DNA of 64,000 nt from Cristatella mucedo (taxonomy: Eukaryota > Bryozoa > Phylactolaemata > Cristatellidae). The stretch's first letter is position 1, and each line of letters begins with the position of its first letter. The notes below the pieces were generated by a model. That model was not told the DNA's origin, made no database searches, and saw only the letters and a list, made by a program, of their open reading frames with translations. The stretch lies in the NCBI GenBank assembly GCA_009760855.2, contig WPIO01000069.1:429001-493000 (forward strand), given 5' to 3'. This document shows, one piece after another, positions 1 to 64,000 of the stretch. Position numbers and translations under genes: made by a program.

Positions 1-44
1 GAAATCTATAAAAGTCTAGATAAGGAGAGTGCATAATGCTGAGA

Positions 45-420
45 ATAGTAATACTAATGTTGACACAATTATATGGTGCCTTCAGAGAACTTGTATCCAA
101 GCACTTTCTTTGCATTTCGCGTAAGAGAAGCCTGACCATATGGTTAGTGGTAGCATGCACTGTGTCACCATGCATCAGCACACAGAAGACAATTTAGAAG
201 AACCCGGCAAACTCTGTGTAGAACTGGTGTGCTTTTGGCACCTTTTTGAATGTCAAGTCAGGTAACGTCGTGACCTCAGTCGGGAGTGAGATCCGGGCTA
301 TGGGGCATACGAACAAAAGGTACGTTCTACAGAGGATCTGAGATTGATTCGAGGCAAAGCTAATGGACTTGAGTCGGAAGAGTATGTCCTATTGTGAAAA
401 AGTAGGGCTACTGAAGAGCC
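45..420 (-). mobile_element. LINE-A copy, degraded 3' part
   Basis: A diverged minus-strand copy. The tail (GCCTTCAGAGAACTTGTATC), the repeated GGTTAGTGGTAGCATGCAC unit of the 3' UTR and the 'AAGTCAGG..GTCG..GGGAGTGAG' end of the ORF are recognisable by comparison with the copies at 31 and 38 kb. Confidence 0.65.
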
Positions 421-479
421 AACAATTTTTCACCTGGAGCTGATCCCGAAGTTTTTAGTATACCGGGAGAACGTTTTAC

Positions 480-1107
480 TGAAGAAGCTGCAAAGACTTC
501 GATTCAGTTTTCAATGCAGGGCTCAGAGAGCAAATGTTGAGTAGCACGAGAGTAAAAAAGCTTACAGTTAGAGGTATGTCAAACAAGAAAGCTCTATCTG
601 CAATGAAACGAGCATTTTTCCTTTTATCATCTTACCCTAGCTAAAGCTTTGATAAATCTGTTCACTTAGTTTCTCTGTATCGCTGCCAGCGTCTCTGCTC
701 AAAGCAGACAAACAGTGGCAGAGCCAGGATTCTCAAAGGAAGGAAGACCAGCAACAAGCAATTTTAAAAGAGGAAAGATCGGCATTAATAATTCCATGTA
801 GGGTCCAGACTTGCTTGTAATGAAAAGTATAGCCTACAATCAAAGTGTTTAGTCGACAGGAGCGTGACGGTTATTCATCAAGTAAAATTAAGACGTTATA
901 TGGTCTTTGCTGAGGGTCGGGGGGGGGGGGTGGAGGTATACGGGATGGTCAAGGTCACTGCCCCCTGTGGAGTGCAAAGGCCCTCGTTTCACAGTTGCTC
1001 TGCCACTGTTTAAAGGAGGATATGCACCCCCAAGGGAGTCCTTAATGCCTGTGCGACGCTTGCCTGCCCTCACTGAAAAGAACCGTTGTAGTCATAGTCT
1101 AATATAA
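480..1107. other. No gene seen
   Basis: Non-coding sequence downstream of the last visible transglutaminase exon. The only feature is a 12-G run at 919-930. No second-barrel transglutaminase exon was recognised here. Confidence 0.5.
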
Positions 1108-1269
1108 ATAAATAAATAAATAAATATATATATATAATTATATAATACATATATATAATTATAAATAAGTATATACATTATATTATATTATATATACATA
1201 TACATACATATATATATACATATTATATATATATACATATACATACATATATATATACATATATATAAT

Positions 1270-1304
<35 letters not shown>
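1108..1304. repeat. AT-rich microsatellite (AAAT, TA, TATACA)
   Basis: AAAT units run into long TA and ATACAT runs immediately before the SINE-1 copy, matching the AT-rich 3' end of that minus-strand SINE. Confidence 0.9.
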
Positions 1305-1305
<1 letters not shown>

Positions 1306-1414
1306 TAATTCATTTGTACTTATTCAGGCGCTTCACATATGCCACGGGGCTCAAGCCCATGACCTCGGCCCGACCTTGGTTGGGGCGAGCATCTTAGCCA
1401 CTGGGCCAAGCCAG
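1305..1414 (-). mobile_element. SINE-1 (tRNA-derived), 5' complete
   Basis: Minus strand: a GGTTTGGCC-like head and A-box, then box B (GGGCTTGAGCCCCGTGG), then CATATGTGAAGCGCCTGAA. The LINE-A-like tail is truncated and runs into the TA repeat. Confidence 0.8.
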
Positions 1415-1490
1415 CACAAAACCCCCAGGTACACGGAGAAGCATTGCGATTCTCGTTCTTTCTTGTGCCAGTGCTCTGCCTTCTCACAAT

Positions 1491-1566
1491 TTGTAAAGCG
1501 CCTAGAAAGAGATTAAGTTTTTTGAGGGCGCTTTATCAAGTGCATTATTATTATTATTATTATTAA
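1491..1566 (+). mobile_element. LINE-A 3' tail only
   Basis: TTGTAAAGCGCCTAGAAAGA, a hairpin-forming GAGGGCGCTTTATC, then an ATT run. It is a strongly 5'-truncated copy. Confidence 0.8.
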
Positions 1567-1913
1567 TTTGAGAAATCTTTTTAGAATGACGGTGAATGTC
1601 ATCAGTGGGTATCGAAAAGTCAGAGTCGTAAATTGCCCAGGAGGCTGTATGATAAAAAAAATGTGAGGATCCCCTCATTTAGCTGCCCCATTCAAATCGT
1701 GGCAGACGAGCCATAACGGCTTTTACTTAGTGCTCATAAAGAAGAATAAGTAGTCACGTACTGAAGGAGTCAACCTCACGATCAGGGTAGCTAAAGCTGG
1801 AGCACTGCAGCTCAGAGCTGAGGCTGTGGTGCCCACATGCTGACTGCAATGCCACGCCCGTTAGTGGGCCTGCCCAGGGGCCGACCGCTTGCCCCATGTC
1901 GCGCGTACGGCAC

Positions 1914-2074
1914 CTGCACTTTAAGAGCCGGAGGCGAGAGCCTGAAGTTGTCGTGGTACAGGTAAACCTGCTTGGATTCGGTCGCACTGGCCAGAGTCTG
2001 CACTCTGACGTCATATTGGTCGACAAGCAGACCGGCGTAGTCCTTCCAGGTCACGCTCATTGAAAAAGTTTTCT
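1914..2074 (-). CDS. Transglutaminase exon 'J': end of first C-terminal barrel
   Basis: The acceptor is CGTTTTTTGCAG. It reads [20 protein letters not shown], then [31 protein letters not shown]. It ends at a CAG/GTGCCG donor in phase 0. At 161 bp it fits the usual size of this exon. 'Y...LVD........A....T....Y...DFRL..P...I' is the family pattern. The next exon (second barrel) should follow but was not seen in bases 1-1913, so it probably lies outside the window. Confidence 0.9.
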
Positions 2075-5000
2075 CTGCAAAAAACGAAGAGGGAGGCGAG
2101 TACGTAACTGCAATCGCACCGGACTAAGCTGTCGACAGTCGCTGAAATATTAGGCCCCTGCATTAGAGCTGGACAGGACGAGCACGGTAATGTCGTCGCT
2201 CGACTAAAGGGGGGATCGCTATACTCGGCTGCCGTCGCTCTTCTCCTTCGTCATCGACTTGGGTTGGGTGCATGGAGGAGGCGGAAGATCAGCTCAATTA
2301 CCGTCTCTCGTCACTCTCGTATCAGCTGCTCCGGTTGGGAATTGGGAGAGCCCTATGTGGGGCGGAGCTCAGCTCAGCTCGGCTCGGCTACCTTGGCTGA
2401 TCTCCAGATTTGCCGCCATCTCTGCAGCTCTAGCTCGCCTGCCAACGGCCCGTCGCTGACTACCTACCCTCGCCAGCGGCTAGCGAGTCGGTGTGTCGCA
2501 CAAACTTAATGATCCTGTAGGGCACACCGGTGTAGTAGACAGATGAGCACGTCATTGCGATGCTGATCGTCCGCCTCGAGGCCGAGTTGTTCTTTACTTT
2601 GAAGGGAACGTCGAACGGGCTGCCTAATGGCACGTTCGCTTTGTCGTCACTTGTGAAAGTCAGGTCCTGCAACGGCAGTGCTGCGAGCATGAATTGCTGT
2701 TCGCTGTCGGCGGAGTTTGCTTCGGGTGAGACGGCAAATGAAATAGGAAAGGGGGAAGCAAAGGTCGTTAAGGTCAAATGTGATCGAAAACGAAACGGTG
2801 GATAGGATTCGCTCGAGAAGCCTAACGACTATTTGACTCAGAAACAGCTGCTGCTGGAAAAACGATCCCAAAATATCGTAATGGATCATCGTACAGCCAG
2901 ATTTGATTTTGTCTAATATAATGTTCACCCGCTAGAGCTCAAACGGCTGACGGTAAAGCATCGTTACCGAGCTTGCGATGCTTTGACCACTCGGCTAGCG
3001 ACTGACAGGCCGTAACTCACGTCTGTTGATCTCTCGTAGGCTTCTGGTTTCGTTGAAGATGCCATCGCTTGCTTCACGGCTGCCCTTTCTTCCCATGAGC
3101 CTAAATTGTCGGAACGTCACGATCGATATTGCCCGACCGAGGTCACCAGCTGCAAATGCCAGCACTTCGACAGGAGATTGCTGGTGGTGGCTTCTGAGAT
3201 GGCTTGTCAAGCAAAGCCAGATGAAGCCAGCCTCTCAATAAGTGGGTACCATGGCCAGGGTTCCAATAGGTAGGAACTCTAAGCTGTGCATGTTGGCTCA
3301 CTGTGAACCCAGATTGCTACATTGTATCAGCAGCTACTTAAGAAGATATACATTTAAATCATGACTGTAAATCAAAATGTTGCAGACTAGCTAGATGATT
3401 TTCAAATAATTTTGTACGAAAGAAGGAAGACCGCTTGCAAGTCTTGACGCACACATGCTCTGTGCTCGTAGCCCGCAGAAGTTATAATTGTTGCAGCTGT
3501 TCACTCAATTTCTAAATTATATAAGCATGTGCATGCATTAACGAAGTGCACAGGACTTCTTTATTAAGATTATTATACTGGGACGTCCGAGTAGTTTCCA
3601 TAAATATGAGCACCGAACCGGAAACCCAGAGGTCGACAGTTGGTTTCTCATTCGAGGCATTATTCTTTTTTCGGCATTTCAGTGCCGAGAAAGATAGCCC
3701 GTGCTCGCATTGCATTTCAAAATTTAAATAAATGTAAAATAGTAAGATATTTGTTGATCCAATTAATGAAATTAAATCTTTTTAAGGAAACTGCCGACTT
3801 TTACTGTTGAGGAAGCATGTCAAAAAATTAATGATAACGTGTTCAGTACTGCCACTCATAAGCTCACAAACCAATCGTCAATACTAGAAAAGTACTTCCA
3901 CGACTTCAAAAATAATTTAGCTTGAACTGTTCGTTACTAAGACAGCACAAACTACGGCGAATGGCATGTCGAATGCGAAGACTTTTAGCTACAGATGCAT
4001 TATTTTTAAGGGTCACATGGTGTAGATTCACAGCATGAACCTCGAAACCAGAGTCGTGAATTCCAAACCTGCGGCAGAAATCCCCGATTTGCCTCCCCAA
4101 AGCTCAGTCAAAAATAGAGTCAAGTCATCTAATTCAAAAGCCTCGCTTATATAGCAGCAGATGAGTCCTCGCGGCCGTAACTCATGCAGGTAATGGCGCA
4201 TGTTTGAGTTTCTTTTCGGCTCCGCTCGAACTCAAGACCTGCGTCGTGAAGTGCACACTTTCTTAGTCATAGTGTATAAGGCTTTTCTTCGCCTGCATGA
4301 ACTGCTCGTGTTTTCAAGGTCTAAGCACAGAGCCCTTGTATGCGTCAGTGTCGGTATGGTGCTTGGAGGGATGGGGGCAAAACCAATAATTGACACCACT
4401 CCCTCTCCACAAGTTGTACTTCTAAAACGTCTCGTCGAATTGTAGTCGTAAGTTTCTTCCACATTGTGCAAGTCACTCTCGTGTAGAGAGGGCAGGCAAT
4501 TTAACGTAGTGTATCTTCGTCTGTAACTTCAAAAAGCCATAAAGACAATGTGGGTGTTACGCAGAAGAGTTTTGTATAGCACACTCTCAGACTAAGCGGC
4601 TTTCGGTACGCATTCGGTAGCCAACAGACTTCGTCTCACGCAACAAAGAGAAAGTTGAAAGCCTAGCTGAGTCCGGAGAGCAGTTGAGGTAGTGAGTAGC
4701 ATGGAAGTAGCAGCTCAGAACCACTGAAAAGGATGAGCCATAGCCGGCAGTGGGAGAGTAGTTGCCGTTTCGTACGAATTGTGGAAGCCAGTTCTACACG
4801 CAAACACACCAGCTCTCCGTCGCGAGCAGTCGAGAAGAGCTATACAGATGGAGTGCGATCACGCGACAACGTAGCCATACATAAGTCCAGCCACCGAATC
4901 AGTGGATATGAGTGGGCTGCTGCTGTGTGAGCCTGTTGCTTCTGCTATTGCAATTAGTGCAGCAGCATAAGCCACTAACGTATGCCCCACCTGCAGCAGG

Positions 5001-8000
5001 TGGTTGAGCAATTGACTCGGTGTAGCCTTTGATGTAAGCACGTGGCCTACCACAGATGTACTCCCTTATCTGTGGTGAGTCAGCCCCCAGCTCTTATATG
5101 TACCCAATGGGGGAATAAAGATCGAGTCTCGTTCACCGCCCACTTTCACCCGCTCGTGTCTTTGTGTCTCCGTGAGAATCTACTAGCACTGCTGAAGCCC
5201 GAGACACAGTAACTCAACACTGCCCCGGTCAAACACCGGCGCGGGCAAAGATTGTGGGACTGGCTCTAGCGGCAAAGCGGCCCGGCGATGCCACGCCCAC
5301 AACCCCAAGCCTTAAGGAATCCCTGTAGGGAGCTTCGCTGGCGGCTGTCTTGTTCAAGCCATATCCGGTTGCTCTAGCCTATGGTGGCCACATCTGATTC
5401 TGCTGGCGATATCCAGAAGTCGCTCCGAGGAAAGGCTGGCCGGAAGGTGCTACAATGGGTTTAGCTGCCCCATTGGGACATGCACTGCCCTGTTTGCTGA
5501 GCAGCGACGGCTCTGCCAGGCAGAGACAAGCTCGCCAAAAATTTTTTCATCAAAACTAATGCATGAAAAAGACCAATTCATCTAAAATTGATTCGTCGAC
5601 AATTAATTCCTCGAAAAGTGTTTCATTAAACATTAAATAGAAATCAAAAGAGAACAAAACAAACGAGTTAAAGGTGAAAGCAAAAAATATTAAACTTCGC
5701 TAGCATATCGATTAGCGTTGCCTAGCCTAGCCTTGGCAGGGAAATCGACGCAAGGGTAAAGTTTGATTTCACACGAATCCCGGCAAGACAAAATCAATCA
5801 AGGAGCTTGTTGATATTTAGTCAGTGACTGCGTAGAAAGTCCCTCATTTTAGACACTATCTGAATGTGATGGCTAGATGTGCAAGCGAGACCGCTTGCAC
5901 ATCTCGCTTCTTACACGCCTAGCATCTTCTTATTGAAGCTTTCAAACCAGCTGCACAACAAGAGGCTGTTACATACCCTCAGGGTATTTATAGGCGTGTG
6001 TAAGGTCTTCTCGGTCATCATTGGTCCAATTGAATCTCGACTTCTTAGGGCAGGCCTTTGTGCTGATATTCCAGCCGATTCTGCAGCAGATACGACCATT
6101 CATTGGAAAGCATTGTAAGGTTTTATCGTCAAAATATGTACATTCTTAAGTCTCAAAAATTTAGCTTGGAATGAATGCAAATAACAGCTTAGGTGAGATC
6201 TGCCTCAAATGTCAACTACAAGCAATAATAGCGATCTGACGTGGTTTGATAAAGTGCAATGTAATCAGATACAAAGAAAAGATCGGAGCGCTGAGGTGGG
6301 GTCTGGGGGGCGTCCCCCAAGCGTTTGCGGGTGTCACCCAGCCTGGCCAAGCATAATGGAGCCAGCGGCCGCCCGACTGAGTGTTATACTCGGCTCCCAC
6401 TTACCACGCCAGGGGAGGCAGCTGCCACCCCCTGCCTCCGCCTCTGAATGTAGAGTATCTCCGCCTGTAACCTCATAAAGCCAAAAAGACTAAGTGACCT
6501 GGAGAGGCGATAAAGGACCTGGAGAGTAAAAGCTTCTGTCGCCAACGGTATTTGAGTAATGAAGGCAGGAATGAAAGGATTGAATTGAAGGAATGAAAAA
6601 ATCATTTTTTTCCCACAGAGTACGTGATGGCACGAGGATGCTGAAAATGGTGCAGCCGTAAAGCTGGATATCAGGGAGGTAAACCATCGCGTGTCTTGCG
6701 TATCAGAGCAAGAATTACCCTTTGTATCTATTGATCAACCTGTCACCCTATCAGCTCCTTCAGCAAAGAAGATAAATGGCTGCACCTATAGTAAACGTGT
6801 AATTAAGTTGAATATGCTAGCCTCGAGGAGCACTCCGGGTGCAAGGAATTTTTCAGGCCCTTTTTTATATTTTTCTTAAAGGCGGATGGTTTTTAAAAAG
6901 GCGTCTGGGCGGAAGCCCGAAACTTCAATTTTTTGGAAGACGATACCAATATGTTTAGAGATGGATTTGCACAATCTTGCTGGGCATGCGACTTTGGGAG
7001 CAAAGCTTGCAGATATAATAACCACCAAGTGGGGGGGGGGGGGAGGTTACCAGCATTTTTTAGGCACGGCTAAAATTGCCTCTGTTGGTGTGGATATTTT
7101 GATCTTCCTGAAACCGGACACTCCCAGTCATTGTAAGAGTCTGATAGTGGGTCTATCTAATCGGAGCTACTTTGCTGCACAGAATCAGCTTCTGCCTCCA
7201 GAAAGGGCTTATGCATAAGCGGCAAAAGAATTGCATATGGTTGAGAGCTAACGAGATGCACCTGAAAAGGTGTACCTGTTGACTCGATGCTTCTCGGTAT
7301 TGTCTCAGGAGTCCGTCACCAGGGCTACTAAGATCCTGAAAAGGCATTCATGCGGCTACCGTTCAAAGCTCCTCCCCAAGCCCGTAAACTGTAGAAAAAA
7401 TTATACTCAGGAATACGCAATTTAACCTCTCTGTCACTCTGCCTCTCTGTCTCTCTCTCTCTGTCTGTCTCTCTCTGTCTCTCTTTCTCTCTCGATCGAA
7501 CGAGGGAGCGGCCGAACGAGCAACGTCTCATAAGCTTGTACGCCTCGATCCTTTCGGACGTCTGACAGCCTCTTCAGTCTGGCTTCCATCATTCGAGGAA
7601 ATCGGCTAGTGCTCAAGAAGTAGTCAATAGCATTACTGAACTAGATTATCCACGCAAGAAGTCGCGGAGAACTACAACATTGTTTTTGGTTGGCGGGCCG
7701 GGGTCCACATGGCTTGCTAGCGAGCCCCCTCCACGTACTGTCGAGTCATCTTGGGGTTCTTTCTACATTAAGGATTTCCTTGCGTTTGTTACAGAAGACC
7801 GTGCTAAAATTTATTGAGCCATTCTCGGATTGCCAAGGAGGCGATTGCGAACCACTCGTGGGGTTTACCCTGCTATTCAGGAACTTCGCTAGTCAGCTCA
7901 AAGCTCACGCTGTGTGGTCGCCGACCTCAGTGGATGCAAGGATTACACCTAGAGTGAAGATTCGCGAAATTTTTAACCAACGTGTCCATTCGAGCAGTTG

Positions 8001-11000
8001 TACACTGCGATTCGGCACGAGCTCGTAAGGGACTGGCTATATCGAGCCGATGCTCGATATAGCTATATCGAGCCGAGGCTCGATATAGCTCGCTGTAGGA
8101 CACCTCTGGGAGGCTTGTCTCGATAGCTCAATCGGTTGGAGCTTGGGACCCAAAGGTTGCGGCATCGTTCGCCACCAGATTCGATAATTTTTTTCGGCAA
8201 TAGGTCGGGCTACTGCAGACAGCATCCAAAGGCCTTGTTTTGAATTTATTACGGAAGGAAGAAAAATATAAGCGTTTCCTGCTGCTGAATTTTATAGTAA
8301 TCGCTCTTGCGTCATTTCGGTAGTACGCCGCCGATGCACAATGTTTATTAAACACGCGTCGGGGGTTCGCGAGATAAATAGTTACATATACAATATTTAA
8401 TCTTTGCTGTCTTTTAATACCATTCTGCAGCTCTTACAGTTTTTTGCTTCAAAAGCTCGGTTTTTCTCACGCTTTGGCGACTTCAAATGAAATTCGATTG
8501 CAAGAACAAAAGCGAATTCTGCCGTTCGCAACTTAATTCGCACGGGCTGTCTTCCGATTGCTGGGAGCCACCTAACGATTTAGCTGCGACTCCGGTTTTG
8601 CTATTGGTGCAAAGTATGACCGTGAAAAATTATATCTGATGGTTTTCCTAATCTCGTAAAATATTAGGCCAAACTAAACTATAAAAGTGGATGTGAGAAT
8701 CCGCTGACCTGGTCGATGAGCCCGCCCTACTCTGGATTATCTCGCAGTTCCCTCATAGAGTGATAAATCACTGTTGGAGAACAAGCAATTAAATATTTCA
8801 AATTTTCTGGTGGTAACAATATCATCAAACGGACGTATGTGTATGAATTCATTAGTAATGACAGCCATTTAAAGCGGTTTCTCTCACCCTTGGCAAGTAC
8901 AAGTAAATCAGCCTCAATTTCTTGCCGAAGGATTTATTTACCTTACAAATTGCATATGTTAACATATATTGTAATATTAAAAAATGTATACAGCAATCTA
9001 AGACAACTACGTATTTTTCTAGGGAATATGCATGTGCTGTACAGAAAACTGCCCGATTTTCAGCCACTTCAGAGTCGTAGAAAAAGCTCTACTTCAAGAC
9101 AGTAACTTCGTATCCCGTTTGGCTAGCGCATAATAAAGGTAATAGATACAACCATGTGACAATAATCGGGTAAAAATTTACCCTCTATTAAGACAAATTG
9201 CTATTCATAACATCCGATTAAAAAACAGATACCCCAACCCTAAAAGTAAACATCAGGCAAGCATACTGGCGACTAAGGAGGCTTTCGGAATAGGCGTTAC
9301 GCCCTAGTCTCCTTAAGCAAGTTGTGCAGCATCTGGATAGAGATTTAGTTCTCTTGGTGTGCCATAAAAACACATAAAAACTATTATAAATATTATGGAG
9401 TTGAAAATTATCAGGCTAGCAACATTTCAACTACTTCAAACGTATACTTTTTAAATGAAGCGTTGCAGCTCTGATTGCGGCTCGTCGTTCCTAAATCGAC
9501 AACCCTTAGCCTATTCGGGTGCTTTTACGAGATCAACCAATCGAAAGAGCAGAGCAGACTGCCGAGTCACAGATCTAAAACGTACCCGTTTCGTACCTAT
9601 ACTTCTACAGTACAACCAGGTCTGATAGATATTAAATTTGATCAATATCTTTTGATTTGGGTTGTTCGCTGCAGTGAGTCCTTTTGCTTTTTCTAGCACT
9701 GCGTTAGCTGTAGAGCTAACATTCGGAGCAGTTATTTAACGAGACGGCCCTAAGTCCTTCCACCCAGGCACAGTGTAGCATAGGCTGAGACAAAGCCTAG
9801 CCCAAGATGCAAAACGTCACAGGTCATGCGCATAAAAAAGGTTAGCTGATTTAACAGCCTCATTTATGTAGCGGCATAAGGGCCTTAACGGCTATCACCA
9901 CAGCTTGCATAGGGAAATACCGGGTCGCCCACTGCAGGACTGCAACCCACGACCCGGGTCGGGAAAAGTGAAGGCCGTACTTCCTGGGCGAGGACCCAGG
10001 GGCACAGGGCACGAGTACGGTCCACAATCAGTTGGCATGGCAGAATTTGGTTTTCGTCGCTGATGTAAGAACTAGTGCAATTTTCGCATCAGGCTTGGGG
10101 CCGTATGGGGTGGTCTCATCAGCTGGGCCGCAGCATAACTGGTAACTTTCTGCAAACCTCAAGGAGCAGCAGAAAAGCAGCGGAACGTATTTTTCGAGGC
10201 AGTCAGCCAAGTTGAAATGGTGACGTGCAAGCTTGGCAGCTCGTCAACGAAGCAGCCAAACCACAATGCTCCGGCTGTTATTTAGTCGGGTGGTCTCAAG
10301 TGTTCACTTTACAGGAGTCAGCATGACATTGGCACAGGTAACCAGCAGAGTGCGCTTCACCAGTCAGCGGAAGTTGCTCCACTTACACGTTGGATTCGAC
10401 AAATTTTGTGTAAGAGCCACTGTCATCCTTCACCCAGTTAATGCGGTCAGCATTGACTTCGGCGAACACAAATCCCGTGTCGTACGGCAGTGTCACCACG
10501 CCTTGCTTGATCGCGGCAATCGAAGCCGGGCCAGCGCAGAAGATGCCTGAAAAGGAAATTGATAATTCGATTTAATTTACATGCTTTGCGACCCAGAACT
10601 TTATCTCTAGCAGGAGTTCAAAATATGCCTCGGGGCTCGAGCCCGCGACCTCAAAGTGATCAAAGGCTAGACCCTTACTCCTCGGCCAACCTATTATGAA
10701 TGCGAATGAGCGATATTCAGAGCAACGCAGGGCGAATGAGCAGCAGGCAGGACGGTGGCGGCATGAAGCCGGCTCGTGTAGCTTAGCAACCAGTAGCTAA
10801 TTAATTTCTTCCTCGAAAGCGCTCAAGCTCTCCGATGTGGATGGCTGTCGCTGCAAGCGCTCAGCTGTGAATGCATCCGCAAGATGAAGGCACTTGCTGT
10901 TCAAGCAAGAAGCTATGGATTAAGAATGCATCTAAAACGAGTCGACGTAGGTGCAAAGTGACCAGTGGGCAAGCTTATGGACGCCGATGTGTGCTTGCAT

Positions 11001-12505
11001 GCACGAGCTCCCAGTACATGCAGCTTGACCAGCTAAGCTGCTTTCAGCCGTGCAAGCTGCTTAAATTTAGCGAGGGAGTCAGTCGCGTGAACCTAAGATA
11101 TACTAAGAAGTAAGTCACTTGTCCCCGACACACTAATGCATCTGGACCGTAAGCACACGTTTAAGCTGTCTCGGGAAATGGGTGAACACCTTTGATTGCC
11201 GAGATCAAAGTTAATGCATTTAATGGCAGATCTCGTGGGCTCGAGCCCTGTTGCATTCTTGAAGCTCCCGAATCGAGGCTGTGCTCTCTTAAGCGCTATA
11301 CTAATTAATTATATATATATATATATATATATATCATATACACTGTATATCCAATCGGGATTAATATGTCAAGCAGAAAGTGAAGCATGAGTAACGTAGC
11401 ACAGCTCTGGCCTCTGCATTCGGAAATCATCGTTGCAGCCCCCAAAGAAGTCTCTACAAAACTTGCTTTCCACCTAGAACTGAAATCCTAATCTCCGGTC
11501 CTCAATCAACTCACTGAATCAACCGAGACGACCGTTTAACCGCAAATTGAAGTAAAACAAATATTAATGCAAAGCCCCATCTCCATTCCGAGAGTGACGC
11601 ATTAGGATAATGAGCACAGGTCTATAATCAATTCGTCAAAAGGCTGTCACATACGCTGAGAAGATCAGGCAGACAATAAACCAAGGCACTAAAATACTTA
11701 GTCTGACAGACAGATATGATTTGTGAACTCTTCTCCAGGAATTAGTACTGATAACAGAGTTACCATGGTGGCCAGTGTGACCAGTTCTTAGGATTTTAAT
11801 GTATACTGCATGTCGCTTACTGTTTCTTTTTATTTATGCTTTTGAACTTGCACCTAAGAGAAACTCAAGGTTCCCATCAGCTTATTTTTCTAGCGGTTCT
11901 TTATCGAGTAATTTCTTGCTCGACTGCTAGGGCAGTTTTGGCATTATACGATGAAAGCAGGCCTGTAAGCAGAACAGCATACAACGATTATTCAAGCTGA
12001 ATTATCTTTCTTGAGTTCCTTGCATTTTTGCCTGCGTATAATCGAGTGCGTATTATGTACGTCGGATGTAAGTACTACGTCGGATGTAAGTAATCGGTGG
12101 TCCTGGCTGTATTCTCGTGTGCTTTGACGCATTGTTCTCACTTCGATGCTTGTGCTCTTGTTCATTATTGGTTAAACATGCATCAGGAATACCGTTAATC
12201 ATTCGCTATCGCTTATCACGCAGCAGGCTCTATTGCTGCTGATAGGGAATTAGTTTTCTTAGAGACCTATCCAAGCGACCGGCGATCATGCATGTTATTA
12301 TTTTCTTTATTCCTATTGCCAATAAACAAGGCTTTCGGAGCACACTTGGACGCCTCAACAGGAATGCCCTTTCCCCTGCCAGGTCAATATTTGACAGCCT
12401 TACGAAAAAGCATCCTTTTAGCCAACTTAGCCAGCCATTCTGTAATGAAATTGGCCTCAATAAACAGATCATAAGCGGGCATCGCTCGGCTAGTTAGTAA
12501 GATCA

Positions 12506-12575
<70 letters not shown>

Positions 12576-15500
12576 AGAGAAAGAGAGTAGACAAACATTT
12601 AGGAAGAAGATCTTCTAAGCGAAGCGATCTACGAAGCGATAAAGACCACAGTGCTGCGTATGGAGGACAAGTTTGCAGTCTTATTTAAGTGTCACTAGAA
12701 AGAATCGTGCAATGCCGTTCACAACATGCATGTCCCTGATGCCAGAAGATAATGCTCATGCAAGTACAAAGCAGTGGCCCGAAACGTGCCCAGATCGGAT
12801 GTCACATTAGCTAGCACTGTCGCCAACACCCTTTGCCCAACTCTAGCCACGGTGTGGTAGCTGTTCGTCCATCAGATCGAGTGTAAAAAACACGAGTACG
12901 CATGAGTCTAAGGCTATTGCACAAAAAATACACTTAAGACTTTCCGTAACCGAAGAAAGCTTGTGAACACAGGCCGCAGCATTGGTTAGGACCCATAGCC
13001 AAACAAAAGGCAAATCTAGACCAGGTCTGACACACGTTAAAAAATTTAGCTAGGCTCGAATAGGATTGCTATCCAGCCTGGCCGAAGCTCGATAAAGATC
13101 CGGTCAAAGGTACCAAAGTGCCGCAGTGCCCGTGCGTGGCTGTCTATTGATCGCCCGAGCCTTTACCAGCGCTAGTCTCCTGCGGAGTAGCATCAATAGC
13201 CTGCCAACCGCCGTAGCCGGGCGGAAGGTCTCGGCGTGCCATCCACGTCTCATTCCAGACGTGGAAGTTCCAAATTGAGTCGACGTTCTCTTCATCCAGT
13301 GACACACCGGTAGCTGTGAAGTGCATGTCGACGGTCATGCTGCCGTCGGTGTCGTGAGCCGATGAAAAGTTGGTGACCGACCTTACAGGAATTCCAAGGC
13401 ATCGGCATATGGTGGTAGTGACAGCCGAGAACACCCAACACTGGCCGTACTTCACCTGTCAGCAAACGTAGGTGACTACGGCGATGGGTATTACGGTACA
13501 GCAAGCTGTAGCCAAGACTGTCAACTTCTTGATCCAATCGATTGCAATCGTGTCCCATTTTTAGTACCTAGCACAGTAAAATCGATGCCTAGAAGATCGC
13601 TTAAGCGAGGGGGTTAAGTGCTCTCATTTCACCCTTTAGAGATTGTGGGCTCGAGTTCGGCAGAAGGCGAGTCGGCATTCCCTACTCGAAGCAGGAAAGA
13701 TCGTCAAGTTTTTTTAAAGGCTACATAAAAAGCTGTCGAAACCGCTACCGTCGCCTATCCTATTGCCGGAAGGTAAGCACGACACGACTTTATTGGCATT
13801 AACTAAAAGATTTATTAAATTTCTATGTCGCTTAACCTATTTGACAGGTATTAATTTTTTCATCATGAAAGAGCTCATTCTCTAGAGGATGCTGTCTTTC
13901 GAATTATTTTGATTTTATTTTATAATTTAAGCTTTTAGATCACTCCGCCAGATCGTGTTCAGCTGTCTTGGATGGAAAAATTAATTTGAAAAAACATAGA
14001 TAGTGATTTATTATACTAAAAGTGCAATATGAACGACTTATTATGATGGCTAACCTTTTGCAGAAAAAACTCTTAGCACATTAACTGACTTCTTGGCTGG
14101 CTTATTTATTTGGAGCCAGCATTATGCAAGGGCAATCTGGCTAATTGTCTTGAAGTGGGACACAACGCTCATAACTAGTTTGCCTATCAGGCAATGCTAG
14201 TACGAAAAAAAGTTCTTGGATTGGCAATCATTCTGAGATGACGTATAGCACAAGCAAAAATTGATCGAGAGAGTTCAATTCAAAAGCTCCATTAATTGAG
14301 TGACAGAAGGACCGTAGGAGCTGTCACCCTACGTGTAGATTACAATAAAGAAATGCTTGTTGCAGATAAAAAAAATCAAGATCAACATCGTGAAATTTGC
14401 CCTGTGCGAAGACCCGAGCCCGTTTTCAAGTGACAGATACATCAACGGTAACATAATTCAGGACCATAACTCAGGACCAAGCCAAGGGGGACAGAGATAT
14501 GAGCACGTTTGCCTCAGCAACGATAGCAATCGCAAAAAGTAAATGAGAGAACACTTGCACCAGGTTCAGTTCTTACCGGCTTCTTAGTTTCCAAGTACTG
14601 ACGCAAGATGGCCGTGCTGTTGATCCACTTTGTCGGTGAGGTGCCGTCCTGGTAATTTCCATCCCAGCGGCCTTCCATTAGTCCTCTCTCATCATTTGAG
14701 TTTACCTATTCGAAGAGCCAGAAAAATGCAAGTGGAAATCCTTGAAATAATAAAAAGAACTTGAAAATTCTTCAATGTAAAAGCATTGCCAGGAGGCTTT
14801 CGGGATATTTATTTTGAATTGCTGATATTTATTATCCCTTGTGCTTGCTGACATTAAGCATATTACTACTAACCAATCGATCATGCTTCCTTTACCGTAT
14901 ACGTTAAGAGCCTAGAAAGCGATTAAGTTCTCCGAATGTGATATATAAATAAATTGTTATTATCACTGGTAAACCTTAGAATACTTCTTGCTCAGCACAG
15001 TCTATGAGCTGAGCTCGACATTGCTGCACTAAGACATTTCCCTAAAACAACTCAGTGGAAATGGGTTTGCCGTCTAACTAAATCTAGCGGACCTTCGTCC
15101 CTTTAGCCCAACTGTAAAATTATCAATATTTAAGATGATCAGCAGTGCGTTTACTAGCTTTAGAATTTTTTATTGAAAGATATACTCACAAACGCTGAAA
15201 TATCGCGAACGATGCGGACGACATCGCCACGCTGCTGTACGTCGAGCCTAGATTTGTTGTCCAGAAGCCATAGCACACACTTGATAACGACATCGTCGAA
15301 CTGACCAAAAGTCCACGGTACATTGCAGATCTGCTTCTCATTGCCAGTGAACACTTTTCCGGTGTCATTTAGTATGTACTCTGTCCTCTCTTCTTCGTCA
15401 GCCATGAAAACGTCGTCATCTAAAACCAGCACACAAAGAAACTTTTACAGACAGCAAGCAATCAATAAAGTAAGGATGCACTCGTCAGCTGAGGTGGCAC

Positions 15501-18500
15501 ATCCCAGTGAACAACTTTTAAATGCAGTGCAGAGGCAGATAGACGGCAAAAATAAAGCTAGCAAGCCATGATGGCACATTAGGTAAGGGGTCTGCTTTTC
15601 ACGACATTGGTCCCGAGGTCGGGGATTCGAATCCTGCGGTGGGTGATCACTTATCGCACCTGCAAGCGGTGGTGATAGCCGTAAAGGCTCTTCTATCGCT
15701 ATGCAAAAGAGGCTGCTATATCAGCTAGCATTTTTCAATTTACCCCTGTGTCAAGACAGGGAGCCACAAAACGGCGCTATTCGTTACAGGGGCATGGCCG
15801 ATGCCTAATAATGTAGAGCTAGCACCTCAAAGTATGGATGGCGAATCTCAAATACAACATCGATATACGCATGTATGCCGCCAGTAACTGAGCACCCAGG
15901 CAGCAAAGATGGACTGTAAATTAATATAGTTAGCATGCAGTACCCTAACTCGATATAGTTAGTATGGACCATTCTACTTCACGGCCACAGAGAGCTAAAT
16001 CTTTAAATCAGCGGTCATAGTGTGCAACTCAGTTCGAATTCCAAATTGCAATTGACTAAATATTACAAATTAAGTTTCTGACAACTAAAGGCCGTTACTC
16101 CGGAACCGGTAATAATCTCAAGGGTGGTCATAACCCTGGCGATATAGCATTCCAACATTTCGCAGTGTCTTTTGGTTGATTGGTGATCATGGACTGCCAA
16201 TACAAAGCTTAGCCAGTAGGACAAGCTGCATTTATGGAGCATAGGTTTTTGCCCGTGCTCAACAGGAATATCTTATGCTAGCTAAGCGTTCCTGGTTTTA
16301 GTCGCAAGCACCGAGGCAAGCTCAAAATGACTGCTAAGAGTCACTGGCCTTTTACCCCTAACTTTCGACACCAAGTATGGAGTGCCGCTTCCACCTCTAA
16401 CAGAACGAGGCCGCAAGCCCAGCACTCATAATGGTGCTAGTCTCACCCGATGTGCAAAGAATAACGGTGACTACGTAACATTGTACCACGGATAGCAAAT
16501 AGGTCCAATACAGGTCGGTATGCCGATTGCAGGAGAAACACTGCAGTGACAAATAGTGCTTACTTTAGCATGCCAATGCCGTATCCATAATGTAGACTTC
16601 TATTTGACCGCTGCTGAGGGTAGTTGCAGACGCTGAACGGATCACATGACGTACACTAATCGCTCTGCGGTCTAGAGCTCAAATAAGCTCAAATGCCATT
16701 GGTGAGTCCGGAATCACAACTAGCTGCCTATCTCATGTCACCGGCTTTAGCCATAGGTTATCTCAAAATCAGAACCTAGCAGCTAAAATTAAGGAGCCGT
16801 GAAAATAAATAATTATCTGTGTTACAATACGGCTGATTCAGCTTGCAGCCCACCGGCCGTAATTAACATTTTTAGGGCGGATACGCCATCTAGACCTTGA
16901 TCGGGCTGAGGCAGTGGTTCTCAACCTGTGGGTCGTGATCCCTTTGGGATTCGAAGGACCCTTTCACATGGGTGGCCTAAGACCGTCGGAAAACATGAAT
17001 TTCCACATTTTGCAAACAATAGTTGTATGGTTCGGGGTCGTCGAAACATGAGGAACTGTGTTAAAGGGTTTCGACATTAGGAAGATTAAGAAACACATCA
17101 GACTCTAAATTAATAGGAAGTGAGCAGTCGTGCAGCCTTTCCCATCTCCAGCGGTCGCGATCCTTGAGCAGATATGCTCCCTCAAAAATGCATTTCCATA
17201 ATTAAAACTGCTGAGTGGCTTGCAGAATTGGCTTCTATTAAGACAACGTTTCCGAAAAAAGTAATAATCATTAATAATTACCGGTACCGCTTATAGTGTG
17301 CTAGGTACATCTTTTTGGTAGGAGCTAGGTCATCAAGAGGATGCTGAGATTGTGAGAACGAACCACTTTAGAGGTTATCGAAGAGAGAGTGCCTAATGAA
17401 CTTAGTTGGGCGCCAAGCTAGGCAGGAAGTGATGCGGATTGACGAAATGATTAGGCTGAATGCAGAGATCCTCGTGCGGATTGCCATTGATTGTAACACT
17501 AGTTATACATCGCCTGTTTAACCGGTGTTTAGATTGGATTTTCAAATGTTCGTGCATACTCAATGCCGTTGGGATCCAGGAAGGCTTTCACCTCCGCCTC
17601 GAGGGTAGACAGACTCGGAACTCATGTGCTAAGGGATCTTCACGGACTGCATATTACATTTAAGCATCCCAGCGGCACCCCGTAGAAATAAACTGAAATT
17701 TTGTGCACCAAACATTGACCAGCCGCATTGCCTGCTTTGCCTTGCTAAAGATATTTTATAAATCCTAGACAGCCGGAAGAATTCGGATTCAGTTAGCTAC
17801 CCTGAAGCCTTCCTATTAGTACATCACAGCCCCACTTAAAACCAACGTCGAAAGTGGTCATGCTGATGTTGCGAATCTTCTGCAGCATTTTCTTAAGTAT
17901 AGTCTAATAAGAAAGTGGGACCCCGTGGAAAAGCAGCTTAAAGCTACGATCCGATTGCTTTCTGCCATTCGCAGGTTGAGCTACTCAACAGATCTGCTAG
18001 CTGCTAGCTGCGAGCTTGGTGGCGACCCGAGCAGGGGTTACCCGTGTTCATAGTAGATGGGGAAATAATCTGGCACAATCCGATTTCCTGGCAGCATAAA
18101 AATGGCTCGACTCTTGGGGGGCCATATTTGTGGGGTAAGGGCCCGAGTGTAACCAGTCACCCTCAAACGAACACGACGCACAGCATATACAGCGAGCAAT
18201 CAAACAGCCGATCTTAGGCTGCAAATCAGCCCTCCTCTCTGGATGAGTACGAAACCGAGTGAGAGATACGCTGCCAGTATTTAAGAGGCACACTTACCTT
18301 TGCACCATGGGTTGAAGATCATTGTGATTGTCTTGGCGGGTAGAAAGCGCGACACCGCTTTCTCGGTCACCTGCTTGGCACCGGGTGTCGTGGTCTCGAC
18401 ATAAATTGCCCATCTGCCGACCTGAGCAGTAGCAGGGCTGCAAACAGCCAATTCGATCTTGTTTCCATTTACTCGGGCTATCTTGACGTGCCATTGTCCC

Positions 18501-21500
18501 TTGGGACCATCGACGGAGGATGCTTCTACCACGACTGCCGTTCCTTTGCTGATTAAAGGTTTGCTACCTGCGAATAGATTCATGGACGCAGGGAAATTTA
18601 GCAGGGAAATTAATAAGCACGTACAGTACTTACATGCTGTACATGCACATTCAGTACATGCACGTACGTCTAGCTAGCACTAGTTGTGTTGATGATGTTT
18701 TGACTAACGAGTGCATATAAAGAAGAGGGAAATATAAAATATTAAGTTGATGAAGAAAAAAGCGGAACGTCATGCTCCGTCCACACACCCAGCATGAAAA
18801 GCTTTCCAGACATGGCAAGAAATGCACACTAATGATGGTGCAATTGGTTAGTTGGAGACTTTCTATCCACAAGATTGATCATAGAAATTTCGTTACTTAT
18901 GCTTTTGCATAATACTACTAGCTAGTAAGCTTGTGATACCAGGTGATATTTTGAGCTAGAAATCCAGCAGATTGGACTCATTTTGGGACAACTCCTAATC
19001 AATTTCAGGGGCAAATTAGAATCGAGATCTTTTTTATCACCGTCTCTATCGATCGCAACATATCTAGAAACAAAAATATAACATACAACCACAAGGACTT
19101 AGCAGTCGTTACACTGGTGAGTTTTCTAAAGCACAATATTAACCAAAGCCTGAGCGGCTTTTGGCGATCGTTTAGTAGCAAAGAGACTTCATTTCTTGCA
19201 ACGCAGAGAAGTGAGAAGTCGAGATGACCCACATTTGGTGGGTCTTTATTATGCTTCCTTTACGTGCATGTATCTGCTTTCACTATGTCTGCTGCTTTCG
19301 GATGCTGCCACCAAACATTTGGTAATGCTTTCTATGCAGCATCTGTAAAGTGCCTAGAGACAGATTGAGTTCTCTGAGGGCGCTATACAAGTGTAATACT
19401 ATCATTATTATTATTATATTTTATATTAGGGTAGTCGAGGAAGTAATTAACATGGGGGTGGCAGCTCAAGGCGGATGGACAGGATTTGCCACATTCGGCA
19501 GCAGGTCAGAAGATGTCACTGTGTGTGATTTTCAGAAGTGAGGTCCACAGTCTGGAACCTGCAGACGAAAAGGTTATATTGCATATGGTCTGTAAGCATA
19601 GGAATGCAACAGCTAATTTATTATCTTACTTCTGCGGATAATAGTTGATCTCTTACGTTCCTATCTGAGAGTCCCGGGAGATTGAAACTAGTGAGTAGTC
19701 CAGTTAGATATAAATGAGCAAAGCCATAACGGGCTTTGCTGGTCAGAGCATGAATTTACATCCGTGTCCATTTATCTACCGGAAGCCATTGTAGCTCATT
19801 CAGCAAAGAAAACATATGGTTGACCTGTTCAAGTTTTCGACTGACCTCGCAGCCATATCTTAGTGGCTTTATTTGGCAGCCTAGCCAATAAAACGAAATT
19901 AAGTAGTCCAGTCTATAAAAAAAACTAGGGAGCTAGTACAGATTTATTGTTAGCCGCCGCTGTAGACAGTCCCAATTCTCAAAAGAGAATCGAAGAATGA
20001 CCATCTATGGGAGCCTTCTTTTCACAGAATTTTACAATCTTTTGTTGGCTATCATAGAGAACCAAATTCCGAGCATATAACATTGGTCTCACAAAAACTG
20101 TACCAGCCAGCTGAGCCGGGTTTCCTAGCCCAGGCATACGTTTGTCGTGTACCAGGCGTGGAGGATCGGCTCTGTCGTGATTTAGTTTTGGAAAATTGAT
20201 GACATCCGTGCTCGAACATCTGCAGGGCTAGAATTGTGTTTATCTGTCGCTGCCAATTGTTTTTGATGGCTTATATGACAAATAAGTTAATGTGTGCTCA
20301 ACATTGAATCGATAGTTGATCCCGGGGCCCGAGTTTCCGAGTAGCTCGGTATAATTTAAGGAATTCAAAGTACTGAGACCAGACCCCCATTTCAAATCAA
20401 CAGGTGACCAGTCTCTTGGGTAAAACTTGACCATCCCACATGGGACTCGGATTGAACACGATCGAATAAGTATGATTTGAGCTCCGCTTGAGGCTATGTG
20501 CCAGAACAATCGTCTCTTCGATAGTTCTGGTAGGATATTGTGATACGTAGTGTAAAAGGCAGCTAGCTGATGGATAAAGAGGATCGAGGCCAGTCACGTT
20601 AACGTCATCGTTGCTGCTCTAGATGTCACTGGTCACACGTAGAAGAACAGTTTAAATTAACCAGCGTCGTTTGAATTTTGGCTGAAACGTTTGTGGAAAT
20701 TCATTCTGGTCAAGTCTTTGTACAAGCTGCTTAGCGATACTCTCGGGATTCTTAGTCAAAAAAAGATTATGGGATACTGACCGCATTGGATGTAAGAAAT
20801 CAATCCAGGCTTACGGAAAACTGTGGCAGATTTGAAGAGGTTTGGAACAAACACGTCGTCCACAGAACCAAATAAAATTAAAGCGAGAGTTAAATCCAGA
20901 CTATGTTTTTCTACTCATTCAAAACAAAATTCAACCAGCCACCGAAATAGAAGTGACGAAGGCAAGACTATGTTTTTCTACTCATTCAAAACAAAATTCA
21001 ACCAGCCACCGAAATAGAAGTGACGAAGGCAATCTTTTCTCTTAATTTTAAAAGAAAAGATATTTATTTTCCTCCTGCATGTCACTCAAACAGTGATTTC
21101 TGGTCGATCTATCGGCAAGGTAATTATATTCTTTATTCAGTTTACTCAGCATCCTTTCCGATATTAGAAAACGCCCGGAGAGCTCCACACAAGTAATTCA
21201 ATGTTTTTCATCTAAGGCCTACGATATAATAATAATATTAATTCTAATAATACACTTGATAAAGCGCCCTCGGAGAACTCAATCTCTTTCTAGGCGCTTT
21301 TCATTCGCTGCAAAGGAAACATGATCGAATGGTATGTGGTACCGTCCTTGATAAGCAACATGAGTAACATAATTAGAGGTGACATGCATAGTGTCGACAT
21401 GCACACGGTCAGCTTGCAGTGGTGGTTAGTGGCAGCATGCACAGTGTCAGCACACCTAAGCACATAAAGAACGTATCACAGGGACCCACTAAATGATGTC

Positions 21501-23647
21501 ATACATAGGAGCGTTTTTAGTGTCTTTTTGATAAGGGTCAAGTCAGGGGAAGTCGTGATGCAAGTCGGGAGTGAGTTCCAGGCTTTGGGAGCATACGAAC
21601 TAAATGTAAGTCTCCAAAGAATTTAAGGTTTTTACGAGGGATAAGTAAACAGTTAGATTCTGAAAAGCGAGTAGTACGATGCTTAGCCTGGTAGGAGAGT
21701 AGAAATGATAGATAGGCTGGAGCCAACGAATAAAGAGACCTGAAAGTCAGTGATCAAAACCTTGAAGTCGATCCGTTGCTTCACTGCTAGCCAGTGCAGG
21801 TCGGCGAAAAGGGGTGTGATGTGGCAACTGCGACGCTTACGACAGACAAGCCTAGCTGCAGAGTTTTGCACAAGATGTTGGCGCCTGATTGCATAAGCCG
21901 TTATATCAACAAGCACTGAGTTACAGATGTCAAGACCGAATGTCAGAAATGCATGGACCAAATTAGGAGTGGTATTCCTACCTTAGGTAGCCCGTATTTC
22001 CGCAATGTTTTATGTAGCTGAAAGTAGTACGACTTGATTGTGGAGCTGATGTGGTCGTCTAATGAAAGGTCACTTTGGGACATGACACATAGATTTCGTT
22101 CAGATTCAGCAGGAAATATGCTGGCAGAGCCGATTTCGAGCGTTGGCCTTTACACTTTCTGAATCACGCTTGGTTTGCCCATAACTAGCGAGTTAGTTTT
22201 ATCATCATTTAATTTAAGAAAATTTGCTGGCATCCATGTGGGGATGTCTTCAATACATGCAGCAAAAGGGTTGAGAGAAGCCGACGTGCTCGAGGGCTGG
22301 GAGGGATCAAAGCAAAGGTATAACTGAGTGTCATCCGCATAGAAGTGAAAGCCTAGATTGTGATTGGCCATCACATCGGCAAGAGGGGAAGTATAAACCG
22401 TGAAAATAACCGAACCAACAAAGGAGCCCTGAAGTATCCCATATTTTAGATGTACTTTCGGATGATCTTTTTCATTCACATAAATACTCTGGAGTCTCCC
22501 ACTGAGATAAGACCTGAATCATTGCAGAGCAGTGCCAGTGATATAGAATCTCTGTTTCTCTTATAAAGTTACGAGGTTAGTATGGAGCTCGAGACAATAG
22601 CTATCTGAATGCCTGACTTATTGTCCGTGTCCATAAATATACTTTCAACAGCAATGCCCACCTCCTACCAGTTCGTTGCAGCCTCTGCTTCTTCCAAGTG
22701 CATTATCCACTGTGATATTGGTTTTGAAACTGTGAGCGACGTGACTGAGAGAAAGAGCGAAAAGCAGCATTGCAGCGGCCCAGTGAAGTAATCTTTATTA
22801 CATACGGTACTTTCAGTGCTTAAATGCGCATTATTCATAGCATGCTGAGATCATGGATACTAGCAGCAGTAAGTGGCTTCTTTTGTGTTCGATGTTTCAT
22901 GTTTGTGTAGGCATTACGCTTAAATGCTTGTGCATACTTTCTTAAGCATGGAGATTTCTGATCACTAACTCTCGGTTATTGCCCCTCATGGAAATTTTTT
23001 TTAAACGCCTGAATTAAGAAAGAATTCTCTTAGGTGCTACACGAAACTAAAGAATAGTGCGATTAATGCTATTACTTCACGTAAATTGCCTCTGAAATTC
23101 AGAATCCAATCGTTGAGAAAGTAAACAGTTTTTATGATATCAAAAGGCAGCAGACTTCAAGATTAGAGACCACTCTCGGAGTTTTACTCATGTGAGGCAG
23201 TGCAACAGACTACAGCTGTGTCTAAGGTGGACAGTGGGGTCAATTATAGTGAGCGGACAAGAGTGAACGAGGCTAGAATGTATACAGTGACCGAGTAGTA
23301 ATAGTCAGCGGCGATAGGCAATGACGTGAAGCACAGACGAACTCGTGGAGCCAATCCACTCGATGCTACTCGAGTTATTGCTCAGACATTGAGCAACTAC
23401 GGAAATAGCTGAAAGTGTCGGCAACAGAAGCAAAGCTCCGAATCACATGCGAAGAATGTTTACCTATTTCGAATCCAAGCCGCAGGCCATCTACGCCCGC
23501 ATTATATTCTCGGTCAAATGCTATTTCCAGAGAGAATTCTTGCCCTCGTCTGACCAAGAGTTCCGCGTCGGTGGCTTTCTGTGTTATTTCGTCCTTGTGC
23601 GGCATAGTCACCTCAAATTTACTAGTGTAATGTTGCACAGCGTTCTG
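1914..23647 (-). CDS. Transglutaminase gene (ten coding exons located, both ends incomplete)
   Basis: Encodes a calcium-dependent protein-glutamine gamma-glutamyltransferase, which cross-links glutamine to lysine side chains; in invertebrates this acts in haemolymph clotting, cuticle or matrix formation. Coding exons on the minus strand: 23464-23647, 18298-18567, 15190-15419, 14577-14705, 13167-13455, 10387-10546, 5977-6080, 3021-3100, about 2502-2666 and 1914-2074. Phases agree at every join except that between the last two, which is not settled. Together they give about 590 residues of a usual 690-760. Seen directly: N-terminal beta-sandwich (VRRGQ, FNPWCK), catalytic Cys in YGQCWVF, His in NFHVWNE, Asp in [10 protein letters not shown], the calcium-site residues in VNADR and PEGSWEER, ISTKA, and the first barrel (VYYTG, LVDQ). 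The last barrel is missing and should lie left of base 1. The N-terminal exon(s) before 23647 were not found. Isoform (annulin, haemocyte or other) cannot be decided. Confidence 0.95.
2502..2666 (-). CDS. Transglutaminase exon 'I': start of first C-terminal barrel (edges approximate)
   Basis: It reads [36 protein letters not shown] and [17 protein letters not shown]. This is the classic '(F.V...KN.S...RT......C....YTGV)' first barrel. The start is placed at the CCGTTGCAG acceptor, which keeps phase 0 from exon H; another in-frame AG would start at 2696. The 3' edge is uncertain: GTGCGA after IIKF is the only nearby GT that keeps most of the homology, and it needs a shifted acceptor in exon J. 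Confidence 0.85.
3021..3100 (-). CDS. Transglutaminase exon 'H': EGSWEER segment
   Basis: An 80-bp exon. Its first two bases complete the Gly of exon G, giving [17 protein letters not shown] and then [10 protein letters not shown], ending at a GTGAGT donor in phase 0. The two Glu residues around 'EGS.EER' are calcium ligands in family members. The acceptor (CAATTTAG) has a weak pyrimidine tract, but frame and content agree. Confidence 0.85.
3101..4497. other. Intron sequence, no gene seen
   Basis: Transglutaminase intron between exons H and G, up to the LINE-B copy. AT-rich, with no recognisable repeat or exon. Confidence 0.5.
4498..4800 (-). mobile_element. LINE-B 3' end
   Basis: Minus-strand copy. 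It contains the 3' UTR blocks also found at 37.6 and 41.1 kb (AAGCGGCTTTCGGTACGCAT, GACTTCGTCTCACGCAAC) and, further up, the reverse complement of the LINE C-terminal coding end. Confidence 0.75.
4924..5219. mobile_element. Possible solo LTR
   Basis: A 296-bp unit starting TGTGTGAGCC and ending AACTCAACA, flanked by CTGC on both sides (4920-4923 and 5220-5223). Inside are a TATA-like CTTATATG, then GGGGAATAAAG about 20 bases later and a GT-rich stretch, in LTR order. There is no primer-binding site, gag-pol or second LTR. Confidence 0.4.
5224..5976. other. Intron sequence, no gene seen
   Basis: A GC-richer block at 5.22-5.52 kb, then AT-rich sequence up to exon G. Nothing recognised. Confidence 0.45.
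5977..6080 (-). CDS. Transglutaminase exon 'G': ISTKA / YKYPEG segment
   Basis: A short 104-bp exon. The acceptor is TATCTGCTGCAG, and its first base completes a Val codon from exon F. It reads [18 protein letters not shown], then [17 protein letters not shown], and ends with one base of the Gly codon at GTATGT. 'ISTKAVG...R.D.T..YKYPEGS' is a strong family signature. The phases (2 in, 1 out) fit both neighbours exactly. Confidence 0.93.
6446..6500 (-). mobile_element. LINE-B 3' tail fragment
   Basis: A short minus-strand piece, GTATCTCCGCCTGTAACCTC plus AAAGCCAAAAAGACTA, matching the start of the LINE-B tail at 35.3 kb. Confidence 0.5.
6660..8036. other. Intron with simple repeats, no exon seen
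   Basis: It holds a 13-G run (7031-7043) and a TC/CTGT microsatellite (about 7438-7495). Open frames here show no family signature. Confidence 0.5.
8037..8088. repeat. Tandem pair of 26-bp palindromes
   Basis: Two adjacent units (8037-8062, 8063-8088), 25 of 26 bases alike. Each is a dyad with 10-base arms CTATATCGAG / CTCGATATAG and a 6-base loop. The pair can fold as two hairpins or one long one. Confidence 0.9.
8115..8180 (+). mobile_element. tRNA-like head of a third SINE (or tRNA relic)
   Basis: TAGCTCAATCGGTTGGAGC is a near-perfect polymerase III box A. A degraded box-B region (GGTTGCGGCATCGTTCGCC) follows at tRNA spacing. No acceptor stem pairs, so it is not a working tRNA. Confidence 0.5.
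8190..9833. other. Intron, no gene seen
   Basis: AT-rich intron between transglutaminase exons F and G. Nothing recognisable. Confidence 0.45.
9834..9966 (-). mobile_element. SINE-2 (tRNA-derived)
   Basis: Minus strand: GTGGTGATAGCCGTTAAGGC and CTACATAAATGAGGCTGTTA, ending CTAACCTTTTTTA. It is shared with 15.6 and 24.5 kb. The tail differs from SINE-1. Confidence 0.7.
10387..10546 (-). CDS. Transglutaminase exon 'F': end of core, calcium site
   Basis: It follows a TTTCCTTTTCAG acceptor. The phase 1 join gives [18 protein letters not shown], then [21 protein letters not shown] and [12 protein letters not shown]. It leaves in phase 2 at GTAAGT. 'CGPASV.AIK.G....[11 protein letters not shown]' is diagnostic; the Asn and Asp of VNAD correspond to the factor XIII calcium ligands (family knowledge). 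Confidence 0.95.
10600..10691 (-). mobile_element. SINE-1 fragment
   Basis: A minus-strand piece around GGGCTCGAGCCCCGAGGCAT, with the start of the LINE-A-like tail on its left. Confidence 0.65.
11225..11334 (+). mobile_element. SINE-1 fragment plus AT microsatellite
   Basis: Box B region GTGGGCTCGAGCCC, a diverged tail TGCTCTCTTAAGCGCTATAC, then a TA run (11309-11334). Confidence 0.65.
11335..12506. other. Intron, no gene seen
   Basis: The only structure is a directly repeated TACGTCGGATGTAAGTA (12058-12093). It is intron between exons E and F. Confidence 0.45.
12507..12587. repeat. GA microsatellite
   Basis: About 30 GA units turning to GAAAGA at the end. Confidence 0.95.
13167..13455 (-). 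CDS. Transglutaminase exon 'E': active site (Cys, His, Asp)
   Basis: A 289-bp exon carrying the whole catalytic triad. The Cys of [12 protein letters not shown] is at 13438-13440. The His of [13 protein letters not shown] is at 13261-13263. The Asp of [12 protein letters not shown] is at 13192-13194. Between them are the conserved [20 protein letters not shown] and DLPPGYGGW blocks. The exon opens after CTGACAG in phase 0 and closes at GTAAAG in phase 1. All three catalytic residues and the Trp of QCW are present, so the enzyme should be active rather than a band-4.2-like dead paralogue. Confidence 0.97.
13600..13670 (+). mobile_element. Possible degraded tRNA-derived SINE head
   Basis: GCTTAAGCGAGGGGGTTAAG then GTGGGCTCGAGTTCG, at box A / box B spacing and similar to the SINE-1 head. 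The tail is missing. Confidence 0.35.
14577..14705 (-). CDS. Transglutaminase exon 'D': pre-catalytic segment
   Basis: A 129-bp exon, phase 0 on both sides. It begins [18 protein letters not shown], then [18 protein letters not shown] and ends ETKKP at GTAAGA. The family motif 'NSND.GVL.G.W...Y..G..P..W..S..IL' is preserved. It joins directly to the active-site exon, giving [12 protein letters not shown]. Confidence 0.95.
14903..14965 (+). mobile_element. LINE-A 3' tail only
   Basis: AAGAGCCTAGAAAGCGATTA plus AGTTCTCCGAATGTGATATA. A diverged tail in the intron between exons C and D. Confidence 0.6.
15190..15419 (-). CDS. Transglutaminase exon 'C': linker into catalytic core
   Basis: It starts after GGTTTTAG with AT, completing an Asp codon, so the joined protein reads [21 protein letters not shown]. 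It continues [28 protein letters not shown] and [14 protein letters not shown], ending at a GTGAGT donor in phase 0. The 'W(N/T)FGQF' and 'RGD...VSR' blocks match the family (here RGD...VRD). The match to transglutaminase is clear over the whole exon. Confidence 0.95.
15561..15745 (+). mobile_element. SINE-2 (tRNA-derived), best copy
   Basis: Box A (ATGGCACATTAGGTAAGG), box B (GGGGATTCGAATCCTGCGG), then CAAGCGGTGGTGATAGCCGT and AGGCTGCTATATCAGCTAG. It starts just downstream of exon C's intron side. Confidence 0.75.
15746..16911. other. Intron, no gene seen
   Basis: Between exons B and C. No repeat family or exon recognised before the SPIN-like element. Confidence 0.45.
16912..17098 (+). mobile_element. 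SPIN/Charlie-like hAT miniature element, copy 1
   Basis: It opens with CAGTGGTTCTCAACCTGTGG and closes with a degraded inverted copy (AAGATTAAGAAACACAT). Inside are GGGTCGTGATCCCTTTGGG, CCCTTTCACATGGGTGG, CCTAAGACCGTCGGAAAACA and CATGAGGAACTGTGTTAAA. This layout is the non-autonomous SPIN-type hAT element known from mammals, reptiles and some invertebrates (established knowledge, recalled by eye). There is no transposase and no clear 8-bp target duplication. Confidence 0.75.
17099..18297. other. Intron, no gene seen
   Basis: Intron sequence between the SPIN-like element and exon B. Nothing recognised. Confidence 0.45.
18298..18567 (-). CDS. Transglutaminase exon 'B': rest of N-terminal beta-sandwich
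   Basis: The acceptor ends CTATTCGCAG and the first two bases complete the Gly left by exon A, giving [16 protein letters not shown]. It reads on through QWHVKIARV and [20 protein letters not shown] to TMIFNPWCK. It ends with one base of a codon at a perfect GTAAGT donor. The 'SPA..PVG.Y....ET' and 'FNPWC' strings are classical for this family. Length is 270 bp, and phase 1 in and phase 1 out fit both neighbours. Confidence 0.95.
19095..19690 (-). mobile_element. LINE-B copy split by a LINE-A2 insertion
   Basis: The 19095-19215 and 19427-19690 parts match consecutive pieces of the LINE-B copy at 35.27-35.64 kb: the AGCGGCTT..GGCGATCG and AACGCAGAGAAG blocks, then GAGGAAGTAATTAACATGGG. A plus-strand LINE-A2 lies between them. 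Confidence 0.6.
19225..19425 (+). mobile_element. LINE-A2 3' UTR and tail, nested
   Basis: GCTGCCACCAAACATTTGGT, TATGCAGCATCTGTAAAGTG, GAGGGCGCTATACAAGTG, then ATT units. The same 3' UTR is at 52.6 and 61.6 kb, which defines a subfamily distinct from LINE-A. Confidence 0.65.
19700..20897. other. Intron, no gene seen
   Basis: Between exons A and B. No supported feature. Confidence 0.4.
20898..21031. repeat. Perfect 67-bp tandem duplication
   Basis: Two identical adjacent 67-bp units (20898-20964, 20965-21031), beginning AGACTATGTTTTTCTACTC. No differences were seen. Confidence 0.95.
21222..22545 (-). mobile_element. LINE-A copy with reverse transcriptase remnant
   Basis: A CR1-like non-LTR retrotransposon on the minus strand. 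From 5' to 3' it has the RT core ([33 protein letters not shown], then [14 protein letters not shown], 22150-22479), the C-terminal end ([20 protein letters not shown], 21683-21961), the 3' UTR, the tail and ATT units. The catalytic YADD is intact but the frame is broken several times. It sits in the transglutaminase intron. Confidence 0.9.
22546..23463. other. Intron, no gene seen
   Basis: Between the LINE-A copy and exon A. Nothing recognised. Confidence 0.4.
23464..23647 (-). CDS. Transglutaminase exon 'A': start of N-terminal beta-sandwich
   Basis: Reading on the minus strand, the exon follows a TTTTTAATCCAG acceptor and begins [13 protein letters not shown]. It continues to [15 protein letters not shown] and ends LRLGFEI plus one base of a Gly codon at a GTAAAC donor (phase 1). 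The 'HHT/HYT then VRRGQ' pattern is the hallmark of the transglutaminase N-terminal domain. There is an in-frame stop just upstream in the intron, so the start codon must be in an earlier exon. The acceptor could also be three bases later. Confidence 0.9.
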
Positions 23648-23800
23648 CTGGATTAAAAAGTCGACAGCAGAGACGTCCAGTGGAGCTGCTACCCCAAGTC
23701 GAACATCTAGAATGTATAATATATACGTTCGATCCAGTCAAGTCAAACCGGCTCGCAGCTGAACCAGCGAAGATCAGTGTTCGGGAGCTGCATGGGAGCA

Positions 23801-23868
23801 GTTGTAAAGTGCCTAGATAGAGATTGAGTTCGCTGATGGCGCTTTATCAAATGTATTATTATTATTCC
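23801..23868 (+). mobile_element. LINE-A 3' tail only
   Basis: GTTGTAAAGTGCCTAGATAG, GATGGCGCTTTATCAAATG, then ATT units. Confidence 0.75.
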
Positions 23869-24477
23869 CGCGAATTCATTGTGCAAGCATGTAATCAAGG
23901 TGAAGTCATCAATGTTTGCTCTACATTAATGACGTTGGCTCCGAGCGTGCGATGGCATAGCTTAATTTAAGCTTGGAAAGTAACAGAATCAGACATTCAG
24001 TGTATGGTAAATGTAAGCAATCGTTAAAATCCCCTTTACTCCGACTGCGGACCGCCTTTCTTTCCAGAATCAGCAAGCACCGTCTGTATAAGGACAGCAA
24101 AATCTAAGCAAAATTTTGCACAATACACTATGGACTTGACATTAATAATTATAAATGGAACGGAAAAATCTAAATCTCAATTTAGGTGCTTTACAACTTA
24201 CTGCAAGAGAAGCAATAATCGAGGATTAAGGAGTTGCACAATAATATGCTTTGACACGCATGCACAAAATAAAAGGACCATGCTTAAATCTCAGTGAAAA
24301 CTCATACGAAGAGACTCGATGTCGTATATTACACTTAGAAGATACCATACATATCTATACTACCTAGATTGAGTAAAAGTTGCTAGTAATGCGTTTCGCC
24401 TCTCCTGGCCAAAGGTGAAAGCAACGGCGGATGAACTTGCTTTAATCACTCTACTAACCACGGGAATTCGCTCAGGT

Positions 24478-24640
24478 GTATGGCACTCGTAGTTGACAAG
24501 TCAGGTTGTGGGTTAAAGTCTTGCAGTGGACGGTCCTTTATTTCCGTCTGCAAGTGGTGGCGAAAGCTTTTAATGCTCATCTATCGCAATATAAATGATG
24601 CTTTCAAATCAGCCAACCTCCACTTAAGCACTTCCCATCA
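24478..24640 (+). mobile_element. SINE-2, diverged
   Basis: TATGGCACTCGTAGTTGAC (box A), CAAGTGGTGGCGAAAGC, AATATAAATGATGCTTTC, CAGCCAACCTCC. A piece of a further copy is at about 24965-25030. Confidence 0.6.
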
Positions 24641-25439
24641 AACTTCCCCCAGGTGGTACTTCTTGCATATTTGCACGTCCAAATTAATTTTTTTTTATTG
24701 TCTCTTTATAATTTCGGAAAACGGGAGGCCAAAATTCTTGCATCTTTTGAAAATGTTGGCATATTTTTAATTTAAAATAGCTTATGTTAACCTTTTGTGT
24801 GTGCCAACTTCCATGCTGATTGTTAGATTAGACATTGAGAAATATCAAGAAGTGAGCAGGCGTGGGAGCTAGATGAAATATTCTAGAACCAAGATGAGGG
24901 CTTAGCCTCCGCACCCCTCAGCCGTATTTCTTTAACAGCCCATCTCCCGTCTTCCCAACGGGGTTCTTTATTGCTTACAGCAACCGGTGGTGATAGCCTT
25001 AAAAACGTTTCTGGCACTACGTTAACGAGTCTTTAGAATCAGCACACATAACCTTAATGTGTCGACTAGCGTGGCTTAGTTGAGACTATACAGGTACAGA
25101 TATGATGGAACGGTTATGTTCAGAAATCGTAATCTAGATACCGCTGCTGCTATATAGACAGAAAACAAAGGTGACACTCGCTCGGTATCTCTTCCGCTTG
25201 CAGAAGTTTCCTGCCGCACTCCACTTATCACCAAGATCAACCTGGATCCGGGCACTGTCAGATAAGCTTCTACACGATTAGCCAGCGATTGTAGAGTAAA
25301 TATAAAAGCCAATGTACACCTGCAAGAGTGCTCTCTCATTGGGCAGCTTTGGGTCAGAGTAGTGACTATAATTATTTCATTGTAAGCTAAGGTAAACATT
25401 GAGTTGCAGAGGGGCTGCTTCGCTGGCGGTAACTGAGCA

Positions 25440-25720
25440 CAGTGCCTCCCGAAGTGTCACAGAGAGTGCCACTGCGATCGAAAAGTACCACATGGCAGTT
25501 TCACGAACGAAAAGTAACTCTGGGTGATGAGATTCGGCAGTAGGGGAATATATATCGATGGAAAAGACTTGTGAATGTAAGTTCCAAAGTCTATGACCTG
25601 CTGAGAAATGGTTTCAGTCGCCAGCGTTCTATAAGCGTAAGAAAGACGTAGCTAATTTATATTCTACAGAGGACCTCAGGGCACCAGGAGGATGGAACTG
25701 AGGCTGCAGATCAGCCAGAT
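25440..25720 (-). mobile_element. Degraded LINE-B-like C-terminal end
   Basis: The minus strand reads a decayed 'AGD..FSAG.RLWN' segment (25550-25630), the conserved C-terminal signature of LINE-B at 41 kb. It is not resolvable further. Confidence 0.4.
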
Positions 25721-26439
25721 TTAACAGAAGAGGCTCCTACAAGCTCGACAGGCCTATTTTTAAGCGAGCCATACTATCAAGTATGCCCTATGAAATATGC
25801 GATCTGCACATGAGAGTGGCGGTGGAATAGCTGCTCCACTCCTAAGAATTAATCTTCTACATGGCCATAGTACGAAACCGAGGCTGACGAATGATAGCGA
25901 TCTGTGAACATACTCCAAGCACTTCAAATAAATAGTCACATATGACACTTAAAGCTATTTAATCTGCCAAGCTTCACTAAATGCTCAGATCTTTAATTTA
26001 TGGGTATTCCGACATTTGATCGATCTGATCGGCTGGCTAATCTTTCCGTCAGATATTTCTCAATCAAGAAGGTGCTCAATTTACCGAATTTACTCAATTT
26101 ACCGGTGCCGAATATTTGAAAGTTCTGGTTATACTTAATGGTTTCTCAAATGCCTTCTGAATTATAGGCAGAAACTTATTCACGTCTGTGGATCACCTAT
26201 GCCGATGTTATGGCGTAACTATGCCGTAGAACTGCTAATATGTCCTAATGCCACATACGATAGCCGAACGTGATGCACACCCGGTGCGCTTATTAGTGCG
26301 TTATCTCTGCGATTAACCTCACATGGTCAGAAGAATTAGTCGGTTAATTTTTTTATTTTCGGTAGATCAATTCGATGAAGCCCAAGAGATTTCCTAGCCA
26401 AGATCAATAGCAAAAGCCAAAGCTCCAAAGCGACTTATA

Positions 26440-27217
26440 TTCCAAAGTGACCTCTCGTTAGACGACCATATCAGCTCCACAGTCAAATCTACCTATTTTC
26501 AGCTTCATAACATAGCTAAAATTTGGACTTGTTTAGATAAGGATACCACGTCTAAGTTGGGCTTATCAGGCGATTGCAGCTGGCGCACAACTCCGCAGCT
26601 AGGCTTGTCTGTCGTGAGCGTCGCAGTTGCCACATTACACCACTTCTCGCCGACCTGCACTGGCTACCTGTCAAGCAACGGATTGCCTTCAAGGTTTTGT
26701 CGCTCACTTTTAGGTCACTTCATTCTTTGGCTCCAGCCTATATCTCAGATCTACTCCCCCACCAGGCCATGCATCGTACCACCCGCTTTTCGGAATCCAA
26801 CAGTCTACCAATACCTCGTACAAACCTCAAATCCTTTGGAGACCGTGCATTTAGTTCGTATGCTCCCAAAGCCTGGAACTCCCTCCCGACCTGCGTCAGA
26901 ACATCCCCTGACCTGGAAACATTTAAAAAGAACTAAAAAACACCTATTTAGGACAGCATTTAGTGGGTCCCCGTGATTCATCCTTGATGTGCTTATGCGT
27001 GCTGATACTGTGCATGCTGCTACTAACCAAATTTGCATGCTGACCCTGTGCATGTCACCCCTAACCATGTTATTCATTTTGTTTGTTTATCAAGCATGAT
27101 ATTACTCACCATTCAATTGCATTTCACTTTGCGGCAAATCTAAAGTCCGTAGAGAGAGATTGAGTTCTCTGAGGGCGCTTTATCAAGTGAATTATTATTA
27201 TTATACATATTATTATT
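26440..27217 (+). mobile_element. LINE-A copy, ORF end and 3' UTR
   Basis: It opens with [20 protein letters not shown], then [60 protein letters not shown] and the end ...LFRTAFSGSP, followed by the 3' UTR, tail and ATT units. Well preserved, with one frame change near 26.57 kb. Confidence 0.9.
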
Positions 27218-27499
27218 AAGCTGTCGCTTGCAACGAAGAGAAACTGAGAAGCCTTTATCGATTAGCAGATAAATTGAACTAGTAAATAAGTTAGATGTAG
27301 CATACAGAAAAATTAGAGAAGTGACAGAAGGGACTTTTAGTGAGTCATTGGTTGCCAAAAATTGTCATTTCACGAAACACAGGGACATTCGTCATGGTAC
27401 AAATATACTTTTTTTGGGTAAAATGTGTGCGTAAAGGGGAATCTATCGATGCACTGCAATATCTTTCTCTCTGTCTCTCTTCGGGCGCTATACAAATTA

Positions 27500-27501
27500 A
27501 T

Positions 27502-27545
<44 letters not shown>
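27500..27545. repeat. TA microsatellite
   Basis: A TA run preceded by a short SINE-1-like tail end (CTTCGGGCGCTATACAAAT). Confidence 0.85.
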
Positions 27546-27550
<5 letters not shown>

Positions 27551-27680
27551 TTCATTTATATAGCGCCCCAAGAGAAATTTATCTCTATTCAGGCGCTTCA
27601 CATATGCCCCGGGGCTCGAGCCCACGACCTCAGTCAGACCTTGGTCGGGGCGAGCACCTTAACCGCTAGACCGAACCAGC
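27546..27680 (-). mobile_element. SINE-1, full length
   Basis: Minus strand: GCTGGTTCGGTCTAGCGGTT (box A), GTGGGCTCGAGCCCCGGGG (box B), GAAGCGCCTGAATAGAGAT and GGGGCGCTATATAAATG. Near-identical to the copy at 29.4 kb. Confidence 0.9.
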
Positions 27681-27973
27681 TCGGCAATCCATCTTAATTC
27701 GAGAGGAATGAGAAGCTGATTTACTCTTCTCGACCGTCGACGCAGCATCATTTCATATTATTTTTGGTATCGAATGAGCCTGAATGTGTCTTTAGCAGAT
27801 TGGTCCGAATAGTAAATAGTCGCTGCTGCTTAGTCGTATATAGTGCATTATAATAAATAATAAATACTGCAAAATTGCATCTAAATTGCAATAATAAATA
27901 AAAAATTGCATAATAAAGGCATACTATATTGCATAATAAATGCAAAAGTTGCAATAATAATTCAAATAGATTA

Positions 27974-27975
<2 letters not shown>

Positions 27976-28024
<49 letters not shown>

Positions 28025-28112
28025 CAAATGTAAAGCGCCTAGGAAGAGATTGAGTTTTCTGAGGGCGCTTTATCAAGTGCATTATTATAACAATAATCAT
28101 ATTATTATTATA
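27976..28112 (+). mobile_element. AT microsatellite and LINE-A 3' tail
   Basis: A TA run (27976-28021) followed at once by CAGCAAATGTAAAGCGCCTA and the tail with ATT units. Confidence 0.75.
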
Positions 28113-29362
28113 TATATTCTGCTTTCTGCAGTATATAGTGCATTCTACGGTATATGCAGAATGTAGCCGCGACTTTATAATAGTAAATAATAGTTAATAG
28201 TCGCTGCTAATGCATTCCACGGTTTTTGTAGTCTCTGCTCGTAGCTGCAGGCTACATTTACCAACAGTGGATAACTTTCGTGGATTAAGTGATTTTTTAT
28301 GAAGCTCAAATCGATATGTCATTACTAATGTATCGGCAACATTTTTCACACTCTGTGCGTCGTATCGCAAGTTCTTAGGCTGAATTGTATCAATCCGCTG
28401 CGAATGCCAATAGAAGATCTTAGCAAGATTGAGAAAGAGCTTGTATATATTGGTCAGCAGCAGAAGTGCTTAGCTTGAGGTATGAAATTAGTGACATACT
28501 GAATTGTCTAGAATTTTCTTGAAAGCCAAAGGCCTGCAGCACCCAATATGCTTTTTTTTGGTCGATTCTTAAAGATGGGTCATGAGTGGGTAGCTTTCTT
28601 CCACTAATTCGCGGAAATGTACAAATCTACGGAAGAATTTCAGTCACCAAACGAAGGGAAATTTTGAGACCTCGCTTCGTCTTGATTGTGGGTTACTAAA
28701 GGCAAGGTGGGATCACGATGGCGCACACTAACAGGGACCAGTTGGAGTCAGTGGTTGACATTTGTTCAGTCCCTCAATAGAAAATCGTTGGTTGCACATA
28801 CAGCCAAATATCAGCTTCGGTTCCTCGTCTGGCTCAATCAATTTTTTCGACTTTCATAATACCACTGACAACTTCGTGCTAAGTGCATTTAAGCTCGAGG
28901 AATATGGATGGAGTCGAGACTTGTCATCGGTCGACTTAAGGTTTTCAGACATTTCAACATTTTCAGACGTTTCCGCCGTCATCAATGTCTGGTATCACTT
29001 ACTAAGTTTCGTGTTTTTGTTATGCTTCGGGGGACAAGCTTCTCACGCCGTATGTTTAAAATGTGGCCATAACTAATAGAGTTTAATGTATACAATACGA
29101 AACTAAATTTTAACTCCTTTAACAACTAATTTCAAACCTCGCCGCATGCACCTCTCAGACTCGCCATTCCCACGAAGTGGGAATCTTTCAGAACTCAGTG
29201 AAACGGTTGTCCTTTTAGTGGGCCTGTAATACAAAGGCATGCATTTGTCTATAGATGCCAATAAAGTTTATTCACGAGAGAAATACTAGTGCGATCAACT
29301 GTACACCGGATACTAGAAGCTCAACTTGCTGATTGCTCGTTAGACTATTGACTATATTGCCT
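28113..29362. other. No gene seen
   Basis: AT-rich, with several short open frames but no homology signature or convincing splice structure. Confidence 0.4.
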
Positions 29363-29500
29363 AGCTGGTTTGGTCTAGCGGTTAAGGTGCTCGCCCCGAC
29401 CAAGGTCTGACTGAGGTTGTGGGCTCGAGCCCCGAGGCATATGTGAAGCGCCTGAATAGAGATTAAGTTCTCTTGGGGCGCTATATAAATGAATTATATA
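29363..29500 (+). mobile_element. SINE-1, full length (reference copy)
   Basis: GCTGGTTTGGTCTAGCGGTT (box A), GTTGTGGGCTCGAGCCCCG (box B), AAGCGCCTGAATAGAGATTA, AGTTCTCTTGGGGCGCTATA, then AAATGAATTATATA. The tail is the LINE-A tail with few changes. Confidence 0.92.
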
Positions 29501-31017
29501 TTTTCTTTTAGACAACTGCAGAAAGTTGATTATGTTTAGGCTCCGTACTCGAGCCAATATGAAAGCATGTGCGTGACCTCCGACCGAAACTTTAATTTCT
29601 CTTGCTTCTAGAAGCTAACGGAAATGCTCAGCTCCTGACAGAATAAAATCTATCAGAGAGGGCCATCTGGTATTCAGATAAGTACGCCATATGTGCTAAG
29701 GTCTCGGCTCGTGAATTGGCAAAGTGAAGATTCAATGTGCCGTAATATCTTTTTAATTCTGAACTGTAGCGCTGGAAGTCAAAACAAAGTTTAAAGGGAG
29801 TATTTCTTTTAATGCTCCGACTGTTTCTCGACGCAGAGTAAAACCAGTGATAAAACGCCAACGAGGAGTGTTCTAGCAGGGTGAGTACTTGCAGGGCAGA
29901 GGAAGTCGCACGGAGGGCAATTCCTAGGAGCTGAGTCCACCATCTGCCTTTCTTGCCCTACTCGTGCCTTATTTTGACGATCGTGAAAGGCTTCCTAGTG
30001 CACACACCCTGTCGCTAGGGATTTAGAGTGAGCGCGTCTCAAGCAAAACAATGGAAGGACAATGGCCTTGCGGCGAACCGTGGACACAGTAGAAGCCTTA
30101 CCTCGACCAAGCACCTCAAAGCAGCAAACAGTGAGATCCGAGATTCAACGGCGCCAGCCAGCCAGATTCGTTCACGCTGGCGTGGCACCGAGGCCACTCG
30201 GGGACGTATGGCGAGAGCTGAGCCCTAGCCGCCATGTGGGCAAGTGTCATTCCAGAAAATGCTATTGCAGCCCAAACTTGCACTGAAGGCAAATGCAGAG
30301 TGAGATAATTCAAAGAGTACGCGGGCTTATAACGGTCACGGGTATCTATGTTGAAGTCCAGAATGTTTAACCAGCGGCCACCTTTGGACTAGGCCGACCG
30401 CGGACGAAAGTTCGCGACACCGAGGGCAGGAGAAAGCCAATTCGCCGATAAGCGACTAATTACAGTTTTCATGTCAAGCATTTGCTGACTTCCTAGCGTG
30501 GGGTGAACCTCGCGAAAGCCCGACTGCCTCCGGTGCCAAAGGATCAGCTTTGATTTTTGAAATCAGCGTGAAATATCTCACGTTTATCTAAAGTGAGAAT
30601 TTATGCCACAGGTAAGTGCTGCTAAAGTGCCGAAGCTAAAGCGGGCGTATTTAAGATGTCAAGATCAGCTGACCGCTCATGACTGCAGCCAACGGTCGCT
30701 GAGCGATGGCAACTTTTGCCTCGCCCTTTACAGCAATGGCTATGGACCAGACTATAAAACACTGCAAGCAAAGATGCAAATTTAAAGCAATGCCAATGAA
30801 AGGCATAGCAAAATGGTTAACGGCATGTCGGGGTAAGGCGCGAAAACAGCACGAAACGTCAGATGGATATCGTAGTGGTAGAAAAATTGGTAAGACTAGG
30901 CAGGCTAGACTAGCCAGACTAATCCAGACTAGCGTCGTCACGAGCACTTTGATGTTTCACAGGCGTTTAGCGTCTTCAGCGTGTTTCACTCATGACCTAA
31001 GTAGCACGTCCAATTCA
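29501..31017. other. No supported gene; GC-richer block at 30.0-30.5 kb
   Basis: The 30.0-30.5 kb stretch is richer in CpG than its flanks, and both strands are open for about 65 codons, but nothing is recognised. Confidence 0.4.
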
Positions 31018-31690
31018 ATAATAATAATAATAATAATATTGCACTTGATAAAGCGCCCTCAGAGAACTTAATCTCTTTCTAGGCGCTTTACATTTGCTGC
31101 AAAGTGATACGCAATAGAATAGTAAGTAAAATCATGCTTGAAAAACAAACAAAATGAATAACATGGTTAGGGGTTACATGCACTGGGTCAGCATGCAAAT
31201 GTGGTTAGTGGCAGCATGAACAGTGTCAGCACGCATAAGCACATCGAGGACGAATCACAAAGACCCACTAAATGCTGTCCTAAATAGGTATGTTTTTAAG
31301 TTTCTTTTAAATGTGGTCAGGTCAGGGGATGTTCTGATGCAGGTCGGGAGGGAGTTCCAGGCTGTGGGAGCATACGAGCTAAATGCACGGTCTCCAAAGG
31401 ATTTAAGGTTTGTACGAGGTATTTCTAGACTGTTGGATTCCGAAAAGCGAGTGGTACGATGCTTTGCCTGATGGGGTAGTATATCTGAAAGATAAGCTGG
31501 AGCCATAGAATGAAGAGACCTAAAAGTGAGCGACAAAACCTTGAAGTCAATCCGTTGCTTGACAGGTAACCAGTGCAGGTCGGCGAGAAGTGGAGTAATG
31601 TGGCAACTGCGACGCTCACGACAGACAAGCCTAGCTGCAGAGTTTTGCACCAGCTGCAATCGCCTGATTCAATAGGGCAGATAATTCTAC
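31018..31690 (-). mobile_element. LINE-A copy, well preserved ORF end
   Basis: One continuous 134-codon frame on the minus strand (31255-31659): [60 protein letters not shown], ...KTYLFRTAFSGSL and stop. The 3' UTR, tail and AAT units follow. It is 5'-truncated and among the youngest copies. Confidence 0.92.
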
Positions 31691-32379
31691 TCGACAGCTA
31701 TGGAGGATTGCAAGCAACTAACAGAAGCCATGACATACGCCAACTGTAGCATGACCCAGCGGTCAAGAGCACAACTCAGCCAAACTGGCAAGTTTACAAC
31801 TGATTGCTATTGACATAGCTTCATATTTTGCTATGCGATGGTGGTAGATTACGGGATAGTTGTTGCAAATAATGAACTCAAATAACGAATATCAGTTATA
31901 TTTTAAATGGCTTAGCAAGCTGCCGTTTCACTAACGCCTCCTTAAATTAAAGCCGCCCTCAGTCGCAATAATATACAACCTAGCACATCCAGTTACGCTA
32001 TGTGCCATTGATCGGCTTCATCACCTCGTAAGACTCCAACATTAATTACTAACGAGAAATAATCAGAAGCGGCATTTGAGAATGCGGCTATAGCTATATT
32101 TGCAAGTTTTAATATTTTTCTAGTATTTACCAGCTGTATGTAGTCTCCATATTCATTACTGAGATCCCCACAAATTTAAGCTTTATTGGATTTTTAGAAG
32201 CCTCTTCTTTCTAGACGTTCAGGACGTCAGAACTTCACATTACTGGAAACAGGCGATTGCTTTTTAGCTGCTGCCCTATCTTAGCAGTTATTTGAAAGGA
32301 TCGCAATCTAAAACGAGATTAGTACACACAGTGCAGAGAGGATCACACCTCCCAGCATTGTAGCACGAGCAATTATCAC
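31691..32379. other. No gene seen
   Basis: Intergenic or intronic sequence between two LINE-A copies. Nothing recognised. Confidence 0.4.
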
Positions 32380-33000
32380 TTTAATAATAATAATGATAAT
32401 AAATTTGATAAAGCACCCTCACAGAACTCAATCTCTCTTTAGTCGATTGACAATTGCTGTAAAAGAAGCACGATCGAATGTTTAGTGGTAGCATGCTCAA
32501 TAAACTACCGGAATAATGTCGTTAGGGGTGACATGCACAGGGTCAGCATGCAAGTGGTGGTTAGTGACAACATGCACACTTTCAGCAGAAATAAGCGCCT
32601 AGAGGACGAATCGCAGGGCTACACTAAAAGCTTTCTTTATAAATCTGGACAAGTCAGATGTCGTGACGGAAGTGGGGAGTGAGTTTTAGGCTTTGGGAGC
32701 ATACGAACTAAATGCACGGTCTCCAAAGGATTTGAGGTTTGTACGAGGTATTGGTAGACTGTTGGATTCCGAAAGATGGTGGCACGATGCTTAGCCTGGT
32801 GGGGGAGTAGATCTGAGAGATAGGCTGGAGCCAAAGAATGAAGTGACCTAAAAGTGAGCGACAAAACCTTGAAGTCAACCCGTTGCTTGACCGGTAGCCA
32901 GTGCAGGTCGGCGAGAAGTGGTGTGATGTGGCAACTGCGACGCTCACGACAGACAAGCCTAGATGAGGAGTTTTGCACCAGCTGTAATCGCCTGATTGCA
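32380..33000 (-). mobile_element. LINE-A copy
   Basis: Same structure as the 31-kb copy, with frame breaks near 32.7-32.77 kb. It reads [20 protein letters not shown] on the minus strand. Confidence 0.9.
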
Positions 33001-33464
33001 AATTTTGATAAATTTGACGTTCAGTTGGGTTTTAAGTACTCATTACTGGCATCGAAATACATATCGAGTCTTGTCTGCCTTTATTACTCGCACCAGGAGG
33101 ACTATCCTTTGCGTCATGAATGAACATTTCTGGATTAATCCATGATAAAATACCGATACCCATAGCCTCTTAAGGCACACAATAGGCTAACTTTCCAGAT
33201 TTCCACTCAGCTCTCGGCTGTGCATTCGCAGCTCCTGTCTTCTTCAGGTATGAGTAATAAAGTGAGATAGCCTGTAAAAACAGAGGTGATTAGACCGACG
33301 AGCTAAGAATCTACGTAACAGGTGGAGTAGCCGATCATCATCACAGGATGCAAGCCTCTATCTGATACAAAAAGAGTAGTTAGGTCCACTTCGTTTCACA
33401 AATTCTATTCTCATTCTTGCTGACGTAGCTGCCGAGCTGTCAGCACTCACACTTTGCGTTTGAC

Positions 33465-33860
33465 GCACAGCTGTACCAGTACCTTGACCCATCCCTGCTT
33501 TCCAGCATGTCAAACTCTCTCATCTCGCTTGATACATGTGTTGCCCACATTAAACTAGACGAACGTGAAGAAATTGAAAAACTTATAGCTAAAAATGGGC
33601 TTTCCAAGCATGAATCCACCAGCACCGACTCCCATCAAGAAGCGTATCGACTTTGAGGTTTCGTCGGTCACTTATAAGTCTGTAAAATCTCTGGCTCCAG
33701 CTCACCTATTTCAACTGATTCTCAATCCTGCTACGCAACGTAACGACTACTCTTCTGACACAAGTCATGCAGACGTATCCATGTCCAACCTAAAGTTAAT
33801 TGAAGAACGAGCCTTTACGTGTATGCTCCTAAAGTCGACGAGTCACTATAAACTTATATG
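33465..33860 (+). mobile_element. LINE-C fragment (other CR1-like family)
   Basis: SNSLISLDTCVAHIK resembles the segment after the RT core, and KKRIDFEVSSVTYKSVKSLA with APAHLFQLI resembles the C-terminal end. The part between is deleted or scrambled. Sequence unlike LINE-A or LINE-B. Confidence 0.55.
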
Positions 33861-34221
33861 ACTACATTCCCTGAATTGATGACTTTCAAGCAAGTAGTAA
33901 CAGCTCACCTTTCCTCCCAGTACTTTTCGGGTTTCTGGGAATTGACATTTGTGCGCTCATGCGAGCTGGCGCAGTGCAGGTAATCGCTAGCCACACCGTA
34001 TCGCTAGCTATACCGTGATCGTAAATCCTGAACGCCCCAAGGCCCACTTTGCCAGAGCACTTTGGGTGCTCATCGTCGCTGCAGCCAGCACTTTTACTTT
34101 TCAGATGACGCCACGTCAGTAACACTAAATTTTCTGAGTCAGCTTCGCACTGTCCCTGAGCTGCCGCGTTGCGCCCGTCGGGCTGTACCGAGTATCGGCT
34201 AAGCTACGCTAATTGATAATA

Positions 34222-34342
34222 ATGGAATTCACTCGTTTAACGCCCAATGAGAAAGTAATCTCCATTCGGGCGCTTTACATATGCCACGGGTCTCGAGCCC
34301 GCGACCGCGGCCAGACCTTGGGGTCGGGTGGGCAACTTAATC
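34222..34342 (-). mobile_element. SINE-1 copy
   Basis: Minus strand with GCGGGCTCGAGACCCGTGGC and AAAGCGCCCGAATGGAGAT. It lies just downstream of the candidate first exon. Confidence 0.75.
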
Positions 34343-34679
34343 AATTCTTTATGTTAAGCTGCTTTTAACTTTTTACGTGAATCTACTCACTTGGATATGC
34401 CGCTGTAGAAAGAAATGGAGTTGACAGCGAGCCACGACGTTAACGCGCCACACCTTGGGGGCGAAGCAGCGAGCGATGGTAGGGAAAACGCCATGACCCG
34501 GGCACTGGGTCAGTACACGAGGCACAGTCAGTGGCCCTATGAGGTGGTCGCTGCTCGAGAGGCTGCATTCCGGCACGGGCTGGCTCGGCCGCACCTCCGC
34601 CCGCCAATCCGGAACTGCAGCCGCACCTCGCAGACCCGTCCGCCGCGGATGTGAGTCAACGTCGGCGATCCCCACTTAC

Positions 34680-34833
34680 TCGGATTCCTCTCGGAGACGG
34701 GCGTGCCGTCGGGCAGCGTGCCGTACACTTTGTAGTAGCAGCCGGTCTCGGCGAGCGGGCTCAGCCATCGGTGTGCCGCAGCCGTCGACGGTCGCTCTCC
34801 CGTCGAACGTCTGCTCGCCAGTCTGGTTGACAT
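34680..34833 (-). CDS. Candidate first coding exon in CpG island, gene unknown
   Basis: An ATG at 34831-34833 (minus strand) opens MSTRLASRRSTGERPS, passes AHRWLSPLAETGCYYKVYG and TLPDGTPVSERNP, and meets a perfect GTAAGT donor at 34679-34674 in phase 1. It lies at the inner edge of a CpG-rich block, as first exons often do. I recognise no domain. The nearest downstream gene on this strand is the transglutaminase, but exon A begins in phase 0, so at least one more exon would be needed between them. Confidence 0.45.
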
Positions 34834-35271
34834 GGCGGGCGCCTCAGCGAGCGCCCCTAAGCTTCCTGGAACGCAGCGGGCGTGCTCGCGACACTCACGC
34901 CGGAGGCGGGGCGGGGCGGGACGGGGGGGGGGGGCGATTGCAGTTTAGGCGGAACAGATCGTTCGGCTCGGGCTTTCGCCAAGACGCTCAATGCAAGCTG
35001 GCGGCGGCGACGTGTTTTCCAGCGGGAACTGTTCGCCCGATGACGCTGCCGCAGCAGTCGTCCCGTCGCATCGTCGTAATGATGAGAGCCGCCGCTAGCA
35101 CGTGTCCGCTGGCTTCTCGCGCGTCGGCCACAGACTCGATGAGATATTCGCGGATCGAAGCGAATCTGCCAGCGAGCGAAGCGCGATCGGCCGCGGACGA
35201 ATCTGCGGAAGCGTCTGCTAAATCCTGCTCTGCCGCGGGATTGACTTCGAAAATGAACTAGGGCGAGGAAG

Positions 35272-35640
35272 ATAATTTAATGCAATGCATCTTCGCCTGT
35301 AACTCCACAAAGCCACAAACACTAAGAGAGTGAGATGCAGAAGAGATTTGTATAGCGTACGTACAGCCCAAGCGGCTTGTGGTACGCATGCGATAGCCAA
35401 CGTTCTTGATCTCACGCAACGAAGAGGTGATAAGCAGAGATTGGTCGTCAAGAAATTCGAGGAAGTGAATAACATGGGAATAACAGCTGCAGACGGCTGG
35501 AAAGAATGTGCTGTAATCGGCAGCAGAAAACTAGATGTAGTTGTGGAAGAATCATGGACGCGAGTTCCTCTGTCTTGGAGTGCAGAGCAAAGCTAAGGCC
35601 GCCAACGGTCCTTAACAGTAGGAATCGAGCAGCTAATTAA
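35272..35640 (-). mobile_element. LINE-B copy inside the CpG-rich block
   Basis: ATCTTCGCCTGTAACTCCAC, AAGCGGCTTGTGGTACGCAT and the upstream parts in LINE-B order on the minus strand. It splits the GC-rich region in two. Confidence 0.65.
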
Positions 35641-37549
35641 TTGTCCCTAATTTATCTGAGGGCGCGGTGAGGTCCGAAACTGGTGCAGCTGTTCAGCCAG
35701 GGAGGAAAAAGTTAAGTCATGACGTCAAAAAGGGCGATACGAAACAGAAAGTGCAAGAAAACATGAAGAATGAGAATGGCGAACTGGACATACTAGAGGC
35801 CGATAACAGAAAGCGTCTAGCGCAATCGCTACAGCGATTGGACTAAAACATCGGGGAGATGCACGTAACGGTGACGTCGGTAGAAAGCACGCAGAGAGGG
35901 GAGCTCCTAGCGGAGGCAAGGAAGCCTAACGACCCAATGGTATCCAGAAAAGGAGCATGGGTCGGTGAGACTTCCTCGGCCAAGCGTACGTCAACAGCCG
36001 CGAGCTCGTGTTTGATATTTCTTATCGCCGCGTCTCGCAGCTAGCGAACGGCTCGACGCCTTGCGGCGACAGCACTCGGCTCCCCATTACCTCGCGCGCG
36101 TCCGATCGCGGCGGCGCAAATGCGCGACGATAATGGCGCGCTATTTATTTAAGGTAGAGACAAAGGCAATTGACGAAGGGCGGTGCATTTTTCGCGGAGA
36201 GGCGCGGCAGGTCCGGCCTGTTAACCCAAATTTCGCGGTCTCCCTACGGCTCTGGCGACTGAGCGTCAGCTGAGCGATCCTGCCGCGCGGCAGGTAGGCA
36301 CTGCTGAGCTCTTTTCAGCTGCTGCCAACGCGAGAAGACGTCAGGACCTCTTCTCGTCCCGCGCTCCTTTCGTACTCGGCGAAGCGCAGCAATAGAGTCC
36401 CGAGATGTTTGTCCGCTGACTGACGCTGCCGCTGGATCGCTGAATGAGGGCGTGGCAGCGTCAGTCCGGAACGTCGACGCTTCCCGGAAGAAGAGCGCGA
36501 GCGACGCGCGACTGCGTGGCCCCGACCGCCAGACTTCCGACGACCCGATTTACGCCGGCGACGGGAGTCGCGCTCGCGCGTCCGCCTTCGCTCCGAAACA
36601 GCGGAAGCTGCCGCTTTGCGAGCGCACGCACGATCGCGCCGGACTGCTCCAGAGCGGCAGCGCCAGGTGCCAGCGGAGACGGCCGCCGCCGACTTCGAGA
36701 GCGGCGTTGGCGAGGGCCGCTGGCGCCAGCGCCGCTGACGAGTGTTTGACGAGCTCGCCGAGCGCCTTAAGCCCAGCGCGAATGCCGCTGCCTGCGCAAA
36801 TGAGTTTTCGGTGGGTGCGCGGTGGGGGGGGGGTAGCTGGGAGGTCGTCGGCGGGTGCGCGCGAGAAGGCAAACGCGGTCACAACGAGCGGACGGTGCCG
36901 GTGCCGCGGTGCGCTCGGTGGCCGCGCGTGCGCACGGGCTGAGTCCGCGTGCGAACGCGGGCTTCGGACGCAAATCGCTGCGCGCGCGCCGCGCGCTCGT
37001 TCGTTCTCGAGCTCGCGACGCGAGCACCGGTCGACACCGCACCAAGACGCGACCGCAGTCGGCCGCCGCCGGCGGCGCTCGGCCGCGTCAGGTCCAGCGC
37101 CGCCGCCGCAGCTGCCGCCTGCTCGCAGACGGACGTCGGCGTGCGCGCGTACCGTACCTCGAGCTTGCTAGTTCTGGCGAGACAGCCGTCTAAGGCTTGA
37201 GGATGCGAGGTAGTGTGTTGCCGTCGGAAGAAGCTGCCGCGCCGAGGACCGACCGCCACTCAGCCTCCGCCAGAATAGGAAGTAGGGAAATCCCGATCTG
37301 CCAAGAGTCGTGGGCGGAGCTTGAGGCTGGCGGTGCACGGGGGCGCGGTGGAGAAGGGTCACGTGAGATAGGGTGCGGCTAGGGCTGTATCCGGTAGCGC
37401 GTGTCAGCTTCTGCAGCCCTTTCGGATTAGCGGCACGGCTCTTTTCCCAAGCAAAATGCGCGAGTGAAGCTCAAACTTGCGAGTTTTCCAAGTATGCGGC
37501 TCACTCTGCATTTTTATCGAGGAAATGGCGTACATTTCAACGTGAACAA

Positions 37550-37850
37550 GTGCCAACAGAACCTTCTTACGCAACGATAACTACTCTCCTGCTGCCGACT
37601 ATCGCTCATCTTTTTCAGCGGTCCTGAGCTGCTACTTCCACGATACTCACTACCTCAACTGCTCTCCTGAATCTGCTATGCTTCCTACTTTCTCTTTGTT
37701 GCGTGAGACAAAGTCTGTTGGCTACCGAATGCGTACCGAAAGCCGCTTAGGCTGTGAGTGTGCTATACAAAACTCTCCTGCGTAACACCCACATAGTCAT
37801 TATGGCTTTGTTGAGTTACAGACGGAGATTAATTGCATTACATTACACTG
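37550..37850 (+). mobile_element. LINE-B 3' end
   Basis: TTCTTACGCAACGATAACTA, CTTTGTTGCGTGAGACAAAG, CCGAAAGCCGCTTAGGCTGT, ending in GCATTACATTACAC. It abuts the right edge of the CpG-rich region. Confidence 0.8.
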
Positions 37851-38147
37851 AGAGCTGTTTTCAAGGAATTCTAGAACCTAGAAAATTCCTTGTTTAACTC
37901 TGGGCTGTCCCCATAGAACCGATTTAAAGAAACAAAAATAGTACGTAGCAGTAATACTTGGCTGGAAATAAATTATAGAAATAGTGCGACGTTTAAATAG
38001 CGCCCTCGCAGAACTAAAAATGTTTCTAATTACTTTGCGTATGCGTTGCACAATATGTTTAGTAGTAACAACACCTAGACTTTCACTTCTATGCAGATGA
38101 CACTCTATGACACCTTTGCCTTTTTACCACTGCCTGCTCTCCAGCCC
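37851..38147. other. No gene seen; weak LINE-A tail remnant
   Basis: About 37992-38030 shows TAGCGCCCTCGCAGAACT, a decayed minus-strand LINE-A tail. Confidence 0.4.
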
Positions 38148-39290
38148 ATCCAATTAATGACAATACTAATTATAAAAGCAATAATAATGCACTTGATAAA
38201 GCGCCCTCTGAGAACTCAATCTCTTTCTAGGGAATTTACAGTTGCTGCAAAGAAATCACGATCGAGTGGTTAGTGGTAGTATGCTGAACAAATAACAAGA
38301 ATAACATGGTTAGTGGTGACGTGCACAGGGTCACCATGCAAGTGTGGTTAGTGGCAGGATGCACAGTGTTAGCACGCGTAAGCAGATACAAAATGAGTCA
38401 AAGGGACCCGTTAAATGCTGTGATAAATATATGCGTTGTTTAGTTCCTTTTTTTAATGTTTACAAGTCAGGAGATACCGTGACGCAGGTCGGAAGTGAGT
38501 TCCAGGCTTTGGGTGCATATGAACTACAGGCATGTTCTTCAAAGGATTTGAAGTGTATAAGAGGTATAGGTAAAAAGTTAGTTTTCTCAGAAGTTGTTGA
38601 TACGATGCTTAGTCTGGTGGTGGAGTAGATCTGTTAGATAGGCTGGAGCTAAAGAATGAAGAGACCTAAAAGGAAGTGACAAAAGCTTGAAGTAGATTCT
38701 TTGCTTGACTGGGAGTCAGTGAAGGTCGGCGAGAAGCGGTGTGATGTGGCAACTAAGAAGCTCACGACATACAAGCCTAGCTGCAGACTTTTCCACTAGC
38801 TGTAAGCGCCTGAGTCCACAGGCAGGTAAACCAGCAAGCAGTGAGTAACAGAAATCAAGACAGGATGTCTCGAATTCATGGACAAAGTTAGATGTGGTAC
38901 CCCTGTCTAAACAATCCCGAACTTTAAAAATTGTATGTAGCTGATAGCAGGCAGATTGATAGCAGCATTACTTAACTGTAATGTTGATGCGATTGTCTAT
39001 TGAAAGGTCACTTTGGAACATGACACCTAGATTTTGGGCATATTTAACAGGAGATATACTGGCAGAGAAGATTTTCTGCGTTAGCCTTTCCAATTTTGGA
39101 ATCACACTTTGCTTGCCCATAACTAGTGAGTTAGTTATATCACCATTCATTTGAAAAAAAAAATTTGCCACCACCTGTGCGCGGATGACAACAATGCACA
39201 CAGCAGGAAAGTTAATGAGGTATCGACGCTCTGGAAGGAAACAAAGCAAAGGTACCACTGAGTGTCATCTGAATAGAAATCACAAATAAA
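38148..39290 (-). mobile_element. LINE-A copy reaching into the RT region
   Basis: The 3' UTR and ORF end (with frame breaks) are followed upstream by a segment reading [20 protein letters not shown] and NLGVMFQSDLSIDNRIN. The RT core itself is mostly lost. Confidence 0.85.
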
Positions 39291-39729
39291 AAAGAGCTTA
39301 TTTATAGCTTAAATCTCGACGAGTGTAACGGTTATAAGCTTTTGGAAAGAATGCAATTGGAACGCTACATCCCATGAAAAAAGATAGGTTAACAGTAATG
39401 TTATATAATAATAATGCTAATAATAATTATATAATATACAAATATATAATACTAAGACAATTGCATAGCAACCTAAGAGAATTACTCACTCTAGCTACTT
39501 CACGTAAGCTAAACACACCTACGCATTATAAATCGCGCTTGACAACAACTTCTTTAAGTAGAAGCACGCATTCACATGTCATTTTGTATAAGCTTTACCC
39601 AGGTCCATTGCATTCTTTTCCATGAAATAATAACCTAAAATTTCCTTATATATTTACCATAGCCAATAACCCCAACTGATTATTAACCAGCATTTGTGAC
39701 CACCTAAATAGCATAATCAATTAAATGGC

Positions 39730-40322
39730 TATCCATGACTGCACTGGCCGATCTGCACTGGCTACCAGTCAAGCAACGGATTGACTTCAAGGTTTTGTCG
39801 CTCACTTTTAGGTCCCTTCATTCTATGGCTCCAGCCTATCTGTCAGATATACTACCCCATCAGGCCAAGCATCGTACCACCCGCTTTTCGGAATCCAATA
39901 GTCTACAAATACCTCGTACAAACCTTAAATCCTTTGGAGACCGTGCATTTAGTTCGTATGCTCCCAAAGCCTAGAACTCCCTCCCGACCTGCGTCAGAAC
40001 ATCCCCTGACTTGACCACATTTAAAAAGACCTTAAAAAAACACACCTATTTAGGACAATATTTAGTGGGTCCCTGTGATTCGTCCTTGATGTACTTATGC
40101 GTGCTGACACTGTGCATGCTGCCACTAACCACATTTGCATGCTGACCCTGTGCATGTCACCCCTAACCATATTATTCATTTCGTTTGTTTTTCAAGCATG
40201 GTTTTACTTACCATTCAATTGCATTTCACTTTACAGCAAATGTAAAGCGCCTAGAGAGAGAGATTAAGTTCTCTGAGGGCGCTTTATCAAGTGAATTATT
40301 ATTATTATTATTATTATTATCC
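39730..40322 (+). mobile_element. LINE-A copy, recent
   Basis: [20 protein letters not shown] through [17 protein letters not shown], then a stop replacing the conserved Trp, 3' UTR, tail and a long ATT run. Very close to the copies at 26.8 and 57.5 kb. Confidence 0.92.
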
Positions 40323-40949
40323 ATATTCTTACATTCCACTGTTAATATTTGCATTACAAAATTTGTGTGCATTTTTATATCCTTGCATGCTCAGTTAGCA
40401 TCATTTAGCAATTTCACGATGGTATGGCCTTATTAAGTTCGTATTTTCGTATCTTCCTTATAATAAAATGCAAGAGTTGCATTCTGTTTGTATTGTGATA
40501 TTGTAGTTAGGTTTGTCATGACGTCAAGAGACATCTGAAGAGGATTTGGCAGGTATATTCAGTTAACGCCACAGACCTAGTTGAACGAACACAAATGTAT
40601 AGTTTGAATCCCTTCGGTGATTGATATAATGACATTATTAACCACTTCTAATGATTTTCTTCGTTGCAACGAAATTAAAAACGCGCCTCTATACTTTCAG
40701 AAGGTTTAGACATTAGCGGCAGCTTCAATGGAGAAAGAAATTTAGTTGCCAAGCATCTCACTTTTATTTCTGTATCACTAAAGTTACTCGCTGTGAAATT
40801 TCTGTGGACCCTACCATTGTAAAACCTAGCAGTCATACGGAAGCAGGAGCTGAGTTGTTGGTCCCAGGTAACAGCCCACCCCCACGCTGCAAGGGAGATA
40901 ACTGCTGTTCTTCGACACGTTTCTAGCTGAACTGCTCTACCAGTTCCAG

Positions 40950-41350
40950 CCTCCTCTCACCCTCAGGTCCTGTTGGACAATACATTAGCTTTTCCATTCC
41001 TCCGCGTAAAGACCGCTGGCGACAGAAGCTTTAGCTGTGCAGGTCCTAGACTGTGGAACTCGCTCCCGCGATTCTTACGCAACGACAAATGCTCTCCTGA
41101 TGCCGACTATGGTTGGTTCTTTCCAGCGGTCCCGAGCTGCTATTTCTATGCTAATCACTAGCTCAACTGCTCCCCTGACTTTGCTATGCTTCCCACTTTC
41201 TCTTTGTTGTGTGAGACGAAGTCTGTTGGCTACTGAATGCGTACCGAAAGCCGCTTAGGCTGTGAGTGTGCTAAACAAAACTCTCCGGCACAACACCCAC
41301 GTAGTCTTTGTGGCCTTGTGGAGTTACAGACGGAGATACATTACATTAAG
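40950..41350 (+). mobile_element. LINE-B C-terminal ORF end and 3' UTR
   Basis: DNTLAFPFLRVKTAGDRSFS, then CAGPRLWNSLPRFLRND: the 'RSFS.AGP.LWNSLP..LR' end typical of CR1-like LINEs. The 3' UTR with AAAGCCGCTTAGGCTGTGAG and the terminal ACATTACATTA follow. Confidence 0.85.
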
Positions 41351-42005
41351 TTTTTTCTGACTCTCTGCATTAAGACGTGGTTTGTTGATAGACTTTTTCC
41401 ACTGATTTCATAGGTTTTAAAATAACCACAGACCTATACCAGCTTCCTGGAGGTAAAACGTTCTCCTTTCTCGGCCATTAATTCCATTAATATTAGCAAC
41501 GTTACAAGTAGTTGTTAGCAGGTCAAACAGAATCATTTACGCCATGTTAGTATCGAGGGCTATCACCCCCGTATGCAGGGGGAAATTACAGATTACCCGT
41601 TACAGTGTGCTAACGGTCGACTTGAGTCATAAAGCAGCAGCTTCGTATCCCTATGCTGTGACCCGTGTGTGACTCAGACGCAGGGTTTTTAAGACCTATG
41701 GGCAGCACCCATTAGTGATTTATTTATTAAGTCATCGAAGACGCGCCTCAGTTGAGCCTCGTATTTTTCATTGGATAACTTAAAACTTTAGATTGCCAGC
41801 AGACGTTAAGGCACCCAGTAGCCTGTCAGTCAATTTCGAGATAGCTCGCACCTCAGCGTACTCGTGCGAACCTGCAGCGCAGGCTTGGTGCATACCTCAT
41901 GCAATTGCAAGGCAAAACAAACGGGAAAAATTCGTGTCGCAGCTCCGTGAAGTGAGCAATTTTAGCGGAGCTACTCGACGAGTAGTCCGGGAGAGGGGAC
42001 ACTAT
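41351..42005. other. 3' flank of the Ig gene, no other gene seen
   Basis: Should contain the 3' UTR of the membrane-protein gene. No clear polyadenylation site could be chosen. Confidence 0.4.
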
Positions 42006-42598
42006 CTAGTGTTGCGCTTGCGAAGGCGGCGGCGGCAGCATGTTTTCCGACCGAGCGCTCGTCATCTCTGCAACTGCTTCTTCTTCTTCCTTTTCGGGAT
42101 CCGACGACACGCTGGTCAGCGTCATTCGCCTTTCAGTTGAGCGTGATCGCCCGCTTGCCCGGATCTTCTTGAGAGTTGAGCCGTAGGTAGAGGCATACCT
42201 GGAGCTTCGCATCGAGGCAGCCTCACTTTCGGAGCACAGGCTGGTTACCGACGACGCCTGCGTCGGCATGTAGCCGCAGGAGGACAGCAGTAGCCGCAGC
42301 TGCTCCAGCGTCTGCCTTGAAACGGCGCTGGAGGTCGTAGCCGGTCGACCAGCAGTGCCGTCGAGACCAGCGCCGCCGAACTCCATGGCGCATCCGGCTT
42401 CTCTGCACGCGTCCTTATCCGGTCGACTAGACCAGACTCCGACGATGTCAGTCCGCGTCAAAGTCGACGCTTCGCCGGACGATTCGTGCCGGCGCTGCAA
42501 GCTCCGAACTAGCATTATCGTCGCGACCACTGTAGGCGGGATGACGCAGATTACAGTTATTATAGACATTTCGAAGAACGGCGCGAGGCTGCTCTTAC
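42006..42598 (-). CDS. Transmembrane and cytoplasmic-tail last exon
   Basis: The acceptor GATTTTAG is followed in phase 1 by KSSLAPFFEMSIITVICVI and PPTVVATIMLVRSLQRR: a hydrophobic helix closed by basic residues, giving a type I membrane topology. A tail of about 165 residues follows. It is rich in Ser/Thr/Arg (SSVTSLCSESEAASMRSSRY, ASTYGSTLKKIR) with an acidic stretch (EKEEEEA) and a PPPPSQAQH end before TAG at 42006-42008. There are two Tyr in RYASTYG but no ITAM or ITIM. The region is GC-richer than its flanks, as expected for coding sequence. Confidence 0.75.
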
Positions 42599-45500
42599 CT
42601 AAAATCGGGGAAACCAAAGAGATGGCAAATGTTCACCATTCAATAAACTTCGCCAGCTGCAGTGTTCGCGAATAGAACGACAGCTTGGCATCATTGTACC
42701 TTTGCACTAGAACAAGAAACTTTCGACGGCTCCAATGACATTTACCAGTAGCCCGCTCCGCTTAAATCTAATATTTATATAGCTTCAGCTCGTCCCTTAC
42801 AGAATATGCTGTTCGTGGCAATCTATCTTATTCAACATTAAATAGATAACATGCATTTTTAGTGCCTCTCGCATCTAGCTTGTCCATCCAGCCGGGCCAC
42901 CATGCTAGTCCAATCTGTAATGCTATGCCCTTCCTTTCCAGGTAGCCCATTCGAGTATGTGGCACTATAGAGGCAGGAGGACACTGTAATGATTTATCGG
43001 TGGCTAGGAAGAACGCCGTCCGGCGATTCATAGTAAAAAGGCCAGGACGCTAGTGTTTTCTCGATTGCTCCACGCGCAGGTTCGCGGTACGACAGTAGTC
43101 TTTAGCTGTCGCACTCTTCGAGGCACTTATCCGTCGGCGAGCCAGGTGGCAGCGGCAGAGTCAGCCAGGAGCTTGACATGTGGCAGCTAGTAAACCTTAG
43201 TTTGCGAGTTCCGATCCCGTCAGGTAGTATCCAGTTACCATGTCACACATAGCTAAGTGTTGTTCGGACTCAAAAAAATGTTGAGGTAAGGCCTTCTAGT
43301 ATTTATCAACGTCCTCGGACCATTCCAAAATTACGTAGGCAAAAAGAGAATTTAAACAGCAACATAAGTCAACAACCCCTATCATAGCTCTTCCCAAGCC
43401 TCCTCAAAAACTTTTCTGCCAGATAGAGGGGAACCAATCGAACATGAAAATCTTTTTTGGATACTCAGTTGCTTCACTCTAGTAGAGTAGCGGAAAACAG
43501 ATTAAGGCGAAACATGGAATCAGCTTCGACGTGGTTTTCTGCAGCAAGCTCTGACTGCCGAACCCTATAATCCTAAGGTGGCCGGAACTCTATTCGTTGT
43601 CCACCATTCCTGACAGTTGAGTAGTACTATTCTTGTGCAGACTGTAAGGCCATTCTATTCGTGATGCCGCAGCTCAGGCCAATTCCAGCAGATCATTGGT
43701 AATTTTTAATAATAATGGTAATAATGCATTTGATATAGCGCCCTCAGAGAGCTCAATCTCTTTCTAGGCGCTTTACATTTGCTGCACATGAAGCACGATC
43801 GAATGTTTAATGGTAGCATGTTCAATAAGCAGCAAGAATAATACGGTTAGGGGTGTCATGCACAGGGTCGGAATGCAAGTCTTGTAAGAGGCAGCCTGCA
43901 CAACGCCACCAAGCATAAGCTCATAAAGGAAAAATCGTAGGGACCCACTAAATGCGTTTTTATCTGGCAAGTATCCGAATGCCGTAGATAACGCGAATGC
44001 GAGTGGTGCCACTGAGCGCCTTAGTAAATGTGCCATATTACATCTCTGCGACAGCAGCTGAGCTTCAGCCTCATGCAAGATGGCGCAAGGCCCCGGGCAA
44101 GTTGCTTTTTTCGCTGGTCTCAGTATACAAGGGCGTGTCTCAATGACGAGCACTTTCGAAAGTGTTCTCTAGCTTGTAATGTCGGAAACGTTGCTTTAGG
44201 GTTTGAGAATTATTCGGTAACCTACATGTATCTGCCGTCGGTCTATGCAATTAAAATCACTTCCGAGAAGCCTGAACAATGGCAAGCACGGAGACAATGA
44301 ACAAGAGTCTTATAATTTCTGGATATCTAACCATTCGATCCACCAACAGCATCTCAGATTGATAGAAATCTTATCTCACTGTATTTATTCCGGTCGCGAT
44401 CATTGAGAAGAGGGATAATATGAGGTCAATTTATGCCTACTGTTGCAACGTATGTGAAGTGCCTAAAATGGATTGTGTTCTATAATGTCGCTATATCAAG
44501 CGTGTTGTTACTATTGTTATCACTGCTTGACAGGCTTAATTACAGGCTTGCTAGGTCTTTCTTATCTTAAATTTTTATGCTTGAAAAAATGAAAGACGAC
44601 TACTGTGGGGCTTTTTGTAAGTTAAAGGCCTGTTGACTCAGCCAAACCTCTTGCCCTTTTAAAACCCCTAATATCGTACGGCTTTCATTGACGGAGGTTT
44701 TCACTTCTTTCAGATGGCTGCGAGTTGGTTTTGACGTGACATGAGCTCGCTCACTCGCTAACGCATAGTTCTTAACTCAAGTCGGACGTTAACTCGAACA
44801 GGAACTCCAGTTGGCTGTGAATCAGGAACGCTATGCTCCAATTGGCTAGTGCCTTGCATGTCTGACTCATAGCAGTAGTAAAGCTGCGCTCTGACTCGCT
44901 TGCCAAGGTCGGGGGGGGGGGCGCCATCTTGCAGCGCGACGGAAATGTTTCGCTACGGATAGCCTATGGACCGGCGCGATCGATAGCATAGCGATGAAAC
45001 GCTCTTAATGGGCCTAGATAAAGAGGTTGGGCTAATGTAGCCTCACTGGAGAAAGTTTTCAGCTCAGACTTAGTCTGAACGTCTTGAGAACCTGTTTAAT
45101 AATAATTTTAGTAAAATTGATTCAGCCCCCTCAGAGAACTCCATCTCGTTCTAGGCGCTTTACATTTGCTGCAAAAGAAGCACGGGTGGGGGACAGGCAC
45201 AGTTTCAGCATACAAGTGCGGTTAGTGGCAGCATGCACACAGTGTCATCACGCATAAGCACGTAAAGGTTGAATTATGAGGACCCACTAAATGCTGTGAT
45301 AAGTAGGTAGTTTTTAGTTTCTTTTTAAATGGGGTCAAGTCAGGAGATGTCGTAACGCAAGTCGGGAGAGTTCCAGGCTTGAGAACCATACGAACTGAAG
45401 GTATTGTCTTCAAATGATTTGAGGTTTGTACGAGGTAGAGCTAAGCAGTTAGACTCCTAAAAGTGGTGGTACGATATTTAGCCTGGTGAGGGAGTACATC

Positions 45501-48500
45501 TGACAGGTAGATTGGAGCCAAAGAATAAAGGAACCTAAAGGTGAGCGATAAAACTTTAAAGTCAACGGGTTTCTTGAGTGGGAGCTAGTGCTGGGTCGGT
45601 AAGATGGGATGTGATGTGACAACTGCGATGCTCGCGACAGACAAGCCTAGCTACAGAGTTTCACTTTGGGACATGACACATGGATTTCGTGCAGATTCAA
45701 CAAGAGAAATGCTGGCAGCGCCGATTTTTAGCAAGATTTTTCCAATTTCGGAATCACACTCGGTTTACCCATAACGAGTAAGTTGGTTTTATCATCATTC
45801 AATTAAGGAAAGTTGGCTACCATCAATGTGCGGATGTCATCGATACAAGCACAAGGAAGTTGAGAGAAACCAACGTGCTGGAGGGCTGGCAGGGATCGAA
45901 GCAAAACTAAAACTGAATGTCATCCGCATAAAAGTGAAAGCTTAGATTGTGCTTGGCAATCATAGGCAAGGGAGAGCATAAACCACGAAAAGAACTGGGC
46001 CAAGCAAGAAGCCCTGAGGTACCTCTTATTTCAGAGGTTCCTTGGATGATCTTTTTCGATTCACATCAATACTCTGGAGTCTTCCACTAAGATATTACTT
46101 GAACCAATTCAGAGCGGTGCCAGTGATTCCCAAGCGAGATGGCAAGCACTCAAGCAGGACTTAGTGATCGATAGCATAAAAAGCTGCCGAAAGATCGAGC
46201 GAAACAAGCAGAGATACTCCACCTAAGTCTGCATTCTTAAGAAGGTCGTTATCCACCCGATGCAATGGTGACTTAACTGAGTGGCTATTTCTGAAACGTG
46301 ACTGGAACGTATTAGCTACGCGTACAGATTCAATACATAAGTTAAGCTGGTGTACCATTTCTCGACCCAGTGTTTGCGATAGGAACGGTTGAAGAGAGAC
46401 AGGGAAGACGTTAGTCAAGTTCTCTTGGTGTAGTGCTGCTTTCTGGTGTAGTGGTTATGTATTAAATCTTCAAATTCAGGCAGCTGTTAACGAAGCAAAG
46501 TAAAAGAGCGAATATCTTGATAAAACAGCCTCATTTATTTAGCTGCAGAGGAGCAATAGTGAACTTACTCTCACACGTTTAGACACTGATTGCTTCTAGG
46601 ACCCGAGACCCAGGGAGTATCTCTTGCTTGAATGATTCAGGTTCATTTACAATAACATGTAAAGTATATTAGAAATTCAAGGTTAACTTTTATGAGCCTC
46701 TACTATCACACTTGAGTGGAAGTTGGATGGTTTGGGCATCAAGTTAAAAGTCGAAAACTACTAGCTTTCAAAATACAGCGCTCTAACTTAACACGTTCTT
46801 TTCACAACATATGCGTATCTCTATTTTCTCGCTCCTGTAATATGGTTTAATCAAAGTCTCAGTCCTGCTAGGCACCGTACCGCAAGCTCCTCTGACTAAT
46901 GAGTCTGAGGTATGCCTCAAACAAACCTCAAATCAATGCCTTCAGTCACATCTTCATTCTATATGGTAGAATATTGCACGCGTTTTGCACTGGTGCAGCT
47001 ATATCACTGGACTTAAAGAAGTTTAAAAAGAAGTTTAAAACTTACTGGATTCTTACTGAAATGGCTAGGTCCTTGCAAACTGACCTATGGTTGTTTAAGC
47101 GTGCTAATGCAGTGCCTGTCATCACTACCTTCTTAACACGCTTTTCTGAATCACTTCTAAAGTGCCTATAATCGATTTTATTTACTGACGGCAATACCAA
47201 TGTTGTTTACTAAATGTTTAGTGAACGTTACAGTTCACGGAGAGTGCCTAGAAAAAACTTCATTTTCGGAGTTCTTGATTCAAATGTATAATTAATAAAT
47301 TATCATTGTCATTACCAAGACAGTCAATTAGAGGAGCATCTCAAGTACGGTGATATGTAAGCGTTCTTGGTACCAGAAGTAGTTAATGTACACCGGAGGT
47401 AAAAATTGTTTTTCTCTTTCTCCTGCCCGCCATAGTTTCGGCCTCTCCCTGGGCCTTCCTAAAACCAGCTGCAAAGCCGATAAATGGGAAAGAATTTAGT
47501 GGGACTGGGGCTCAAGAAAAACTGTGCGGAGCCCCCTAAAATGTATAAAGTGGTATTCGAAACAACGTTCTGTATTGTGACACTAGAGCTTTGCCCAAGC
47601 CTTTTAAAGTGATGACACAGTTCGTCAATGCAAATAACATTTATCAGCAGGATTTACTCTAAAGGCTTATTCTTAGCAAAGATCCCAAACTATGTCCCAC
47701 TCGCTATTTTAAATTTCCCTCCATCCTTCTATCAATTAGCATAACAGTTTTCCAAAGGTGGCTTTAATAAATCAGCAAGCGCAGTTTTATCTTTTATTTA
47801 CATATGTCCATAAGCCATGTGAGTTAGAAATTATACACATGTTTAAATAAAAATGTGCTTCACAAACAGTGCTAATACAATTTTATATACTAGATATATA
47901 TATATATATATTATAGGTAAATATTCTATAAACAAAATAAATTGTAAACCCTCAGTAAGCCAGAAGCTATAAACAAATTATAGCCTGGTGCCCGTGCCAA
48001 GCTGGCCACCTAGATTGTGAGAGCGAGTATCTTCTCGTCAAGCTTGTTAACTGGTAGAGAATGAAGCTACGACAATACATATAATCGGAACATACATACA
48101 TACCGGTAAATACAGTTGCAATCTTGATGCCTTCAAGCTATAGCTTTCTGGGCTGTTAGAGCAACCACATTAGTAGGTACATCTGCCAGAACTATGTCAC
48201 AGAGCGCCTATCCATATAAGCCAGGAACTCTATTATAGGCAAAATTTAGGGAAATAAAACCAAGAAAGCAGTGGTAGTCAATAGCTGTGAAATAGAACCT
48301 CGTAACAGCATGCAGGCGATGGTTGCGAAGGTTAGCTCAACATTAGACAGTAGTCCAAGAATTATAAACAACTACTACAACTGAGTGGAGTCTGCCTGCT
48401 TAATTCCGCTAATTTTTCTGGTCGAAGTAATTGGTAATGCTACTAAAACTCTGGGTGAAAAAACAGTGGTAGAAGTGCCAATGCGTGAGTTGCATGCTCT

Positions 48501-51500
48501 AATTGAAATAAGATCCTTCCTCCCGTCATCCTATTGTTTAAATGTGCGACAGCAAGGACTCAGCGTGCTGCATGAACACAAATGCGTCTGAGATCACTTC
48601 AATTAAATTTAATTGATTTAGATTTAGCTTGGATTATTTTGTAGTCAGAGAAATGTCTTCGCCACTGTCAATAAAACAGGTGAGGCAGCAGTATTTACCT
48701 CTCCAGTTAACATAAAAAATAGCTGTGACGGACATTGTGATACTGGTATATCTGTAAATGCATCGACAGACAAACTGACGGTTTAAGGCGTTTTCGTAGT
48801 ATAAGTCTGATTCGGAACTCAATTTCTTTCCCCTGGATGGAGGGCCATAAGCAGTCGAAGAAGTGAAATCAAACCTCTCGCAATCCTTCTCCTGGATGGC
48901 TGGATTGCTGTCGAAAACATTACATTTCAACTGGAAATTCTTGCTTTCGGTGAGAATATTTTTAGTTTTTTCAGGAAAATCTATAAACAGACAAAAATAT
49001 GCTATCCTACCTATTTTGTAATATGCTAAAATGTCAACAGTTTCTAGTGTCAAATTTTTAATAATGACAACTGGAATTTTAAAAGAATTGTGAGCCCAAC
49101 TCGTAAAAATGCTAGCATTCATGAAGACACGCGACTCATGTCATAAACAGCGTCTATATTTTAAGGTCACACAAACTATGCTTTGATTGCTTTTTCAAAT
49201 TGATTTCATTCGTAAAGAAGCCAGGCATTTTTATTGCAAAGGCATGGCTCTAGTAACCGTTCTTTATTATTGCTGCCATACAAGTTTACTGTAACTGTAG
49301 CCTGATTAAGTGAAGGCCACAGCTTTTCACACCAAATGATTCGCTAAAGCTAGGCCAATTTATGAATTCATCTAAGGATACTTTTCAAGACTGGTTTTTT
49401 GGGGTCGATAGTAAGGCTTCCCAGTTTAAATCGCATCGTAGGATTTTGTATCGATCTAGGAAGCTCGATTAACTTAAATACCTTGTCTAGAGGAGCTGCC
49501 AAAATAAGGATTAATTTTAGAAAAAATGGCTCAACTTGCTGCCACTGCTTATGATAATTTAAATCTCTTACAATATGTAGATTAAATATTTGTGCAGTAA
49601 TTTAGAAATATGGCTAAAGGCACAGATGATATATGTATACATACATATTTATTGTTTCTTTAGCATGACAACTAATTTGATTCTGCTGCTACATTTAAAG
49701 GGTTTCCAGAATAAAAACAGTGCTCTTGTAGGCTGCTATGGTTAAAATATGTATTGTTTATGATTGATTCAATAACTACGCACAGCCTTTGGAAGATTAA
49801 CTTTCTTAAACTGTCAAGTTTTGATACTTTCAGCTCAGGAAATTAACCAACATCAGGCTTTCTTTAGACAGAATTACTTCAACAAAAATAGTTCACACGA
49901 TTCTGACAAAGGGACTTAAATAATTTACCTCACTTTATTCAGATTTATTTCCGGAGCACCTAAAATTGAAGCTGGTGCCAACCTTATGTACTCGGCTGAT
50001 CTGTCGTCAAAAGGATCGCTGTCTCACTATAAAAAATATTTGCCGTGCTGGTCTGGCATACAGGTTAAGGTGCTTGCGAAGACCCCGGCCTAGCTGATGT
50101 TGTGGGCTCGAGCCCCGTAGCATACGCCAAGCATCTGAATAGAGATTAAGTTCTCGTAAAGCGGTGTGAAAATAGATTACATAAATATATGTGTGTGTGT
50201 GTGCGCACGCGCCTGCGTGCCTGCTTGTGTGTTTAAGCTTTATTGGCTACCCGTTAGGCATTGAATTGTCTTCACGATCCAGGTTACACTGACCAGTCTC
50301 TTTTTTCCTGTAATAAGCTACTCCTACGCTGCACTCTGGCTCACTGGTCAATCTTAAGGTTAAAACACGTTGCTCGAACTATCCAACTATCCAGCCTACC
50401 CATCCAAAGTCCTTGCTTCTTCAATTTACTCCTCGGTGTAATATATGCACCTCTGGATCTAGTTAACTTGCTGTCCTTCTTAATAAATTGAAATCATTCG
50501 GTGATCGAGCTCTAAGCTCGACCTCATGAAAAGTTTTGAAGTCACTTCCTCCCATGTTCACCAAGTCTCAGCCCAGCGGTAATAAGCTCGCAAGCCACGA
50601 CCAAAAGTGCATGCTCCAGCTCTTTACTGGGCCATTCTACATTGGCAACTGCAACAAAGGCACGAACCCCGGACTATTTAATCAGCTAACAATTTCTTTA
50701 CTTCGTTAACCCTAATCTGCTTGGTATATTTTGAGTCTCAGGTAAAAACATGCATGCATGTGTTAGCTCCACAATATCGCCAGTTAAATTGTCATTTTTT
50801 CTTCAGGTCTTAGGTTGGGTAAATGCCCACGATCTGGTGCATGTTACCAGCCAGTTGAGGGCATCAAGTGTCTTAATGCTTGCATCAGAATTCCGGATTA
50901 TTACCAACTATCAGAGCAAAGCAAAATAGTCTGGCTCCCTTAACGGTCAGCCATGGAGCTGAAATCACCTGTTACACTGTTTAGCTTAAGGAACTGGTTA
51001 GGCACGCATGAGAAAATGCCTAGCAAATAGGAACTCTTTTAATTATAGCTTATATTTATTTTGATGGTTTCAATGAGAAGCACAGCTGTGTTTTCAGTAC
51101 AAATGTGATGCATATCTGTAGGTCTGTAATTAAATGGCAAAAAAGTCACAAAGACTATGTCGGTATTATGCAGAAGAGTTTTATTTTGCACACTCCTAAA
51201 CCTAAGCGGTTTTTCTATGATCTTGCTTGGCTGAACAGACATGATAGCGACAAGTATCTGTCTGCCTAGCCTCATCAGCTGAAGAAAATTCCACAGTTTG
51301 GGTTGTACTAAAAAGCTGACCACTAATGCGCGCCAAATATTCCGCCTACGCCGCCTAATGGTATCGGCTCATGCATTTTCCATGAGCCTCAAATCAAGGT
51401 CCAATGCATAAGCATCGCCCAAGTTTCGTCAAAAATTACTTCGCAGGTCTGAAAGTTGTCTGAGAGGCCTTATCTTGCTGCAATTTGTAATGATCGCCAA

Positions 51501-54144
51501 GAAAAGTAATCGAGCTTTGCATTACAACCTTCTCGACCCTTACTAACTTGATCAGTGCCCTTCATGGACAAAAATGTACACAAAAATGTATCAAAACTAT
51601 ATGTAAATTAAAAGTATTCCTAGGTTTCTTTTAGAAACTTCTACCCTAGATTCATTCCAGTAGCGATCGCTCCCTCACTACTGTGCTCGAGGCCGATAGT
51701 AATCTTATCTTGTTAAGAAAGCAGGACCGTGTAGTTAGAGATAGCATACCTAGTGCCAGAACGCATACGGATACATATGTATAGCACACGTAGAAACGAT
51801 TCAACGAAAGGCTTGAGGATGAGGAATAGGCGAGTTTTTGGCTTCATTTTAGTGTCGCTAAGTCAGGCTATTCCGCCAACGTGGTCAGTAATTACTTCAA
51901 TACTTACGGAGCATATGAAGTGACGGCACTGGAATTAGAGGTTAGATCAAGTCAACGATCATTAACGTACGCCAGAAGAGTGCGATGCCCGGCCTGCTAG
52001 CGGCTTGGTTCTGAAAAGAAGACTGCAGATGGAGTTCGAAGGGAGCCCAACAAGATTGGCTGAACCTTGTAGTCGAGGCACTGCGTGCTTTTGAGCCAGT
52101 GGAGCTCGACGAGGAGTGGCAGTGGCCACGCCACTGAGAGTGGCAGTGGCCACGCCACTGCCACTCTCACGACACACAAGCCTCACTGCGGTTTTTCACC
52201 AAATTTACCCGCCCGATTGCACAGGACGAAAGGCCAGTAAGTATACAGCCGTAGCAGTTGAATGCCAGGCCTCACCACCACCTGATCTGGTATTGAAAAA
52301 ATTACTTGCTCAAAGCACAACACGGCTACCTGATTGTAGTTTACCAATGCACGCAAGTATAGTGTCAATCGCTGACTCGCTTAAGTTATTTATCACATTC
52401 TTTGATAATGATGATACAATGATCTGTGTGGCTAAATGAGTTGGCTACAGCTGCCCCCATAAAAGGCAAGCAGTGTTAATGAGTAGTCATTATTGCAGAG
52501 GATGCTAAAAAAGATGCTTGTATAACCTTTCAAGTCTTAAAACGCACCTTTTGATTTAAGCAATTGTTGGGTCTTTGTTATTCGCCCTTCTTGCGCATGT
52601 GCCCGCTTACACTGGGCCTGCTACTTGAGGGTGTTGCGACAAAAATTTGGTAAGGCTTAATATGCAGAATCTGTAAAATGCCTTGAAAAAGATTCAGTTA
52701 TCTGAGAGCACTACGCAAATTATGAGTCATACGACTGCTGTAGCTTCAGACGGCTTAAATTTTTGCCAAAAGCTACAGTATTTATAAACTGGCTAATTTA
52801 CACATTGACTGCTTGTCTACCAATTCCATTTCAATTTTTGCGATTACTTCGCAATTTGTTTTCAGTTTTGCTTCAGAGATATTTAATAGTTAAACAATCA
52901 GCTGGTATCTAATTGGATTTACAAGAATGTAACAGCCCATGCGAGTATCTATGTGACCGACGGAGGTTTTTATTATATGAACATTTGAATCCTGATCCAA
53001 GTCAAAGTCTGCTGGAACCGGATGTCAGAGCCGCAACCTTGCCAATGCATATAGTGGATGTAAAACATTTCAGGTTTGTATTTGCATTTTTACTAAACCT
53101 TCGGACAAGATAGAACTGCCACTGCTAATTAAAGCGAAAATGATGTCAGTATAACGCTACTTTTCTTAATTGAAATCGGTTAGCCACGAAGCGAAGTCTT
53201 TGTATAGCTTTAAGACTAAATACATAATTATATGGATGTTGGAACACAAATGAAACCTCGGCGTGTTAGAGAATCCCGATTAATACTGCCGAAATGTTAT
53301 ACTAGTTCCTAACTTTAAAAGACTTGAATTGTAATGTAATTTAGGTGAAAATTCTAAATCATGCTAAATCATGTCAGATGCGCTCTGGCATTCTGACATC
53401 GAGGTGGTAGCTTCGCTCAGCCCTGTTCACTAGGCAGTTCCTGGTGCTCTGGCCGTCGTACGAAAACCCTTGTACCTTTGTAACTGGTGGTAGACACACC
53501 GTAACCTGCCACAGCTGTCGCGTAGACTGCCCTAGGCTTGACATGTTGAATTATAACTTGAAGGCGTAGGCGCCCTTTATTGCCTCAACCATACCCCACC
53601 GTCGGCATGACAGCGTTGCTCCGACAAGTCCGTAGCTATGCATCTTGGCAGCAGAGTCTCCGGAAATTATATTTTTCAAGAATAATGCGCTGGCGAGTCA
53701 AGACCAATCGATGAAAAACATTGCCTCGCATTTGCAGGCTAAATTATCCGTTAGGACTTATATCAGGACTCATAGGACTCATACTTTAAATACGCAAGAT
53801 TCTATAACTGAAAGTGACTATTGAATACTCACAGTATATGGTGATTAAAACAGGTGGAGAAGAAACAGGCTTCCGTAGCGAAAGGTTCGTGCTTTGGCAG
53901 CTTAGCTGTCTGCCGTTGAGAAGTCGCGTTTTTAGAAGTCGCAGCTCTCTCGCACTGTTCAGTAAAATGATTGTGTAGTTTTTGACGACGGAAGATGTTA
54001 CATTCTCTGTGAGTAGATTGCCGTTCAAGATCCAATCCGGATGTGAAGGTGGAGAGCCATAACTAGCGTCGCATGTAAACGCGAGGTAGCTTGCGTGGTC
54101 CTCGAGAGCCACTGATGTGCCATTTACATAAATTTGTGATGGAC
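42006..54144 (-). CDS. Ig-superfamily single-pass membrane protein (partial gene)
   Basis: Three minus-strand exons join in the same phase (1-1-1): 53833-54144 (Ig-like), 48699-48980 (Ig-like) and 42006-42598 (transmembrane helix, cytoplasmic tail, stop). The result is a cell-surface receptor or adhesion protein with at least two Ig domains outside and about 165 residues inside. Signal-peptide and first extracellular exons were not located. Other exons could lie in the long introns. No orthologue is recognisable by eye; nectin/CD80-like or mollusc-type Ig receptors are possible. It lies on the same strand as the transglutaminase, about 7 kb upstream of the candidate first exon. Confidence 0.7.
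42600..43705. other. Intron, no gene seen
   Basis: First part of the long intron upstream of the transmembrane exon. A tRNA-like scrap (GTTCCGATCCCGTCAGG) occurs near 43205. Confidence 0.4.
43706..43965 (-). mobile_element. LINE-A 3' UTR copy
   Basis: ATAATGCATTTGATATAGCG, CTCAATCTCTTTCTAGGCGC, then the 3' UTR to GGGACCCACTAAATGC. Truncated before the ORF. Confidence 0.85.
43966..45097. other. Intron, few features
   Basis: A decayed LINE-A tail at 44450-44525 and an 11-G run at 44911-44921. No exon recognised. Confidence 0.4.
45098..46435 (-). mobile_element. LINE-A copy reaching furthest 5'
   Basis: Decayed 3' UTR and ORF end, then an RT-region remnant. The 5'-most part (46161-46418) reads VNTFQSRF-like and VSLLVSLDLSAAFYAIDH, the conserved RT block before YADD. 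Many frame breaks; an old copy. Confidence 0.85.
46495..46580 (-). mobile_element. SINE-2 3' part
   Basis: AAACAGCCTCATTTATTTAG is the reverse complement of the SINE-2 end. The head is lost. Confidence 0.5.
46840..47310 (+). mobile_element. Degraded LINE-A copy
   Basis: GCACCGTACCGCAAGCTCC, ACAAACCTCAAATCAATGCC, TTTAAAAAGAAGTTTAAAAC and a tail remnant (GAGTGCCTAGAAAAAACTT) keep the order of the LINE-A end. Confidence 0.5.
47311..48698. other. Intron, no exon seen
   Basis: AT-rich, with a short TA run at about 47893-47912. Confidence 0.4.
48699..48980 (-). CDS. Ig-like domain exon 2 of membrane protein
   Basis: A 282-bp exon between TCTGTTTATAG and GTAAAT, phase 1-1. It reads FPEKTKNILTESKNFQLKCN, VFDSNPAIQEKDCERFDF, then NRQFVCRCIYRYTSITM and IFYVNWR. 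The pair 'FQLKCNV' and 'FVCRCIY' sits where an Ig disulphide would be, about 50 residues apart. The canonical Trp is not obvious and there are two extra cysteines, so the fold is divergent. Confidence 0.6.
48981..50044. other. Intron, no exon seen
   Basis: AT-rich intron upstream of Ig exon 2. Nothing recognised. Confidence 0.4.
50045..50235 (+). mobile_element. SINE-1 copy with GT microsatellite
   Basis: GTGCTGGTCTGGCATACAGG, GTTGTGGGCTCGAGCCCCG, TCTGAATAGAGATTAAGTTC, then a GT run at 50190-50235. Confidence 0.8.
50240..50545 (+). mobile_element. Degraded CR1-like LINE end
   Basis: GGCTACCCGTTAGGCATTG codes the WLPVRH-like motif, followed by IVFTIQVTLTSLFF. It matches the 'LHWLPV..RI.FK' block of CR1-like LINEs, but the family is unclear. 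Confidence 0.5.
50546..51124. other. Intron, no exon seen
   Basis: Nothing recognised. Confidence 0.35.
51125..51315 (-). mobile_element. LINE-B 3' end, diverged
   Basis: AAAGACTATGTCGGTATTAT, CAGAAGAGTTTTATTTTGCA, CACTCCTAAACCTAAGCGG: LINE-B order on the minus strand. Confidence 0.6.
51960..52225 (-). mobile_element. Degraded LINE-A ORF end with internal duplication
   Basis: Flanks match the LINE-A block coding '..LVCRERRSCHIT...LHWL'. In its middle a 22-bp unit (52114-52135) is repeated at 52138-52159, each with the palindromic core CAGTGGCCACGCCACTG. Confidence 0.55.
52560..52735 (+). mobile_element. LINE-A2 3' UTR and tail
   Basis: CAAAAATTTGGTAAGGCTTA, ATGCAGAATCTGTAAAATGC and a decayed tail, as at 19.3 kb. 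Confidence 0.6.
52736..53832. other. Intron, no exon seen
   Basis: Downstream intron of Ig exon 1. Nothing recognised. Confidence 0.4.
53833..54144 (-). CDS. Ig-like domain exon 1 of membrane protein
   Basis: A 312-bp exon between ATATATTTTCAG and GTGAGT, phase 1 at both ends, as is typical of one-exon Ig domains. It reads GPSQIYVNGTSVALEDHASY, LAFTCDASYGSPPSHPDWIL, NGNLLTENVTSSVVKNYTII, then the second Cys in GRQLSCQSTNLSL and VLITIY. The Cys-Trp-Cys core and several N-glycosylation sites (NGT, NVT, NYT, NLS) indicate an extracellular C2-like fold. Confidence 0.75.
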
Positions 54145-54241
54145 CTGAAAATATATATGCCAGCGGCCTTATTACTGACTGCATACATTGCTAGTTTTAA
54201 CGCGAAGCTTTTCAGAGCTGGAAACAGCCAACTTCTAACAT

Positions 54242-54388
54242 ACAATTCGTTCGTAGCAGAACTAGAGCGTAATCTCTGTTCAGGCCCCTTACCTATGCCA
54301 CGGGGCTTGAGCCCACGACATCAGTCATCAAATACATTCACCTTGATCTGGGTTGGGTTGAGCACTTCAACCGCAGGCCAAACCAGCC
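54242..54388 (-). mobile_element. SINE-1, full length, diverged
   Basis: GCTGGTTTGGCCTGCGGTTG head, GTGGGCTTGAGCCCCGTGG box B, and a decayed tail, directly upstream of Ig exon 1. Confidence 0.8.
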
Positions 54389-54489
54389 CGGCAATGGTCA
54401 CGGTCTTAGATATGTAAGATGGATGTGTAAATATGTATGAATACACATATCACTTCCTGGAGCATCTTTGGGGGGAGAAGTTCTTCTAT

Positions 54490-54610
54490 AACAATAATAA
54501 TAATGATAACCCATATATTTTAATAGTAAGACCCGGTATAGCACCCTTGAAGGACTCAATCTCTTTCTAGGCACTTAACGTATGCTGTAAAAAAAGCATG
54601 GTACACGTTC
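54490..54610 (-). mobile_element. LINE-A 3' tail only
   Basis: AAT units, AGCACCCTTGAAGGACTCAA, TCTCTTTCTAGGCACTTAAC on the plus strand. Confidence 0.65.
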
Positions 54611-55429
54611 GCTTGCTGCTGCCTACTTGAAGTCCCTGCTGCCTGTTCGGAATAGCAGCAGCAGCTTGCTCAGTCGCGCATCGCGCAGGTTATTGCACGG
54701 CCCATAACTTGATTGAAGGTTTGACACGCCGAGGACAGCGCAGGTTGCAGCCTGCAGCTCGATGGCAGCTCATTCGCTACATGAAGCTGGAGCTACATGT
54801 TAGGCGGCCGGCGCTAGTGGCTAAAGGCTTGGCAAGCTTCTACGGATCGTGTTTCTAATGCCCTAGAACTAGGAACAAAAGACTGGGAAACAGGCCGGTT
54901 TGTGGCTTCCCGGCCACTACTGACCGACACAGCTGAGCCGATCTCTTCTAAGTCTCCTTATTTGGGCATTAGCTAGCTGTGACCTTTTGTTCCATAGCTC
55001 ATGCGAGATAGACGAGCCTGACGTAGCCTTTATATACTGACTTCCAGATCGATTGTGCTGCCTCTCCAGTGAGTGCAGTGGCTGCTAATCGCCAGCTATT
55101 TAATCTCCCGCGGTTTGAGCTTCCTTCTTCGTGCGCGTCTGTAAAATATTCACAATTGATAACTAATAATCGGCTACTTATTCTTGCGCTGCTGGTCCAA
55201 GATGCGCTCGGTGTAATTTGCATGACCCAGTAATTGTATGGCGCTGTGCTTTAGTGGCTGCATGCTGATTGCCGGTTATCTGGTTAGTCATTCTCAGTCA
55301 GCGCGTTCCGAATTTATCGAACCGAAATGCGGAACGTGCTCCCGTGGTTTTAAACGCGCAGAGCTGAACTTACATTTGAAACTTCACGTGCATCCAGAAA
55401 GTATAAAAGATAGTTGGCGACAGCTGCCT
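54611..55429. other. No gene seen
   Basis: Moderately GC-rich. No Ig or signal-peptide exon recognised. Confidence 0.4.
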
Positions 55430-55740
55430 TTGCAATGCAGGTCCAACCCCTTGGAATTGACTTCCACGATTTTTACGCAACGACAGCAACTCTCCTGCTG
55501 CCGACTAGAGTGCATTCTTTCCAGGCATCCTGAGCTGCTACTTCTATGCTAATCACCAACTCAAAAGCTCTCTTGAATCACTTATGCTCTCACTTTCTCC
55601 TTGTTATGTGATGGTAAGTCTGTTGGCAACCGAATGCTTACCAAAAGGAAATGGTGAGTGGCTATGCAAAACTGTCCTGCATAAGAACCACCTAGCCTTT
55701 GCTGCTTTATGAAGCTACGGACGGACATAAACTACAACGA
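55430..55740 (+). mobile_element. LINE-B 3' end
   Basis: TTACGCAACGACAGCAACTC, CTCCTTGTTATGTGATGGTA, GGCAACCGAATGCTTACC. Diverged but in order. Confidence 0.7.
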
Positions 55741-55799
55741 GTTAAACTATATTCAACCGAAGTAAGGAATTTGAAAGGGGCGAAGCTAAATTTTAAAGG

Positions 55800-56583
55800 A
55801 AGAAATTTAACCATCAAGACATTTCTAAACGTCGGGCTTGTTTAGACAGCGATAACACAACTAAATTGGTTAATGCATTTGTGACGTTTCGTCTACAATT
55901 ATGTACCTCACTTCTTGCTAATGTACCGGCCTCTGCACTCAGGCACCTACGGCTTGTGCAAAAATCTGAAGCTAGGCTAATCTGTCGTGAGCGTCGCAGC
56001 TGCCACATCGCACCACTTCTCGCCGACCTGCACTGGCTCCTAGTCCAGCAACGCATCGATCTCACATTTTTGTCACTCACTTATAGGTCCCTTCATTCTT
56101 TAGCTCCAGCTTACAAATCAGATGTACTTCTCACCAGACTTAGCAGCGTGCCACCCACTTTTCCGAATCCAACTGTTTCCCAATTCCCCGTACAAAATCT
56201 CAAATCCTTTGGAGACCGTGCCCTTAGTTCGAAAGCTCATTAAGCCGGAAACTCACTTCCGACCAGAGTCAGTTATGACAGCTGTTGACTTGCCGACATT
56301 TAAAAATAAACTTGAAATACATTTATTAATCACAGCATTTAGTGGGTCCATGTGATTCGTCCTTTATATGCTTATGCTTGCTGACACTTTGTATGCTGCC
56401 ACTAACCACACTTGCACGCTGACCCTGTGCATGTCACTTCTCACCCTGTTATTGCTGTCGTTTATTGAGCAAGCTACCACTAACGATTCGATCGTACTTA
56501 TTTGCAGAAAATTTCAAATTCCTAGATAGAGATTGATTTATCTGGGGACGCTATATCATGCATTATTATTATTATTATTATTA
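55800..56583 (+). mobile_element. LINE-A copy
   Basis: VNAFVTFRLQLCTSLLANVP, ARLICRERRSCHIAPLLADL, HWLLVQQRIDLTFLSLTYRS, then frame breaks, 3' UTR, tail and ATT units. More diverged than the 26-kb and 31-kb copies. Confidence 0.88.
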
Positions 56584-57485
56584 TTAAAAGCATACAAGAT
56601 AGCAAGCTGCCACCACGTAAATTGATGTACCGAGGTTCCGGGGTTTTTGACTCAAGTGGAACAAGGTGCAAATATGCCTGGAATTGAATTCGTATATAAG
56701 GTGCTTCCAGTTGACTCCCAGTAAGTCATGATTCGGCTAATTGGCTTTCTAATATTTCAAGGATACGAAGACATCGTCAAAAATTAGAAGTAATCCTAAT
56801 AAATTATTAAATTCATGGGTAAATATTCAAATTATTTTCTAGTATTTACCTTTGACCATAATCTAATGAAATATCGTATTTATCTTAACCATAATCATAA
56901 GAAAAATAAATCTGCAAGATCAAAGCCTCCTGTTAGAACGGTTTTCCAGATTGGAACCCACTTTGGTTCGACATCAAATCATTGCCTGAATCGCCGAGAT
57001 ACAGCAAACTTGCACCGACACATCTCGAACAGTTTTTAACTTTTTTAGCTTAAGAGTGTATTTTCTATTATAATACGTGCTGATGCAGCACATATTATCA
57101 TTAAGTAATTTGCAGGGTTAATTTCAAGCTCATTTAATGGTTCTCTAAAGAGAATTACTTCACTTGGAGAACAATCAGAAAAATATTTTAATATTGTTAC
57201 GATTAATATAATTATAAAATTACGTTGAACGCAAAACTCTGGTTTTAATCTAAATCCCTACTGTGGTCAACTTCGTGCAAATACATGTTATTGTGAACAT
57301 ATTATTGATTTTAAACTTCAAATAAGACCTAAATTGCAATCTAGCAGTTCGTGGGTGATTGATTATAATGGTGATGGTATTGATGGCAGCTTGGTGACCC
57401 ATCTGATGCTGACCGACATAAAACCAATGAGAACGATATAAACTGCTGGATAGATTCCACAGGCTGTGATCATAATGTTAATGGG
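56584..57485. other. No gene seen
   Basis: AT-rich. The open frame at 56815-57039 has no recognisable domain. Confidence 0.35.
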
Positions 57486-57876
57486 TACAAACCTTAAATC
57501 CTTTGGAGACCGTGCATTTAGTTCCTATGCTTCCAAAGCCTGGAACTCCCTCCCGACCTGCGTCAGAACATCCCCTGACCTGACCACATTTAAAAGGAAC
57601 TTATAAACACACCTATTTAGGACAGCATTTAGTGGATCCCTGTGATTCGTCCTTGATGTGCTTATGCGTGCTGACATTGTGCATGCTGCCACTAACCACA
57701 TTTGCATGCTGACCCTGTGCATGTCACCCCTAACCATATTATTCATTTTGTTTGTTTTTCAAACATGATTTTACTTACCATTCAGTTGCATTTCCCTTTG
57801 CAGCAAATGTAAAGTGCCTAGAAAGAGATTAGATTCTCTGAGGGCGCTTTATCAAGTGCATTATTATTATTATTAT
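57486..57876 (+). mobile_element. LINE-A 3' end, recent
   Basis: ACAAACCTTAAATCCTTTGG through GGAACTCCCTCCCGACCTGC, 3' UTR, tail and ATT units. Almost the same sequence as at 26.8 and 39.9 kb. Confidence 0.9.
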
Positions 57877-58433
57877 AATGGGTATATAGTTACCTTCTCT
57901 CTTTACTTTATCAAGATCTGATGTTTCATATGTCGCCCTCAAACATATCCTGGGTTACTATGGTAGTTAATGGAAAATTGTTCCACAATCTTTAAGAGTA
58001 AAAGGAGTATCAAGATGAGTTGTTAAATCGCAGCCATAACGCCGCTAAACACTTTGTAATAATTTCAAATGTAAAAGGGGCATCATGACAGTTGACATGC
58101 TAAACTGTATCCGAAATGTCGTTCTGTATTTCCACGTCGATGCAGATTAAACCTGTGTTCCTGCCTCCAGGATAAGACCCCTCTCGGTATGCTTAAAGAA
58201 ATACCCTCAACAGAAATCAATAGCAACAAAGAATTTTCCGCTGCATTTTTTATATTTGATCTACGAAATTTGTACTGTGGAGTACTAAATGAAGTCAGAC
58301 TATTTTCAGCTGTGGAAAGTGGCCAGTATTAGGACATCCTTTGGTAATAGTTGGGCTACCAAAGTAGTTACACATCCTAATGACATGGCATAGGCAATTT
58401 CTTTTCGACTATGACTGGTGCTGAACTCTACAG

Positions 58434-58611
58434 CAGCAATTCTCAAAATTTGGGTCGTGACCCCTTTGGGGTCAAACGACTCTTTCACAGGAGTCACCTA
58501 AGACCACAGGAGAAAACACGCATTTCCACATTTTGCACTCAATATTGTGGGGGTCACCACAATATGAGGAACTGTATTATAGGGTCACGGCAGGAAGGTT
58601 GCGAACCACTG
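58434..58611 (+). mobile_element. SPIN/Charlie-like hAT miniature element, copy 2
   Basis: The same element as at 16.9 kb and in the same orientation. It has GGGTCGTGACCCCTTTGGGG, CCTAAGACCACAGGAG, CACAATATGAGGAACTGTA and the end GGTTGCGAACCACTG. The flanks CTCTACAG and CTATACGG agree at 6 of 8 bases, as a decayed 8-bp hAT target duplication would. About 178 bp, non-coding. Confidence 0.78.
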
Positions 58612-61014
58612 CTATACGGGGTCTTGTCTGTAATTAAAGGATTGGCTATAAGAATACACAACCTCAATGCAAATTTCATTTACTTCCTATGTATTAACGT
58701 TAACATCTCCCTCTGGACCGCATTTTGCTTCACTCACTTGCATTTGCCTACTTCTACGTCCTGGCTGTTACAGAGTCCTCTATAACCATTAATACCACAG
58801 TTCGACTGATTGTTCTCCACTTCAAATAACTGAAATGCTTGTTCTGATGCAGGCTTTAGTTTGGATACTATAAAGTAAGGAGCCCGCTTCTTGCTTATGT
58901 AGCCATCTTATTGACACCGAATTATGTGTGTCTTACCTAAACAACTATAGATGGGCTCAGTTTTCCCTCCAGGCTCAGTGCCCTCCACACTGTTGTGCAC
59001 TCAGCTAAGCATGCTTGTCTGCGTGGTATTAATAAGGGCATTCTACTGTGTAGTTCTAAGTGTATTTTTGCGGGCTTAGGCACGCTTGTCGATTTATACT
59101 ACTTGGGCGATGGTGCACGCCTGTCAAAGCTCTTAACATCGCTTGATGTTACCTCACAGTCATTATTTCTCGTGGAGCGAGTTGTAATAACCCGTTATGG
59201 GGATTCAGCTCTCTTTTTATAAAAGAAACCGTATTGGTACTATATTTTAAACGTTTTATAATATCGTAAGAGAACTTGATCTCTATCTCTAGGTGCTTTC
59301 TATATGCTGCCAATGTAGCACGAGGAGTATCGGAGACGACTAAGAAAGTATATAAATAATGGATGTATTGACGACCAGAAATAAGAAGATTCATATTAAT
59401 ATAGCGTATATTCCAGGGCATTGGGTAGCTTTAAGCCTCACTTGAAATGTTTTTGAGTCGGGGGCTGTAAGTGAGGTGGTGGCCACGCCCGCAATGCTGT
59501 TCCGCCCCTAGCCGGGCTCACAGCACTCCACCCGGCCAACTGGCGCTCTGAGTACCACCTCATTAGGAGCTGCAGTTGGACACTGCCGGCTAATCTGGAT
59601 TTAATTAAAACGGATCACTTGCGGTCGTGTGACCCGTTAGTCCTGCAGTGAGGAACTTTCTGCACGTCCACCGGCCTGTGTGGACGCTATTTTCTCTCAT
59701 GCCCTTTCTCTTCTCCCCGCGTTCCGGAGCTACTTCCACGACGGCTACATCAGTATGTAGTTACTACATCAGTGTGTAGGAAATCACGCTTGCTTTGCCT
59801 GGGTATGATGCAATACAGCCATCGTCGTCAACACCACAACTCACTTGTGGGAGCAACTTGTGTGGGTTCATCTTCGTCACGCCGCCATCGCGTGCGTGAG
59901 CCCCTACATAAACACGTCGGTGGGAAGAAGGTTACAGACTTCATGAACTTACAAACTAGAGGCACACTCTGCGCTGGATTTGAGATTTTTCAGAGATACA
60001 ACTAAATAATTAATGTCATAAGAGTGACGCACACTTGCCTCGTCAGATTGAGAAGTAAAGGAGAAGTTGGCCAAGTAAGTCGTGGTGTTGGAGGCTCCCG
60101 GTCTCGCCGAGTTATGCACCTGGATTCGTGCAGGCGTGCTCCGGCGATGCTGCCACGCACGCAAGGGAACGAGTACCCAAGGCCCGAGCGGAGCTAGATA
60201 GCTCGCTCTTTGTTGAGACTTGTATATTTCGCGTTCCCCGAGTAGCGTGTTCGTAACCCCCTCCAGTGTGTTGGCGTCTTTCGGTGGAAGCTCACGACTG
60301 CGGTAGTTGTCGACTCGGACTAGCCAAGCAGTTACTCAGCCAGCCGGGTTTTATTTGGCGTAGGCTCGTACTGTTGGATTCGGAGTCGGTACAACGACAG
60401 GACTGCGGAAGCCGACTGACCAACTGACACGTCTGTTAGCGCTTGCTGCGTCGTCTTGTGCCCCTATAGTGTGCTTTTTTTAGGATCCTCCCTGTAGACT
60501 TGTTTAGTTCCCCTGTTGTTGTTGGCGCATGCGTTATTATAAAGAGGTTTACCCTGACGGCCGCTCGTCTTACTCTAACTCGGCGGCATGGCGAGCGACA
60601 GCTTGGTCGGAGTATGGCTGGGTTTGGCGGGAATTAGCCTCTGACCCCTGAAGCGCGGTTACACAGGTATAGCTACGTGGTTTTTTCCGTAAAATGTAAA
60701 GCCAAATTTTACGCGACGGCCTAATCTGCGAAAGGGATAGTATACATTGGGAGAAAGTGAACCGAGCACAGATTGCTGGGTTAACCATTACTTAGAAGGC
60801 TACTTCGTTGACTGCTGCAGGTTAACCTTGCAGCACTGAAGTCTCAAATTCAGTCAAGTCCTAGAAATTTGAAGTGCAGTGCTAGCGATGCCCAGTCAAA
60901 ATAGAAATCAAACAAGAAAGTCTTAACGATCGACACTATCGAATACGGCTTCAATATTGGCAGAACAAGCTGGAAGACGTGATTATGGTAAAAAGTCAAT
61001 TGATCGCGATGGCC
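58612..61014. other. No supported gene; CpG-rich patch at 59.5-60.6 kb
   Basis: A decayed minus-strand LINE-A tail at 59264-59320. The 59.5-60.6 kb part is clearly GC-richer and could be a promoter or 5' exon region of the Ig gene, but no exon could be fixed. Confidence 0.4.
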
Positions 61015-61172
61015 GCGCTGGTTTAGCTTACAGTGGATAAGATGCTAGCCTCGATCGGGATCAAGGTGCCTGCATCTAATGACCAGGATCACGGGCTCGA
61101 GCCCCATAGCATATGCGGAAGAGCCAGAATGGAGATTAAGTTCTCTTAGAGCACTATACAAATGAATTATAT
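61015..61172 (+). mobile_element. SINE-1, full length, diverged
   Basis: GCGCTGGTTTAGCTTACAGT head, CACGGGCTCGAGCCCCATAG box B, GAATGGAGATTAAGTTCTC and GCACTATACAAATGAATTAT. Confidence 0.8.
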
Positions 61173-61559
61173 TAGAATTATCAAATTAAGATCTTGAAAC
61201 ACGTCCAGAACAAACGAACTTGAAGTCAGGTGCTCAATAACTTGAATACAACTTCAGACATCTCCTAAGTTGTGTACCTGCTGCAGTCGATTAATGCAGA
61301 GGTATGGCGGCCTTAAGAAAACGAAATGCACGAGTCCTGATTTTTGCAAAAGCGTGAAATTTGCCAGTTCTGAACTTCTGTGAGCAAGTTCTGCTTTCTG
61401 GCACCACTTCTCAGCTGAAAATATGCGTACCTTACTGTGTAAAACAAATACCGATCTAAAAACTATTCGCTGCAGAATATTTCACCTAGATTAATGGCAA
61501 ACTTCTCTTGGGTAGTTGCAATGCGAACTGATGACTTCTTACCTTATACATCGATGCAT

Positions 61560-61710
61560 CGTGTTCATGGCCTTCTTAACTGTGATTGCTGCGTGCATAT
61601 GTTATGCATATGTTATTTAGTAATACTTTCTATATAGCATCTGTAAAGTGCCTATAACACAACAAGTTTTATGAGGGTGCTATGCGAATATATTATTATT
61701 GCTACTATTA
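61560..61710 (+). mobile_element. LINE-A2 3' UTR and tail
   Basis: AATACTTTCTATATAGCATC, TGTAAAGTGCCTATAACACA, GAGGGTGCTATGCG, then ATT units. Confidence 0.6.
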
Positions 61711-61884
61711 AGTGTGTGAATATTTACTGTTCTTCTGGCTTAACAAACGCTTACCTGTCTGATTGATCGCGGCCTAAGAATATAGACACAAGAAGACAAA
61801 TGGTTTGGAGGCAAAATATAAAGTAGTGATACTCATCAAGTCAACAGCAAGCGTGGCAGGATGCTTGCAGACCAAGACCCAGAG

Positions 61885-61962
61885 GGACAGGAGCCCCTGC
61901 GTTTACATCAAGCGCCTGGAAAGAGATAGAGTTCGTTTGGGTCGCTAAAAGAATGAATTACT
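61885..61962 (+). mobile_element. SINE-1 3' part
   Basis: GGAGCCCCTGCGTTTACATC, AAGCGCCTGGAAAGAGATAG, GGGTCGCTAAAAGAATGAAT. Confidence 0.55.
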
Positions 61963-63530
61963 TATTTTTATCACCTTGGCTCAATACACATGGACAACCT
62001 AGTTTGACGTTAATTTGTGAGCCCACATTATTTAGTTTTGTATACAGCTACACTAAAATTTGACTCTTTGTTCCAACTACACAGCCTCATATGCTATCAA
62101 GAAGAACCAGTGCGTATGTACGGCGGCAGCCGTCAATTTCGCCTTCATCTGATTAAAGTTTTTGAAAAAGGCCTCTTCTCCTGTTTTGAGTGATAAGGTT
62201 CGTCGGAAATTTTAATTGCTCGATAATTTCTAAATTGCGATAAGCACTTTCAAGTTGTACGAGAAACAGTGGAATGATAGTCGGTGTCACGAAAACCAAA
62301 TGATGTATTATAGATAGCACTCCTGCGTACCGCCAGATTAATGTTTACGTTTTTGCGTTTAACTGAAGAAGAACATGCGTAATTGTTCAAAAAAGCTTAC
62401 CCTGATAATGCGCCGTTAGATGCAGCATTGACAATAAAAGTATTACAGAATGTACCATAGCTTTTGGTTAGGCGTCGCACGCAACAAAGGGATCTCAGCA
62501 CAATGAAGTTTAATTCCTGTTCAAGCTTTTTAATTCAGCTGAGAGCTACAATTTGGTGTAAACTAATTCAATTTTACTCTTGTCTCAAAAACCCCTTTGT
62601 CGAAATTATACCAGACCAATTGACCTGATACGACGAGAATGCTGCCCTTCGTTAAGCAAATGTACAGATAAGCATGTAATTCGTTCAGAACTAGTATTAC
62701 TGAATGCTATTACTAGAAGGGCTCAGGTGAAAAATCGGACAGGATTAAGCATGTCAGCTTGATACGTCGTGGCCATGATATATAGGATTGCATTGATGAT
62801 TACGTGAGTACCGCAGTCTCTAGCTGAGGCGTAGCGGAGGGGTGGGAAGGGAGAGGAGGAAAATGTTCCCGGGCGCCAAGGACAAGGGGCGTCAAAAGCA
62901 AAAAGGATTAGGCATATTTTTATTTTTATTTTCCATGTGAGAATACTTATCTTAATTTCAAGCAAGTCATAGTTTCAATTAAATTGACTATTGCTGGCTG
63001 TGTTAGTGAAACATGTTCACTGACTTGGATCAAGCTGTAGGTTGAAGCTCTAGCGGCTTATTCGAAACCACGCATGGGTCAAACGTAGTGTTATTTTCTT
63101 ACGTGAACAGCTGTTGATGCAGTAGGCAGCATTTTTTAAGAGCTTGCTAACACCAATTAGGCTGCGGTTTTAGTCTCACCTTGCTTCCTTACGTTTATTG
63201 AATTGGCTAACCACAAGTGTATTTCTCAAAGGCAGATCCTTTAGGTAAAGAAATTGCATGCACAGACCTGCAAATTTCCCTCAGCAAATCCCAACACCTT
63301 CTAATTAAGGGGTGGTGGTCGGCCAGTAATTGCATGAAGACTGAGGCCTGATAGGGAATTACGGCCCGATAAATTCCCTACAGTACTCCTAAACTCGCAC
63401 ACGCTAGAAGCTGTCCGATCGGCGAGCTACAGCAGATGGGCCATCCTGTGTAATTCGCGAGAGGACAGAAAAGCAAGTGAACATTATCAACAGCTATTGC
63501 AGGTTGGTGTCAAAATTCATGGATTCACCC
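61963..63530. other. No gene seen
   Basis: Nothing recognised on either strand. Confidence 0.4.
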
Positions 63531-63720
63531 AGTGATTTCACTAAATGACTGTATAAGCTCCACAGTCAAATCTGCCTACTACCAGCTCCATAATATTGCA
63601 AACACTGGGGCCAGCCTAAACCTCGATGCCAAATTTATGTTGGTACATACATTTGCAGCATCCAATCTTGACTCCCGTAACTCACTGTTTGCAGGTCTAC
63701 CAGCCTATGCAATAATGCAC
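63531..63720 (+). mobile_element. CR1-like LINE fragment
   Basis: SLNDCISSTVKSAYYQLHNI, LDAKFMLVHTFAASNLDSRN, SLFAGLPAYA: the segment of a LINE-A-like ORF just before the 'LQ..QN.AAR' block. The rest is missing. Confidence 0.7.
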
Positions 63721-64000
63721 ACTTAGCTGGTGCAAAACTCTTACTTCGAGGTTACTAATCCACATTAATAAAGCAATCAGTTGGTAATTAGTGCCTTGAA
63801 GGTCATTTTCGATTGAATATTGGATCGTTGCTGCATTGGTGTAATTGTGCTGTCTTTATATCGTACCCACCATGGGTCATGACACAGGGCTTGTGTATTC
63901 TCGTTTAAAATGGACCACATAGACACCCGATCTTAGGGAAATACACTACAACTTACTTTAATCCATAGCAAATACGTCAGAATGGGCTGTGCCAAACTTA

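What the first reader, a model, noticed from the sequence alone, without database searches (positions are those of the whole stretch)
16912..17098. SPIN-like hAT miniature element in an invertebrate-looking genome
The ends, the GGGTCG..CCC palindromic blocks and the 'CATGAGGAACTG' segment look like the Space Invaders (SPIN) non-autonomous hAT elements, known for horizontal transfer between vertebrates, a triatomine bug and a pond snail. Finding it inside a transglutaminase intron offers a dated marker of transfer. Seen: the motifs. Known: the SPIN history. Inferred: membership in SPIN rather than another Charlie-like hAT.
Basis: partly seen in the sequence, partly recalled or inferred. Interest (0 to 1): 0.75.

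Follow-up and report, generated by a model that had tools for sequence, protein, structure and literature searches.

The report
SPIN-type miniature hAT transposon copy
An old, worn copy of a small non-coding 'jumping gene' that looks like the SPIN type lies in an intron of a transglutaminase gene, one of very many in this animal genome; such elements are known for jumping between species, so this is a further example rather than a new kind.

Summary
16912-17098 is a 187-bp miniature inverted-repeat element, 86.5% identical to a consensus of 28 genomic copies, lying between transglutaminase exons. A second copy, not in the finding, is at 58434-58611 and keeps a 6-of-8 target duplication. The family is abundant: 205 exact and 1,528 near matches to one of its 23-mers in the 572-Mb genome, none to the reversed control. 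Its anatomy is hAT of the Buster clade: 16-bp ends CAGYGGTTCTCAACCT and 8-bp nnnTAnnn duplications. Its ends match a mouse-type SPIN element that I recalled from memory at 83/85 and 79/81 bases; the middle differs. No SPIN record was available, so SPIN membership is strongly suggested, not proven. No autonomous SPIN was found; two other hAT families were, with different ends, but most candidates were not examined. The burst looks old (best scored copies 96% identical to consensus). One intronic copy dates nothing by itself. The host stayed unidentified. Verdict: a dead member of a known kind; more interesting if the host lineage is new for SPIN.

The parts
16912..17098 (+). SPIN-type non-autonomous hAT copy of the finding (187-bp family; consensus match covers 16912-17096)
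   Evidence: 86.5% to the 28-copy consensus, 222 bits; genome-wide family
16912..16927 (+). 5' terminal inverted repeat, CAGTGGTTCTCAACCT
   Evidence: Matches the consensus end; the 3' end of this copy is worn
16930..16935 (+). Subterminal GGGTCG, one of 2 kept of 7 in the consensus
   Evidence: role as transposase-binding site is inferred
17035..17040 (+). Subterminal GGGTCG, the other one kept
58434..58611 (+). Second copy of the same family, not in the finding
   Evidence: 82.5% over 189 columns, 187 bits
58426..58433 (+). Left 8-bp target duplication of the second copy, CTCTACAG
   Evidence: 6 of 8 against the right one, TA in the centre
58612..58619 (+). Right 8-bp target duplication of the second copy, CTATACGG
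18281..18673 (-). Transglutaminase ORF upstream of the intron (stop to stop; holds part of Transglut_N)
   Evidence: E 3.9e-10
13147..13458 (-). Transglutaminase catalytic-region ORF (YGQCWVF) downstream of the element on the minus strand
   Evidence: 18 distinct PDB sequences matched, best E 1.3e-36

Best explanation
It is one dead copy of a SPIN-type non-autonomous hAT element. The family is a 187-bp non-coding derivative that keeps the terminal inverted repeats and subterminal GGGTCG repeats. A Buster-clade (SPIN) transposase acting in trans cut it out and pasted it into nnnTAnnn sites, leaving 8-bp duplications, and the family rose to roughly 1,800 copies. No source transposase was recognised here and the copies have been decaying. 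This copy sits in a transglutaminase intron and probably does nothing. Shown: repeat family, ends, target duplications, copy counts, decay, intron placement. Inferred: SPIN transposase as the driver, GGGTCG as its binding sites, arrival by horizontal transfer.
For: Consensus of 28 copies with 16-bp inverted ends, 15 of 16 matching. Target duplications: mean 5.5 of 8 matches against 3.58 in re-pairings (maximum 4.36 of 2,000), T at position 4 in 22 and 23 of 28 and A at position 5 in 24 and 24 of 28 flanks; nnnTAnnn is reported for TcBuster, and SPIN is placed in the Buster family (PMC3499496, passages). GGGTCG 7 times in the consensus against a mean of 0.096 in 5,000 shuffles. Ends 83/85 and 79/81 identical to a recalled mouse-type SPIN. 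205 exact and 1,528 near 23-mer places, control 0.
Against: The SPIN reference was recalled, not fetched, and I had seen the consensus before typing it. The middle of the element differs from it. No autonomous SPIN was found. The copy of the finding has no convincing target duplication left. A 200-kb sample held no copy.
Confidence: 0.8

Rival explanations
1. A different Buster/Charlie-type hAT family, vertically inherited in this lineage, that shares terminal and subterminal motifs with SPIN without being SPIN.
For: Buster-type transposase relatives are present (75 scored of 1,033 candidates, 30-40% identity to a recalled probe); the SPIN comparison rests on recall.
Against: The Buster family sampled at 4 of those 75 places ends in GCAAAAAGGTTGGACACCCCTG and has no significant match to the consensus (best E 1.8). 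About 160 bases of near-identity at the two ends is more than shared hAT motifs would give, if the recalled sequence is right.
Confidence: 0.15
2. The element was mobilised by another resident hAT, such as the recently active family with TAGGGCTGTACCGGATTTG ends.
For: That family is abundant and young: 63 strong PF05699 rows; in 20 fetched loci, 19 align to the twentieth at 99.0-99.8%.
Against: Its ends differ (7 loci printed) and the consensus matched none of the 20 loci (loci reach about 1.5 kb each side of the domain). Scored copies of the miniature family are all 4% or more from the consensus, unlike the young family.
Confidence: 0.03
3. The intronic copy has been taken over for a host function, such as regulation of the transglutaminase gene.
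For: Only its position in an intron.
Against: It is the most diverged of the 28 aligned copies (14.4% against 3.2-9.1%, though those were selected by similarity) and keeps 2 of 7 GGGTCG sites.
Confidence: 0.02

Closest known systems
SPIN (SPACE INVADERS) non-autonomous hAT elements
   Same: Ends 83/85 and 79/81 identical to a mouse-type SPIN recalled from memory; hAT ends, 8-bp duplications, many short copies. SPIN in Rhodnius prolixus: PMC11614815, passages.
   Different: Central part differs from the recalled element; not compared with any database SPIN record.
SPIN-related hAT of the snail Biomphalaria glabrata
   Same: About 1,000 copies with significant identity to SPIN, no intact transposase detected (PMC5440852, passages); here roughly 1,800 copies and no source found.
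TcBuster (hAT, Buster family)
   Same: 8-bp nnnTAnnn duplications; same family as SPIN (PMC3499496, passages).
   Different: Autonomous insect element; its ends were not compared here by any search.
Resident Buster-type family of this genome with ...AAAAAGGTTGGACACCCCTG ends
   Same: Buster-type transposase relatives.
   Different: Different ends in 4 of 4 sampled flanks.

Membership tests
hAT superfamily, Buster clade | 8-bp target duplications with central TA (nnnTAnnn) | tested here: met
   28 copies: mean 5.5 of 8 against 3.58 re-paired; TA preferred. The finding's own copy: 3 of 8
hAT superfamily, Buster clade | Short terminal inverted repeats beginning CAG | tested here: met
   15 of 16 bases; that CAG is typical is recalled
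SPIN | High identity of terminal and subterminal sequence to SPIN consensus elements | tested here: inconclusive
   83/85 and 79/81 against a recalled sequence only; no record held
SPIN | Identity to SPIN higher than to other hAT families | tested here: inconclusive
   No significant match to two other hAT families of this genome; other Charlie-like families not held
SPIN | Related autonomous element with SPIN-clade transposase and the same ends | tested here: inconclusive
   Not found; 20 loci of PF05699 and 4 flanks of 75 Buster-type matches examined
SPIN | Multiple copies in the same genome | tested here: met
   205 exact and 1,528 near 23-mer places, control 0
SPIN | Patchy distribution with cross-species identity above that expected from vertical descent | not testable with these tools
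   No other animal genome held; no match in viral, prokaryotic, plasmid and phage collections, where none is expected

The most novel reading that the evidence does not exclude
A SPIN invasion of an animal lineage from which it has not been described, leaving roughly 1,800 copies of a lineage-specific 187-bp derivative. This would extend the SPIN transfer network, and the GGGTCG arrays would be testable transposase-binding sites.
Probability: 0.3. Interest if true: 0.55.

Novelty: new member of a known kind. Interest (0 to 1): 0.33.

Why it matters
SPIN elements are a well-known case of horizontal transposon transfer across phyla. A well-populated SPIN-type family in another invertebrate-like genome would add a point to that network, and its spectrum of copy divergence could date the burst once the host and its neutral rate are known. 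The copy in the finding is not special within its family.

Tried and rejected
Considered and rejected: chance motif match (222 bits against at most 30.1 in 50 resampled windows); a single-copy curiosity; the young TAGGGCTG-ended hAT as source; the sampled Buster family as source; the one intron copy as a date.

Led nowhere: exact-pattern scans of viral and prokaryotic collections and blastn of plasmids and phages (no match); searches of papers for sequence strings of the element (0 papers); the four primary papers that I asked for are not held. A 200-kb sample of 20 stretches held 0 copies. Host: COX1 was located on contig C688 with 11 in-frame TGA, but its letters could not be taken; mollusc haemocyanin and arthropod cuticle domains gave 0 matches, with the tool's warning that no control rang, so they exclude nothing; a test for a vertebrate immunoglobulin domain (PF07654) did not complete. 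A search with the recalled SPIN sequence did not complete.

Full report
Observation. A search of the genome in which the window lies (572,011,866 bases, 688 contigs) gave 1,713 first-look candidates; 40 were scored and listed, the copy itself and 39 others at 83-87% identity. I took 28 of those 40 places, aligned them and made a 187-bp consensus. The window copy is 86.5% identical to it over 185 bp (222 bits); a second window copy at 58434-58611 is 82.5% identical over 189 columns (187 bits). The best score in 50 windows resampled by a first-order chain was 30.1 bits. A plain repeat search of 16700-17300 found no inverted pair, as the 3' end of this copy is worn.

Anatomy. The consensus has 16-bp terminal inverted repeats, CAGYGGTTCTCAACCT, 15 of 16 bases matching between the ends. 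The two 8-bp flanks agree at 5.5 of 8 on average, against 3.58 when flanks are re-paired among copies (2,000 re-pairings, maximum 4.36). Three of 28 copies have identical flanks and 18 of 28 match at 6 or more; position 4 is T in 22 and 23 of 28 and position 5 is A in 24 and 24 of 28. This is the nnnTAnnn pattern reported for TcBuster, and the same paper puts SPIN in the Buster family (PMC3499496, passages seen). The copy of the finding has no convincing duplication left (3 of 8); the second copy has CTCTACAG / CTATACGG. The hexamer GGGTCG occurs 7 times in the consensus in both orientations, against a mean of 0.096 (maximum 2) in 5,000 shuffles and 0.028 per 187 bp in the sampled genome; the window copy keeps 2 and the second copy 1. 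I infer, but have not shown, that these are subterminal transposase-binding sites.

Abundance and age. The 23-mer ACATGAGGAACTGTATTAAAGGG, which holds no CpG, occurs exactly 205 times, and 1,528 places lie within 3 mismatches; the reversed control gave 0 in both searches. Under one uniform divergence this fits about 9% and about 1,790 copies; real copies vary, so this is a rough figure. With the consensus as query, 40 of 2,336 candidates were scored and the best were 96% identical, so no very young copy showed. In the 28-copy set the mean divergence was 6.5%, the window copy 14.4% and the others 3.2-9.1%; that set was picked by similarity to the window copy and is biased. A 200-kb sample (20 stretches at round coordinates on contigs already seen to hold copies) held no copy, so two copies in one 64-kb window is above the average density.

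Place. Minus-strand ORFs with transglutaminase domains lie on both sides: Transglut_N at 23375-23737 and 18281-18673, the catalytic YGQCWVF region at 13147-13458 (18 distinct PDB sequences matched), and a Transglut_C match just under its cut-off at 2460-2828. The element therefore sits in an intron; I did not define splice sites.

Is it SPIN? No SPIN record is held: the four primary papers that I asked for were not available, and sequence strings of the element were found in no paper. I compared the consensus with a mouse-type SPIN element recalled from memory: 83 of 85 bases at the 5' end and 79 of 81 at the 3' end agree by my count on the printed alignment, while the middle differs. This is a good lead, not a database test, and I had already seen the consensus. 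Passages in PMC11614815 report SPIN in Rhodnius, PMC4344730 cites hAT transfers involving Lymnaea, and PMC5440852 reports about 1,000 copies of a SPIN-related hAT in Biomphalaria. A SPIN-type family in an invertebrate is thus a known phenomenon.

Source enzyme. PF05699 gave 138 matches among 150 scored of 766 candidates; 63 rows score 69 bits or more. Of the 20 fetched loci, 19 align to the twentieth (L060) at 99.0-99.8%; the ends read TAGGGCTGTACCGGATTTG in the 7 loci printed, and the miniature consensus matched none of the 20. This is another, recently active hAT. A recalled Buster-type transposase probe gave 75 scored matches of 1,033 candidates at 30-40% identity; 64 of 75 hold at least one in-frame stop by my count. 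The 3' flanks of 4 of these 75 all belong to one family ending GCAAAAAGGTTGGACACCCCTG, with no significant match to the miniature consensus (best E 1.8). The SPIN source was not found, and most candidates were not examined.

Host. CpG observed/expected is 0.89 in the window and 0.52-1.10 in the 20 sampled stretches, which to me speaks for an invertebrate. COX1 on contig C688 has 11 in-frame TGA codons, as animal mitochondria do. Searches for mollusc haemocyanin and arthropod cuticle domains gave 0 matches, but the tool warns that no control rang. I cannot name the host, so I cannot say whether SPIN is already reported in it.

Verdict. The finding is real and its family assignment is probably right, but it is a new member of a known kind, and the intronic copy is neither a date nor evidence of a donor.

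Noticed in passing
58434-58611: A second, full-length copy of the same miniature family with a 6-of-8 target duplication, not in the finding.
   Followed up: yes
L049-L068 (for example L060 from base 1062): A different, very young hAT family with ends TAGGGCTGTACCGGATTTG; fetched copies are 99.0-99.8% identical to L060 and several have open frames of 635-642 codons.
   Followed up: partly
L069-L072: A decayed Buster-type hAT family whose 3' end reads GCAAAAAGGTTGGACACCCCTG in 4 of 4 flanks.
   Followed up: partly
26565-27220, 31003-31672, 32375-33003, 38155-39278, 39744-40331 and others: Many related fragments of one interspersed repeat, also common in the sampled genome; neighbouring ORFs look like a LINE reverse transcriptase (RVT_1 just under cut-off at 22150-22518) and some copies end in an ATT run.
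   Followed up: no
20898-21032: A perfect tandem duplication of 67 bp.
   Followed up: no
53786-54190, minus strand: An ORF with a CD80-like C2-set immunoglobulin domain (PF08205, E 2.8e-6).
   Followed up: no
34000-38000: A G+C-rich stretch with CpG observed/expected 1.19 and 1.36 in its first two 2-kb bins, possibly a promoter region.
   Followed up: no
G000:C166:4375626-4376390: A COX1 match of 267 codons in a nuclear-sized contig, with 6 in-frame TGA, probably mitochondrial DNA in the nucleus.
   Followed up: no
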